Source: an uncultured Spirochaetaceae bacterium
Lineage (GTDB): Bacteria; Spirochaetota; Spirochaetia; Sphaerochaetales; Sphaerochaetaceae
Direction of reading: 5' to 3'
NCBI GenBank assembly: GCA_944390015.1
Contig: CALXOL010000021.1
Coordinates: 1 to 37,582 of the forward strand
Length of the DNA: 37,582 bases
This document shows positions 1 through 37,582 of this stretch, one piece after another. The position numbers and the translations under genes were made by a program. The number at the start of each line of letters is the position of its first letter. Position 1 is the stretch's first letter. The notes under the pieces are model-generated. The model was not told the DNA's origin. It made no database searches and saw nothing but the letters and a program-made list of their open reading frames with translations.

Positions 1-8
1 AAAAGTGG

Positions 9-37
9 TTGTATTTGTAGCGAGAAAAAGATATATT
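9..37 (+). promoter_or_regulatory. Putative promoter of the tRNA-Arg gene
   Basis: A -10 box TATATT (32-37) lies 17 bases after a weak -35 TTGTAT (9-14). The predicted start near base 44 gives a short leader before the tRNA. The -10 matches consensus at five of six bases and the -35 at only three, so the call rests on spacing and position. Confidence 0.45.
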
Positions 38-62
38 AACGAAGATACAACAAACTATGGAA

Positions 63-136
63 GATCCTGTAGCTCAGCTGGATAGAGCGTCCGCCTCCTA
101 AGCGGAAGGTCAGCAGTTCGAATCTGCTCAGGGTCA
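63..136 (+). tRNA. tRNA-Arg, anticodon CCT
   Basis: The full cloverleaf can be drawn. The seven-base acceptor stem GATCCTG pairs with CAGGGTC with one G-T wobble. The five-base anticodon stem TCCGC/GCGGA encloses the loop CTCCTAA, whose centre reads CCT, and the T arm contains GTTCGAATC. The tRNA therefore decodes AGG arginine codons. The discriminator base is A and the CCA tail is not encoded, so CCA must be added enzymatically. A run of six T at 138-143 follows directly and may end transcription. The gene stands alone, converging on the metal ATPase gene. Confidence 0.95.
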
Positions 137-146
137 CTTTTTTATA

Positions 147-164
147 GCCTCCCATCAGGGAGGC
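147..164. terminator. Hairpin between convergent tRNA and ATPase genes
   Basis: GCCTCCC (147-153) pairs perfectly with GGGAGGC (158-164) across a four-base loop. It sits between the tRNA and the stop codon of the leftward ATPase gene. The T run lies before the hairpin in the rightward direction, and no T run follows in either direction, so this is not a classical intrinsic terminator. It may protect mRNA 3' ends or terminate weakly. Confidence 0.4.
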
Positions 165-170
165 AGAATA

Positions 171-2054
171 TTACAGCTTCTTAACAAATAGTGCTCTTAT
201 AGCATTTAGAACGGCTATTATCATAACACCTACATCGGCAAATATCGCAAGCCACATATTTGCTAGTCCGACTGCGCCGAGAACGAGGCAGATGAATTTC
301 ACCCCTATTGCGAATACAATGTTCTGATAAACAATGCGAAGGCATTTCTTCGATATCTTTATCGCTTTTGCGATCTTCAGAGGATCATCATCCATCAAAA
401 CCACATCCGCAGCCTCAATCGCAGCGTCCGAACCCATGGCCCCCATTGCAATCCCGATATCAGCCCTGCCAAGAACGGGAGCATCATTTATGCCGTCTCC
501 TACGAACGCAAGTGCTTCAGATGGAGATTTAGCTTTTAAAAGCTCTTCGACCTTGCTTACCTTATCTGATGGCAAAAGCTCGCTATATACCTCGTCTATG
601 CCAAGAGTTTTTGCAACCGTATCAGCAACAGCAGTTCTATCCCCTGTGAGCATGACAGTCTTCTCTATGCCCGCCCTCTTCAGCTCTTTCACAGCCTGTT
701 TTGAATGTGCCTTCTCAACATCGCTTATTACGATATGCCCGACATACTCTTTATCTATCGCCACATGGATTATAGTGCCTACGCTATGGCAAGGTATCGG
801 CTCTACGGAGATAAGGCGCATCAGCTTCTCATTACCGCAAGCCACCTCATGCCCATCTACCTTAGCAGTGATTCCGCACCCGCTTATCTCCTTGACATCC
901 TCAACCCTGCTCCTGTCCAATTGCTTGGAATGGGCATTCAACAGGCTTTTTGCTATCGGATGGCTGGATGCACTCTCAGCAAGGGCCGCATATTCAATAA
1001 TCTTCTCATCCTCGATTCTAGCATGATGTATCCCGTTTACCTCGAACACACCCTTTGTAAGCGTTCCGGTCTTATCGAATACCACTATCTTTGTCTTTGA
1101 GAGAGTTTCAAGGTAGTTGGAGCCCTTTATCAGGATTCCTGCATTGCTTGCTCCCCCGATGCCGGCAAAGAACGAAAGCGGAATGGAAATTACAAGCGCA
1201 CATGGGCAGCTTATTACGAGGAACGTAAGAGCCCTGTACAGCCAGATGCCCCACGAAGCACTTGCTCCCACGATAATGCTTACCAGTGGTGGAAGAATTG
1301 CCAGGGCCAAAGCACTGATGCAGACAGCAGGAGTATATACCCTTGCGAATTTTGAGATGAAATCCTCGGACTTCGATTTTCTTGAACTTGCATTCTCCAT
1401 CAGTTCCAAAATCTTTGAAACCGTCGATTCTCCGAACTCCTTCGTCGTACGGATCTTAAGCAATCCCGTCATGTTAATGGAGCCTGAGATGATCTCATCA
1501 TCAGGAGCTACACTCCTTGGAAGGCTCTCCCCCGTAAGAGCAGATGTATTAAGAGATGATTGTCCTGAAACAACTACTCCATCAATTGGAACCTTCTCTC
1601 CGGGCTGAACGACTATGATGCTACCGACCTCTACCTCATCGGGATCCACCCTTCTAATAGACCCATCCTCTTCGAGATTCGCATAGTCAGGACGTATGTC
1701 CATAAGCTCCGTTATGTTCTTCCTGCTCTTTCCCACCGCATAGCTCTGGAAGAGCTCTCCTGTCTGGTAGAAAAGCATTACGGCTACGGCCTCCGTATAA
1801 TCTCCGCTCCTCTCATAAAGAGCGAGGACGATTGCTCCGACTGTGGCGGTTGCCATCAGGAAGCACTCATCCATGACCTGCCCTCTTATTATCCCCTTGA
1901 ACGCTTTTATGAGGATATCATAACCGACGACAAGGTAGGCTACCATGTAAAGGGAGAATCCCAGAGCACCGCTAACCGATGAGATAGAGAGTGCTATGAG
2001 CATCAGAGCTGATATGATTATGCGACTGAGCATTATCCTCTGTTTCCTGTTCAT
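171..2054 (-). CDS. P1B-type heavy-metal exporting ATPase (Zn/Cd/Pb type)
   Basis: This 627-residue inner-membrane pump expels divalent soft metals, most likely Zn2+, Cd2+ or Pb2+, by ATP hydrolysis. All P-type landmarks are visible: the actuator TGES near residue 174, the metal-channel CPC at 283-285, the phosphorylated aspartate in DKTGT near 327, the P1B-specific HP dipeptide near 365 and GDGINDAP near 519. The last membrane helix contains ADVG and LNAIRAL, the aspartate pattern of the ZntA/CadA (P1B-2) subgroup rather than copper pumps, which is known of the family. The protein starts directly at the first membrane helices and lacks the usual N-terminal metal-binding domain. That domain is encoded by the gene 15 bases upstream, so the pair is cotranscribed. 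The N-terminal DECFLM also resembles the Zn/Cd subgroup. The exact metal is inferred. Confidence 0.9.
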   Translation of the reverse strand: MNRKQRIMLSRIIISALMLIALSISSVSGALGFSLYMVAYLVVGYDILIKAFKGIIRGQVMDECFLMATATVGAIVLALYERSGDYTEAVAVMLFYQTGELFQSYAVGKSRKNITELMDIRPDYANLEEDGSIRRVDPDEVEVGSIIVVQPGEKVPIDGVVVSGQSSLNTSALTGESLPRSVAPDDEIISGSINMTGLLKIRTTKEFGESTVSKILELMENASSRKSKSEDFISKFARVYTPAVCISALALAILPPLVSIIVGASASWGIWLYRALTFLVISCPCALVISIPLSFFAGIGGASNAGILIKGSNYLETLSKTKIVVFDKTGTLTKGVFEVNGIHHARIEDEKIIEYAALAESASSHPIAKSLLNAHSKQLDRSRVEDVKEISGCGITAKVDGHEVACGNEKLMRLISVEPIPCHSVGTIIHVAIDKEYVGHIVISDVEKAHSKQAVKELKRAGIEKTVMLTGDRTAVADTVAKTLGIDEVYSELLPSDKVSKVEELLKAKSPSEALAFVGDGINDAPVLGRADIGIAMGAMGSDAAIEAADVVLMDDDPLKIAKAIKISKKCLRIVYQNIVFAIGVKFICLVLGAVGLANMWLAIFADVGVMIIAVLNAIRALFVKKL

Positions 2055-2069
2055 TACATTACCCTGGTC

Positions 2070-2288
2070 TCAGATGAAGACCTCGCAGTCGCTCTCGACC
2101 CTCTTACAGCTTCTTCTAACGCTCTCCATAACAGAGTTTTTATCAACACCGTCAGCAAACTCAACAATCATCTTCTGCATCATGAAATTTACCGTGCAAT
2201 CCTTCACACCTTCCGTCTTCCTTGCCGCAGCTTCCATCTTGTTTGCGCATGAAGCACAGTCAACTTCAATCCCATATGTCTTCTTCAT
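2070..2288 (-). CDS. Stand-alone heavy-metal-associated (HMA) domain protein
   Basis: A 72-residue ferredoxin-like HMA domain with the metal-binding motif DCASC (cysteines 11 and 14) and the alternating strand/helix pattern of CopZ-like metallochaperones. It probably hands metal to the ATPase encoded 15 bases downstream, or is that pump's detached regulatory domain. In many CadA/ZntA proteins this domain is fused to the pump. I chose ATG at 2288 because AGGAGG lies five bases upstream; a GTG one codon earlier is too close to that site. A real stop codon, a short spacer and a separate ATG for the pump argue for two genes, although an old split of a fused gene is possible. Confidence 0.85.
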   Translation of the reverse strand: MKKTYGIEVDCASCANKMEAAARKTEGVKDCTVNFMMQKMIVEFADGVDKNSVMESVRRSCKRVESDCEVFI

Positions 2289-2314
2289 CACATCCTCCTA
2301 CATATAAACATATG

Positions 2315-2332
2315 AACATTTGCTTAAATGTT
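2315..2332 (-). promoter_or_regulatory. Inverted repeat, probable metal-repressor operator
   Basis: AACATTT (2315-2321) and AAATGTT (2326-2332) form a perfect inverted repeat with a four-base centre, placed at the predicted transcription start of the HMA-ATPase operon. AT-rich imperfect palindromes of this size at the start point are typical operators of ArsR/SmtB-family metal sensors. No such regulator is encoded in the window, so the protein is unknown. Confidence 0.5.
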
Positions 2333-2338
2333 AAATTA

Positions 2339-2367
2339 ATAATATATTCAATTTTCCCTTCTGTCAA
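2339..2367 (-). promoter_or_regulatory. Sigma-70-type promoter of the HMA-ATPase operon
   Basis: On the minus strand a perfect -35 TTGACA (2362-2367) is followed after exactly 17 bases by TATTAT (2339-2344). The start point would be near 2332, at the edge of the inverted repeat and about 44 bases before the HMA start codon. Confidence 0.7.
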
Positions 2368-2370
2368 TAT

Positions 2371-2429
2371 AAAAAAAGGCATCCAATCATCTTAGGCCAC
2401 CCCTGAACAGCCTAGGAAGAAAGAATGCC
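2371..2429 (-). terminator. Candidate leftward terminator with a two-part stem
   Basis: On the minus strand an outer stem GGCAT/ATGCC (2425-2429 with 2378-2382) encloses an inner stem TAGGC/GCCTA (2410-2414 with 2393-2397) and is followed immediately by seven T (2371-2377). It ends just before the -35 box of the metal operon and would keep topA-operon transcripts out of it. The internal loops are large, so its strength is uncertain. Confidence 0.5.
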
Positions 2430-2557
2430 ATATACAAGAATATAGCCTATTTATTCTTTTTTCATCCTAAAAATCACTGAGAGAACACAAATTCATACTA
2501 AAAACAATAAGTTTCTATTAATAGAAGCAAATTCAATATTATTTATGTTTTTTTTGC

Positions 2558-2586
2558 TAGCCAAAATTGTTTAAAACAATTATATT
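2558..2586 (+). promoter_or_regulatory. Possible rightward promoter with palindromic spacer
   Basis: TAGCCA (2558-2563) and TATATT (2581-2586) are 17 bases apart. The spacer is almost entirely a 17-base palindrome, AATTGTTTAAAACAATT (2565-2581), symmetrical except for its central base, as expected for a repressor site. The -35 matches consensus at four of six bases. AT-rich DNA produces such patterns by chance, so confidence is low. Confidence 0.3.
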
Positions 2587-2592
2587 CTGCTG

Positions 2593-2691
2593 TTAATAGA
2601 GGGTGACTTCCTACCTTGTTTTACATCTCATAGGCAATGTGCCTATCCCCTCTTACCCCAAGGGGGATGCCTCTTGGGGGTTTCTCTTTTT
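2593..2691 (+). ncRNA. Candidate small structured RNA, no known family
   Basis: Downstream of the possible promoter, AGAGGG (2598-2603) can pair with CCCTCT (2648-2653), enclosing the perfect hairpin ATAGGCA/TGCCTAT (2630-2646). A second hairpin, CCCCAAG/CTTGGGG (2656-2679), follows and leads into a T-rich tract (2681-2691), which looks like a rightward intrinsic terminator. The product would be about 100 nucleotides and antisense to the last codons of the neighbouring flavin-protein gene. No convincing reading frame with a ribosome-binding site lies inside. Alternatively the stems are 3' structure of the leftward mRNA. The rest of the gap at 2292-2652 holds only the metal-operon control region and AT-rich sequence. 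Confidence 0.3.
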
Positions 2692-3168
2692 AAGGTTCTC
2701 AAGCCCTTCTTTACCGCTTAAATGTTCTATGGAAAGAGAAAAGATGCACATTTTATCAAAGAGAGAATCGATGTATTCATCTCGAGATGATGTGCTGGCT
2801 GAAGGGTTGTATTTAAGGGCAAGAAGATTCGCAGCCTTTCTCTTTTCATCTCCGCTTAAAAAGGATAGCAGCCCAAACGCTATCACACTCTTATATGCAG
2901 TCGTATAGTCAGAGGCTATTACCTCATCCTCTGCTACCACGCAAAACGAAGCCTTTGCATCCCTTCTTATACTCTCCACCTTGTGCCCGCTTAGTGCAGA
3001 GTGGAATATGATTTTCCCATCGGCATAGACATAACTCATGGGCACGGCATATGGATAGCCACATGTGCCGGAAACGGCAAGGACACCATGCGATCCGTGC
3101 TCTAATATATTTATACACTCCTGCTTGCCCAGCTGCTGTCTTATCCTTCTCATCTTTGGGAACATCAT
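2653..3168 (-). CDS. NimA-like pyridoxamine 5'-phosphate oxidase-family flavin protein
   Basis: This 171-residue protein has the split-barrel flavin-binding fold of the pyridoxamine-phosphate-oxidase superfamily. The segments HGVLAVSGTCGYPYAVPMSY, IIFHSALSGHK and ASFCVVAEDEV are the hallmarks of the NimA-like branch, small cytoplasmic FMN or heme-binding reductases linked in some bacteria to nitroimidazole reduction. The physiological substrate is unknown. ATG at 3168 was chosen because AAGGAG lies five bases upstream and the codon overlaps the stop of the acetyltransferase gene by one base; a GTG at 3171 is less well placed. It is the last gene of the topA operon, and its 3' end overlaps the candidate small RNA. 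Confidence 0.8.
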   Translation of the reverse strand: MMFPKMRRIRQQLGKQECINILEHGSHGVLAVSGTCGYPYAVPMSYVYADGKIIFHSALSGHKVESIRRDAKASFCVVAEDEVIASDYTTAYKSVIAFGLLSFLSGDEKRKAANLLALKYNPSASTSSRDEYIDSLFDKMCIFSLSIEHLSGKEGLENLKKRNPQEASPLG

Positions 3169-3659
3169 CACATCTCCTTCAGTTTTTTTCTGAAATAAAG
3201 CATGTCATCCTGTACGGGATTCTCATTATATGGAGGTATTTGAGAAAAACCATGACTCATATAAAGCGCTATCGCACTCTTAAGAGATGAAAGGGTATCG
3301 AGATACATCTCCTCATAAGAGAGGATTTCAGCATCATTGATGCATTTTTCAAGCATCGCATTACTGATATGCCGCCCTCTGAAAGATGGTCGCAGATACA
3401 TCCTCTTCAGCTCACATGCACTTTCACTAAGCCGCCTGAAGCCAACGCAGCCTGCAACTTCTCCATCTACAAGGACGATGTACATTCTTCCCCCGTCCTC
3501 ATACTTCATGCCAGGATCTTCAAGCTCCTTTGAAGCATGCTGCTGTTCCAGATACAAAGAGAATCTGGGATTAAGTGAGACAAGGTACTCAAAGTATTCC
3601 TTAAAAAGGATGTTAAGCTCTTTTTTATTCTCAAGAGCATCGATAAATGAGATATCCAT
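3168..3659 (-). CDS. GNAT-family N-acetyltransferase
   Basis: A 163-residue acyltransferase of the Gcn5-related superfamily. The central part reads VAGCVGFRRL, then ELKRMYLRPSFRGRHISNAM, which contains the acetyl-CoA pyrophosphate-binding pattern R/Q-x-x-G-x-G/A in the slightly altered form RGRHIS. It is followed by YLDTLSSLKSAIALYMSHGF, the usual final strand and helix. The acceptor is unknown; the LKRMYLRP-type branch includes many uncharacterised small-molecule acetyltransferases. The start codon overlaps the topA stop by one base (TGATG), so the gene is translationally coupled to topA, and its own stop is coupled in the same way to the flavin protein. Confidence 0.8.
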   Translation of the reverse strand: MDISFIDALENKKELNILFKEYFEYLVSLNPRFSLYLEQQHASKELEDPGMKYEDGGRMYIVLVDGEVAGCVGFRRLSESACELKRMYLRPSFRGRHISNAMLEKCINDAEILSYEEMYLDTLSSLKSAIALYMSHGFSQIPPYNENPVQDDMLYFRKKLKEM

Positions 3660-6187
3660 CAGCTTTTCTTTCTTCTAAAGGTTCTCTTTTTCTCCGGGGC
3701 GCTTAAGGCGAGTTCCTTTGCCCTCTCCTCTGTAATTGAGTCTGCCCTCTCCTTCTCTTCTTTTGCAAGAGCTATGTTCTTATCCCCCCATTTAAGGTAC
3801 GCTCCATAGCGCCCAGATAAGATCTCAAGGCTTTTTCCCTCAAGAGCGGGGAAGGTCTTTATGACTGTCTTCTCATTCTTCACACTGCTCTTCTCAAGCT
3901 CATCCTTAAAAGAAGAGAAAGTTATTTCACGAGGATTCTTAACTCCGGTGTTCTTGCCGTCATATGAGACATAATAGCCGTAAGGACCAAGCCTGAGTTC
4001 GGCCTTACCGTGCTCATCCTCTCCTAGAACCATAGGAAGTGAGAACAGAAAATCTACATCATCCTTAGAAAGAGCCTTAGCATCCATTGCATGCGGCAGA
4101 CTTACACTCTTTCTATCCGCCTCTCTATAAAGATAAGCACCGTTTCTGGAATTTCTTATCTCGACATCGGTTCCATCCACCGTGTCTGCTTTTCTGTTCT
4201 TGTTCTCATAGATGTGCCTGGCATCATCGTCCGTGAACTGTCCTGGATAGTATGTGCTCTGGTCGATTGAGACGTATTCCACAGCCTCCTGACCGTCTCT
4301 TCTTACCTCAAGGTAAGGGCCGTACTTTCCGTTTTTAATCGAATATGAATAAAGCGCACCATTACTGCTGAAAGAATACTTCAGTGATGAAAGATGCAGT
4401 GTCTTAGCCTCGCTGATCCTCACACTGCGGTTTATAGCGGTAACATCCTCTTTTAATCCGGCAAAACCGGGTCTGCCCTTCCAGAACATGTCCAGATAGG
4501 TGTTCTTATCCTCTTTACCGCTTGCAATCTCATCGAGCCCCTCCTCCATACGGGAAGTGAAATCGTAGCCGACGTAAAGAGGGAAAGCAGAATCAAGGAA
4601 ATCTGCTACGAAGAAGCCGAGGAATGTCGGAACCAGAGATGATTTAACCTTGTTCGCATAGCCTTTTGTAAGAATCGTCGATATGATCTGCGCATAAGTA
4701 CTCGGCCTTCCTATTCCCTTCTCTTCAAGCATCTTAACAAGGCTTGCCTCATTGTATCTGAATGGTGGCTCTGTCGTATGCGAGACTTCTGCCGCATCTA
4801 TTATCAGACGCTCATCACCCTCTGAGAGAGAGGGAAGAAGATTGGAGTTCTCCCCCTCGTCCTCATCCTTCGAACTCTCGTCTATCGACTCTGAATAAAG
4901 GCGCAGAAATCCATCAAAAAGAATCTCGGTTCCACTTGCAGAGAGTCCGTATACCCCGCTTTCGAGTTTTATTGAGGTAACAGCCTTAAGAGCGTCCTTC
5001 ATCTGCGTTGCAAGCGTTCTCTTCCATATAAGAGTATAGAGTTTGAGCTCATCTCCCGTAAGACCTGTATCCCTAGGGGTGCGGAACGTATCACCAGCTG
5101 GTCTTATTGCCTCATGCGCCTCCTGTGCAGAACCACTCTTTGCCTTATAGTTTCTCTCCCTGCTTGAAAGATAAGCCTCTCCGAAAAGACCTTTTATCTG
5201 GTTTCTGGATGCCCTGATGCATTCACTTGAGAGGTTTGGACTGTCCGTACGCATATATGTTATGAAGCCCTTCTCATAAAGGCTCTGGGCAATACTCATA
5301 ACCTCTCTTACACTCTTATTTAACTTACGTGATGCATCCTGTTGAAGGGTACTGGTTGTAAAAGGATAGGCAGGGCTGGTCCTCTTCTCAGCTCTGACGA
5401 CTGAACGAACCACGGCATTTTTGCCTTTGCGATTCCTTATGACCTCGGATGCAGAGAGAGCATCAAGTGCGATATGTCCACTCTTAAGATGACCCGTTTT
5501 TCCATCGAAGCTCGCCTTAGTCGCAACTGTCTTGCCATCTATGCTCTCCAGCTTCGCCTTAAAGTCATCAAAGAAGACATTCACTGTAGTATAGTCATTG
5601 GAGACGAAGGCCCTCCTCTCTTTTTCCCTATCGACTATGAGCTTGAGCCCTGGAGACTGAACGCGCCCTGCGGATGCCTTGGTAAAACCTATCTTGCGGG
5701 CGAGTATCGGGCTGATCTCATACCCCTGAAGACGATCTATGGCACGACGTGCCTCCTGCGCGGAAACGAGATTCATATCGATTTCGCGACAATTGTTGAA
5801 AGCCTCCGTAATAGCCTGTCTTGTAATCTCATGGAACACCATCCTGTAACACGGACATGTCGGCTTGAGATTATTGTAAAGATGCCATGCGATCGACTCC
5901 CCTTCCCTATCCTCATCACTTGCGAGGATGAGCTGATCGGCACTCTTAAGCTCCTTCCTCATCTCCGAAAGAAGCTTCTTCTTCTCATCGCTCATCTCAT
6001 ATTCGAGTTCATAACCGTCATCGACCATTACCCCGTGAACGCCTTTCTTAGGCTGTATGGCAAGATCCTCTATATGACCAAGACTTGCCATGACCGTGCA
6101 ATTGGGGCCTAAATACCTTTTTATCGTCCTCGCCTTGGTAGGCGACTCAACTATAATCAGACTTTTCTTACTTGGATCAGCTTTCAT
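3659..6187 (-). CDS. topA: DNA topoisomerase I (type IA)
   Basis: This enzyme relaxes negative supercoils by transient cleavage of one DNA strand. The 842-residue protein has an N-terminal TOPRIM domain (LIIVESPTKART near residue 10; ASDEDREGE near 89, with metal-binding acidic residues) and the catalytic tyrosine at about 311 in GFITYMRTDSPN. The E. coli-type cysteine zinc fingers are absent. The C-terminal third instead carries three repeats of the G-P/A-Y-x-x-Y/L type (SRNGAYLYRE, LRLGPYGYYVSY, SGRYGAYLKWGD) and a basic tail KKRTFRRKKS, as in several actinobacterial and spirochaete enzymes. It is the first gene of a coupled three-gene unit. AAGG lies seven bases before the ATG. Confidence 0.97.
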   Translation of the reverse strand: MKADPSKKSLIIVESPTKARTIKRYLGPNCTVMASLGHIEDLAIQPKKGVHGVMVDDGYELEYEMSDEKKKLLSEMRKELKSADQLILASDEDREGESIAWHLYNNLKPTCPCYRMVFHEITRQAITEAFNNCREIDMNLVSAQEARRAIDRLQGYEISPILARKIGFTKASAGRVQSPGLKLIVDREKERRAFVSNDYTTVNVFFDDFKAKLESIDGKTVATKASFDGKTGHLKSGHIALDALSASEVIRNRKGKNAVVRSVVRAEKRTSPAYPFTTSTLQQDASRKLNKSVREVMSIAQSLYEKGFITYMRTDSPNLSSECIRASRNQIKGLFGEAYLSSRERNYKAKSGSAQEAHEAIRPAGDTFRTPRDTGLTGDELKLYTLIWKRTLATQMKDALKAVTSIKLESGVYGLSASGTEILFDGFLRLYSESIDESSKDEDEGENSNLLPSLSEGDERLIIDAAEVSHTTEPPFRYNEASLVKMLEEKGIGRPSTYAQIISTILTKGYANKVKSSLVPTFLGFFVADFLDSAFPLYVGYDFTSRMEEGLDEIASGKEDKNTYLDMFWKGRPGFAGLKEDVTAINRSVRISEAKTLHLSSLKYSFSSNGALYSYSIKNGKYGPYLEVRRDGQEAVEYVSIDQSTYYPGQFTDDDARHIYENKNRKADTVDGTDVEIRNSRNGAYLYREADRKSVSLPHAMDAKALSKDDVDFLFSLPMVLGEDEHGKAELRLGPYGYYVSYDGKNTGVKNPREITFSSFKDELEKSSVKNEKTVIKTFPALEGKSLEILSGRYGAYLKWGDKNIALAKEEKERADSITEERAKELALSAPEKKRTFRRKKS

Positions 6188-6220
6188 TTGTGCCTTGATT
6201 TTCCCTTTCTACTTTAAAGG

Positions 6221-6249
6221 AAAATATAGGCATAAAAACACTTTGTCAA
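6221..6249 (-). promoter_or_regulatory. Promoter of the topA operon
   Basis: Perfect -35 TTGACA on the minus strand (6244-6249), 17 bases from TATTTT (6221-6226); TATATT two bases closer is an alternative -10. The predicted start is about 25 bases before the topA ATG, and the element sits directly behind the stop codon of the upstream gene. Confidence 0.55.
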
Positions 6250-6263
6250 CATCAAAGCACGGC

Positions 6264-7070
6264 TTAATCGGCAGATACGGCATCAAGAATGAACGCTCCG
6301 TCCTCTGATTCCCCGTTAGGGGAATAGAAGAAAAATGACCTTAAAAGGGATGGCCCTGTAATCAGGAAGGAAACATGACGGCCGCCATCTTCATCGAGAA
6401 AGAACGTGAAACTCGTAGTACAATCGATTGAGAATCCGAAAGCGACCGTTTCCACATATGAGACGGCTTTAAACGGGGATACTTCCATCTTTGTAAGACG
6501 CCATCTGCTTGGGGTCAGACTACTCTTGTTGAAACGCTCCGCATTGTTCCTGTAGCAGATCGCCTGCTCTGTTGAGTCATCGTAATCGACCCATCCTGTG
6601 GGCTCGCCAAGATCAAAGAGGGGGAAAAGCCTGTATGCCTTACCGTCAATCATGATATACATCTCATTGTATTGCCCATAAGTCTCATCGTGCACAGTCC
6701 TCACCTGAAGCCTGAACTCCCTAACTCTTCCTTTATTATCCTCATCCGTCTTATTCACCCATAGATACTCACCACTCCAGTTTGTAGTCTCAAATGTGGC
6801 GAAATCAGCAGAGATATCATTATTTTCGCCATCCCGATAAGCTATCGCCAGATCATATGTTCCATCAGCTTGAAGTCCGGTCAATTCATATTCCACAGCA
6901 CTGCCATCAAGCCTGGAGATGAAGAGATTATCGACATAGATATCCGTATATACTGTTCCTTTTGGAGCAGAAAGTCCTAGTCTTGCCCCATATGGAGTCT
7001 GGACAACCGAAACGGACGATAGAACGGTACACGTAAAAAACATGATGCATAGACCAAAGACTCTTCTCAC
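6264..7070 (-). CDS. Secreted protein of unknown function
   Basis: I do not recognise this 268-residue protein. Residues 1 to about 20 form a signal peptide with no lipobox cysteine. The next stretch (GARLGLSAPKGTVYTDIYVD, then a region ending YDLAIAYRDGE) reads like a beta-sandwich of the fibronectin-III/carbohydrate-binding kind. The remainder is rich in aromatic and acidic residues, with strand-like alternation and no enzyme motif. It is probably periplasmic or outer-envelope. It starts at GTG 7070, supported by AAGGAG eight bases upstream, and diverges from the lipoprotein gene with overlapping -10 boxes. The topA promoter follows immediately after its stop. Confidence 0.6.
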   Translation of the reverse strand: MRRVFGLCIMFFTCTVLSSVSVVQTPYGARLGLSAPKGTVYTDIYVDNLFISRLDGSAVEYELTGLQADGTYDLAIAYRDGENNDISADFATFETTNWSGEYLWVNKTDEDNKGRVREFRLQVRTVHDETYGQYNEMYIMIDGKAYRLFPLFDLGEPTGWVDYDDSTEQAICYRNNAERFNKSSLTPSRWRLTKMEVSPFKAVSYVETVAFGFSIDCTTSFTFFLDEDGGRHVSFLITGPSLLRSFFFYSPNGESEDGAFILDAVSAD

Positions 7071-7092
7071 TTAGCTTGCTCCTTATTAGACA

Positions 7093-7100
7093 AATATAGT
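7093..7100. promoter_or_regulatory. Overlapping divergent -10 boxes
   Basis: TATAGT (7095-7100) on the plus strand and TATATT (7098-7093) on the minus strand overlap by four bases in the 41-base gap between divergent genes. The two promoters would exclude each other. Convincing -35 boxes are not evident. The plus-strand start would fall only a few bases before the lipoprotein ATG. Confidence 0.35.
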
Positions 7101-7111
7101 ATCCTGAAAAT

Positions 7112-7813
7112 ATGAAAAAAATATTAATTTTCGTCTCATTACTATTAATATTGTTTACATCCTGCCAGGTTACAGAGAATATCACATTAACAGATGAAGT
7201 GAACACCAGTTCTGGAGAGATTGAGATCTATGATTTCTTCATCGCCGTCATCGATGACTTCTCCGAGTTCCTGGACTCTTCTTCCAGCTCTGAGAGCATA
7301 ATGGATAGCGCGGTAAGGGATTTTGCAAACGGACTCTCTTCCAATGAGAACAACAGTAACGTCCTTTATACTATAGAAGAAGGGAACAGGTATACGCTCT
7401 CATTTTATTTTGATGACATAACGGAGGCACTCTCCGCTCTCGGGGGAAGCGGTTTTTCCGTGCTCAAAGGGGATGAGAACTCGCTTTCATTCTACCTGGA
7501 TATCAATAATTATGCCCAGCTGAAGGAGATGATACCATTCCTTTCCGATCCTAACTTCGAAGTGTATGGACCGGAGTACAACCAGGGAATGAGCGAAGCC
7601 GATTACCTCGATATGATATTCTACCTGCTTGGAGAAGAGGCACCGGAGGCTCTTCAGACAAGCCTTGTAACTATCAATGTCTCCCTCCCAGGTGAGATAA
7701 TAAGCGCAGAAGGAGTTACGGTAACGGGAGCTAACAGCTTCACATACGCCTTCCCTCTTATAGATTTCCTATTACTTGCAGAGCCAATGAGCTTCTCCGT
7801 CACTTGGAATTGA
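7112..7813 (+). CDS. Putative lipoprotein of unknown function
   Basis: A 233-residue protein with a classical lipoprotein signal: MKKILIFVSLLLILFTSC, whose cysteine 18 would be lipidated. The mature part is acidic and serine-rich at first. It ends in a strand-rich region (VTINVSLPGEIISAEGVTVT, then FPLIDFLLLAEPMSFSVTW) that vaguely resembles LppM-like lipoprotein domains, but this is only an impression. No ribosome-binding site precedes the ATG, and a TATAGT box lies 11 bases before it. The stop overlaps the start of the NusG_II gene, so it heads a three-gene envelope-related unit. Confidence 0.7.
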   Translation: MKKILIFVSLLLILFTSCQVTENITLTDEVNTSSGEIEIYDFFIAVIDDFSEFLDSSSSSESIMDSAVRDFANGLSSNENNSNVLYTIEEGNRYTLSFYFDDITEALSALGGSGFSVLKGDENSLSFYLDINNYAQLKEMIPFLSDPNFEVYGPEYNQGMSEADYLDMIFYLLGEEAPEALQTSLVTINVSLPGEIISAEGVTVTGANSFTYAFPLIDFLLLAEPMSFSVTWN

Positions 7814-8145
7814 AAGCAGCAGATATTTTCATAGCAGTACTCTTTATCATACTTATCCTCATCTCCAGCCTTTTTCTATCGGGTTCAGGGGATGAGGTTT
7901 TGATTAATGCAAACTCAAAGGAGTACCGCTATCCCCTCTCAGAGGACCGCATCGTAGAGGTCGAGGGTCTTATCGGAACAACCACGATCGAGATAAAGGA
8001 CGGTAAGGCAAGCATCATCGACTCCCCATGCCCTGGAAAAACATGTCTGAGCATGAAGATGGGAGATGCAATCTGCTGCCTGCCGAACAGGGTGCTTCTT
8101 ACCATCGAGAACAGCAGCAAGGAGGTGGATGCCTATGCGTACTGA
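7804..8145 (+). CDS. NusG domain II-containing small membrane-anchored protein
   Basis: A 113-residue protein with one N-terminal membrane helix (residues about 6-26) and an extracytoplasmic NusG_II (DUF1312-type) domain. It contains the cysteine signature SPCPGKTCLSM and GDAICCLPNRVLL typical of this family. Relatives usually sit next to Gx-transporter/heptaprenyl-diphosphate-synthase component I genes, as here, and their function is unknown. No ATG is available at the N-terminus. TTG 7804 gives MELKAAD and overlaps the lipoprotein gene by ten bases; TTG 7810 is nearly as good. Neither has a clear ribosome-binding site, so coupling to the upstream gene is likely. Confidence 0.75.
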   Translation: MELKAADIFIAVLFIILILISSLFLSGSGDEVLINANSKEYRYPLSEDRIVEVEGLIGTTTIEIKDGKASIIDSPCPGKTCLSMKMGDAICCLPNRVLLTIENSSKEVDAYAY

Positions 8146-9178
8146 GAAGCTCGTCAACCTCTCAGCCCTTGCACTCTTTCTCTCATATGTAGAGAACTTC
8201 CTGCCTCATCCACTCCCTTTCCTGCGTTTTGGACTGGCAAACATCCCCATGTTAATCGCACTTGGCAGGCTAAGAGCGGGTGAATACCTTCTGCTCTCAC
8301 TAATGAAGGCGATATGCACATCATACATATCAGGGACGCTCCTTTCCCCTTTTCTCATCCTCTCGCTCTCACAGAGCCTGATAAGCGCTTTGACGATGCT
8401 TGCCGTATATAGCGGACTGAGAAGCAAGGTAAGCCTCTACGGGATCTCCCTTGCAGGCTCTGCCGCATCCAGCCTCACGCAGATCTCGCTCTCATCGCTG
8501 CTTCTTGGCAGAGGAATGTTCTCACTTCTGATGCTGATGCTCATATTCTCCTTTTTCTCTTCCCTTATTACGGCATATTTAGCAGGGCATATAGAATACG
8601 ATATCGATAAGAACCTAGTATCAGATGCTGGGAAGATGCACATACATAAGCTGTTTTCACTGATTCTGATTATTTCAATACTGTTTGCAATCAGTATTAA
8701 AAACATATGTTTTCTTACCTTGGCTTTCGCCCTCATGGTTGTTTTAAGCCTGAGAGAGAAGAGAAGATTCAAGCCTTTAAATTATATAGCATTGATTCTG
8801 ATCTCCATATTCTCCTCCCTCCTTGTCCCCCGCGGTCTCATACTCTTCAGCCTCCTTGGCCTTCCCATCTCCCAAATCTCGCTTAATGAAGGGCTGAGAA
8901 CAGGATTGACACTCTCACTTGTCATGATTATAAGCCTTACATTCTCACGTCATGCATTCAGCGGAGGAATAATATCACTTACAATCGCAAGGTTCTTCCA
9001 GATGGAGAGCACCTTCTATGAGACTACTGGTGGCATAAAGAAGAAATTCCTAGCTGCATTGAGTACAACAGAATCAAAAGAAATGAATGAAAGTACAATA
9101 AAAACACCATATTTCACATCAATTATCATGTTATGCAGTTTTATTCTACTAAAAATACTAGAATGGAACATGTTATAG
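8135..9178 (+). CDS. Gx transporter / heptaprenyl diphosphate synthase component I-family membrane protein, long form
   Basis: The ATG at 8135, with GGAGG nine bases upstream and overlapping the previous stop, gives a 347-residue polytopic protein. Residues 1 to about 165 match the Hpre_diP_synt_I/Gx family (LVNLSALALFLSYVENFLP, then LRFGLANIPMLIALGRL), thought to be a substrate-binding membrane subunit of ECF-like transport. The usual family member is only about 170 residues. Here a second hydrophobic half follows, with FSLLGLPISQISLNEGLRTG and FSRHAFSGGIISLTIARFF, which could be a coupling (EcfT-like) module or a second transport domain. The substrate is unknown. An isoprenoid-precursor role comes only from the historical family name. 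Confidence 0.7.
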   Translation: MRTEKLVNLSALALFLSYVENFLPHPLPFLRFGLANIPMLIALGRLRAGEYLLLSLMKAICTSYISGTLLSPFLILSLSQSLISALTMLAVYSGLRSKVSLYGISLAGSAASSLTQISLSSLLLGRGMFSLLMLMLIFSFFSSLITAYLAGHIEYDIDKNLVSDAGKMHIHKLFSLILIISILFAISIKNICFLTLAFALMVVLSLREKRRFKPLNYIALILISIFSSLLVPRGLILFSLLGLPISQISLNEGLRTGLTLSLVMIISLTFSRHAFSGGIISLTIARFFQMESTFYETTGGIKKKFLAALSTTESKEMNESTIKTPYFTSIIMLCSFILLKILEWNML

Positions 9179-9207
9179 GAGCTATATTTATTTTTCTTTA
9201 ACCTGTA

Positions 9208-9250
9208 TTGACATTCGATAAATAATTATATATAAATTTTTATCGATAAA
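9208..9250 (+). promoter_or_regulatory. adhE promoter with palindromic operator candidate
   Basis: Perfect -35 TTGACA (9208-9213), 17-base spacer, TATAAA (9231-9236); the start is near 9243. A perfect 12-base palindrome TTTATCGATAAA (9239-9250) covers the start point. A second CGATAAATA copy lies in the spacer at 9216, 28 bases before the copy in the palindrome. This geometry fits a repressor that blocks initiation. The sites do not resemble the Rex consensus often found at adhE genes. Confidence 0.65.
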
Positions 9251-9266
9251 TATAAGGAGACAAAAC

Positions 9267-11927
9267 ATGGCAGAAGTCAATGAGCAGTTTCCTGGAGAGA
9301 AAGAACTTCAGGACATGATTGAAAGAGTAAAAAGAGCTCAGCTTATCTATGCTAACTACCCTCAGGAAAAGGTAGATGAGATTTTCCGCGCAGCAAGTAT
9401 CGCAGCAAACAACGCAAGAATCTCACTCGCACAGGATGCCGTCGAAGAGACTGGAATGGGTATTGTAGAAGATAAGGTCATCAAGAACCACTTCGCAGCT
9501 GAATACATCTTCCATAAATATAAGGATGACAAGACCTGTGGTATTATCGAGGACGACCCGGGCTTCGGAATCAAGAAAATCGCAGAGCCGAAGGGAGTTA
9601 TCTGTGGAATCATCCCAACTACAAACCCGACAAGTACCGCTATCTTCAAGTCTTTAATCGCACTTAAGACAAGAAACGCAATCATTTTCAGCCCACATCC
9701 AAGGGCGAAGAAATGCACATGCGATGCGGCTCGCATTGTTCTTGAAGCGGCAGTTGCTGCTGGAGCACCTGAGGATATCATCGGATGGATCGAAGAGCCA
9801 AGCATGGAGAAGACGAACTATCTGATGCACCACCCACATGTAAACCTCATCCTTGCAACAGGAGGACCTGGAATGGTTAAATCCGCCTACTCCTCCGGTA
9901 AGCCTGCAATCGGAGTAGGAGCTGGAAACACCCCTGCACTCCTCGATAAGAGCTGCAACATCAAGATGGCAGTAGCATCGATTTTGATGAGTAAGACCTT
10001 CGACAACGGAGTCGTATGTGCATCCGAGCAGTGCATAATCGCACACAAGGACATATATAATGAGGTGAAGAAGGAGCTCAAGGAGCAGGGAGCACACTTC
10101 CTTACAAAAGATGAGATGACAAAACTCAGTCCGATCATCCTCGATCCTGCAAGGGGATCTGTAAATCCGAAGATCGTAGGACAGCCTGCATATAAGATCG
10201 CAGAGATCGCAGGATTCAGCGTACCGAAGAACACCAAGGTTCTCATCGGAGAGGTAAAGAGGGTCGCAGTAGATGAGCCGTTCGCACATGAGAAACTCTC
10301 TCCTGTACTCGGAATGTACTCATGCGAGAACTATGGCGAAGGCTGTATGATGGCAGCTCAGCTGATTGCACTCGGTGGATTCGGACACACATCCGTACTC
10401 TATGTAGATGAGAAGGAACAGGACAAGATCGATAATTACGGTAAGACTGTAAAGACAAGCCGCGTGCTTATCAACATGCCAGCAAGCCAGGGTGCTATCG
10501 GAGACATATACAACTTCCGTCTCGAGCCATCCCTAACACTCGGATGTGGATCTTGGGGTAACAACAGCATCAGTGAGAACGTAGGACCTAAGCACCTACT
10601 CAACATCAAGACAGTAGCAGAGAGGAGGGAGAACATGCTCTGGTTCAAGTTACCACCAAAAATCTATTTCAAGTACGGTTGTCTGCCTGTAGCTCTTCAG
10701 GAGCTCGAGGGCAAGAAGAGGGCTTTCATCGTAACAGACAGCTTCCTCTTCTCCTCCGGCATGATTGATAGAATCCAGGATACACTCACTCAGATCGGTG
10801 TTGAGACAGAGGTCTTCCATCAGGTTAAGCCAGATCCGACGCTTGGAACGATCAACACTGCAATGCAGCTTGTTAACGCATATAATCCTGATGTAATCAT
10901 CGCAGTAGGTGGTGGTTCTCCTATGGATGCAGCAAAGATCATCTGGCTCTTATATGAGCATCCAGAAGTAGAATTCCAGGGACTTGCGCTCAGGTTCATG
11001 GATATCAGGAAGAGAATTTACGCATTCCCGAACATGGGTAAGAAGGCCGAGCTCGTATGTATTCCTACCACAAGTGGTACGGGAAGTGAGGTTACACCGT
11101 TTGCTATCATCACTGATGAGAAGACGGGTATGAAGTGGGCTATTGCAGACTATGCGCTCACACCGAGCATGGCGATCGTAGACAGCGAGCTGGCTATGGG
11201 ACAGCCAAAGGGTCTTACTGCAAGCTGCGGTATCGACGTACTTACACACGCTCTTGAAGCACTCGTATCATCCATGAGCACGGACTATACGAATTCACTC
11301 TCACTTGAGGCGGCGAGAATCATCTTCAAGTACCTTCCACAGGCTTATGCCGATGGAACTAACAAGAAGGCAAGAGAGAAAGTACACGATGCTTCTACAA
11401 TGGCTGGTATGGCATTCAGCAATGCATTCCTCGGAGTTTGCCACTCAATGGCGCATAAGCTCGGAGCCAGATTCCACGTACCACACGGAATGGCTAACGC
11501 ACTGCTTTTAACGAACGTCATCCGCTTCAACGCAAATGACAATCCTACCAAGCAGGCATCATTCCCACAGTACGAGTTCCCATCCGTAATCAGCAGATAT
11601 GCACGTGTTGCAGATTACATCTCAACACCTGTCAACAACACTAAGAATACGGATCTCATGGACAGCAGGAATGCAAAGACACTTGAGGAGAAAGTGGAAA
11701 TCCTGGTTGAGGGAATTGAGAAGCTCAAGAAGGAGCTCGGAGTCCCTGCATCAATCAAGGAATGGGGAGTTGACGAGGCGGAGTTCCTCTCAGCAGTCGA
11801 TGAACTGGCTGTCAAGGCATTCGATGACCAGTGCACTGGAAGCAACCCACGCTATCCTCTTATCAGTCAGATCAAGCAGCTCTATCTCGACTCTTACTAT
11901 GGAAGAGCCTGGAAGGAAGAGGTGTAA
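9267..11927 (+). CDS. adhE: Bifunctional acetaldehyde-CoA/alcohol dehydrogenase
   Basis: This 886-residue fusion enzyme reduces acetyl-CoA to acetaldehyde and then ethanol, using two NADH, as a fermentative electron sink. The N-terminal half is a CoA-acylating aldehyde dehydrogenase with the catalytic cysteine at 251 in FDNGVVCASEQ and the glycine-rich GVGAGNTPA before it. The C-terminal half is an iron-containing alcohol dehydrogenase with GGGSPMDAAK, PTTSGTGSEVTPF and the histidine-rich metal site CHSMAHKLG...HVPHGMANALLL. AdhE proteins normally assemble into spirosome filaments. The length is standard. A strong promoter, AGGAG eight bases before ATG and a terminator make it a single-gene transcription unit, and its regular codon use suggests high expression. 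Confidence 0.98.
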   Translation: MAEVNEQFPGEKELQDMIERVKRAQLIYANYPQEKVDEIFRAASIAANNARISLAQDAVEETGMGIVEDKVIKNHFAAEYIFHKYKDDKTCGIIEDDPGFGIKKIAEPKGVICGIIPTTNPTSTAIFKSLIALKTRNAIIFSPHPRAKKCTCDAARIVLEAAVAAGAPEDIIGWIEEPSMEKTNYLMHHPHVNLILATGGPGMVKSAYSSGKPAIGVGAGNTPALLDKSCNIKMAVASILMSKTFDNGVVCASEQCIIAHKDIYNEVKKELKEQGAHFLTKDEMTKLSPIILDPARGSVNPKIVGQPAYKIAEIAGFSVPKNTKVLIGEVKRVAVDEPFAHEKLSPVLGMYSCENYGEGCMMAAQLIALGGFGHTSVLYVDEKEQDKIDNYGKTVKTSRVLINMPASQGAIGDIYNFRLEPSLTLGCGSWGNNSISENVGPKHLLNIKTVAERRENMLWFKLPPKIYFKYGCLPVALQELEGKKRAFIVTDSFLFSSGMIDRIQDTLTQIGVETEVFHQVKPDPTLGTINTAMQLVNAYNPDVIIAVGGGSPMDAAKIIWLLYEHPEVEFQGLALRFMDIRKRIYAFPNMGKKAELVCIPTTSGTGSEVTPFAIITDEKTGMKWAIADYALTPSMAIVDSELAMGQPKGLTASCGIDVLTHALEALVSSMSTDYTNSLSLEAARIIFKYLPQAYADGTNKKAREKVHDASTMAGMAFSNAFLGVCHSMAHKLGARFHVPHGMANALLLTNVIRFNANDNPTKQASFPQYEFPSVISRYARVADYISTPVNNTKNTDLMDSRNAKTLEEKVEILVEGIEKLKKELGVPASIKEWGVDEAEFLSAVDELAVKAFDDQCTGSNPRYPLISQIKQLYLDSYYGRAWKEEV

Positions 11928-11949
11928 GAATAATCAATTGACACTACCT

Positions 11950-11983
11950 GGCCCATGCGTAAAAAGCTTGGGCCTTTTCTTAT
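11950..11983 (+). terminator. Intrinsic terminator of adhE
   Basis: GGCCCA (11950-11955) pairs with TGGGCC (11969-11974) across a 13-base loop, followed by TTTTCTTAT. The T tract overlaps the stop codon of the convergent membrane-protein gene. No T run follows in the leftward direction, so it acts rightward only. Confidence 0.8.
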
Positions 11984-12900
11984 CTGCTTAAAGACTTGTC
12001 GAAACAGATTTCTTCTGCCCTCTTTTGATGAAGAGAGAATGTCCGCTCAAGCTCCTCAAGATACAAAGAGCGTTCCTTTTCAATATATTTCACAAGGCCC
12101 TGCCTGTATTTCTTCCTGTTTATGAGCTCATCCAGTTTCACTCCCGTATAATTGATACCCAGACCCAGAAGAATGCCGAATCCAAGCCCCAATGGGCCTG
12201 AAAGAGCATCTGAGATCGTCGTAGGCAGGAAACTGTCTAAAGCCGTAGAGAATACTTCCTCTGCAAATGCAGATGATAGAATAGTCCCTGCGGCCCCTAC
12301 TCCTATGGTTAAAAGTGGATTAATCTCACTCTTAGGCATTCCTATCTCCCGATAAGATGAAATTGCGGATTGAATCTTCAGCTCGTAGTTCTTACCCTTG
12401 CGCCCTACGCTGTTTATTTTGAGAATCTTCTCAATTTCAGTTTTGAACTCCTCATTGGAAGAGGAACAGATCTCATTTAAGCGCACTGCAAGATCAAAGC
12501 TTGGAGTTATCGTGTCTTTGAGCATTTCAAGTGTCTGTTTCTTCTTCGCCTCTGCAACGTCATTACCGCTGAAAAAAGAAGAGAGTGTCCTTCCCGCCTG
12601 TTCAAAAAGACCAGAAAAACTATAAAAGCGGTCCAGGTAGTTATCTATGTTGCCAACCATCTCGTCATAGAAGTCATTCACAGCGTCCCTCATCTGACTC
12701 TCGGATTTTCCATAGACGGTTCTTTCACTTTGAAATATGGAATCACGCGTACCTTTCTTGAAATACCCTGAACCTATCTTTTCAAAAATCCTCTTTAACA
12801 GCCGCTGCCAGAACCTTGTCTTAATCGCAATAATAACAAAGAGGATGAATAGAAATAGAATAACGACATCCATAAGAATCCTGCTTAGGGCATCTGCCAT
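11980..12900 (-). CDS. Membrane protein of unknown function
   Basis: I do not recognise this 306-residue protein. A membrane helix (about residues 7-28, VVILFLFILFVIIAIK) is followed by a basic, then largely helical soluble region (about 35-210). Two further hydrophobic, glycine-rich segments (INPLLTIGVGAAGTILSSAF and LSGPLGLGFGILLGLGINY) come next, then a charged helical tail. The shape resembles proteins that insert a helical hairpin into membranes, but no GTPase or other motif is visible. I chose ATG 12900 because GGAG lies eight bases upstream; upstream in-frame codons add an unlikely extension. It diverges from the enoate-reductase-like gene with a 96-base gap. Confidence 0.55.
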   Translation of the reverse strand: MADALSRILMDVVILFLFILFVIIAIKTRFWQRLLKRIFEKIGSGYFKKGTRDSIFQSERTVYGKSESQMRDAVNDFYDEMVGNIDNYLDRFYSFSGLFEQAGRTLSSFFSGNDVAEAKKKQTLEMLKDTITPSFDLAVRLNEICSSSNEEFKTEIEKILKINSVGRKGKNYELKIQSAISSYREIGMPKSEINPLLTIGVGAAGTILSSAFAEEVFSTALDSFLPTTISDALSGPLGLGFGILLGLGINYTGVKLDELINRKKYRQGLVKYIEKERSLYLEELERTFSLHQKRAEEICFDKSLSR

Positions 12901-12961
12901 ATAGAACACTCCTTTTTCCATGATAATGCAAAAGATAATCAGATGGAAATATTGATTTGTT

Positions 12962-12990
12962 TTGACCTTCCAAATGTTCTGATTTACCAT
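12962..12990 (+). promoter_or_regulatory. Possible promoter adjacent to the enoate-reductase start codon
   Basis: TTGACC (12962-12967), 17-base spacer, TACCAT (12985-12990), then only six bases to the ATG. No ribosome-binding site is visible. If used, it would give a leaderless message. The -10 matches four of six consensus bases. Confidence 0.35.
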
Positions 12991-12996
12991 TTTCAT

Positions 12997-15045
12997 ATGG
13001 ATACACGATTAGAACCTTTATTTACTCCGTGGAAAATCGGAAAGTGCGAGATTAAGAACAGGATAGTACTTACAAGTATGGGTGGTACTGATTTATTCGG
13101 ATGGATGGAGAAGAACCATTTCGATAAGGATGGTGCCCGTTTCATCATGGAAGTGGCAGAAAATAATGTCGGACTGCTTCTTCCAGGTTGCCAACCAATA
13201 TACAACCCGATGTTTGGGCAGTGGCTTCATAAGAACAAGAAGATGTATAAGGACCTTGGCGCCTGGATGCCTTCATTCCATAAGAGCGGAGCTAAACTAT
13301 TTGTTCAGCTCACAGCTGGATTTGGACGTTCTTTTACGATAAGCAGCATGATGGAGATGCTTTACAATACTCCTATCATCAGGACAATTTCTAAGCCGAT
13401 AATGAATCTTGATAGAATCACGGCATCCGCAAGCCCATCCCCAAACAGATGGTCGGACAAGGTCCCATCCAGGCAGATGACCAGGGATGAGATAAAGGAG
13501 ATGGTGTTCTCTTTTGCGGAAAGTGCCCTGATGCTTCGCGATGCAGGGGTGGATGGAGTCGAGATCCATGCCGTACATGAGGGCTACCTGTTGGATCAGT
13601 TCACACTGAAGTATGTGAACAAGAGGAATGACGAGTATGGCGGATCGATGGAGAACAGATACCGCTTTGCAATTGAGATTGTCGAGGCCATAAAAAAGAG
13701 ATGCGGTGATGACTACCCCGTCTCTCTGCGCTACAGTGTTCTTTCCAAGACGAAGGATTTCAGAAAAGGCGCACTTCCGGGAGAGGAGTATGAAGAGGTA
13801 GGAAGAGACATGGAAGAGTCTGAAAAAGCCGTAAAACTGCTTGAAGAGGCAGGATACGACATGCTCAACTGTGATAATGGAACATATGATGCATGGTATT
13901 GGGCTCACCCACCTATCTACATGCCTGAGAACTGTAATCTTGAGGATGTAGAGCATATCCGAAAGTTCGTAAACATCCCTGTGGTTGCAGCAGGAAGGCT
14001 TGATCCATATACGGCAGCCGAAGCAATAAGGGAAGGAAGGCTCGATGGTGCAGGATTTGCCAGACAGTTCCTTGCAGATCCCGAGTGGATTACAAAGCTG
14101 AAAGAAGATAGGGGTGAGGATATCAGGCCATGCATCCTCTGTCATAACGGATGTTTCAACATGTGCCACTATAAAGGCGTTCCAAACGACCAGGATTTAT
14201 CTGACAGCCTTCACCTGGCACGCTGTGCGGTAAACGCCGAGATGATGCAATGGGAAAAGCATTATATCAAGAAAACCGATAGACCTAAGAGAGTCGCCAT
14301 CATCGGAGGCGGTATCGGAGGAATGGAGAGCGCAAGGGTATTGAAGCTCAGAGGACACGAGCCTGTGATATACGAAAAGAGTGACAGGCTCGGAGGCACG
14401 TTCATTGCCGCAAGCGCAGAGTCCTATAAGGGAAAACTCAGGGATCTGCTTAAATGGTATATAAGGCAGATGGAGACTCTTGGAATCGAAGTACGGTACA
14501 ACACTGAGATCTCAGGCACATCCACTCTTGATGCCGATGCCATCATCATAGCAACGGGAACTAAGGCGAAAAAGTTGAATATCCCAGGTTTTGATAGAGC
14601 AATAGAAGCCTGTGAATATCTTAATGGTACACCGGTCGGCGATACTATCGCTTTAATCGGAGGTGGTCTTACCGGATGCGAGGTGGCGTATGAACTCGCC
14701 CTTGAAGGAAAGAAAGTAAGCATCATTGAGATGAAGGATGACATCATCGCCCAAAAAGGTGTTTGTCTTGCAAACAGCTCCTATCTCAGAGAATGGTTCG
14801 AACTGAACAAGGTTCCCGTATATCTTAGTGCAAGGGTAAAAGAAATAAGAGAGACTTCGGTTATCATCAGCACTGCGGATGGAGGAGAAAAGAGCATAGA
14901 GGCAGAGAGCGTGATAAGCAGCATAGGATACGATCCGGCACCTCTTGAGATGCAGAAAAAGGCATATCTCGTAGGAGACTGCCTAAGCGTTGGAAACCTC
15001 AGAAGCGTCATATGGAGAGCATACGAGGTTGCAATGAAAATATGA
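12997..15045 (+). CDS. 2-enoate reductase-like Fe-S flavoenzyme (old yellow enzyme family)
   Basis: This 682-residue cytoplasmic enzyme probably reduces an activated C=C double bond with NAD(P)H. The N-terminal FMN barrel (about 1-350) begins LEPLFTPWKIG and contains DGVEIHAVHEGYLLDQF and the enoate-reductase-like block GTYDAWYWAHPP. A four-cysteine cluster motif follows, CILCHNGCFNMC with a later cysteine in ARCAVN, for a 4Fe-4S centre. The C-terminal half has two nucleotide-binding folds, AIIGGGIGGMESARVL and ALIGGGLTGCEVAYEL, for FAD and NAD(P). The arrangement matches clostridial 2-enoate reductase, 2,4-dienoyl-CoA reductase and BaiCD/BaiH; the GTYDAWYW block favours the first. It converges on the aconitase X genes, suggesting a role in the same pathway. 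The start follows the family N-terminus. Confidence 0.85.
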   Translation: MDTRLEPLFTPWKIGKCEIKNRIVLTSMGGTDLFGWMEKNHFDKDGARFIMEVAENNVGLLLPGCQPIYNPMFGQWLHKNKKMYKDLGAWMPSFHKSGAKLFVQLTAGFGRSFTISSMMEMLYNTPIIRTISKPIMNLDRITASASPSPNRWSDKVPSRQMTRDEIKEMVFSFAESALMLRDAGVDGVEIHAVHEGYLLDQFTLKYVNKRNDEYGGSMENRYRFAIEIVEAIKKRCGDDYPVSLRYSVLSKTKDFRKGALPGEEYEEVGRDMEESEKAVKLLEEAGYDMLNCDNGTYDAWYWAHPPIYMPENCNLEDVEHIRKFVNIPVVAAGRLDPYTAAEAIREGRLDGAGFARQFLADPEWITKLKEDRGEDIRPCILCHNGCFNMCHYKGVPNDQDLSDSLHLARCAVNAEMMQWEKHYIKKTDRPKRVAIIGGGIGGMESARVLKLRGHEPVIYEKSDRLGGTFIAASAESYKGKLRDLLKWYIRQMETLGIEVRYNTEISGTSTLDADAIIIATGTKAKKLNIPGFDRAIEACEYLNGTPVGDTIALIGGGLTGCEVAYELALEGKKVSIIEMKDDIIAQKGVCLANSSYLREWFELNKVPVYLSARVKEIRETSVIISTADGGEKSIEAESVISSIGYDPAPLEMQKKAYLVGDCLSVGNLRSVIWRAYEVAMKI

Positions 15046-15046
15046 G

Positions 15047-15069
15047 GTAAGAGGCTTAATGCCTCTTAC
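15047..15069. terminator. Hairpin between convergent genes
   Basis: GTAAGAGGC (15047-15055) and GCCTCTTAC (15061-15069) form a perfect nine-base stem with a five-base loop. It fills the 26-base gap between the enoate-reductase-like gene and the aconitase X small subunit gene. No T tract follows on either side, so it may act through hairpin strength or shield both 3' ends. Confidence 0.6.
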
Positions 15070-15071
15070 AC

Positions 15072-15521
15072 TCAGCGCTCCACTTTTACAGAGCCGTCCT
15101 CCATTACTGTTATCTTATCACCGGTTTGGACATATGAGAGAAAATCATCACCCAGCCCATCTATCGTAGGCATGGGGTTATCCGTCCAGACTGCTGAAAG
15201 CACAGCTCCAGCTGCGGCCAAGGAGTCTATCTCCTTTGAGAAAAGAAGACAAGCCGGCTGCCTGCCCATGCACGAGGCACAGTAGAGGACAAGGCCTCCC
15301 GTAGTAGACCCGATTGTCTGCGGCAGACAGAGTGCTTTTCCAGCCATCTCCCTCTTATACAGATCAGCATTGTTCTGGTCAGAGCATTTACCTTTCTTAT
15401 CACCAAACATGAGTGAATGCTGATAGCTGGCAAGCGTATTGAATCCACCTTTTGAGACTAGTGCCTCCGCAGAGACGCTACCTTTTACTACGACTCTTCC
15501 CTTGAAAATCCTTTCGCTCAT
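15072..15521 (-). CDS. Aconitase X small (swivel-domain) subunit, DUF126
   Basis: A 149-residue swivel domain that closes over the active site of the large subunit. The family block LPQTIGSTTGGLVLY is present, its GST serine corresponding to the conserved catalytic-site serine of this domain. It is followed by QPACLLFSKEIDSLAAAGAV and the final GDKITVMEDGSVKV strand pair. Characterised aconitase X enzymes are dehydratases acting on cis-3-hydroxy-L-proline or, in archaea, on mevalonate 5-phosphate. The substrate here is not evident. The start codon overlaps the large-subunit stop by four bases (ATGA), so the two are made together as a two-chain enzyme. Confidence 0.9.
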   Translation of the reverse strand: MSERIFKGRVVVKGSVSAEALVSKGGFNTLASYQHSLMFGDKKGKCSDQNNADLYKREMAGKALCLPQTIGSTTGGLVLYCASCMGRQPACLLFSKEIDSLAAAGAVLSAVWTDNPMPTIDGLGDDFLSYVQTGDKITVMEDGSVKVER

Positions 15522-16786
15522 AACGCACCTCCCGTGATGATATCCAAAAGCTTCTCTTCCCTGAAATACCTTGCAGAGGTATACGTCCTGAGCTTATTGG
15601 AACATGTGACTACCGGCATTGAACCGCACATAGGATTATTCATATACATCAAAGGACATATGTATGAGAGCTTAACGCCATACCCTGTAAGCCTTCCATA
15701 CTCCTCGCTCTTCTTAAATTCCTTTAAGACCGCTGGAGCCGCCGTCATCACAGTATCAATTGAAACATTTTTCATTCCTTTGCTCTTAAGGGCATCTCCA
15801 ATCCTGTTCGTCCAGCTTACAAGCTGTGCATACGACAGATGTGGGCATCCGATGAAAGCCAGCTTCGGATGTGCATTTTTATCCTTCCATATTATAGGAT
15901 AATTCATCTCCGTCGCCTTAAGAACCTCATCATCGATTACGAAGGTCTTATACCCCTCTTTCAGCAGCGCCCTTCCCTCTTCCACAGCCTCAGGAGTCAG
16001 GGACTCCACATGATAGAGGCCGACAGCGCCATTGGAGGCAGTAGCAGCGCCAAAGTCTTTGAAATAAGCTTTCGCTTCGTCATCCAATGAGGTGAAATAT
16101 CTGTCCATTCCAACAATGTATGGAACGTCTTCCATAACCTTCATTCCGATTGCGGAACCAAGAAGCTGAGCTTCGGGCTTTCGACTTGTTCTTACTTCAA
16201 TCAGCCAATCCGCTTTCCTTCCCTCATCCGTAAGAAGGCCAAAATAAGGTACGCAGCCTACTATTGAGCCGAAAAGGTCGAGGATTCCGCTGTTTCGGTT
16301 ACAGCGAGCTCCAAGTATGCTGTTCGCATATACGACTGCTGAGCTCTCAGCCCAGGATAGGATATCTCCCTTCTTCGGACAGTTTCCAACCTCATCCATG
16401 TAACACGTGCATGTATATGCGTCATCGGAGAGAATACCGAGCTTCTTAAGCTGTGCATCGTAATCCTTCTGTTTTGAATACATCACCTTGAAGAAGATGT
16501 TCTGAATAAAATTCCTTGGTACGACATCCTCAAGTGGTCTTGGGTCAACGGAAAACTTCTGGGAAGAAATAGCTCCACCTTCGATCAGAGTATCCATCAA
16601 ATCATAAACCGGCTTCATCACCGATAATCCGAAACTTGTGACCAGATGTCCGTACTCCCCCGTGATATCCGCCATACGGGTTGAACCGAATGTTTCTCCG
16701 TACATTATCAAGGTCTTCATCACCTTAGCTTTGACATCCCCTTCTTTTCCGTCAAGGATGTCCTGCTGTCTTTTTGTCAGTTCCAT
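15518..16786 (-). CDS. Aconitase X large (catalytic) subunit, DUF521
   Basis: This 422-residue catalytic subunit belongs to the aconitase superfamily branch that dehydrates hydroxy acids. The family start MELTKRQQDILDG, the YGETFGSTRMADI block, DPRPLE near residue 81, YTCTCYMDEVGNCP (cysteines about 126, 128, 136), ANSILGARCNRNSGI (cysteine about 162) and the C-terminal MNNPMCGSMPVVTCSNK are all recognisable. Several of these cysteines probably hold the Fe-S cluster. I start at ATG 16786, with AGAGG about eight bases upstream; an upstream in-frame start would place translation inside the terminator of the preceding operon. A terminator separates it from the flavoprotein gene, so it may have its own promoter or depend on read-through. 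The substrate is unknown. Confidence 0.9.
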   Translation of the reverse strand: MELTKRQQDILDGKEGDVKAKVMKTLIMYGETFGSTRMADITGEYGHLVTSFGLSVMKPVYDLMDTLIEGGAISSQKFSVDPRPLEDVVPRNFIQNIFFKVMYSKQKDYDAQLKKLGILSDDAYTCTCYMDEVGNCPKKGDILSWAESSAVVYANSILGARCNRNSGILDLFGSIVGCVPYFGLLTDEGRKADWLIEVRTSRKPEAQLLGSAIGMKVMEDVPYIVGMDRYFTSLDDEAKAYFKDFGAATASNGAVGLYHVESLTPEAVEEGRALLKEGYKTFVIDDEVLKATEMNYPIIWKDKNAHPKLAFIGCPHLSYAQLVSWTNRIGDALKSKGMKNVSIDTVMTAAPAVLKEFKKSEEYGRLTGYGVKLSYICPLMYMNNPMCGSMPVVTCSNKLRTYTSARYFREEKLLDIITGGAL

Positions 16787-16831
16787 ATTGTTTCCTCTTT
16801 TTCCAATGTTAACACAAAAATGCTCAATAAT

Positions 16832-16862
16832 AAAAAAACAGCCTTGCATTTCTGCAAGACTG
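16832..16862 (-). terminator. Intrinsic terminator after the flavoprotein gene
   Basis: On the minus strand CTTGCA and TGCAAG (16853-16858 with 16843-16848) pair around a four-base loop, extended by CAG/CTG beyond one mismatch, and are followed by seven T (16832-16838). It lies just behind the flavoprotein stop codon and should end or attenuate the liv-to-flavoprotein transcript before the aconitase X genes. Confidence 0.75.
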
Positions 16863-16867
16863 CAAAA

Positions 16868-18787
16868 TTAATATACGCATTTATCCTCTCTGTAACGCGC
16901 CCAAACGTTCTCAAAGAAATCATCCTCATCAGGGATAGGACGGGGTGATCTCCTGCTGAATATCAGAGCCCCGGACTCATACCGCACTTCCTGTATCTGG
17001 GATTCTATGCTCTCATCCTCCAATGAATATGTGAATCTCGAATCAAGATTTGGAATATGAATAGGTCCTGATTCATCCGTATATAGGGCAGAGCCCCGGC
17101 TTTTCCCACCTTCAGCAAGGTAGTCAATCATGCTTGCAAGGTATACTTTCTGAGAAATCAGAGCATTTCTGAGTTCAAAGAGGATCCAAAGCTTGGAGGG
17201 GCTATCTACTCGAATGTCCTCAAAGGAATCAAGATATTCGTTGACCTCCATGAGTGCCTTTTCAAGTAAGCTTCGCTCCCTTATGGCAGCACCGTTAAGG
17301 CTCATGAGCATCCTCACCTTCTTATAAACACTCTCAGCATCAAGAGTACCGTTTAAAGCATTCTTCATGATGTGGCATATCTCTCTTATCTGGCTTTCAA
17401 GTCCTTTTGTATCTGCTTTCCAGCCGCCCCTCCTATGCTGTAGAATCCAGTTTGATGCCCGTCTTGAGCCACACTGACCGGCATTAAGAGCAGACCCGCC
17501 AGGGCGATACACTCCATGTGATGCTGCAACTTCTCCTACGGGGAAAATGCCTTTTATGTTCGACTGCCACCAGGAATCTATGGCAAGCCCCCCGTTGTTG
17601 TGCTGCGCCGATAAAGATATCTCAAGATACTCCCTCGCAAGGTCAACCCCCTTATCGAGATAGAACTCATAAGCAGGCATATTCAACTTCTTAAGACGGC
17701 AAATCGGAGTTTCCAGTGTCGCACTAGATGCCTTAAGGTAACTTGAAGCCTCCTCAGAAAGCTCATCCCATGGCACTTCCATAAAGTCAGGATTATGCAT
17801 GAAATCGAGATAAACACGTCTTTTCTTCTCTAACTCGAGATAGCATAGCATGTCTATGATTGATGACCCGGACTCGAGCTTTCTCACATCAAACGGCCAC
17901 TGATAGCCTTTTAAGAATATCAGGGAGAGCATCTTCTCCCTCTTATAGTCATACTCAGATAGGAAGTCATGCTCAATCCCATTCTCATCTATTGAGACGA
18001 AACGGGGAATCACCTGCATGTAGGATCCTGACACGTTCCAGCGAGGGTGAACAGATGCAAGGCCATACTGCCACTCAGTTAGGTTCTTGCCCATGCATCC
18101 TGCTTCGAATGCGATTCCTGTCGCACCAAACTGACTTTCTGGATATACGGACATGGAATATATTCCAGCAGGCCCCCCAGTAGCAAAGACAAGAGAGCGG
18201 CAGAAGATAACCATGCCATCTCCCGTCTTACGGTTTATCAGGATAAGGCCTCTAAGCTCATTATCCCTGACAAGAATCCTAACAGCCTGATAGCCGTCAA
18301 GCATCTCAATATTAAGAGTTTCCGCCTCCTTCTCGAGGGCCTCTGTCATGAAACGAGAAGTATAAGGTCCTGCACTCGTTGCTCTTCTATGAGGATCATG
18401 ATCTGTCTTATAACCAATATACTCCCCATATCTGTTTACGGGAAACGGAACACCCATGTCTGCAAGACGTAAAAAGGAAGCGGAAGAAAGAGATGCCTCG
18501 CATAATGCGATATCACCATCAACACACCTGCCTTTAAAAAGATCCAGTGCAAGAGCTTTCACGCTATCCGGGTCATCACCGGCAAGAGAGAGCTTATAAT
18601 ACGTCTGTTTATCAGAACCGGTATTGCGGCTCGTTCCGGCCTTTCTTGCCTCACTGACGAGCAGAAGATCATCCTCTCCACCTTTTTTCAAAAGGCATGC
18701 GGCATTATATCCGGCAGCCCCTGTTCCAAGGACAACGGTCTCCACCTCATAGGCCTTCATACCATCTACGATACCAAAATCTCTCAT
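16868..18787 (-). CDS. Fumarate-reductase/succinate-dehydrogenase-like flavoprotein
   Basis: A 639-residue soluble FAD enzyme. The N-terminal Rossmann motif VVLGTGAAGYNAA, the ATGGPAG element near residue 210 and the C-terminal QHNNGGLAID...GIFPVGEVAA...GGSALNAG blocks define the fumarate reductase/L-aspartate oxidase flavoprotein superfamily, which oxidises or reduces CH-CH bonds next to carboxylates. The N-terminal NTGSDKQTYY differs from true SdhA/FrdA, and no Fe-S or membrane-anchor subunit is encoded nearby. Electrons must therefore go to a soluble partner, possibly the neighbouring old-yellow-enzyme homologue. The start ATG overlaps the dehydrogenase stop (TAATG) with AGAGG five bases upstream. 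It is the last gene before the terminator, and its substrate is unknown. Confidence 0.8.
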   Translation of the reverse strand: MRDFGIVDGMKAYEVETVVLGTGAAGYNAACLLKKGGEDDLLLVSEARKAGTSRNTGSDKQTYYKLSLAGDDPDSVKALALDLFKGRCVDGDIALCEASLSSASFLRLADMGVPFPVNRYGEYIGYKTDHDPHRRATSAGPYTSRFMTEALEKEAETLNIEMLDGYQAVRILVRDNELRGLILINRKTGDGMVIFCRSLVFATGGPAGIYSMSVYPESQFGATGIAFEAGCMGKNLTEWQYGLASVHPRWNVSGSYMQVIPRFVSIDENGIEHDFLSEYDYKREKMLSLIFLKGYQWPFDVRKLESGSSIIDMLCYLELEKKRRVYLDFMHNPDFMEVPWDELSEEASSYLKASSATLETPICRLKKLNMPAYEFYLDKGVDLAREYLEISLSAQHNNGGLAIDSWWQSNIKGIFPVGEVAASHGVYRPGGSALNAGQCGSRRASNWILQHRRGGWKADTKGLESQIREICHIMKNALNGTLDAESVYKKVRMLMSLNGAAIRERSLLEKALMEVNEYLDSFEDIRVDSPSKLWILFELRNALISQKVYLASMIDYLAEGGKSRGSALYTDESGPIHIPNLDSRFTYSLEDESIESQIQEVRYESGALIFSRRSPRPIPDEDDFFENVWARYREDKCVY

Positions 18788-19554
18788 TACAGCCTCTTGA
18801 TATGGAAACCACCGTCAACATCTACATAGTTTCCCGTGGTATAAAGGAAATGATCGTCTGCGAATGCGGAGACGGCCATTGCGATATCCTCTGGATAGCC
18901 CCATCTTGCAATAGGGAAGGCCCCATCGGCTATGAGCTTGTCATATTTGGCTGAGACGGTATTCGTCATATCGGTGGCAATAACACCTGGCCTTATCTCA
19001 TGCACAAGGATACCCTTCGAGGCAAGACGGTCAGCATATAACGTTGTAAGCATGCTAACCCCGGCTTTTGACACGCAGTACTCGCCTCTCGATATCGATG
19101 ATACCTCAGCCGAGCATGATGAGATATTGATTATTGTTCCTCTCTTCTTACCAAGCATCTCTTGCTCAATCATCTGCTTTGCAACAAGCTGTGTAAGGAA
19201 CATGTTCCCCTTGGTATTTATAGAAAGGACCCGGTCAAAGCTCTCTTCGCTCATTTCAAGAAGATCCGTCCTCTCCTTAGGGGCGACTCCGGCGTTATTA
19301 ACGAGTACGTCGATACGACCGAATGCCTCAACGGTCTCCTTTACTATGCGGATCCTATCATCGTGGTTGCTTATATCCGCCTGAATATACTTCCAGTCGA
19401 TATTCTCTGAAGTAAGAATATCCAAGTTCTTCTGATTCTTCTCCTGAGCCCCTGTTGCTACGACTGCGACAGAAAATCCGTCAAGCCCAAGCTGTCTCGC
19501 GATTGCAAATCCAATTCCACGGCTCGCACCTGTTATCAAAGCTGTCTTCTTCAT
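18787..19554 (-). CDS. Short-chain dehydrogenase/reductase
   Basis: A 255-residue NAD(P)-dependent oxidoreductase of the classical SDR type. It has the cofactor motif TGASRGIG near the N-terminus, DVLVNNAG in the middle, and the catalytic serine in NISSCSA with Tyr and Lys in GEYCVSKAG. The C-terminus GNYVDVDGGFHI is typical of the FabG-like branch. It interconverts an alcohol and a ketone on an unknown pathway intermediate. ATG 19554 lies three bases after the upstream stop, with AGAGG seven bases before it; a TTG one codon earlier is less likely. It is coupled to both neighbours. Confidence 0.9.
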   Translation of the reverse strand: MKKTALITGASRGIGFAIARQLGLDGFSVAVVATGAQEKNQKNLDILTSENIDWKYIQADISNHDDRIRIVKETVEAFGRIDVLVNNAGVAPKERTDLLEMSEESFDRVLSINTKGNMFLTQLVAKQMIEQEMLGKKRGTIINISSCSAEVSSISRGEYCVSKAGVSMLTTLYADRLASKGILVHEIRPGVIATDMTNTVSAKYDKLIADGAFPIARWGYPEDIAMAVSAFADDHFLYTTGNYVDVDGGFHIKRL

Positions 19555-19557
19555 CAA

Positions 19558-20910
19558 TCAACCTCTAAAATTCTCGGGTAAGTCTTTTTTCTCAACCATG
19601 AACTCCCTATAGAAAGGAAGGAATGTCTCTGGATATCTGATTACGCACCCCGTAGGTTTATGCGCTCTTATGAGATCCCCGCATTTACCGCATGTCAGGC
19701 ATACCCTCTTGGGATTAATACGCCCCTCCTTTATTATCTCATTCGGAAAATCAGGATCTGCAAAAGCCATACGTCCAAAAAGGAATCCATCAGCATAATT
19801 ACCCGCAACAGCCCCGGCTGCATAAAGATCCGAATACTGTCTCAGATAAGTAGGAGCAGAGGCATAGACTGCCATATCAGGAACACTCTCCTTTATCTCC
19901 TTCACCCCTTGAATCATCCTTGCCACCCCTATGAGAGGGTGTTCATCCGGCACGTATTTGCCCATATCGAACGGTCTTACTATATGTGTCGTCGCATATG
20001 GATTTCCCATCGTTATATCCACAAATGTCAGGCCAAGCTCATCATGAAGCTCCTTTACAAGGCGCTTTGGCTCGCTTAAATCCATAGCACCATCCTCAGC
20101 CTGACCAAAACCTCTCGAATAGGCGGGATAGCCATCATAGATTCCGATTCTAGAGACAACGGAGAATGACGGACTTTCATAAGCCTTAGCCGCTTTGATT
20201 GAGTTCTTTAAAAGTCTTGTCCTGTTCTCATAGGAGCCGCCATACTCTCCTTTCCTCTCATATGCGGAAGCGACTTCCTGGAAAAGATATCCATGGCATG
20301 ATTTGATATCAACGGCATCGAATCCCGCCTCTTTTGCTAAAAGTGCGGACTTTCCCGTCATCTCCTCTATATATTTCAGATAATCATCGGAGACGATACA
20401 CGAATCATCTGCGGCACGGAATGTCTCCAGCCATTTATTCCTCTGTGCAATTAGTGGGGCTGGCTTATTATCCGGGTTAGAATAGCGCCCTGAGTGGTTG
20501 GACTGCATGATCAGATACGGCTCGAATCCATTCTTTCTGATTCCTGCCTCCTTAACACGCTCATTAAGACGTTTGAACGAATCGACATTATCCTCTGTGA
20601 TAAGCAGCTGCGTCTTTGAAGAACGCCCTTCCTCTACGATGGATATCGCCTCATACCAGATTAGCCCTGCTCCTCCCTCTGCCTCACGTACGTAGCGGGC
20701 CTCCGTATACTCCGAAGGTCTTCCGTCCTCAGTCGAATCAGCACCTTCCATCGGAGCTATCCCCAACCTGTTTTGAAGCTTGATGTTACTTATTTCGAGC
20801 GGTGTTGCAAGAATCGAGGTATCATAGGCGAATGGTAGCGATATGCCAAGCTCCCTGCATTTCTCAAGAAGCTCTTCTAATGTCTTATAATGGAATTTCT
20901 CATGACTCAT
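19558..20910 (-). CDS. NADH:flavin oxidoreductase (old yellow enzyme family), short form with Fe-S motif
   Basis: A 450-residue FMN-barrel enzyme. After an N-terminal extension of about 35 residues come NRLGIAPMEGADS, an altered QSNHSGRYSNPDNKP substrate-loop region, AVDIKSCHGYLFQE and EYGGSYENRTRLL, the barrel signatures. Near the C-terminus CLTCGKCGDLI and a later cysteine (PTGCVIR) resemble the Fe-S site of the enoate/dienoyl-CoA reductase group. The FAD/NAD domains that follow it in the larger homologue at 12997 are absent. It may therefore receive electrons from another protein, for example the flavoprotein two genes downstream. This is a distinct clade from the first homologue, so the two probably act on different double bonds. 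Confidence 0.85.
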   Translation of the reverse strand: MSHEKFHYKTLEELLEKCRELGISLPFAYDTSILATPLEISNIKLQNRLGIAPMEGADSTEDGRPSEYTEARYVREAEGGAGLIWYEAISIVEEGRSSKTQLLITEDNVDSFKRLNERVKEAGIRKNGFEPYLIMQSNHSGRYSNPDNKPAPLIAQRNKWLETFRAADDSCIVSDDYLKYIEEMTGKSALLAKEAGFDAVDIKSCHGYLFQEVASAYERKGEYGGSYENRTRLLKNSIKAAKAYESPSFSVVSRIGIYDGYPAYSRGFGQAEDGAMDLSEPKRLVKELHDELGLTFVDITMGNPYATTHIVRPFDMGKYVPDEHPLIGVARMIQGVKEIKESVPDMAVYASAPTYLRQYSDLYAAGAVAGNYADGFLFGRMAFADPDFPNEIIKEGRINPKRVCLTCGKCGDLIRAHKPTGCVIRYPETFLPFYREFMVEKKDLPENFRG

Positions 20911-20925
20911 AAACTCATTTCCTCA

Positions 20926-21300
20926 TCATAATGTCCCGTCCATCTCTTTTTTCCAGTGATCGACTACAATCTGTGGTGCATAGACGAACATGAGAGTCAT
21001 CTTCTCCTTACCTGTGTTTCTCAGCCCATGCTTTATCCATGGCGTGATGAATACGTATTCACCTTCCCCGATGGCCCTTGTCTCATCGCCCACGGTTATC
21101 TCCCCACATCCTGAGAGCACAGTGTAGGATTCAACAGTCTCATGGTCATGGACAGGGATGGATCCACCAGGCTCAATCTCGACATAGCCCTGGCAGAACT
21201 TCTCCCCCTTTATCGCTCCGTTTTCCCCGATCATCACATGAGTACGCCTACCCGTGGGAAACTCCATGTATGGGATTTCATGAATATTCCTTATCTCCAT
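20926..21300 (-). CDS. Single-domain cupin protein
   Basis: A 124-residue beta-barrel with the two cupin motifs: PGGSIPVHDHETVESYTVLS, giving two histidines and a glutamate as metal ligands, and PWIKHGLRNTG, giving the third histidine. Small cupins like this act as isomerases, epimerases, decarboxylases, lyases or sensors, so the role here is open. ATG 21300 was chosen because GGAGG lies five bases upstream; it follows the livF stop by one base. Its place between transporter and catabolic enzymes suggests it works on the imported compound. Confidence 0.85.
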   Translation of the reverse strand: MEIRNIHEIPYMEFPTGRRTHVMIGENGAIKGEKFCQGYVEIEPGGSIPVHDHETVESYTVLSGCGEITVGDETRAIGEGEYVFITPWIKHGLRNTGKEKMTLMFVYAPQIVVDHWKKEMDGTL

Positions 21301-21301
21301 A

Positions 21302-22015
21302 TCAGCCTCCAAGATAAGCTTTCCTTACATCATCTGAATTCAAAAGATCATTGCCGCTTCCCTCAAGCTTAATCCTGCCATTTTCAAGGACATAGGCATA
21401 ATCGCAGATGGAAAGGGCCTTCTTAGCATTCTGTTCAACCAGCAGTATCGTGATTCCCGATTCCCTGATTCTCTGTATTATGTCATAAATCTGGGATACG
21501 ATTATCGGAGCAAGCCCCATTGATGGCTCATCAAGAAGAAGGATCTTAGGATGGGACATCAGGCCGCGGCATACCGCAAGCATCTGCTGTTCTCCTCCAG
21601 AGAGCGTTCCAGCGAACTGATTGCGCCTCTCCCTAAGAATCGGGAAAAGATCGTACTGTCTTTCCAGATCTTCTCTTATCTTGCTCTTATCTGAGAGATA
21701 TGCGCCTACAAGAAGATTGTCCTCAATAGTAAGGCCTGAGAACGTCCTTCTCCCTTCTGGGACGTGGATGACACCCTTCTTGACTACCTTGTATGGCTTC
21801 TTGGGAAGCTCCTCTCCCTCGAATTCAATCGTACCCTTAAGTGGTTTGACAAGGGCACTTACTGCCTTGAGAAATGTTGATTTACCAGCACCGTTTGCAC
21901 CGATTATGGAGCAAATCTCACCTTTTCTGACCTCTACATTGACATCTTTGAGTGCCTCGATATGCCCATAATTCACGCAGAGGCCACTAACCTTCAACAA
22001 TACATCATGACTCAT
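21302..22015 (-). CDS. livF: Branched-chain-amino-acid-type ABC importer, ATPase LivF
   Basis: A 237-residue ATP-binding subunit with Walker A GANGAGKST, signature LSGGEQQM and Walker B ILLLDEPSMGLAP. The HVPEGRRTFSGLTIEDNL stretch is typical of LivF. It works with LivG to energise the LivHM channel. Its ATG overlaps the livG stop by four bases. Liv systems also carry urea, aromatic acids, bile-acid-like and other small carboxylates, so a true amino-acid substrate is not assured. Confidence 0.93.
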   Translation of the reverse strand: MSHDVLLKVSGLCVNYGHIEALKDVNVEVRKGEICSIIGANGAGKSTFLKAVSALVKPLKGTIEFEGEELPKKPYKVVKKGVIHVPEGRRTFSGLTIEDNLLVGAYLSDKSKIREDLERQYDLFPILRERRNQFAGTLSGGEQQMLAVCRGLMSHPKILLLDEPSMGLAPIIVSQIYDIIQRIRESGITILLVEQNAKKALSICDYAYVLENGRIKLEGSGNDLLNSDDVRKAYLGG

Positions 22016-22776
22016 TGCTCCGCTCCTAAGTAAGCTTCGATAACCGCCTGGTTATGCTGCACCTCATCCGCAGTTCCCACTGCAATCGTCTCTCCGAAAT
22101 TCTGTACGTGTATAAGGTCTGAAATACTCATTACCAGATCAAGACGATGCTCGATTAAAAGGATTGCGAATCCAAATTCAACGGAAATTCTTTTTATAAG
22201 ATCTGTCAGCTCCATTACCTCAGTAGGGGTTAAGCCAGCTGCAGGTTCATCAAGAAGAAGTACCTTCGGCTCGCACATCAAGGCTCTGGCTATCTCAACC
22301 TTCCTCTGATTTCCATAAGAGAGATTCTCCGGCCTCTCATCCTTCTTATCGGCCATGCCTACTACTTCGAGGTATTTTCTGGCAAGCTCTCTTCCTCTTT
22401 TCTCCTCTTTAAATCTCTTGGGAGTCGGGATGAGTCCGCCGAATACGGAGTACTTACTCTGCGGATCAAAAGCACAGAGGACATTCTCCTCGATTGTAAG
22501 GCCTCTGAAGATTCTTATATTCTGGAATGTTCTTCCAATCCCCAGCCTGGTTATCTTGTATTGTGGAAGCCTCGTTATGTCCTCTCCACTGAGCACAACG
22601 GATCCTGAATCCGCCTGATACACCCCGGAGATGGTATTGAATATAGTAGTCTTTCCCGCACCGTTCGGCCCGATTATTCCGTGTATCTGCCCGGCCTCAG
22701 CTTCCAGAGAGAAATCAGCAATAGCCTTGATTCCACCAAAATTCTTACTAATATGCCTTATTTCCAGAAGTGCCAT
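22012..22776 (-). CDS. livG: Branched-chain-amino-acid-type ABC importer, ATPase LivG
   Basis: A 254-residue ATP-binding subunit: Walker A GPNGAGKTT, signature LSYGNQRKVEIARAL, Walker B LLLDEPAAGLTP. The GRTFQNIRIF element near residue 85 is characteristic of LivG. AAAGGAG precedes the start codon and the gene begins one base after the livM stop. It pairs with LivF as the motor heterodimer at the cytoplasmic face. Confidence 0.93.
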   Translation of the reverse strand: MALLEIRHISKNFGGIKAIADFSLEAEAGQIHGIIGPNGAGKTTIFNTISGVYQADSGSVVLSGEDITRLPQYKITRLGIGRTFQNIRIFRGLTIEENVLCAFDPQSKYSVFGGLIPTPKRFKEEKRGRELARKYLEVVGMADKKDERPENLSYGNQRKVEIARALMCEPKVLLLDEPAAGLTPTEVMELTDLIKRISVEFGFAILLIEHRLDLVMSISDLIHVQNFGETIAVGTADEVQHNQAVIEAYLGAEQ

Positions 22777-22777
22777 G

Positions 22778-23656
22778 TTATCTCTCCTTTACCTTTCTCT
22801 GCTTCCTGTTAAAACGCATAAGAGCCCTTCTCATGTTCTTTGGGGTAAGCTCCCACTCTCCGAATACTCCCTTCGGCTTGAAGTTAAGGATGAACAGTAC
22901 GAGAACGGCATATACGACCGCCCTGTACTTATTAAGCGCCTGCATGTACTGAGGAAGGAACGTAAGGAACGCACCACCGAAGATGGAACCGGTAAGGCTG
23001 TTCACTCCGCCGAAGAATACCATGATTACCCAGTCAGCGGATTTCTTCCACCCAAAGTCCGTCGGTCCTACATAGCCGATATTGAAGGCAGAGAGGCATC
23101 CAGCTAATGCCGTCATTGCGCAAGAGAGGAGGAATGCTATCATCTTGACCCTGGATGTGTTGATTCCCATTGCCTTGGCAGCAAGCTCATCGCTCTTGAT
23201 CGCTATGCACTGCCTACCGTACTTGCTGCATTTGAAAAGCGCAGTAAGAATTATGACGAGAATCGCAATGATTAAAGCTATCCACACATTTACACGTCTC
23301 GGTATACCGATAAGACCGAATGCACCGCCAGTGTACTGGCTTAGAAGGAGAATCAACTGGGCAATGGATTCTCCGAATCCAAGCGTGACAAGCGAGATAT
23401 AATCCCTTCTCAGCCTTACGACAGGAAATCCGATCACATAACCGACACAGACTGCGAAGGCAATAGCAAGGAGGAACGCCAGATACATGTTCATGCCCGT
23501 ATTGAGAACCAATAGTCCTGAGACATAAGCACCGATTGCCATGAAAGCGGCAGAACCCAGGGAGAACATACCCGTCAGACCAGTAAGGATATATATACCG
23601 CACACCGATACCAGTGTGATACAAACCTGCGTCAATACATAAAGAAATAGATTCAT
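22778..23656 (-). CDS. livM: Branched-chain-amino-acid-type ABC importer, permease LivM
   Basis: A 292-residue membrane protein with about eight hydrophobic segments. The motifs LTGMFSLGSAAFMAIGAYVS and FGFGESIAQL-like LVTLGFGESIAQ, followed by ALAGCLSAFNIGYVGP and VIMVFFGGVNSLTGSIFGGA, are the standard LivM coupling and channel blocks. The positively charged C-terminus ends KRALMRFNRKQRK-like. It forms the channel with LivH and starts 12 bases after the livH stop. Confidence 0.92.
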   Translation of the reverse strand: MNLFLYVLTQVCITLVSVCGIYILTGLTGMFSLGSAAFMAIGAYVSGLLVLNTGMNMYLAFLLAIAFAVCVGYVIGFPVVRLRRDYISLVTLGFGESIAQLILLLSQYTGGAFGLIGIPRRVNVWIALIIAILVIILTALFKCSKYGRQCIAIKSDELAAKAMGINTSRVKMIAFLLSCAMTALAGCLSAFNIGYVGPTDFGWKKSADWVIMVFFGGVNSLTGSIFGGAFLTFLPQYMQALNKYRAVVYAVLVLFILNFKPKGVFGEWELTPKNMRRALMRFNRKQRKVKER

Positions 23657-23668
23657 GCCTTTTCCCCC

Positions 23669-24541
23669 TTATGCCTTCTCCTGGACATTGCTTCCAGCAA
23701 TACCCTGAGGACGGATGAGAAGGAATACGAGCATCACGGCAAATGATGCTATTGTAGCCCATCCTGAACCCATTGTACTTAGGAAGATCGCTTCCATTAT
23801 CCCTAAGAGCATCGCACCTATCACAGCTCCTGTGAGGCTTCCAAGTCCACCTATGACAGAGGCTATGAATCCTTTTACAACAAGGCTTCCCATGGTTGCT
23901 GTCAAAGTATACTTAATACCGAGGAAGCATCCAGCAAGACCTCCGAATATCCCTGATATGATGAATACCGCCTGGATTATAAGCGTTGCATTTATTCCCA
24001 TCAGCTGAGCTGTATCCCTGTCGAAGGAGACGGCACGGATTGCTCTTCCGATACTGGTCTTCTGTATTACGAATGCAAGGGCAAGCAAAGCAGCAACGCT
24101 GATTACAAGCATTATTATGTTCTCTTTTGAGATGACTGTCTGAAAAAGCTGTATCGTAGGAGTTTCAAAGAAGTTCGGGTAAACATAGAAGTTCGTCCCC
24201 GCTTTAAGCGTTACAAGCCCCTCATACAACGACCCTAAGGTTATCGACGATACAAAGAAATAAGTTGAAGGTGAATGGTTTTTAAGAATCCTTCTAAAGC
24301 CTACGAACTCACCTATGAGGCTGATCAGGGCTCCTGCAAGAGCTGAGCAGATCAGCGTCGGCACAAGTCCCCACCCCTTGGAGGCGACGAGAAAATATGC
24401 GATGAATGCAGATGCGGTCATTGTCGCACCATATGAGAAATTTGAGAATTTAAGAATATTGAAAACCAAGGCGAATCCGATTGCGATAAGAGCATATACG
24501 GTGCCTGTGGAGATTCCGTTTATGAGAATCTGGAATGACAT
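23669..24541 (-). CDS. livH: Branched-chain-amino-acid-type ABC importer, permease LivH
   Basis: A 290-residue membrane channel subunit, from ATG 24541 (MSFQILINGISTGTVYALIA) with AAGGA nine bases upstream. A longer in-frame start would lie inside the upstream hairpin. Family blocks include the first helix TGTVYALIAIGFALVFNILK, FSYGATMTASAF and the coupling-region GGLGSLTGAVIGAMLLGIME. Gene order K-H-M-G-F is the classical one. Confidence 0.92.
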   Translation of the reverse strand: MSFQILINGISTGTVYALIAIGFALVFNILKFSNFSYGATMTASAFIAYFLVASKGWGLVPTLICSALAGALISLIGEFVGFRRILKNHSPSTYFFVSSITLGSLYEGLVTLKAGTNFYVYPNFFETPTIQLFQTVISKENIIMLVISVAALLALAFVIQKTSIGRAIRAVSFDRDTAQLMGINATLIIQAVFIISGIFGGLAGCFLGIKYTLTATMGSLVVKGFIASVIGGLGSLTGAVIGAMLLGIMEAIFLSTMGSGWATIASFAVMLVFLLIRPQGIAGSNVQEKA

Positions 24542-24559
24542 ATGTGCTATCCTTTCTGA

Positions 24560-24586
24560 ATGTGGGCTCCGTAATGAAGCCCACAT
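24560..24586 (-). other. Stem-loop between livK and livH
   Basis: ATGTGGGCT (24560-24568) and AGCCCACAT (24578-24586) form a perfect nine-base stem with a nine-base loop and no T tract. Such structures after binding-protein genes commonly protect the 5' part of the mRNA or partly stop transcription, so that more binding protein than permease is made. Confidence 0.6.
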
Positions 24587-24608
24587 GTCTGGTTAAAATT
24601 AACTTTTA

Positions 24609-25757
24609 TCAGTTTGCAGCTGGATACTGCTCGAGCATGACAGGAGTCGTTCCATCATACTTATACATGAACATAGGAGTACCGAGAACAGGCATGTGTG
24701 TCTCTGGATCCATCTGGATTGTTCCTGTAAGACCTGTGTACTCAGCAGTCTCAAGGGCCTGAGCAACCGTAGCACCGTCTGTGCCGACCTCTCCCATTAC
24801 CTTTGCTGCCATCATCATGGAATCGTATCCGAGGAAGTACTTGTTAGGAGCACCTACATTCTGGCATCTCTCTTCGATGGCCTTTGCTGTAGCCTCTTCA
24901 TATACATCGATGTTGTTGATGTAATAAACGTTAGAGCAGTCCGCTCCTACCTGGGTATTGAAAGCAGGTGCGCCATCAAGACCTGTTATGATAGCACCTT
25001 TGAAGCCGAGGCTGTCGCAAGCCTTCTTAATGAGTACGAGAGGTGCTGTATAGTTCGGGCAGTAAATTGCATCAACCCCAGCGTTTATAATAGGCTGGAT
25101 GAGCGTGTTGATATCGGTCTCTGTTGAGTTATATCCGATGATGTTCTTATCTTCAAGAGTACCGCCGTTAGCTCTTACGGTCTCTACGAATGGATCGAGA
25201 AGGGATACGGAATACGAGTTATCCTGAGTATAGAAAACTCCGAAATTCTTAAATCCGTTCTTCATTGCGAACTCAGCCATGATCTGACCCTGTACTACTG
25301 TTGAAGGCTGTGCGCAGAATAAATAGTCATAGAGGTTGCCATTATTATCGGTATAGCACGTCGGATCAACAGCGAAAGTAATCATTGGAATGTCATAGCT
25401 TGCCGTAGTAGCCTTAAGACCTGATACGATATTTGCAATCGGTGGTCCGAAAAGGAAATCTACCTGGTCAACAGTGACAGCCCTGATGTATGCTGCGATT
25501 GCAGTATTTACATCACCTGCGGTATCGTACTCGATGTACTTTACCTCAGCACCATTAATGCCGCCAGCAGCGTTAATGTCTGCAATAGCATCCTCTACTC
25601 CCTTCTGAACAGAAAGGCCGAGAGTAGCTGTAGCTCCGGTAGTGTCCTGAAGAATACCGATTAAAATCGAATCAGAGGAACCACTCTCTGCTGCACCACC
25701 TGCAAAGACTGTCGTCATCATGCAGAGTACCATTAGAATTGCAAGGATTTTTTTCAT
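24609..25757 (-). CDS. livK: Branched-chain-amino-acid-type ABC importer, periplasmic binding protein LivK
   Basis: A 382-residue substrate-binding protein. The signal peptide MKKILAILMVLCMMTTVFA is followed by GGAAESGSS, a mature N-terminus seen often in Sphaerochaeta and Treponema binding proteins; no lipobox cysteine is present. The family-I periplasmic fold shows ILQDTTGATATLGLSVQKG, INAAGGINGAEV, LFGPPIANIVSGL and the ITFAVDPTCYT region. ATG 25757 has AAAAGGAG upstream. The ligand cannot be predicted: Liv-type proteins bind amino acids, amides and aromatic or short carboxylic acids. It is the first structural gene under the LacI-type operator. Confidence 0.92.
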   Translation of the reverse strand: MKKILAILMVLCMMTTVFAGGAAESGSSDSILIGILQDTTGATATLGLSVQKGVEDAIADINAAGGINGAEVKYIEYDTAGDVNTAIAAYIRAVTVDQVDFLFGPPIANIVSGLKATTASYDIPMITFAVDPTCYTDNNGNLYDYLFCAQPSTVVQGQIMAEFAMKNGFKNFGVFYTQDNSYSVSLLDPFVETVRANGGTLEDKNIIGYNSTETDINTLIQPIINAGVDAIYCPNYTAPLVLIKKACDSLGFKGAIITGLDGAPAFNTQVGADCSNVYYINNIDVYEEATAKAIEERCQNVGAPNKYFLGYDSMMMAAKVMGEVGTDGATVAQALETAEYTGLTGTIQMDPETHMPVLGTPMFMYKYDGTTPVMLEQYPAAN

Positions 25758-25796
25758 TTTTCTCTCCTTTTGTAGTTTGAAACGCTCCAAGAATAC

Positions 25797-25816
25797 TCAT
25801 GGGAACGTTCCCATGA
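25797..25816. promoter_or_regulatory. LacI-family operator, perfect 20-base palindrome
   Basis: TCATGGGAACGTTCCCATGA reads identically on both strands and has the central CG of LacI/GalR-family operators. It covers the predicted start point of the leftward liv operon, 39 bases before the livK ATG, and lies 126 bases downstream of the LacI-family regulator gene. Binding would block transcription of transporter, cupin, reductases and flavoprotein together. I saw no second copy in the window. Confidence 0.85.
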
Positions 25817-25817
25817 C

Positions 25818-25848
25818 TTTATATTACCCCATATTCTGGATATTGCAA
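25818..25848 (-). promoter_or_regulatory. Promoter of the liv catabolic operon
   Basis: TTGCAA (25843-25848) with TATAAA (25818-25823) at a long 19-base spacing, or TAATAT (25821-25826) at 16 bases. Either choice puts the start point inside the palindromic operator. Confidence 0.5.
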
Positions 25849-25941
25849 GAAAAAAGTTTTAAACATTTTTGAGAAATTTAAAGCCCTGAGAAATCAGACA
25901 AATTGAGAAGAAATAGAAGGGAAAATATACATCAAAAGGTA

Positions 25942-26958
25942 TTAACAGACAGTATCACGCACCATCAGGATGGGATCGAACACATAATCCTCAATGGTGT
26001 TCGCCTTTTTCCCTTCAATCATGTCGATTAGAACATCTACCGCTTTTTTCCCCATCTCCTTAAACGGCTGACCTATCGAAGTCAGCTTCGGGATGAATAG
26101 CTCAGATATAGGAACGTTATCATACCCTATCACTGAAATATCCTGAGGAACTTTTATGCCCATCTCATTCAGGGCATGGATGGCATCGACAGCTATGTTA
26201 TCGCTGGCGCAGAAGAGCGCATCAACATCGATTCCTGATTTTATCTTCTCCGGTATGATTTTTGTCGCGACCCTTTCCGAACCCCTATAGCCATACCAAA
26301 TAAGGTCTGGATCTATTTTAATACCATGCTTTAATAACGTATTCACATAACCTTCATAGCGGTCTTTATAAAGTTTCAGGTACTCCTGCCCCTGTAAAAA
26401 AGCAATCCTTCTCTTTCCCTTGCTAAGCAGGTATTCGACTCCCATTGCAGAACCCTTGGCATTATCCAGCCGTACGGAAGTCGCACTTACCCCATCCGTT
26501 CTTAAAAGATTCACACATGGAATGCCATCCCTTACGACCTCGAGAATCTCCTCATTCTCCTCTACATTAAGCAATGCAGTCGAGAAAATAAAGCCATCGA
26601 CATTCCTGCCTTTGAGCTTTTTCACGTACTCTTTTGCTATTTCCTTGTCTTCCTGGATGTCACAGAGAAGAATCGTATAACCCCTCTCCCTTGTTTCGAC
26701 CTCCATCGCCTGTATTATCGCAGGATAGATCATGATTTCTATGTTTGGAACGAAGAACGCTATCGTCTTACTACATTGCGTCTTTAGACCTTTTGCGAAA
26801 TAATTCGGCTGGAAATCGAGGGATTTGGCACATTCCAGAATCTTTTTCCTCGTATCTGGGCTGACATGGGCATCATAACATAAGGCACGGGATACCGTGC
26901 TTTTAGAGAATCCCGTTTTCTGTGCGATATCCTTAATTGTAACGTTGTTCCTGCCCAT
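25942..26958 (-). CDS. LacI/GalR-family transcriptional regulator
   Basis: A 338-residue repressor. The N-terminal helix-turn-helix VTIKDIAQKTGFSKSTVSRA is classical, followed by the hinge (FQPNYFAKGLKT), which would contact the central CG of the operator. A periplasmic-binding-protein-like sensor domain follows, with IAFFVPNIE, GRNVDGFIFS, RRIAFLQGQ, CASDNIAVDAIHAL and VIGYDNVPISELF. Unlike most LacI proteins tied to sugar genes, it adjoins an amino-acid-type importer, so its effector may be a non-sugar. It is transcribed in the same direction as livK, with a 184-base gap holding operator and promoter. Its own start lacks a well-spaced ribosome-binding site, and a TAATAT box ends eight bases before the ATG. 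Confidence 0.93.
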   Translation of the reverse strand: MGRNNVTIKDIAQKTGFSKSTVSRALCYDAHVSPDTRKKILECAKSLDFQPNYFAKGLKTQCSKTIAFFVPNIEIMIYPAIIQAMEVETRERGYTILLCDIQEDKEIAKEYVKKLKGRNVDGFIFSTALLNVEENEEILEVVRDGIPCVNLLRTDGVSATSVRLDNAKGSAMGVEYLLSKGKRRIAFLQGQEYLKLYKDRYEGYVNTLLKHGIKIDPDLIWYGYRGSERVATKIIPEKIKSGIDVDALFCASDNIAVDAIHALNEMGIKVPQDISVIGYDNVPISELFIPKLTSIGQPFKEMGKKAVDVLIDMIEGKKANTIEDYVFDPILMVRDTVC

Positions 26959-27013
26959 ACCTTGTTATATTACCACATTACCATTCTCGAAAGAAACAAA
27001 AATAAACAAAAGG

Positions 27014-27526
27014 TCATAATATGGTAACTTGTCCTTCAAGGCCCATTTCCTTCACGCTTGATGCATATATATCCTTATCATGTGCAGAAAAACAGACAAC
27101 AAACACATCCAGCTTACTTTTTATCAGCTCAGAAAGGGCTATCTTGGAAGCACGCTCCTTAGGAAAACCATATACGCCACAGCTGATAAGGGGGAATGCA
27201 ATACTTTCAATCCCTTTTTCTTCTGCGATTTTTAGAGACTCAACATAGCAGCTTCTTAAAAGAGCATCCTCATCCCTATTGCCACCACGCCATACAGGAC
27301 CTACCGTATGGATGACATATTTTGCAGGGAGGCTGTACCCTTTGGTAATTTTGGCCTTACCAGTCTCGCACCCTCCAAGAGTCATACACTCTCTAAGCAA
27401 ATCAATACCGGCTGCAGCATGAATGGCCCCATCAACACCACCTCCACCAAGAAGCGAGTTATTTGCAGCATTGACAATCGCATCAACCTTCATCTTAGTA
27501 ATATCAGAAACTAAAACCGTAATCAT
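27014..27526 (-). CDS. Macrodomain protein, probable O-acetyl-ADP-ribose deacetylase
   Basis: A 170-residue macrodomain that binds ADP-ribose and in MacroD/YmdB relatives removes acetyl or ADP-ribose groups. Landmarks in order are [47 protein letters not shown] and [18 protein letters not shown], all strongly conserved in the MacroD-type class. ATG 27526 is preferred because the longer in-frame ATG at 27547 lies inside the terminator hairpin of the upstream rubredoxin gene. No ribosome-binding site is visible, so expression may rely on read-through or a leaderless message. It could belong to NAD-linked deacylation or ADP-ribosylation reversal; no partner is nearby. Confidence 0.9.
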
Positions 27527-27530
27527 AGAG

Positions 27531-27560
27531 AAAAATAAAGCGGCCATACTTTCAGGCCGC
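27531..27560 (-). terminator. Intrinsic terminator after rubredoxin
   Basis: GCGGCC (27555-27560 read leftward) and GGCCGC (27540-27545) form a six-base GC stem with a nine-base loop, followed by TTTATTTTT. It separates the rubredoxin gene from the macrodomain gene and rules out the longest macrodomain start. Confidence 0.7.
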
Positions 27561-27573
27561 GAAAATACAAAGA

Positions 27574-27690
27574 TCAGTCTTCTACCTTCTCAAAGGCATC
27601 AGCTCCTGCTCCACAAAGAGGACATACGAAATCCTCAGGAAGCTCTTCACCTTCATACTCATAACCACAAAGAGTGCAAACCCACTTCAT
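27574..27690 (-). CDS. Short rubredoxin
   Basis: A 38-residue electron carrier with both iron-binding knuckles, CTLCGYEY near residue 5 and [11 protein letters not shown] near residue 24, giving four cysteines for one iron. Classical rubredoxins have about 52 residues; the loop of about 14 residues between the first knuckle and ELPEDFVCP is missing. The size resembles the rubredoxin module of rubrerythrin, but the C-terminal part matches free rubredoxins. Such proteins pass electrons to oxygen- and peroxide-detoxifying enzymes in anaerobes. AAGGAG lies eight bases before the ATG and a terminator follows, so it is probably a single-gene unit. The 106 bases upstream hold only its AT-rich promoter region. 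Confidence 0.9.
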
Positions 27691-27796
27691 AATCGTTCTC
27701 CTTCATTCTTATTCGCTTAGCGCGTATATTCAATATAGCTTATTTTCAAGCCAATGTGTACTTAATTTTTCAAATACGATAGCGAAATTCTTCCGC

Positions 27797-28714
27797 CTAA
27801 GCCTTCATGCTCCGAGCTATCTCTTTTACCTCTGCTAAGGGAATGCCGAACTTACTTGAAACAGATTCGGCACTGCTCTCTTTCAACAGTACTCTTACAA
27901 ATTCTCTTCTTCCTTCGGCCTTACCTCTGACAAGACCTTCAGCTAATGCCTCCTCCCTTACTCCTGCAGTCCACTCCCTCTTCAGCCTTGAATAATAATC
28001 CTCCGCCATCTTCTCTCCTCCTATCTCTGCCTTGAGCGACAACACCCTCGCCCTCATCTCCTCATGGTACATCTCCTCAGGCCTCACGCACCTGATGTCG
28101 TGCGCTATCCTGCCGTACTCGTCATCCCCTTCGTAGTTCCAGTTCACGTATATCCTCACGTCCCCGGGATCCGCTATGTCCCCGTCCTCGTCCTTCGGCA
28201 TCACCACGTAGAATGGCTTCCCCTTTCCAAGGATGTCGTAAGGGATGAAGAACACGACGACTATCCTCGGAAGATTGCGGTATCCATCACCCTTAATTAT
28301 AAACGAGTTCGTCAGGTTCGCAACATACTGCCGGCTCCTGTTCCATATGCTTCCCCGCCTCGCGCTCTCCATCTCGAAGTCTATGACCGTGCATCCGGCC
28401 TCGGCGTACGCATCAAGACGGGACGACTTCGTTACGGCGGTTGGGATCTCGTAGTCAACCTTCACGCTCTCTATGCTTCCAGGCTCGTAGAGGGGGACGT
28501 AGCATCGTGCGAAGAAATCGGCAAGCTCCGTGTTGTCGAACATCGCTATTCTGAAGAGCTCGTCATCCGTGAGGCTCTTGCTCATAATCCTACGCCTCAG
28601 CTTCTTAGCCTCAGTTCTTATCCTCCTTTCGTCCTCATCGCTTATGTGATACGGCGATGTGGGCTCGGAGATTATCTCGATGAGGCTCGGCTGCCTTTTG
28701 TTTCTTAAGATCAT
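27797..28714 (-). CDS. Rpn/PD-(D/E)XK nuclease-family (transposase-like) protein
   Basis: A 305-residue protein of the recombination-promoting nuclease/PD-(D/E)XK transposase-like family. The early DDELFRIAMFDNTELADFFA and the nuclease core SSRLDAYAEAGCTVIDFEME are visible; in the core the aspartate and the E-x-E provide metal ligands (the family usually has E-x-Q or E-x-K). The C-terminal third is highly charged and helical with the repeat-like EGLVRGKAEGRREF, typical of the variable tails of these proteins. Members are often multicopy and mobile and promote RecA-independent recombination. The central part has clearly higher G+C (about 60%) than its own 3' end (about 43%) and neighbours, suggesting a transferred or recombined origin. 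AAGGAG lies eight bases before the ATG. Confidence 0.75.
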   Translation of the reverse strand: MILRNKRQPSLIEIISEPTSPYHISDEDERRIRTEAKKLRRRIMSKSLTDDELFRIAMFDNTELADFFARCYVPLYEPGSIESVKVDYEIPTAVTKSSRLDAYAEAGCTVIDFEMESARRGSIWNRSRQYVANLTNSFIIKGDGYRNLPRIVVVFFIPYDILGKGKPFYVVMPKDEDGDIADPGDVRIYVNWNYEGDDEYGRIAHDIRCVRPEEMYHEEMRARVLSLKAEIGGEKMAEDYYSRLKREWTAGVREEALAEGLVRGKAEGRREFVRVLLKESSAESVSSKFGIPLAEVKEIARSMKA

Positions 28715-28779
28715 GTTCTTTTCTCCTTGAAGTGCTTAAAAGCTCTTCAATATATAATGACGAAAAGTGATATGATGTT

Positions 28780-28807
28780 AAAAAAGGATGCCTGTTTCCA
28801 GACATCC
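28780..28807 (-). terminator. Intrinsic terminator of the MarR-ABC exporter operon
   Basis: On the minus strand GGATGTCTG pairs with CAGGCATCC (28799-28807 with 28786-28794, one T-G wobble) around a GAAA tetraloop and is followed by six T (28780-28785). A near-ideal terminator just behind the last ABC gene. Confidence 0.9.
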
Positions 28808-28813
28808 CATATC

Positions 28814-30703
28814 CTACTCAAGTTCGAAGGCTCCTGTATAAAGCCTGTAATACGTACCTTTTTCTTCTATAAGCGAATCATGGTCGCCACGTTCTATTAT
28901 CTTGCCATGGTCAAGAACCATTATCGCATTACTGTTACGTACAGTACTTAATCGGTGAGCGATTACGAATACGGTTCTGTTCTCCATTATCCTATCCATT
29001 CCAGCTTGTACCAAGGCCTCGGTATGTGTATCGATACTGCTTGTTGCCTCATCCATGACCATGACTGGAGGGTCTGCCACGGCGGCACGTGCAATCGAAA
29101 GAAGCTGACGCTGCCCCTGGGAAAGGCCTTCACCGTTATTGGTTATCATAGTATCATAGCCGTTTGGCATACGCATGATGAATTCATGGGCGTTCGCCAG
29201 CTTTGCCGCCTTCTCAACCTCTTCATCCGTTGCATCTAGCCTTCCAAACCTTATATTCTCCCTGATTGTTCCGGTAAAGAGGTTTGTATCTTGTAAAATC
29301 ATCCCTAAAGAATGCCTCAAATCGGCCTTTTTAATCTTGTTTATGTTGATACCGTCGAAACGGATCTTACCATCCTGAATGTCATAGAAGCGGTTAAGAA
29401 GGTTCGTTATCGTGGTCTTACCGGCACCGGTTGCACCTACGAATGCGATCTTCTGTCCGGGCTTCGCATAAAGGGAGATATCATGGAGCACCGTCTTATC
29501 CGGTACATAACCGAAATCAACATGATCCATAACGATGTCCCCCTTCAAAGGGACATATGTGGTTTTACTACCATCGGTATGGGGATGTTTCCATGCCCAG
29601 AAACCGGTGCGTTCACTGCTCTCGACTATCTCACCATTCTCAATCTTCGCATTAACAAGGGTAACATATCCGTCATCAACCTCGCTCTCCTCATCCAAAA
29701 GCTCGAAGATACGCTCCGCACCTGCGAGGGCAAGGAGAATACTGTTAGACTGCTGTGCTATCTGGCTGACGGAGTTTGAAAGGCTCCTTGAGAGAAGTAG
29801 GAATGCGGCAAGGGCTCCGACCGTGTAGCTCGGTGTCAGAATCGTGACCAAAGACCCGATTAAGACCAGGGATACATACTGCAGGTTACTCATATTCGCA
29901 CTGACAGGTCCCATGGCGTTCGCATATGTATTCGCCTTACTCATACTCTCATTGAGCTTATCATTTAGAGCATCAAAATCCTTCTTGCTCTCCTCTTCGT
30001 GCGTAAAGACCTTTATGACTTTCTGCCCGTTCATCATCTCCTCGATGAACCCGTTTACATTCGCAAGATCCCCCTGCTGTACAGCGAAGTATCTTCCGCT
30101 TCGGCCTGCAACGATTCCAGTTGCACGGAACATCAGGAAAATGAAGAATACGACAACCAAGGAGAGTATGATGTTGTTCATAAGCATCGTACAGAAAAGG
30201 AATACGATGGTGATACTGGCGCTTATTACCTGAACAAGAGCCTGGCTCATCATCTGGTTAAGAGTATCAGTATCGTTTGAGAAACGGCTCATCGTCTCTC
30301 CGTGCTGATGGCGGTCGAAATAGGAGATCGGCAGACTTTCCAGCTTGCGGAACATGTTCTTTCTCATCGTGAGCATCGCACCCTGTGAGACTTTAATCAT
30401 TATCCTCTGTTGGATGTACTGCGGTATGACCTGACAGCAGACGATTATGATAAGGAACGACATAATCGCATGCATGAGCGGTGCATAATCCGGATTCGGG
30501 TTACCAATAAGCGGAGAAATATAATCATCGATTATACTCTGCATGAACGTAGAGAAGTAACTGGTGGCAAAAGCTACAAGGAAAATGCTTACCAGTACTA
30601 CGCAAAGCACAATCTTATGTTCTTTAAATACCATCGCAAAAAGGCGTTTGAATGTCTTTACAGGGTTCTTCGCCCTAGTGTTTCCTGCTTTAAATCTCGG
30701 CAT
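28814..30703 (-). CDS. Heterodimeric ABC exporter subunit with the catalytic ATP site
   Basis: This 629-residue half-transporter has an N-terminal six-helix membrane domain and a C-terminal ATPase. Walker A is GATGAGKTT and Walker B VMVMDEATSS with the catalytic glutamate. The switch histidine is present (FVIAHRLSTV), but the signature is the altered LSQGQRQLL. Together with the upstream subunit, which has the complementary defects, it forms an asymmetric exporter like TM287/288, LmrCD or BmrCD. The FxFGRLDA and THTEALVQAGMD segments are typical. It likely expels drugs, lipids or peptides. It starts two bases after the stop of its partner with GGAGG upstream, and a strong terminator follows. 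Confidence 0.92.
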   Translation of the reverse strand: MPRFKAGNTRAKNPVKTFKRLFAMVFKEHKIVLCVVLVSIFLVAFATSYFSTFMQSIIDDYISPLIGNPNPDYAPLMHAIMSFLIIIVCCQVIPQYIQQRIMIKVSQGAMLTMRKNMFRKLESLPISYFDRHQHGETMSRFSNDTDTLNQMMSQALVQVISASITIVFLFCTMLMNNIILSLVVVFFIFLMFRATGIVAGRSGRYFAVQQGDLANVNGFIEEMMNGQKVIKVFTHEEESKKDFDALNDKLNESMSKANTYANAMGPVSANMSNLQYVSLVLIGSLVTILTPSYTVGALAAFLLLSRSLSNSVSQIAQQSNSILLALAGAERIFELLDEESEVDDGYVTLVNAKIENGEIVESSERTGFWAWKHPHTDGSKTTYVPLKGDIVMDHVDFGYVPDKTVLHDISLYAKPGQKIAFVGATGAGKTTITNLLNRFYDIQDGKIRFDGININKIKKADLRHSLGMILQDTNLFTGTIRENIRFGRLDATDEEVEKAAKLANAHEFIMRMPNGYDTMITNNGEGLSQGQRQLLSIARAAVADPPVMVMDEATSSIDTHTEALVQAGMDRIMENRTVFVIAHRLSTVRNSNAIMVLDHGKIIERGDHDSLIEEKGTYYRLYTGAFELE

Positions 30704-30705
30704 CC

Positions 30706-32427
30706 TTAAGCCTCCTTCGCCTTAGTCTGAGTGTTGTAGAGCCCCTGATAGTTCTTATTACGCATAAGAAGCTCATCATGGGTACCGACATCCTCAATAC
30801 GTCCATCATTCATCATGATGATCATATCCGCATCCTGCACAGAAGAGATTCTCTGTGCGATTATTATCTTGGTCAGATCCTTGACATCATTCTTGAGTGC
30901 CGCCCTGATCTGGCTGTCCGTCGCAGTATCAACGGCACTGGTACTGTCATCCATGATGAGAATCTTTGGATGCTTTAGCAGAGCCCTGGCTATGCAGAGC
31001 CTCTGCCTCTGACCGCCGGAGAAGTTGGTGCCGCCCTGCTCGACATGGCTGTCATAACCTTCTTTTAAAGGTGCGATGAATGAATCGGCCGCTGCAATCT
31101 TACAGACCTTCACAATCTCCTCATCGCTTGCATCCTTGTTTCCCCATCTGAGGTTTTCTTTCACACTTCCGGTAAAGAGCTGGTTCTTCTGCAGCACTAC
31201 GGACACCTCATCCCTCAGTGCCTTAAGATTATAATCACGGACATCACGGCCGCCGACCATCACTCTACCCTCTGTTACATCATAGAGCCTTGCAATGAGA
31301 CTTATCAGGGTGCTCTTTCCGCTTCCAGTCGGGCCAAGAATGCCAACCATCATACCGCTTTTAATCTTCAGATTGATATCCTCCAATACCGCAGTTCCCT
31401 TCTTATAGCCGAAAGTAACGTGATCAAATTCTATTGAACCGTCCTTTACGCTCTTCTCTCCATCCTCATTGATCGCCATATCAGGCTCTGTCTCCAGAAC
31501 CTCCATGATACGCTCAGCACTGGCACGAGCAATGGTAACCATGACCATGAACATTCCAATCATGATAAGGCTCATGAGAATCTGCGCATTGTAAGTGAAT
31601 ATGCTCATAAGCTGTCCCGTAGTCATATGACCGTTATTAATCAGCCGTGCACCAACGTAGCATACAGCAACAATACATAGATACATGACAGCACTCATCA
31701 TAGGCTGAGAGAGCGCCATTATTCTCTGAGCAGAGACGAAATTATTATAAATCTGAGTTGCCGATTCATCGAACTTCTCAGTCTCCTCATCCTCTCTGAC
31801 ATAAGCCTTTACTGTCCTTATTCCATTGAGGTTTTCCCCTACGACACGGTTTAGTCCATCATAGCTCTTGAACGCTTTCTCAAACTTCGGATGAGCCTTA
31901 CTCATCATGAAGAAGATTCCAGCGGCAAGAATTGGAACTGCGACAATGTAGATGAACATCACAGATCCCCCGTTCTTGGCAACCATGAATATTGCGAAAA
32001 GAAACATTATCGGGCTTCGGACGAACATCCTTATGACCATCTGAAAAGCCATCTGCACGTTCTGGACATCGGTTGTAAGCCTCGTTATGAGACTGGAAGT
32101 AGAGAACGAATCTATATTAGAGAAAGAGAAATCCTCTATCTTGTAATACAGGTCATGTCTAAGATTACGTGCAAAGCCTGAACTGGCGACAGAAGCGGTT
32201 TTCGCCCCGAGCACTCCAAAGAACATTGAGGCGAAAGCACAGAGAACCAGAATAATACTCATCTTCACCGTGTATGATATATTACCCTGGCTTACCCCGA
32301 TGTCTATGATCTGCGCCATCAGTGCAGGTATGAGGACCTCCATGAATACCTCTCCGACCATCAAAAGCGGAGTAAGTATCGCTTCCTTCTTATACTCCCG
32401 TATGCGGGATGCAAGATCTTTCAGCAT
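30706..32427 (-). CDS. Heterodimeric ABC exporter subunit with the degenerate ATP site
   Basis: A 573-residue half-transporter: membrane domain to about residue 310, then Walker A GPTGSGKST, signature FSGGQRQRL and Walker B ILIMDDSTSAVD. The catalytic glutamate is replaced by aspartate and the switch histidine by glutamine (IIIAQRISSV), the defining changes of the non-hydrolysing site in heterodimeric exporters. The intact signature completes the active site of the partner. The start codon overlaps the marR stop by seven bases with GGAGG eight bases upstream, so expression is tied to the regulator. The substrate is unknown; MarR-linked pairs often export toxic compounds. Confidence 0.92.
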   Translation of the reverse strand: MLKDLASRIREYKKEAILTPLLMVGEVFMEVLIPALMAQIIDIGVSQGNISYTVKMSIILVLCAFASMFFGVLGAKTASVASSGFARNLRHDLYYKIEDFSFSNIDSFSTSSLITRLTTDVQNVQMAFQMVIRMFVRSPIMFLFAIFMVAKNGGSVMFIYIVAVPILAAGIFFMMSKAHPKFEKAFKSYDGLNRVVGENLNGIRTVKAYVREDEETEKFDESATQIYNNFVSAQRIMALSQPMMSAVMYLCIVAVCYVGARLINNGHMTTGQLMSIFTYNAQILMSLIMIGMFMVMVTIARASAERIMEVLETEPDMAINEDGEKSVKDGSIEFDHVTFGYKKGTAVLEDINLKIKSGMMVGILGPTGSGKSTLISLIARLYDVTEGRVMVGGRDVRDYNLKALRDEVSVVLQKNQLFTGSVKENLRWGNKDASDEEIVKVCKIAAADSFIAPLKEGYDSHVEQGGTNFSGGQRQRLCIARALLKHPKILIMDDSTSAVDTATDSQIRAALKNDVKDLTKIIIAQRISSVQDADMIIMMNDGRIEDVGTHDELLMRNKNYQGLYNTQTKAKEA

Positions 32428-32849
32428 CCTAAATCCTCCAGTTTATCTATAAGCTTGTTCTTAACGTTGAAAATCGTAGCCTTTTCTTCCATGCTCAGGC
32501 TGGAACAGATGTCATCCTCTATCGAGCACATAGTCATATACACATCATTTGCGGCCTTTTTCCCGAGCTCTGTAAGCTCCACCTTCTTCATCCTCTTATC
32601 AAGAGGAGAACTTATACGGACTATCAAAGATGAGCGCTCCATCTTATCGAGTATTGCTGAGACCGCAGCCCTGCTGACCCCTACGATATCCTCTATATCC
32701 TTCTGATAGACATCCCTGTGCTCATCTCTCATATGCATTAAAAAGCCTATGATTCTTAGCTGAGCGGATGTGAATCCCGTCTTCTTCTCTATGAGTTTAT
32801 CGAAGGAAATTGATATGTATTTCAAATCAAGAAAGAAACGATTTTCCAT
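32421..32849 (-). CDS. MarR-family transcriptional regulator
   Basis: A 142-residue winged-helix regulator. The recognition region reads VYQKDIEDIVGVSRAAVSAI, with the wing SSPLDKRMKKVELTELGKKA. It begins the operon encoding the ABC exporter and probably represses it until a ligand binds. ATG 32849 is used because a TTG nine bases earlier adds little. No ribosome-binding site is visible, and the predicted leader is only about 14 bases. A TTAAC/GTTAA inverted repeat flanks the -10 box and may be its own operator. Confidence 0.88.
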   Translation of the reverse strand: MENRFFLDLKYISISFDKLIEKKTGFTSAQLRIIGFLMHMRDEHRDVYQKDIEDIVGVSRAAVSAILDKMERSSLIVRISSPLDKRMKKVELTELGKKAANDVYMTMCSIEDDICSSLSMEEKATIFNVKNKLIDKLEDLGC

Positions 32850-32862
32850 TTTTGTCAACTGC

Positions 32863-32898
32863 TTAACGAAATATAAACACTTGTTAAAAACCAGTCAA
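32863..32898 (-). promoter_or_regulatory. marR-ABC promoter with inverted repeat
   Basis: On the minus strand TTGACT (32893-32898), 17-base spacer, TATATT (32870-32875); start near 32863. TTAAC (32863-32867) and GTTAA (32883-32887) form an inverted repeat with a 15-base gap across the -10 box, suited to autorepression by MarR. Confidence 0.65.
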
Positions 32899-32943
32899 TA
32901 GTTTTTGTGTGAGGATTATATGAACTATGCTAAACAGATATGA

Positions 32944-32970
32944 TTGAACAAATAATCTAAAAAATATAAT
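32944..32970 (+). promoter_or_regulatory. hslO promoter ending close to the start codon
   Basis: A perfect TATAAT (32965-32970) with TTGAAC (32944-32949) at a short 15-base spacing. Only nine bases separate the -10 box from the ATG, predicting a leader of 0-4 bases. No ribosome-binding site lies in TTGCCGGT before the ATG. Confidence 0.5.
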
Positions 32971-32979
32971 ATTGCCGGT

Positions 32980-33909
32980 ATGATAAAAAAACCTATTTTA
33001 GACAATGAGCTTAAAGAGCACATTGCCTCTCTTGCCGAGGATGGCAGAGAGATATTCCTCCTAAAAGGAGGAAAAGTGCGTTTAACGGCGGTTGCAGCAA
33101 CGGAGATGTGCAACCAAGTGAGAGTAAACCATGAGCTTGGGCCACTGGAGACATATGTTCTTTCTCAAGCCTATGTCGCAGGAGCGCTCCTGGCATCTAC
33201 CGTAAAGGGAAATGACAGAATAAGACTCGAAGTCGAATGTGGTGGACCGATAAAAGGATTGAGCGTCGAATCCTGGGCAAGTGGAGCTGTAAGAGGATAC
33301 CTCATGGCCAACCCGATTAAGCTTGAGAAACCGCTTGAATCCCTTGATACCTCACTGCTATATGGACCGGGATTTTTAACAATCACAAAGATTCTCGAAG
33401 GAGCTAAGACACCTTTTTCCGGTCAGATAATGCTTGAGTACGGTAATCTGGCAAATGACCTTGCCCTTTATTTCCAGCAGAGCGAGCAGACACCTACACT
33501 TTTCTATATCTCCCTCCATTTTGATGAGGGGGCAAGACTCTTCGGTGCGGGAGGCCTGTTCATTCAGGCTCTTCCAGGAGCTGATGAGGATGAGCTGGGA
33601 GAAATCCAGGAAAAAGCAAAAGGCCTGAATAACCTCTCCAGGTGTCTTTCCGATGGTATGAGCATCAGGGAGTATGTGGAATCTGAATTTGCCACATTCG
33701 GCGTAGAACACCTTGAACGCCGTATGATCGGCTTCTCCTGTCCTTGCTCAAAAAGCGGATTTGAGTGTTATTTAAAGGGGCTACCTGAAAAGGAGAGAGA
33801 AGAGATAAAAAAAGGCACGTTTCCTCTTGAGGTCGAATGCTTCAACTGCGGAACAGTATACTCATTCGAGAAGGAAGAGATAGAGAAGATACTCGGAGGA
33901 AACGCATGA
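32980..33909 (+). CDS. hslO: Redox-regulated chaperone Hsp33
   Basis: A 309-residue cytoplasmic holdase activated by oxidation. The N-terminal substrate-binding domain carries EMCNQVRVNHELGPLETYVL. The C-terminal zinc switch has the four cysteines as CPC (GFSCPCSKSGFE) and CFNC (EVECFNCGTVYSF), the family's C-x-C ... C-x-x-C arrangement. Under oxidative stress these form disulfides and release zinc. Length is slightly above the usual 290. It is cotranscribed with the downstream rRNA methyltransferase through an ATGA stop/start overlap. Its start lacks a ribosome-binding site. Confidence 0.95.
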   Translation: MIKKPILDNELKEHIASLAEDGREIFLLKGGKVRLTAVAATEMCNQVRVNHELGPLETYVLSQAYVAGALLASTVKGNDRIRLEVECGGPIKGLSVESWASGAVRGYLMANPIKLEKPLESLDTSLLYGPGFLTITKILEGAKTPFSGQIMLEYGNLANDLALYFQQSEQTPTLFYISLHFDEGARLFGAGGLFIQALPGADEDELGEIQEKAKGLNNLSRCLSDGMSIREYVESEFATFGVEHLERRMIGFSCPCSKSGFECYLKGLPEKEREEIKKGTFPLEVECFNCGTVYSFEKEEIEKILGGNA

Positions 33910-36116
33910 TATTTTTCGCAAGCAGTGCGCTCAATCAGGCAGATCTTGTTGCAAAAGAAGCAGAAGAGGCAGGAGCAAAAGAGATAAGACAGACGAAGGC
34001 GGGAGTTGAATTCGTAGGAGATCTTGAGACAGGATACCGCTTCTGCATGAACAGCCGCATTGCGACAAGGCTTTTAGAGGCGATTTATCTTGATGACGAC
34101 ATAATGAGTACCGATGAGCTCTATGAGGCAACGAAGGAAATTCCATGGGAGGAGTTCATCACCCCTGAAACGACGATAAAGGTTACAAAGACCGCACAGG
34201 ATTGTCCATATCTTAACAACTCCCATTTCGCCGCACTCAGGGTAAAGGACGGTATCATAGACAGGATCAAGGAGAAGTTCAATGACGAACGCCCTGACAT
34301 CGATACGGAGAATCCAGACATCACAGTCCATGTTCACCTGCACCAGAGAAGGGCAATCTGGTATCTCGACTTCTCAGGAGAGGGGATGCAGAAGCGCGGC
34401 TATAGGTTAGATCAGACCGATGCAGTCCTCAGAGAGCAGCTGGCAGCCGCACTACTATATAGAAGTGAATGGAAGAAGAGCATCAGCGAGACCGACTCAG
34501 GCACTCTGCTGGATCCGTTCGTAGGATCTGGAACGATTGCAATAGAAGCGGCACTCATCGCATCAGATACCGCGCCCGGTCTTATAAAGAGGGATGAATA
34601 CGCATTTAAGAAACTTCCTTCTTATGACGAGGATCTCTGGAATAAGATAGTAGCAGAGGCAAATGAGAGAAGGCAGAAAGCCGTTGATGAGAGAGATATA
34701 AGAATCTATGCCTCAGATATCTCGGCAAAAGCCATCAGAATAGCAAAAGAGAACGCAAGAGCCGCGGGAGTGCTCGAACTCATAGATTTCAAAGAGAAGG
34801 ATTTCGCATCCTACACGGAGGAGGATGTTCCCTCTCTAATGGGTTACATTGTTACAGATCCTCCATATGGAGTCAGACTTAGCGAGGGTAACATAGACGA
34901 CCTCTATGCAATGATCGGAGACCAGCTTGGATTCCTTTTCAAAGGATGGAAGGCATCCATCATGGCAGCCGAGAGTGAAGTGCTTTCAAACATCGCAATG
35001 AAGCCGGAGAGGGTCAACACACTCTATAACGGAGCTCTTTTCTGCCAGGTCGCCCACTACTCCATCTTCACCGACGAGGAGAAGGAGGAGATGAAAAGAA
35101 AGAGCCTTGAGAAGAAGAAGGAAAGGCTTTCAGCACCACTTTCAAGCGGTGCGGAGATGGCGTACAACCGCCTTATAAAGAATCTCAAGGAAATCAGGCC
35201 GATCATGGAAAGAGAAGGTGTTACCTGTTACAGGATTTATGATGCGGACATGCCTGAGTATTCAGCGGCAATAGATATCTATGAGAACAAGTGGATAAAT
35301 CTTGCTGAGTATGCGGCTCCAGATACAATCGATCCTGAAGCGGCGGAAAGAAGGCTTAACGAGCTTATTTACGCAACCGAGAGGGCAACGGGAATCGACA
35401 TAGAAAACATCTACGTAAAGCAGAGAAAGGAGATGAAGGGAAAGAGCCAATATGGACGACTTGCCTCATCCAACCGCTTCAACGTTGTCCATGAGAACGG
35501 CCTTAACATCCTGGTGAACTTCCAGGATTACCTTGATACAGGCATATTCCTCGACCACAGGAAAATCAGGGCGTACATCCAGAGCATCAGCGATTCAAAG
35601 AGATTTTTAAATCTCTTCTGTTATACGGGAACTGCGACACTCAATGCGATTAAAGGAGGAGCCGTATCCACAGTTAGCGTAGATACATCCTCCACATATC
35701 TTGATTGGGCGATGGAGAATCTCAAGGTAAACGGTTATCCAACAACAATAGACAATTACTTCTATAGAAGTGATGCGATGGATTATCTATATAGCACATA
35801 CGACCGCTTTGATCTCATATTCTGCGATCCTCCGACATTCTCCAACAGCAAAGGAAGAGCCAATTTTGATGTTCAGAGAGATCATAAGAAGCTTATAAGA
35901 GCCTGCATGATGCATCTGAGTCCGGGAGGTCTTCTCATCTTCAGCAACAACTACAGGCGCTTTAAGATGGATGAGGAGATTCTTGATGAATTCGTTGTAA
36001 AGGACATCACAGATGAGACAATTGGAGAAGATTTCAGAGATAAGAAGATACATCATGCATATCTCATCAGGAACAAAGTCAAGATTAACCTGAGGAAAGC
36101 TCCGAGGAAGTCTTAA
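33906..36116 (+). CDS. rlmL: Bifunctional 23S rRNA guanine methyltransferase RlmKL
   Basis: A 736-residue two-enzyme fusion. The N-terminal THUMP domain (to about 160) and first Rossmann methyltransferase (DPFVGSGTIAIEAALIA, TDPPYGVRL) methylate N2 of G2445 (RlmL). The C-terminal methyltransferase (FLNLFCYTGTATLNAI, CDPPTFSNSK) forms m7G2069 (RlmK). Numbering is from E. coli. ATG 33906 overlaps the hslO stop (ATGA) and matches the family N-terminus MIFFASSALNQADL. The last 32 bases overlap the convergent DNA glycosylase gene. Confidence 0.95.
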   Translation: MIFFASSALNQADLVAKEAEEAGAKEIRQTKAGVEFVGDLETGYRFCMNSRIATRLLEAIYLDDDIMSTDELYEATKEIPWEEFITPETTIKVTKTAQDCPYLNNSHFAALRVKDGIIDRIKEKFNDERPDIDTENPDITVHVHLHQRRAIWYLDFSGEGMQKRGYRLDQTDAVLREQLAAALLYRSEWKKSISETDSGTLLDPFVGSGTIAIEAALIASDTAPGLIKRDEYAFKKLPSYDEDLWNKIVAEANERRQKAVDERDIRIYASDISAKAIRIAKENARAAGVLELIDFKEKDFASYTEEDVPSLMGYIVTDPPYGVRLSEGNIDDLYAMIGDQLGFLFKGWKASIMAAESEVLSNIAMKPERVNTLYNGALFCQVAHYSIFTDEEKEEMKRKSLEKKKERLSAPLSSGAEMAYNRLIKNLKEIRPIMEREGVTCYRIYDADMPEYSAAIDIYENKWINLAEYAAPDTIDPEAAERRLNELIYATERATGIDIENIYVKQRKEMKGKSQYGRLASSNRFNVVHENGLNILVNFQDYLDTGIFLDHRKIRAYIQSISDSKRFLNLFCYTGTATLNAIKGGAVSTVSVDTSSTYLDWAMENLKVNGYPTTIDNYFYRSDAMDYLYSTYDRFDLIFCDPPTFSNSKGRANFDVQRDHKKLIRACMMHLSPGGLLIFSNNYRRFKMDEEILDEFVVKDITDETIGEDFRDKKIHHAYLIRNKVKINLRKAPRKS

Positions 36117-36582
36117 CCTGAATCCAGGATTCAAGCAATCTAGATAGAGAGAAAGAGGCATTAGCACTCGATGTGGAGGGAAGCCTAATGGCATTCCTCC
36201 ATATTTTTTCATCATTGTACCTCTTTAAGAGCTCATAAGCCTTGCTCCCGTTGATAAAAATCCTCGCCACTCTGCTCTCTCTAAGAATCTTCTCGATATC
36301 ATTCGGGACTACAGATCTGATTGAGGCATCGGAGCTCGAGTCTATCTCACACTCTGAGACGACATCCCAGAGCGCTATATGATGCTCATGAAGAAAAACC
36401 TTCTTATCTTCGATGCTCTTAAGGGAGACGGAGAAAAGGCTCTCCATTATAGGCCAGAACCGGTTACTCTTATGGGCATAATAAAAACCCTCTTTTCTTG
36501 ATGCAACCGAAGGGAAAGAACCTAAGATGAGAACTCTGGATTCAGAGTCGTAAGAAGGAGGAAAAGAATGTGTCGCACGCAT
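36085..36582 (-). CDS. DNA-deoxyinosine glycosylase-like protein (uracil-DNA glycosylase superfamily)
   Basis: A 165-residue base-excision repair enzyme of the small hypoxanthine/mismatch glycosylase branch. The active-site blocks are VLILGSFPSVASRKEGFYYA, HKSNRFWPIM and the C-terminal LPSTSSANA, matching the family-6 pattern. It would remove deaminated bases such as hypoxanthine from DNA. ATG 36582 gives the family N-terminus (RATHSFPPSYD). No ribosome-binding site exists, and a TTGAAA/TATATT promoter ends seven bases before the ATG. The 3' end overlaps rlmL by 32 bases on the opposite strand. Confidence 0.85.
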   Translation of the reverse strand: MRATHSFPPSYDSESRVLILGSFPSVASRKEGFYYAHKSNRFWPIMESLFSVSLKSIEDKKVFLHEHHIALWDVVSECEIDSSSDASIRSVVPNDIEKILRESRVARIFINGSKAYELLKRYNDEKIWRNAIRLPSTSSANASFSLSRLLESWIQVKTSSELSSG

Positions 36583-36589
36583 AAAGAAA

Positions 36590-36633
36590 AATATATCCAA
36601 TTTCTTGAAGCTTTCAAATATTTTTCTTAGACT
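36590..36633. promoter_or_regulatory. Back-to-back promoters of the glycosylase and ferredoxin genes
   Basis: Leftward: TTGAAA (36612-36617), 16 bases, TATATT (36590-36595), seven bases to the ATG. Rightward: TTGAAG (36605-36610), 17 bases, TAGACT (36628-36633), six bases to the ATG. The two promoters interleave in the 57-base gap, and both predict leaderless messages. Confidence 0.45.
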
Positions 36634-36639
36634 TTTCCC

Positions 36640-37377
36640 ATGATTTACAAAGCTTACTTCAGCCCTACCGGAGGGACAAGAAAATGCCTGGACATATTAT
36701 GCCCAGAGGGAAAGGAAATAGATCTTACAAGAAGAGACTACTATGAGGATTATCACCTTACATCAAGTGACATCCTCTATGTGGCCCTACCATCCTTTGG
36801 AGGACGATGCCCTGCCCTGGCAATAGAAAGGCTAAAAAAGATAAAAGGTGTAAACACAAAAGCAGTAATCATGGCTATATATGGGAACAGGGCTTTTGAG
36901 GATACACTGATAGAACTCTATGATAATCTCAATAGCCAGGGTTTCATCATCACAGCCGCTCTATCTTGCATTGCAGAGCACTCCATGATAAGAGAGATAG
37001 CTAAGGGACGGCCTGATGAAGAGGATAAGAAAAAGCTTTCATCCTTCAAACCAATTATCATGAAGAGTCTTGAAAAAGGAGAGAAAATTAAGAACATCCC
37101 CGGCTTACGCCCCTATAAGAGCATTTCCAAATTCCTAACCCCGAAGGCTGATGAGAACTGCATCCGATGCGGAAAATGCTACATCAGCTGCCCATCGGGC
37201 GCAATTGATGAGATGATGCCGAACCTTACAGATGAAGAGAAATGCATAGGATGTGCAAGATGCATAGCCATATGCCCTCAAAAAGCCAGGAAATACGAAG
37301 ATGAGGCATTCTCAGCTGTAAAGGAAAGAATTAAGAAACTCGCAACAGAAAGGAAGGAAGCTGAACTCTTTTTGTGA
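36640..37377 (+). CDS. EFR1-type flavodoxin/ferredoxin fusion protein
   Basis: A 245-residue electron-transfer protein. Residues 1 to about 150 form a flavodoxin-like domain with the FMN loop FSPTGGTRK and LPSFGGRCP. The C-terminal third carries two 4Fe-4S motifs, CIRCGKCYISCPSGAI and CIGCARCIAICPQKAR. EFR1-family ferrodoxins are common in strict anaerobes, usually with unknown partners. It has no visible ribosome-binding site. A new membrane-protein gene begins 43 bases after its stop. Confidence 0.88.
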   Translation: MIYKAYFSPTGGTRKCLDILCPEGKEIDLTRRDYYEDYHLTSSDILYVALPSFGGRCPALAIERLKKIKGVNTKAVIMAIYGNRAFEDTLIELYDNLNSQGFIITAALSCIAEHSMIREIAKGRPDEEDKKKLSSFKPIIMKSLEKGEKIKNIPGLRPYKSISKFLTPKADENCIRCGKCYISCPSGAIDEMMPNLTDEEKCIGCARCIAICPQKARKYEDEAFSAVKERIKKLATERKEAELFL

Positions 37378-37420
37378 CAAAGACACAAAAAGGAAAGCAG
37401 AATACAGCTAACATAAAAAT

Positions 37421-37582
37421 ATGAAAAAAGGAATCAAGATCTTAATCGTACTGATTATACTAGCCCTGATAGTTTTCGTGTTTTTTCTAAAGAGAGAGAA
37501 AATGGCACCAGTAGAAACTACAACACCAGTAGAAACTACAACACCAGTAGAAACTACAACACCAGTAGAAACTACAACACCA
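37421..37582 (+). CDS. Partial membrane-anchored protein with PVETTT repeats
   Basis: Only the first 54 residues lie in the window. MKKGIKILIVLIILALIVFV... forms one membrane helix, followed by KREKMA and perfect PVETTT hexapeptides to the window edge. A Pro/Thr-rich linker after a single helix suggests an extended, possibly glycosylated stalk outside the membrane, carrying a domain not seen here. The start lacks a ribosome-binding site; TAACAT lies six bases before the ATG. Confidence 0.6.
   Translation, partial: MKKGIKILIVLIILALIVFVFFLKREKMAPVETTTPVETTTPVETTTPVETTTP
37508..37582 (+). repeat. Tandem repeat, 18-base unit
   Basis: CCAGTAGAAACTACAACA occurs four times in a row without any base difference (37508-37579), and the next unit begins at the window edge. 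The unit keeps the reading frame and encodes PVETTT. Identity including silent positions indicates recent expansion by slippage or recombination. Confidence 0.95.

Follow-up and report, generated by a model that had tools for sequence, protein, structure and literature searches.

Fe–S OYEs matter for the redox chemistry of gut anaerobes. In the bai operon, which serves bile acid dehydroxylation, an SDR, an Fe–S OYE, a flavoprotein and a dehydratase are found together, and the substrate is a sterol. In classical fumarate reductase, FrdA receives its electrons from a separate Fe–S protein. We know of no described enzyme in which the OYE and fumarate-reductase folds are wired together through an FMN–[4Fe-4S]–FAD chain.

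According to excerpts of PMC6502838, the [4Fe-4S] cluster of 2-naphthoyl-CoA reductase connects FAD and FMN, and the electrons of trimethylamine and histamine dehydrogenases reach ETF via the cluster. Split OYEs are already known: passages of PMC10769871 describe BilR, whose extra C-terminal domains can be absent, and a separate flavodoxin-like protein, BilS. By analogy with these precedents, it is plausible that a short OYE exchanges electrons with a separate partner. In the survey of Fe–S flavoenzymes by Pascal Andreu et al., PF00724 and PF07992 were required in one protein (excerpt of PMC7371122).

Gene layout of the window and sequence of the short OYE

The window is the whole stretch of DNA that was analysed (37,582 nucleotides), and its closest named relative (L004, 76% identity) is labelled uncultured Spirochaetales. 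Its minus strand encodes, in this order, a LacI-family regulator (25942..26958), a LIV-type ABC importer (LivF, LivG, LivM, LivH and LivK, 21302..25790), a small cupin (20926..21312), the short Fe–S OYE (19558..20910, 450 aa), an SDR dehydrogenase (18787..19557; NCBIfam NF009386, 322 bits for a cut-off of 250) and a fumarate-reductase-like FAD protein of 639 aa (PF00890, 16868..18787). LivK was identified by domain scan, and the four other importer genes were named by inspection. A homologous importer set occurs in 5 of 25 relative clusters, and the cupin in 4 of the 25. The earlier note placed the OYE beside the flavoprotein; the two genes are indeed close and in the same run, but they are not directly adjacent, the SDR gene lying between them. 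The stop codon of the OYE gene abuts the start of the SDR gene, whose stop overlaps the start of the FAD-protein gene (TAATG), so that a single operon fits these junctions.

The large and small subunits of an aconitase-X (AcnX) follow on the same strand (15072..16849). A terminator-like hairpin with a T-run (16863-16838, minus strand; a consensus match only) stands between them and the FAD-protein gene, so the aconitase-X pair may be a separate transcription unit. On the opposite strand lies a fused OYE (12997..15045, with a start at 12943 or 12997), which does carry its own FAD and NAD domains, as had been claimed (Oxidored_FMN and Pyr_redox_2 by Pfam); its top NCBIfam match is BaiCD, under the cut-off of that model. 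The FAD protein was described earlier as a lone flavoprotein, and inspection of the ORFs of the window, part of which were also domain-scanned, revealed no gene for an FrdB-type Fe–S subunit or for a membrane subunit.

Oxidored_FMN is the sole Pfam domain of the short OYE (residues 36-309, E 6e-25, 88.6 bits for a cut-off of 27), and this score, together with the OYE barrel, places the protein in the PF00724 superfamily. The protein has no FAD/NAD domain and ends 28 residues after the motif C404-x2-C407-x2-C410-x11-C422, which agrees with the earlier description of an enzyme that stops soon after its Fe–S cysteines. It shares the FMN barrel of the fused Fe–S OYEs FadH, BaiCD and 2-naphthoyl-CoA reductase (excerpts of PMC6502838 and PMC11574389), and its active-site Tyr and four cysteines align with those of FadH; in the E. 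coli enzyme the cysteines are C335, C338, C342 and C354. The four cysteines form a predicted [4Fe-4S] site, although their spacing is CX2CX2CX11C, with X2 in second position, and that of the fused Fe–S OYEs is CX2CX3CX11-13C. PF07992 is absent from the short OYE. Since the census of Pascal Andreu et al., as excerpted, demanded a fused Pyr_redox_2, the class of short OYEs falls outside it.

The four cysteines are kept in all 31 aligned OYEs, that of the window included (ORFs of 444-517 aa), in those of genomes G011 and G663, and in ten out of ten diverged short OYEs, which end 4-17 residues past the last cysteine and are 27-32% identical to the window OYE where this was measured. The profile search returned four rows with "stops inside"; the ORFs of 381-388 aa which bear the motif are open. 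Residues Q136, H139, H206, Y208, R254 and G379-R380 are invariant in 18 of 18 aligned OYEs, so that these proteins are expected to bind FMN and to have an active-site Tyr. In the position of the YqjM-type H-x-x-H, the window OYE has K203-x-C-H206, of which Lys203 is nearly invariant in the same 18-member alignment. The alignments exclude L005 and L006, which are duplicates of L068 and L052, and the L009 sequence is truncated.

The atypical substrate loop pointed out earlier, ERKGEYGGS, is real, and the nearer relatives usually have R-x-G-x-YGG. The five diverged, partner-linked OYEs that were aligned show a near-canonical N-x-R-x-D loop, so this feature is not tied to the pairing with the FAD protein.

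The AlphaFold model of the OYE, built from a 7-sequence alignment, has a mean pLDDT of 68.5, which drops to about 42 in the Fe–S region. The 50 Foldseek matches listed are OYE-type enzymes. Both by sequence and by fold, the top matches among those listed are single-domain OYEs, for example YqjM and the enzymes from Thermus and Thermoanaerobacter.

One of the closest described arrangements is BilRS, in which an OYE devoid of added C-terminal domains is linked to a separate flavodoxin-like protein, as far as the excerpts of PMC10769871 indicate. The locus differs from it in its partner, which is a large fumarate-reductase-like FAD protein accompanied by an SDR. Moreover, the window OYE scores 78-79 bits against the bilirubin-reductase NCBIfam models, whose cut-offs are 425 and 750, and by inspection it lacks the HGDR motif.

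Conservation of the OYE–FAD protein pair

In the phylum of the window, 392 genomes were searched: 11 have the OYE (counted up to E 1e-60), 24 have the FAD protein, and 10 have both (Fisher P 1e-12). For the family to which G392 belongs, which we infer to be the Lachnospiraceae, the corresponding numbers are 18, 16 and 15 out of 397 genomes (P 2e-23); both P values ignore the relatedness of the genomes. The 15 of the 40 FAD-protein genomes that lacked a close OYE were searched with a profile for diverged ones. Such OYEs were found in 10 of them; they score 354-488 bits, whereas the other OYE matches reach about 170 at most, and all ten lie no farther than 2 kb from the FAD-protein gene. They are left outside the Fisher tests because the profile search covered these 15 genomes only.

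The short OYE is therefore present in 35 of the 40 FAD-protein genomes. The distance between the two genes is at most 2.1 kb in 28 of them, 10.7 kb in one and 15-19 kb in two; in four (G340, G386, G011 and G393) the genes are unlinked, being on separate contigs or distant from each other. In all 28 close pairs the OYE gene is upstream of the FAD-protein gene and co-directional with it. This co-occurrence and the 28 close pairs show that the pairing is not due to chance; the earlier note would have abandoned its proposal if the genes were rarely neighbours, and they are frequent ones. In five genomes the gap is very short: 0 bp in G147, 13 bp in G671, 72 bp in G349, 87 bp in G261 and 123 bp in G771. 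The first-pass genome search was lossy: the OYE gene of G663 that adjoins the FAD-protein gene (L131) was missed at first and recovered later, this genome having been counted initially via another, distant short OYE.

In the 25 relative clusters counted (26 with the window; L034, L035 and L064-L067 are excluded), the SDR is found in 22 and the FAD protein in 19. The short OYE, the FAD protein and, usually, the SDR thus form a conserved gene module in two bacterial groups, which resides in gene clusters of anaerobic bacteria that look like catabolic ones. No description of this trio was found among the literature matches listed. The trio is real and conserved, and outside the published census by definition, yet it is assembled from known kinds of parts.

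The pairing has exceptions on both sides. Within the sensitivity of the profile search, no short OYE was found in five FAD-protein genomes. One of them (G226) has a fused OYE in its cluster (L109), and another (G216) is about 80% complete; G224, G359 and G527 have neither excuse. The FAD protein was not detected in 4 of 39 short-OYE genomes (G342, G658, G410 and G502). Four-Cys OYEs related to the paired ones, in genomes without a detected FAD protein, are encoded at L035, L065, L066 and L067. The neighbours at L065 are RhaA, an FGGY kinase and an aldo-keto reductase by Pfam, and by eye L035 and L067 have a similar content; the stretch of L066 that was seen has an ABC importer and an ORF resembling a TIM-barrel isomerase, but no RhaA.

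The FAD protein and its probable catabolic context

The FAD protein matches PF00890 (FAD_binding_2) with 63.7 bits for a cut-off of 20.4, and its sequence places it in the fumarate reductase/aspartate oxidase superfamily. Like FrdA and NadB, it has the substrate His and Arg: His396 and Arg428, which align with H356 and R391 of FrdA, are invariant in 43 of 43 sequences. Unlike FrdA, it has other residues in the place of H45, which we take to be the covalent-FAD His, and of R288 (here Ser308), presumably the catalytic proton-shuttle Arg, according to an alignment with FrdA and NadB that is gapped in the R288 region. It also carries an insertion with an invariant R249-W250-N251, and the motifs GSDKQTYY and KGYxWPF (43-member alignment). 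No cysteine is common to the 43 aligned proteins, the best conserved position being 393 (36/43). The structure model has a pLDDT of 53.8. No NAD(P)H domain is recognisable by Pfam, Pyr_redox_2 scoring 25.1 bits, below its cut-off of 26.1. Since this domain is missing and His396 and Arg428 are kept, the protein looks like a second substrate enzyme rather than a detached NADH module, and it probably has its own substrate.

The trio probably marks a catabolic module, which in some clusters lies beside sugar-acid enzymes. The neighbour domains were scanned in a few clusters, with one representative each. By Pfam, L109 has an IlvD-type dehydratase (ILVD_EDD), a KDPG/KHG aldolase and a PfkB kinase, and L121 has members of the altronate-type dehydratase, MR_MLE, DHDPS and heparinase II/III families. 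Amidohydro_2 was found in L010, ThuA in L115 and URO-D in L118. Several of these neighbours suggest that the substrates are hydroxylated acids or sugars, and other clusters have no enzyme of this type; the neighbours differ among clusters, so that a substrate class shared by all of them is a presumption. A conserved protein of about 690 aa with no Pfam match (L115, 3907-5967) occurs in the FAD-protein clusters of ThuA/Gfo-Idh type, and ORFs resembling it by eye are present in L114, L116, L117, L119 and L120.

Aconitase-X was considered as a shared pathway core and rejected: it has no blastp match in the relative clusters, and the hairpin separates the window copy from the trio. The window AcnX reaches 131 bits against the cut-off of 700 of the NCBIfam cis-3-hydroxyproline dehydratase model. 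The idea of a shikimate/quinate pathway was dropped, the literature search having found no paper.

Most likely, the trio is a conserved redox module that acts on a hydroxylated acid. The SDR would interconvert an alcohol and a ketone, and the OYE, through its FMN, would reduce or introduce the C=C bond adjoining this ketone. The FAD protein would handle a second two-electron step beside a carboxylate, using the kept His and Arg to clamp it, while the varying dehydratases would supply the elimination of water. This "oxidise, dehydrate, reduce" logic would resemble that of bile-acid dehydroxylation; the bai operon has a similar list of parts in a catabolic cluster, but its families differ in detail from those of the module, whose neighbours are of sugar-acid type. 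Through its predicted [4Fe-4S] cluster, the OYE would swap single electrons with another protein, which could be a generic ferredoxin or flavodoxin, or else the FAD protein.

We give an even chance to the whole of this proposal, which adds to the observed conservation a role in the catabolism of a polyhydroxylated carboxylic acid or sugar derivative, with electrons exchanged in this manner. It is supported by the co-occurrence of the OYE and the FAD protein in both genome samples, the frequency of the SDR, the sugar-acid-type neighbours in L109 and L121 and AcnX in the window, and the invariance of Q136, R254, G379-R380 and Tyr208 in the OYEs. Against it, the neighbour enzymes vary among the few clusters scanned, the dehydratase of the window (AcnX) may belong to another transcription unit, no ferredoxin or flavodoxin gene was seen in three or more of the 26 clusters, and five partner-bearing genomes have no detected short OYE.

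Candidate electron partners of the OYE

The locus raises the question of the electron source of a truncated Fe–S OYE. As this enzyme has no FAD/NAD domain, exchange with a separate protein is most likely. What speaks for the FAD protein as this partner is gene linkage and gene order. It could dock on the OYE, so that an FMN–[4Fe-4S]–FAD wire would run over two polypeptides with one organic substrate at each end, the oxidation of one intermediate paying for the reduction of another. If true, two pathway intermediates would be coupled without NAD(P)H. We consider such a complex possible, though doubtful. In its favour, the two genes remain neighbours where the SDR has moved or is not seen (G147, with no SDR match in L118, and G671, G349, G261 and G771), the OYE is always upstream in close pairs, and the four-Cys site is fixed in every short OYE checked despite the missing FAD/NAD domain; classical FrdA, too, accepts electrons from a distinct Fe–S protein. 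On the other hand, the genes are apart in four genomes, five others have no detected short OYE, and no OYE–FAD protein fusion was seen in either genome sample (open frames at FAD-protein matches measure 767 aa at most). Distance matrices from 20 clusters did not reveal a specific OYE–FAD protein signal: the correlation (r 0.59, calculated without species-tree control, as were the others) is not above that of the SDR and the FAD protein (0.62).

It is less likely that the two proteins are plain neighbours which never meet, the cluster of the OYE being structural and its FMN being reduced directly by NAD(P)H, as in YqjM. The single-domain nature of the top OYE matches is consistent with this, and so are the four genomes in which the OYE has no detected partner, including the L065 surroundings confirmed by Pfam. 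Nevertheless, the conserved cysteines correspond by alignment to those of the FadH redox cluster, and the linkage of the two genes is very tight.

The least probable reading makes the FAD protein a detached NADH module, with electrons passing along NADH–FAD–[4Fe-4S]–FMN, in which it would do the work of the C-terminal part of a fused OYE. The strong linkage agrees with it, and L109 shows that such a cluster can accommodate an OYE that carries an FAD/NAD domain itself, but the protein has FAD_binding_2 only, with Pyr_redox_2 under its cut-off, its His396 and Arg428 never vary, and in L109 (one genome) it is retained beside the fused OYE that replaces the short one and that would render an NADH module redundant. 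The linkage supposed by the earlier proposal of a split complex is strong. In view of the same observations and of the 4 of 39 short-OYE genomes without a detected FAD protein, however, its term "functional analogue" for the pair, with respect to the fused OYE, exceeds the evidence. The L109 cluster (4230-15209, in G226) comprises the fused OYE, a Zn-ADH, an SDR, IlvD, the FAD protein, a LacI regulator, a cupin, the KDPG/KHG aldolase and the PfkB kinase.

Possible electron carriers are encoded in some of these loci. At 36640-37377 (plus strand), the window encodes a protein that, by eye, looks like a fusion of a flavodoxin with two 4Fe-4S motifs. L010 has a homologue (15019-15798), 0.7 kb past the FAD-protein gene, these being the only two of the 26 clusters in which it occurs. 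In L005, a 4Fe-4S ferredoxin-domain protein (7565-8341) is encoded just upstream of the short OYE and is a candidate electron donor there.

Follow-up and report, generated by a model that had tools for sequence, protein, structure and literature searches.

A LacI-family gene and a livK-like gene in an uncultured Spirochaetaceae bacterium are separated by a short gap that holds a perfect 20-bp palindrome. We asked which protein would read this palindrome, which genes it would control, and why a LacI-type regulator should stand ahead of an importer of the amino-acid type. The window, that is the whole stretch of DNA analysed, is 37,582 nucleotides long. A sequence-only reading had proposed a LacI-type operator on the start point of a long liv operon, and had regarded such control of an amino-acid-type importer as uncommon.

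The palindrome and the operon downstream of it

The palindrome at 25797-25816, TCATGGGAACGTTCCCATGA, was read directly from the sequence, with its centre at C|G; no other perfect palindrome in the 37.6-kb window reaches 16 bp. For DNA of the composition of the window, the chance expectation for perfect 20-mers is about 0.04-0.05 per window and about 1.6e-4 in the lacI-livK gap. This gap is 184 bp long, and the lacI (25942-26958) and livK genes that border it both lie on the minus strand. The centre of the palindrome lies 49 bp upstream of the livK start codon (25757), which fits the usual spacing of LacI sites, mostly 30-140 bp ahead of the start codon (PMC4052901). With its even symmetry, central CG and inner sequence TGGGAAC|GTTCCCA, the site agrees with the LacI-family operator backbone TG..A.C|G.T..CA, as given in PMC2978694. 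The features of the locus are as follows, each with its basis.

25942-26958, minus strand: LacI-family regulator, specificity residues K-S (FSKSTVSRAL); family profiles, residue comparison
25821-25848, minus strand: putative promoter-like TTGCAA-16-TAATAT, weak (8/12 bases)
25797-25816, no strand assigned: predicted LacI-type operator with halves TCATGGGAAC and GTTCCCATGA; palindrome, conservation, residue/site match
24609-25757, minus strand: livK-like (HAAT) substrate-binding protein; profile and solved-structure searches
23669-24586, minus strand: livH-like permease; profile searches
22778-23656, minus strand: livM-like permease; tblastn synteny, named by similarity
22012-22776, minus strand: livG-like ATPase; tblastn synteny
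21302-22015, minus strand: livF-like ATPase; tblastn synteny
20926-21312, minus strand: cupin; Cupin_2
19558-20910, minus strand: OYE-type flavin reductase with C-terminal Cys motif CLTCGKC-x11-C; profile and solved-structure searches
18787-19557, minus strand: short-chain dehydrogenase (SDR); PRK12745 above cut-off
16868-18787, minus strand: FAD_binding_2 flavoprotein, fumarate reductase/L-aspartate oxidase-like; profile and solved-structure searches
16838-16863, minus strand: intrinsic terminator ending the operon; terminator scan, fold z -4.65

From livK to the FAD protein, nine minus-strand genes follow one another nearly without gaps; solved-structure searches with the operon and regulator proteins returned broad families only. 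Just after the fad gene stands the strong terminator, its 61-nt fold reaching -22 kcal/mol. The long operon of the earlier reading therefore holds from livK to fad but loses aconitase X, which lies beyond this terminator with its own ribosome-binding site and a start near 16786. Membership of aconitase X in the operon was also rejected from the relatives: in G002, a second species of the same genus, the cassette is present without a following acnX gene on its contig, and in other relatives acnX, OYE2 and the macrodomain gene are retained where the cassette is absent.

The promoter-like pair consists of TTGCAA at 25848-25843 and TAATAT at 25826-25821, and both elements are partly conserved in G002. 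On the minus strand 4 nt separate the end of the pair from the palindrome, so that a regulator bound to the palindrome would cover the livK start point. The match is below the cut-off of the promoter scan, so the start point itself is a predicted one, and the earlier placement of the palindrome upon it, though plausible, depends on this weak match.

A genome-wide search for the site was expected in the sequence-only reading to define a regulon and perhaps reveal missing pathway genes. Neither was obtained: the inner 14-mer, TGGGAACGTTCCCA, occurs once among the 34 contigs (2.19 Mb) of the genome, there is no place with one mismatch, and the three places with two mismatches all fall within long coding frames. 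No further convincing site was thus detected, and the predicted regulon comes to one site and one operon. The 350 bp upstream of lacI contained no good palindrome, and therefore no second copy that would mark autoregulation. A candidate auxiliary operator within lacI (26109-26122, three mismatches) was dismissed, because it encodes a conserved GYDNVP motif, which G002 has as well.

Conservation of the site and its match to the regulator

Close livK relatives were detected in 5 of 296 related genomes (largely MAGs), the genome of the window included, and a LacI-type palindrome stands at the head of the operon in all five. The predicted operator is conserved upstream of the orthologous target operons, where its absence would have counted against the sequence-only reading. 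In G002, with an orthologous lacI (77% identity) and livK (89%), TCATGGGCACGTTCCCATGA is located at nearly the same distance before livK and TTGCAATAT is also kept; the operon is spread over two contigs (L057, L180), so that its continuity is presumed. In G224, of another genus, cupin-livKHMGF-OYE-SDR-FAD is preceded by a 24-bp palindrome that contains the exact 12-mer GGGAACGTTCCC; no regulator for it was detected in this 62% complete genome, in which the operon lies at a contig end. The remaining two genomes carry TTATGCAAACGTTTGCATAA (G068) and TTGCAAACGATTGCAG (G149) before livK. Beyond these orthologues, TGCAA(A/T)C|G(A/T)TTGCA-type sites were found upstream of livK in clostridial operons with a LacI gene (G208, G201, G200, G199), and imperfect sites of the TGCAA(A/T)C type in G202 and G203; in other clostridial operons the sites are poor or absent. 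L211 and L213 have imperfect upstream sites only, and in 4 of the 12 wider operons examined for upstream sites (L122, L128, L148, L215) poor half-sites or none were detected.

The adjacent regulator carries a LacI-type helix-turn-helix (PF00356, 48.3 bits against a cut-off of 27) followed by a periplasmic-binding-protein-like sensor domain (PF13377, 113.6 bits). Its score with the TreR equivalog model TIGR02405, 106.9 bits, is far below the NCBIfam cut-off of 357, indicating that it is not TreR, though it shares the DNA code of TreR. According to the code of Camas and colleagues (PMC2978694), the two residues before TVSR (AA-15/AA-16) correspond to half-site positions 5 and 4. These residues are Lys-Ser in the regulators of the window and of G002. 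In the other cassette regulators they are Val, Ala, Ile or Pro with Ser, and Pro-Gly in one; the cassettes with V/A/I/P-S bear TGCAA(A/T)C sites. TGGGAAC and TGCAAAC differ exactly at half-site positions 5 and 4 (GG versus CA), as this code predicts, and GG accompanies K-S in the window, in E. coli ahead of treB, and next to the K-S LacI genes of relatives.

The exact 14-mer is present in 11 of the 296 related genomes, and the reversed control string in seven. A Lys-Ser LacI gene adjoins it in eight of the eleven, the window included; the other three are accounted for by one Thr-Ser LacI, the G224 operon and one place without LacI context. At the Thr-Ser locus (L219, G115:C1:2550385), the 14-mer lies between the LacI gene and, directly after it, what reads as a gene for a sugar-type binding protein, in the same layout as in the window.

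TreR of E. coli K-12 also has Lys-Ser before TVSR, and the K-12 sequence has the same 12-mer as the window between treR and treB. The two regulators are only distantly related, TreR being on a long branch, and they differ in target: TreR controls trehalose PTS genes, whereas the predicted target here is a Liv-type ABC operon. A literature search for binding data on TreR found no source that could be used. In the tree most other Lys-Ser regulators form a separate, well-supported clade and TreR is placed elsewhere; the grouping of the window regulator with other cassette LacIs is weakly supported (89/57). From these separate placements the Lys-Ser/TGGGAAC pairing seems to have more than one origin, the branches being long and exact placement unsure. 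Unrelated regulators of spirochaetes and E. coli thus share both residues and the 12-bp site, and the regulator/operator pair serves as a clean natural test of the LacI recognition code as published.

Predicted mode of control and competing explanations

Judged from the conservation in all five operons and the match between Lys-Ser and the site, the palindrome is very probably the operator of the adjacent LacI-family repressor, controlling one liv operon; the tie between site and neighbouring regulator proposed in the sequence-only reading is supported to this extent. A dimer of the Lys-Ser LacI would bind TGGGAAC|GTTCCCA with its hinge helices inserted at the central CG, and would block RNA polymerase at the livK start by steric repression. 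One nine-gene transcript, livKHMGF-cupin-OYE-SDR-FAD, ending at 16863-16838, would then be silenced until LacI is released by a carbohydrate-like effector, probably either the compound taken up or an early product. Four elements of this model are inferred: that LacI binds the site, that it represses instead of activating, where transcription starts, and what the effector is. The circuit would be local, one site for one operon; about 90% of LacI regulons are local (PMC4052901). The regulator shares with the PurR/CcpA class the LacI helix-turn-helix, the periplasmic-binding-like sensor and the operator backbone; that class is global, whereas this regulator looks strictly local.

Three other explanations were considered. 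The palindrome could act in RNA as a hairpin, either as the terminator of lacI or as a 5' leader stem protecting or regulating the liv mRNA. It was listed by the terminator scan, and on the minus strand an 8-pair stem is predicted (-13.2 kcal/mol, z -2.8, 46 nt). No T run follows it, however (GTATTCTTGG), and an A-to-C change in G002 breaks one palindrome pair while the remainder is kept. Nor would a hairpin explain why identical letters stand next to unrelated Lys-Ser LacI genes and ahead of treB in E. coli; we consider this role very improbable. Equally slight is the chance that the site is a LacI-type operator serving another LacI-family protein of the cell: the genome has four LacI-family genes, but K-S is found only in the adjacent regulator, the other three having T-A, A-A and K-A at the specificity positions, and site and regulator travel together in G002.

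Somewhat less remote, though still unlikely, is that the adjacent LacI binds but activates, or that a branched-chain amino acid is the signal for the liv operon. The transporter does belong to the HAAT/Liv fold family, but a site immediately downstream of a promoter fits repression. The operon contains no amino-acid enzymes, and in relatives the redox trio stands beside genes for an IlvD/Edd dehydratase, a psicose-epimerase-like protein, heparinase or Gfo/Idh/MocA proteins. Repression by the adjacent Lys-Ser LacI is the reading that we prefer.

The importer, its pathway and the setting of the cassette

The importer can be assigned to the HAAT superfamily only, since the curated Liv models score far below their cut-offs (PRK15404, 56.5 against 477 bits; LivH, 108 against 379 bits); its annotation as 'liv' should not be equated with amino-acid uptake. 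The same operon in Faecalispora additionally encodes an IlvD/Edd-type dehydratase, a psicose-epimerase-like TIM barrel and a Zn dehydrogenase of the polyol type. In G045, genes for a sugar-type ABC binding protein, a lyase of the heparinase II/III type and Gfo/Idh/MocA oxidoreductases precede the OYE-SDR-FAD trio, and in Rhizobium a relative of the flavoprotein is grouped with Gfo/Idh/MocA, sugar kinase and aldolase genes. Because relatives of the operon include genes for a sugar-acid dehydratase, an epimerase, a polyol dehydrogenase and carbohydrate transporters, a carbohydrate-like effector, the usual kind for LacI, is more likely than an amino acid, and the substrate is probably sugar-acid- or cyclitol-acid-like, the better guess from these neighbours. 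With sugar-acid-like enzymes around the importer in relatives, LacI control is not surprising, and the oddity pointed out in the sequence-only reading largely dissolves; among LacI groups with an assigned pathway, 96% control carbohydrate metabolism (PMC4052901).

Clostridial and spirochaete liv-OYE-SDR-FAD operons, such as those of Faecalispora jeddahensis and Tepidanaerobacter sp. GT38, resemble the window in having a LacI gene in or beside the operon and, in most, a LacI-type palindrome at its head. They differ in the residues V/A/I/P-S with the site TGCAAAC|GTTTGCA, and the clostridial operons in extra dehydratase, epimerase and alcohol dehydrogenase genes. The chances appear evenly balanced that the operon under this switch is an undescribed, horizontally moving catabolic cassette, in which a HAAT importer for a carbohydrate-derived or cyclitol acid is joined to an OYE-SDR-FAD redox trio, and in which LacIs and operators changed together (V/A/I/P-S with TGCAAAC, K-S with TGGGAAC) during spread between Firmicutes and Spirochaetes. 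A search of the literature for a pathway with these genes, and for the function of the flavoprotein, yielded no description. The switch itself is of an ordinary, known type; of greater interest is the uncharacterised pathway. The compound that releases the repressor would give a direct handle on the substrate of this widespread OYE-SDR-flavoprotein pathway.

In other species of the genus acnX, OYE2 and the macrodomain gene lie together and the block is missing, so that the stretch from lacI to the FAD gene looks like an inserted, self-contained cassette. At the junction between macrodomain gene and aconitase X (window positions 15072-16849 and 27014-27547; L049, L050, L051) the cargo differs by species: nothing in G036 and G039, where the two genes are adjacent; a TRAP transporter with a two-component system, named from their open reading frames, in G045; and the lacI-liv-FAD cassette in the window. 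This junction may be a site of cassette exchange.

The window holds, at 12943-15045, a second and larger OYE/FAD reductase, BaiCD/bilirubin-reductase-like at scores below cut-offs; it is oriented towards aconitase X, and the two are conserved together throughout the genus. At its C-terminus the OYE of the operon (19558-20910) bears a CxxCxxC-x11-C motif resembling the 4Fe-4S site of 2,4-dienoyl-CoA reductase, but it is without the FAD/NAD half of that enzyme; it may pair with the separate FAD protein.

Flavoproteins of the FAD_binding_2 type (16868-18787 in the window) with SDR and OYE partners were seen in at least 573 confirmed candidate stretches (L079-L158) from Clostridia, Spirochaetes, Halanaerobium and some Actinomycetes; the transporters differ among them. 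A distant relative of the flavoprotein (34% identity) is found in E. coli between ytfB and rplI (L240, CP054241.1 599027-605076), near genes for a 3-ketoacyl reductase, a sugar phosphate isomerase, an enoyl-CoA hydratase and a CoA transferase; its contig was deposited as a plasmid, yet carries core chromosomal genes.
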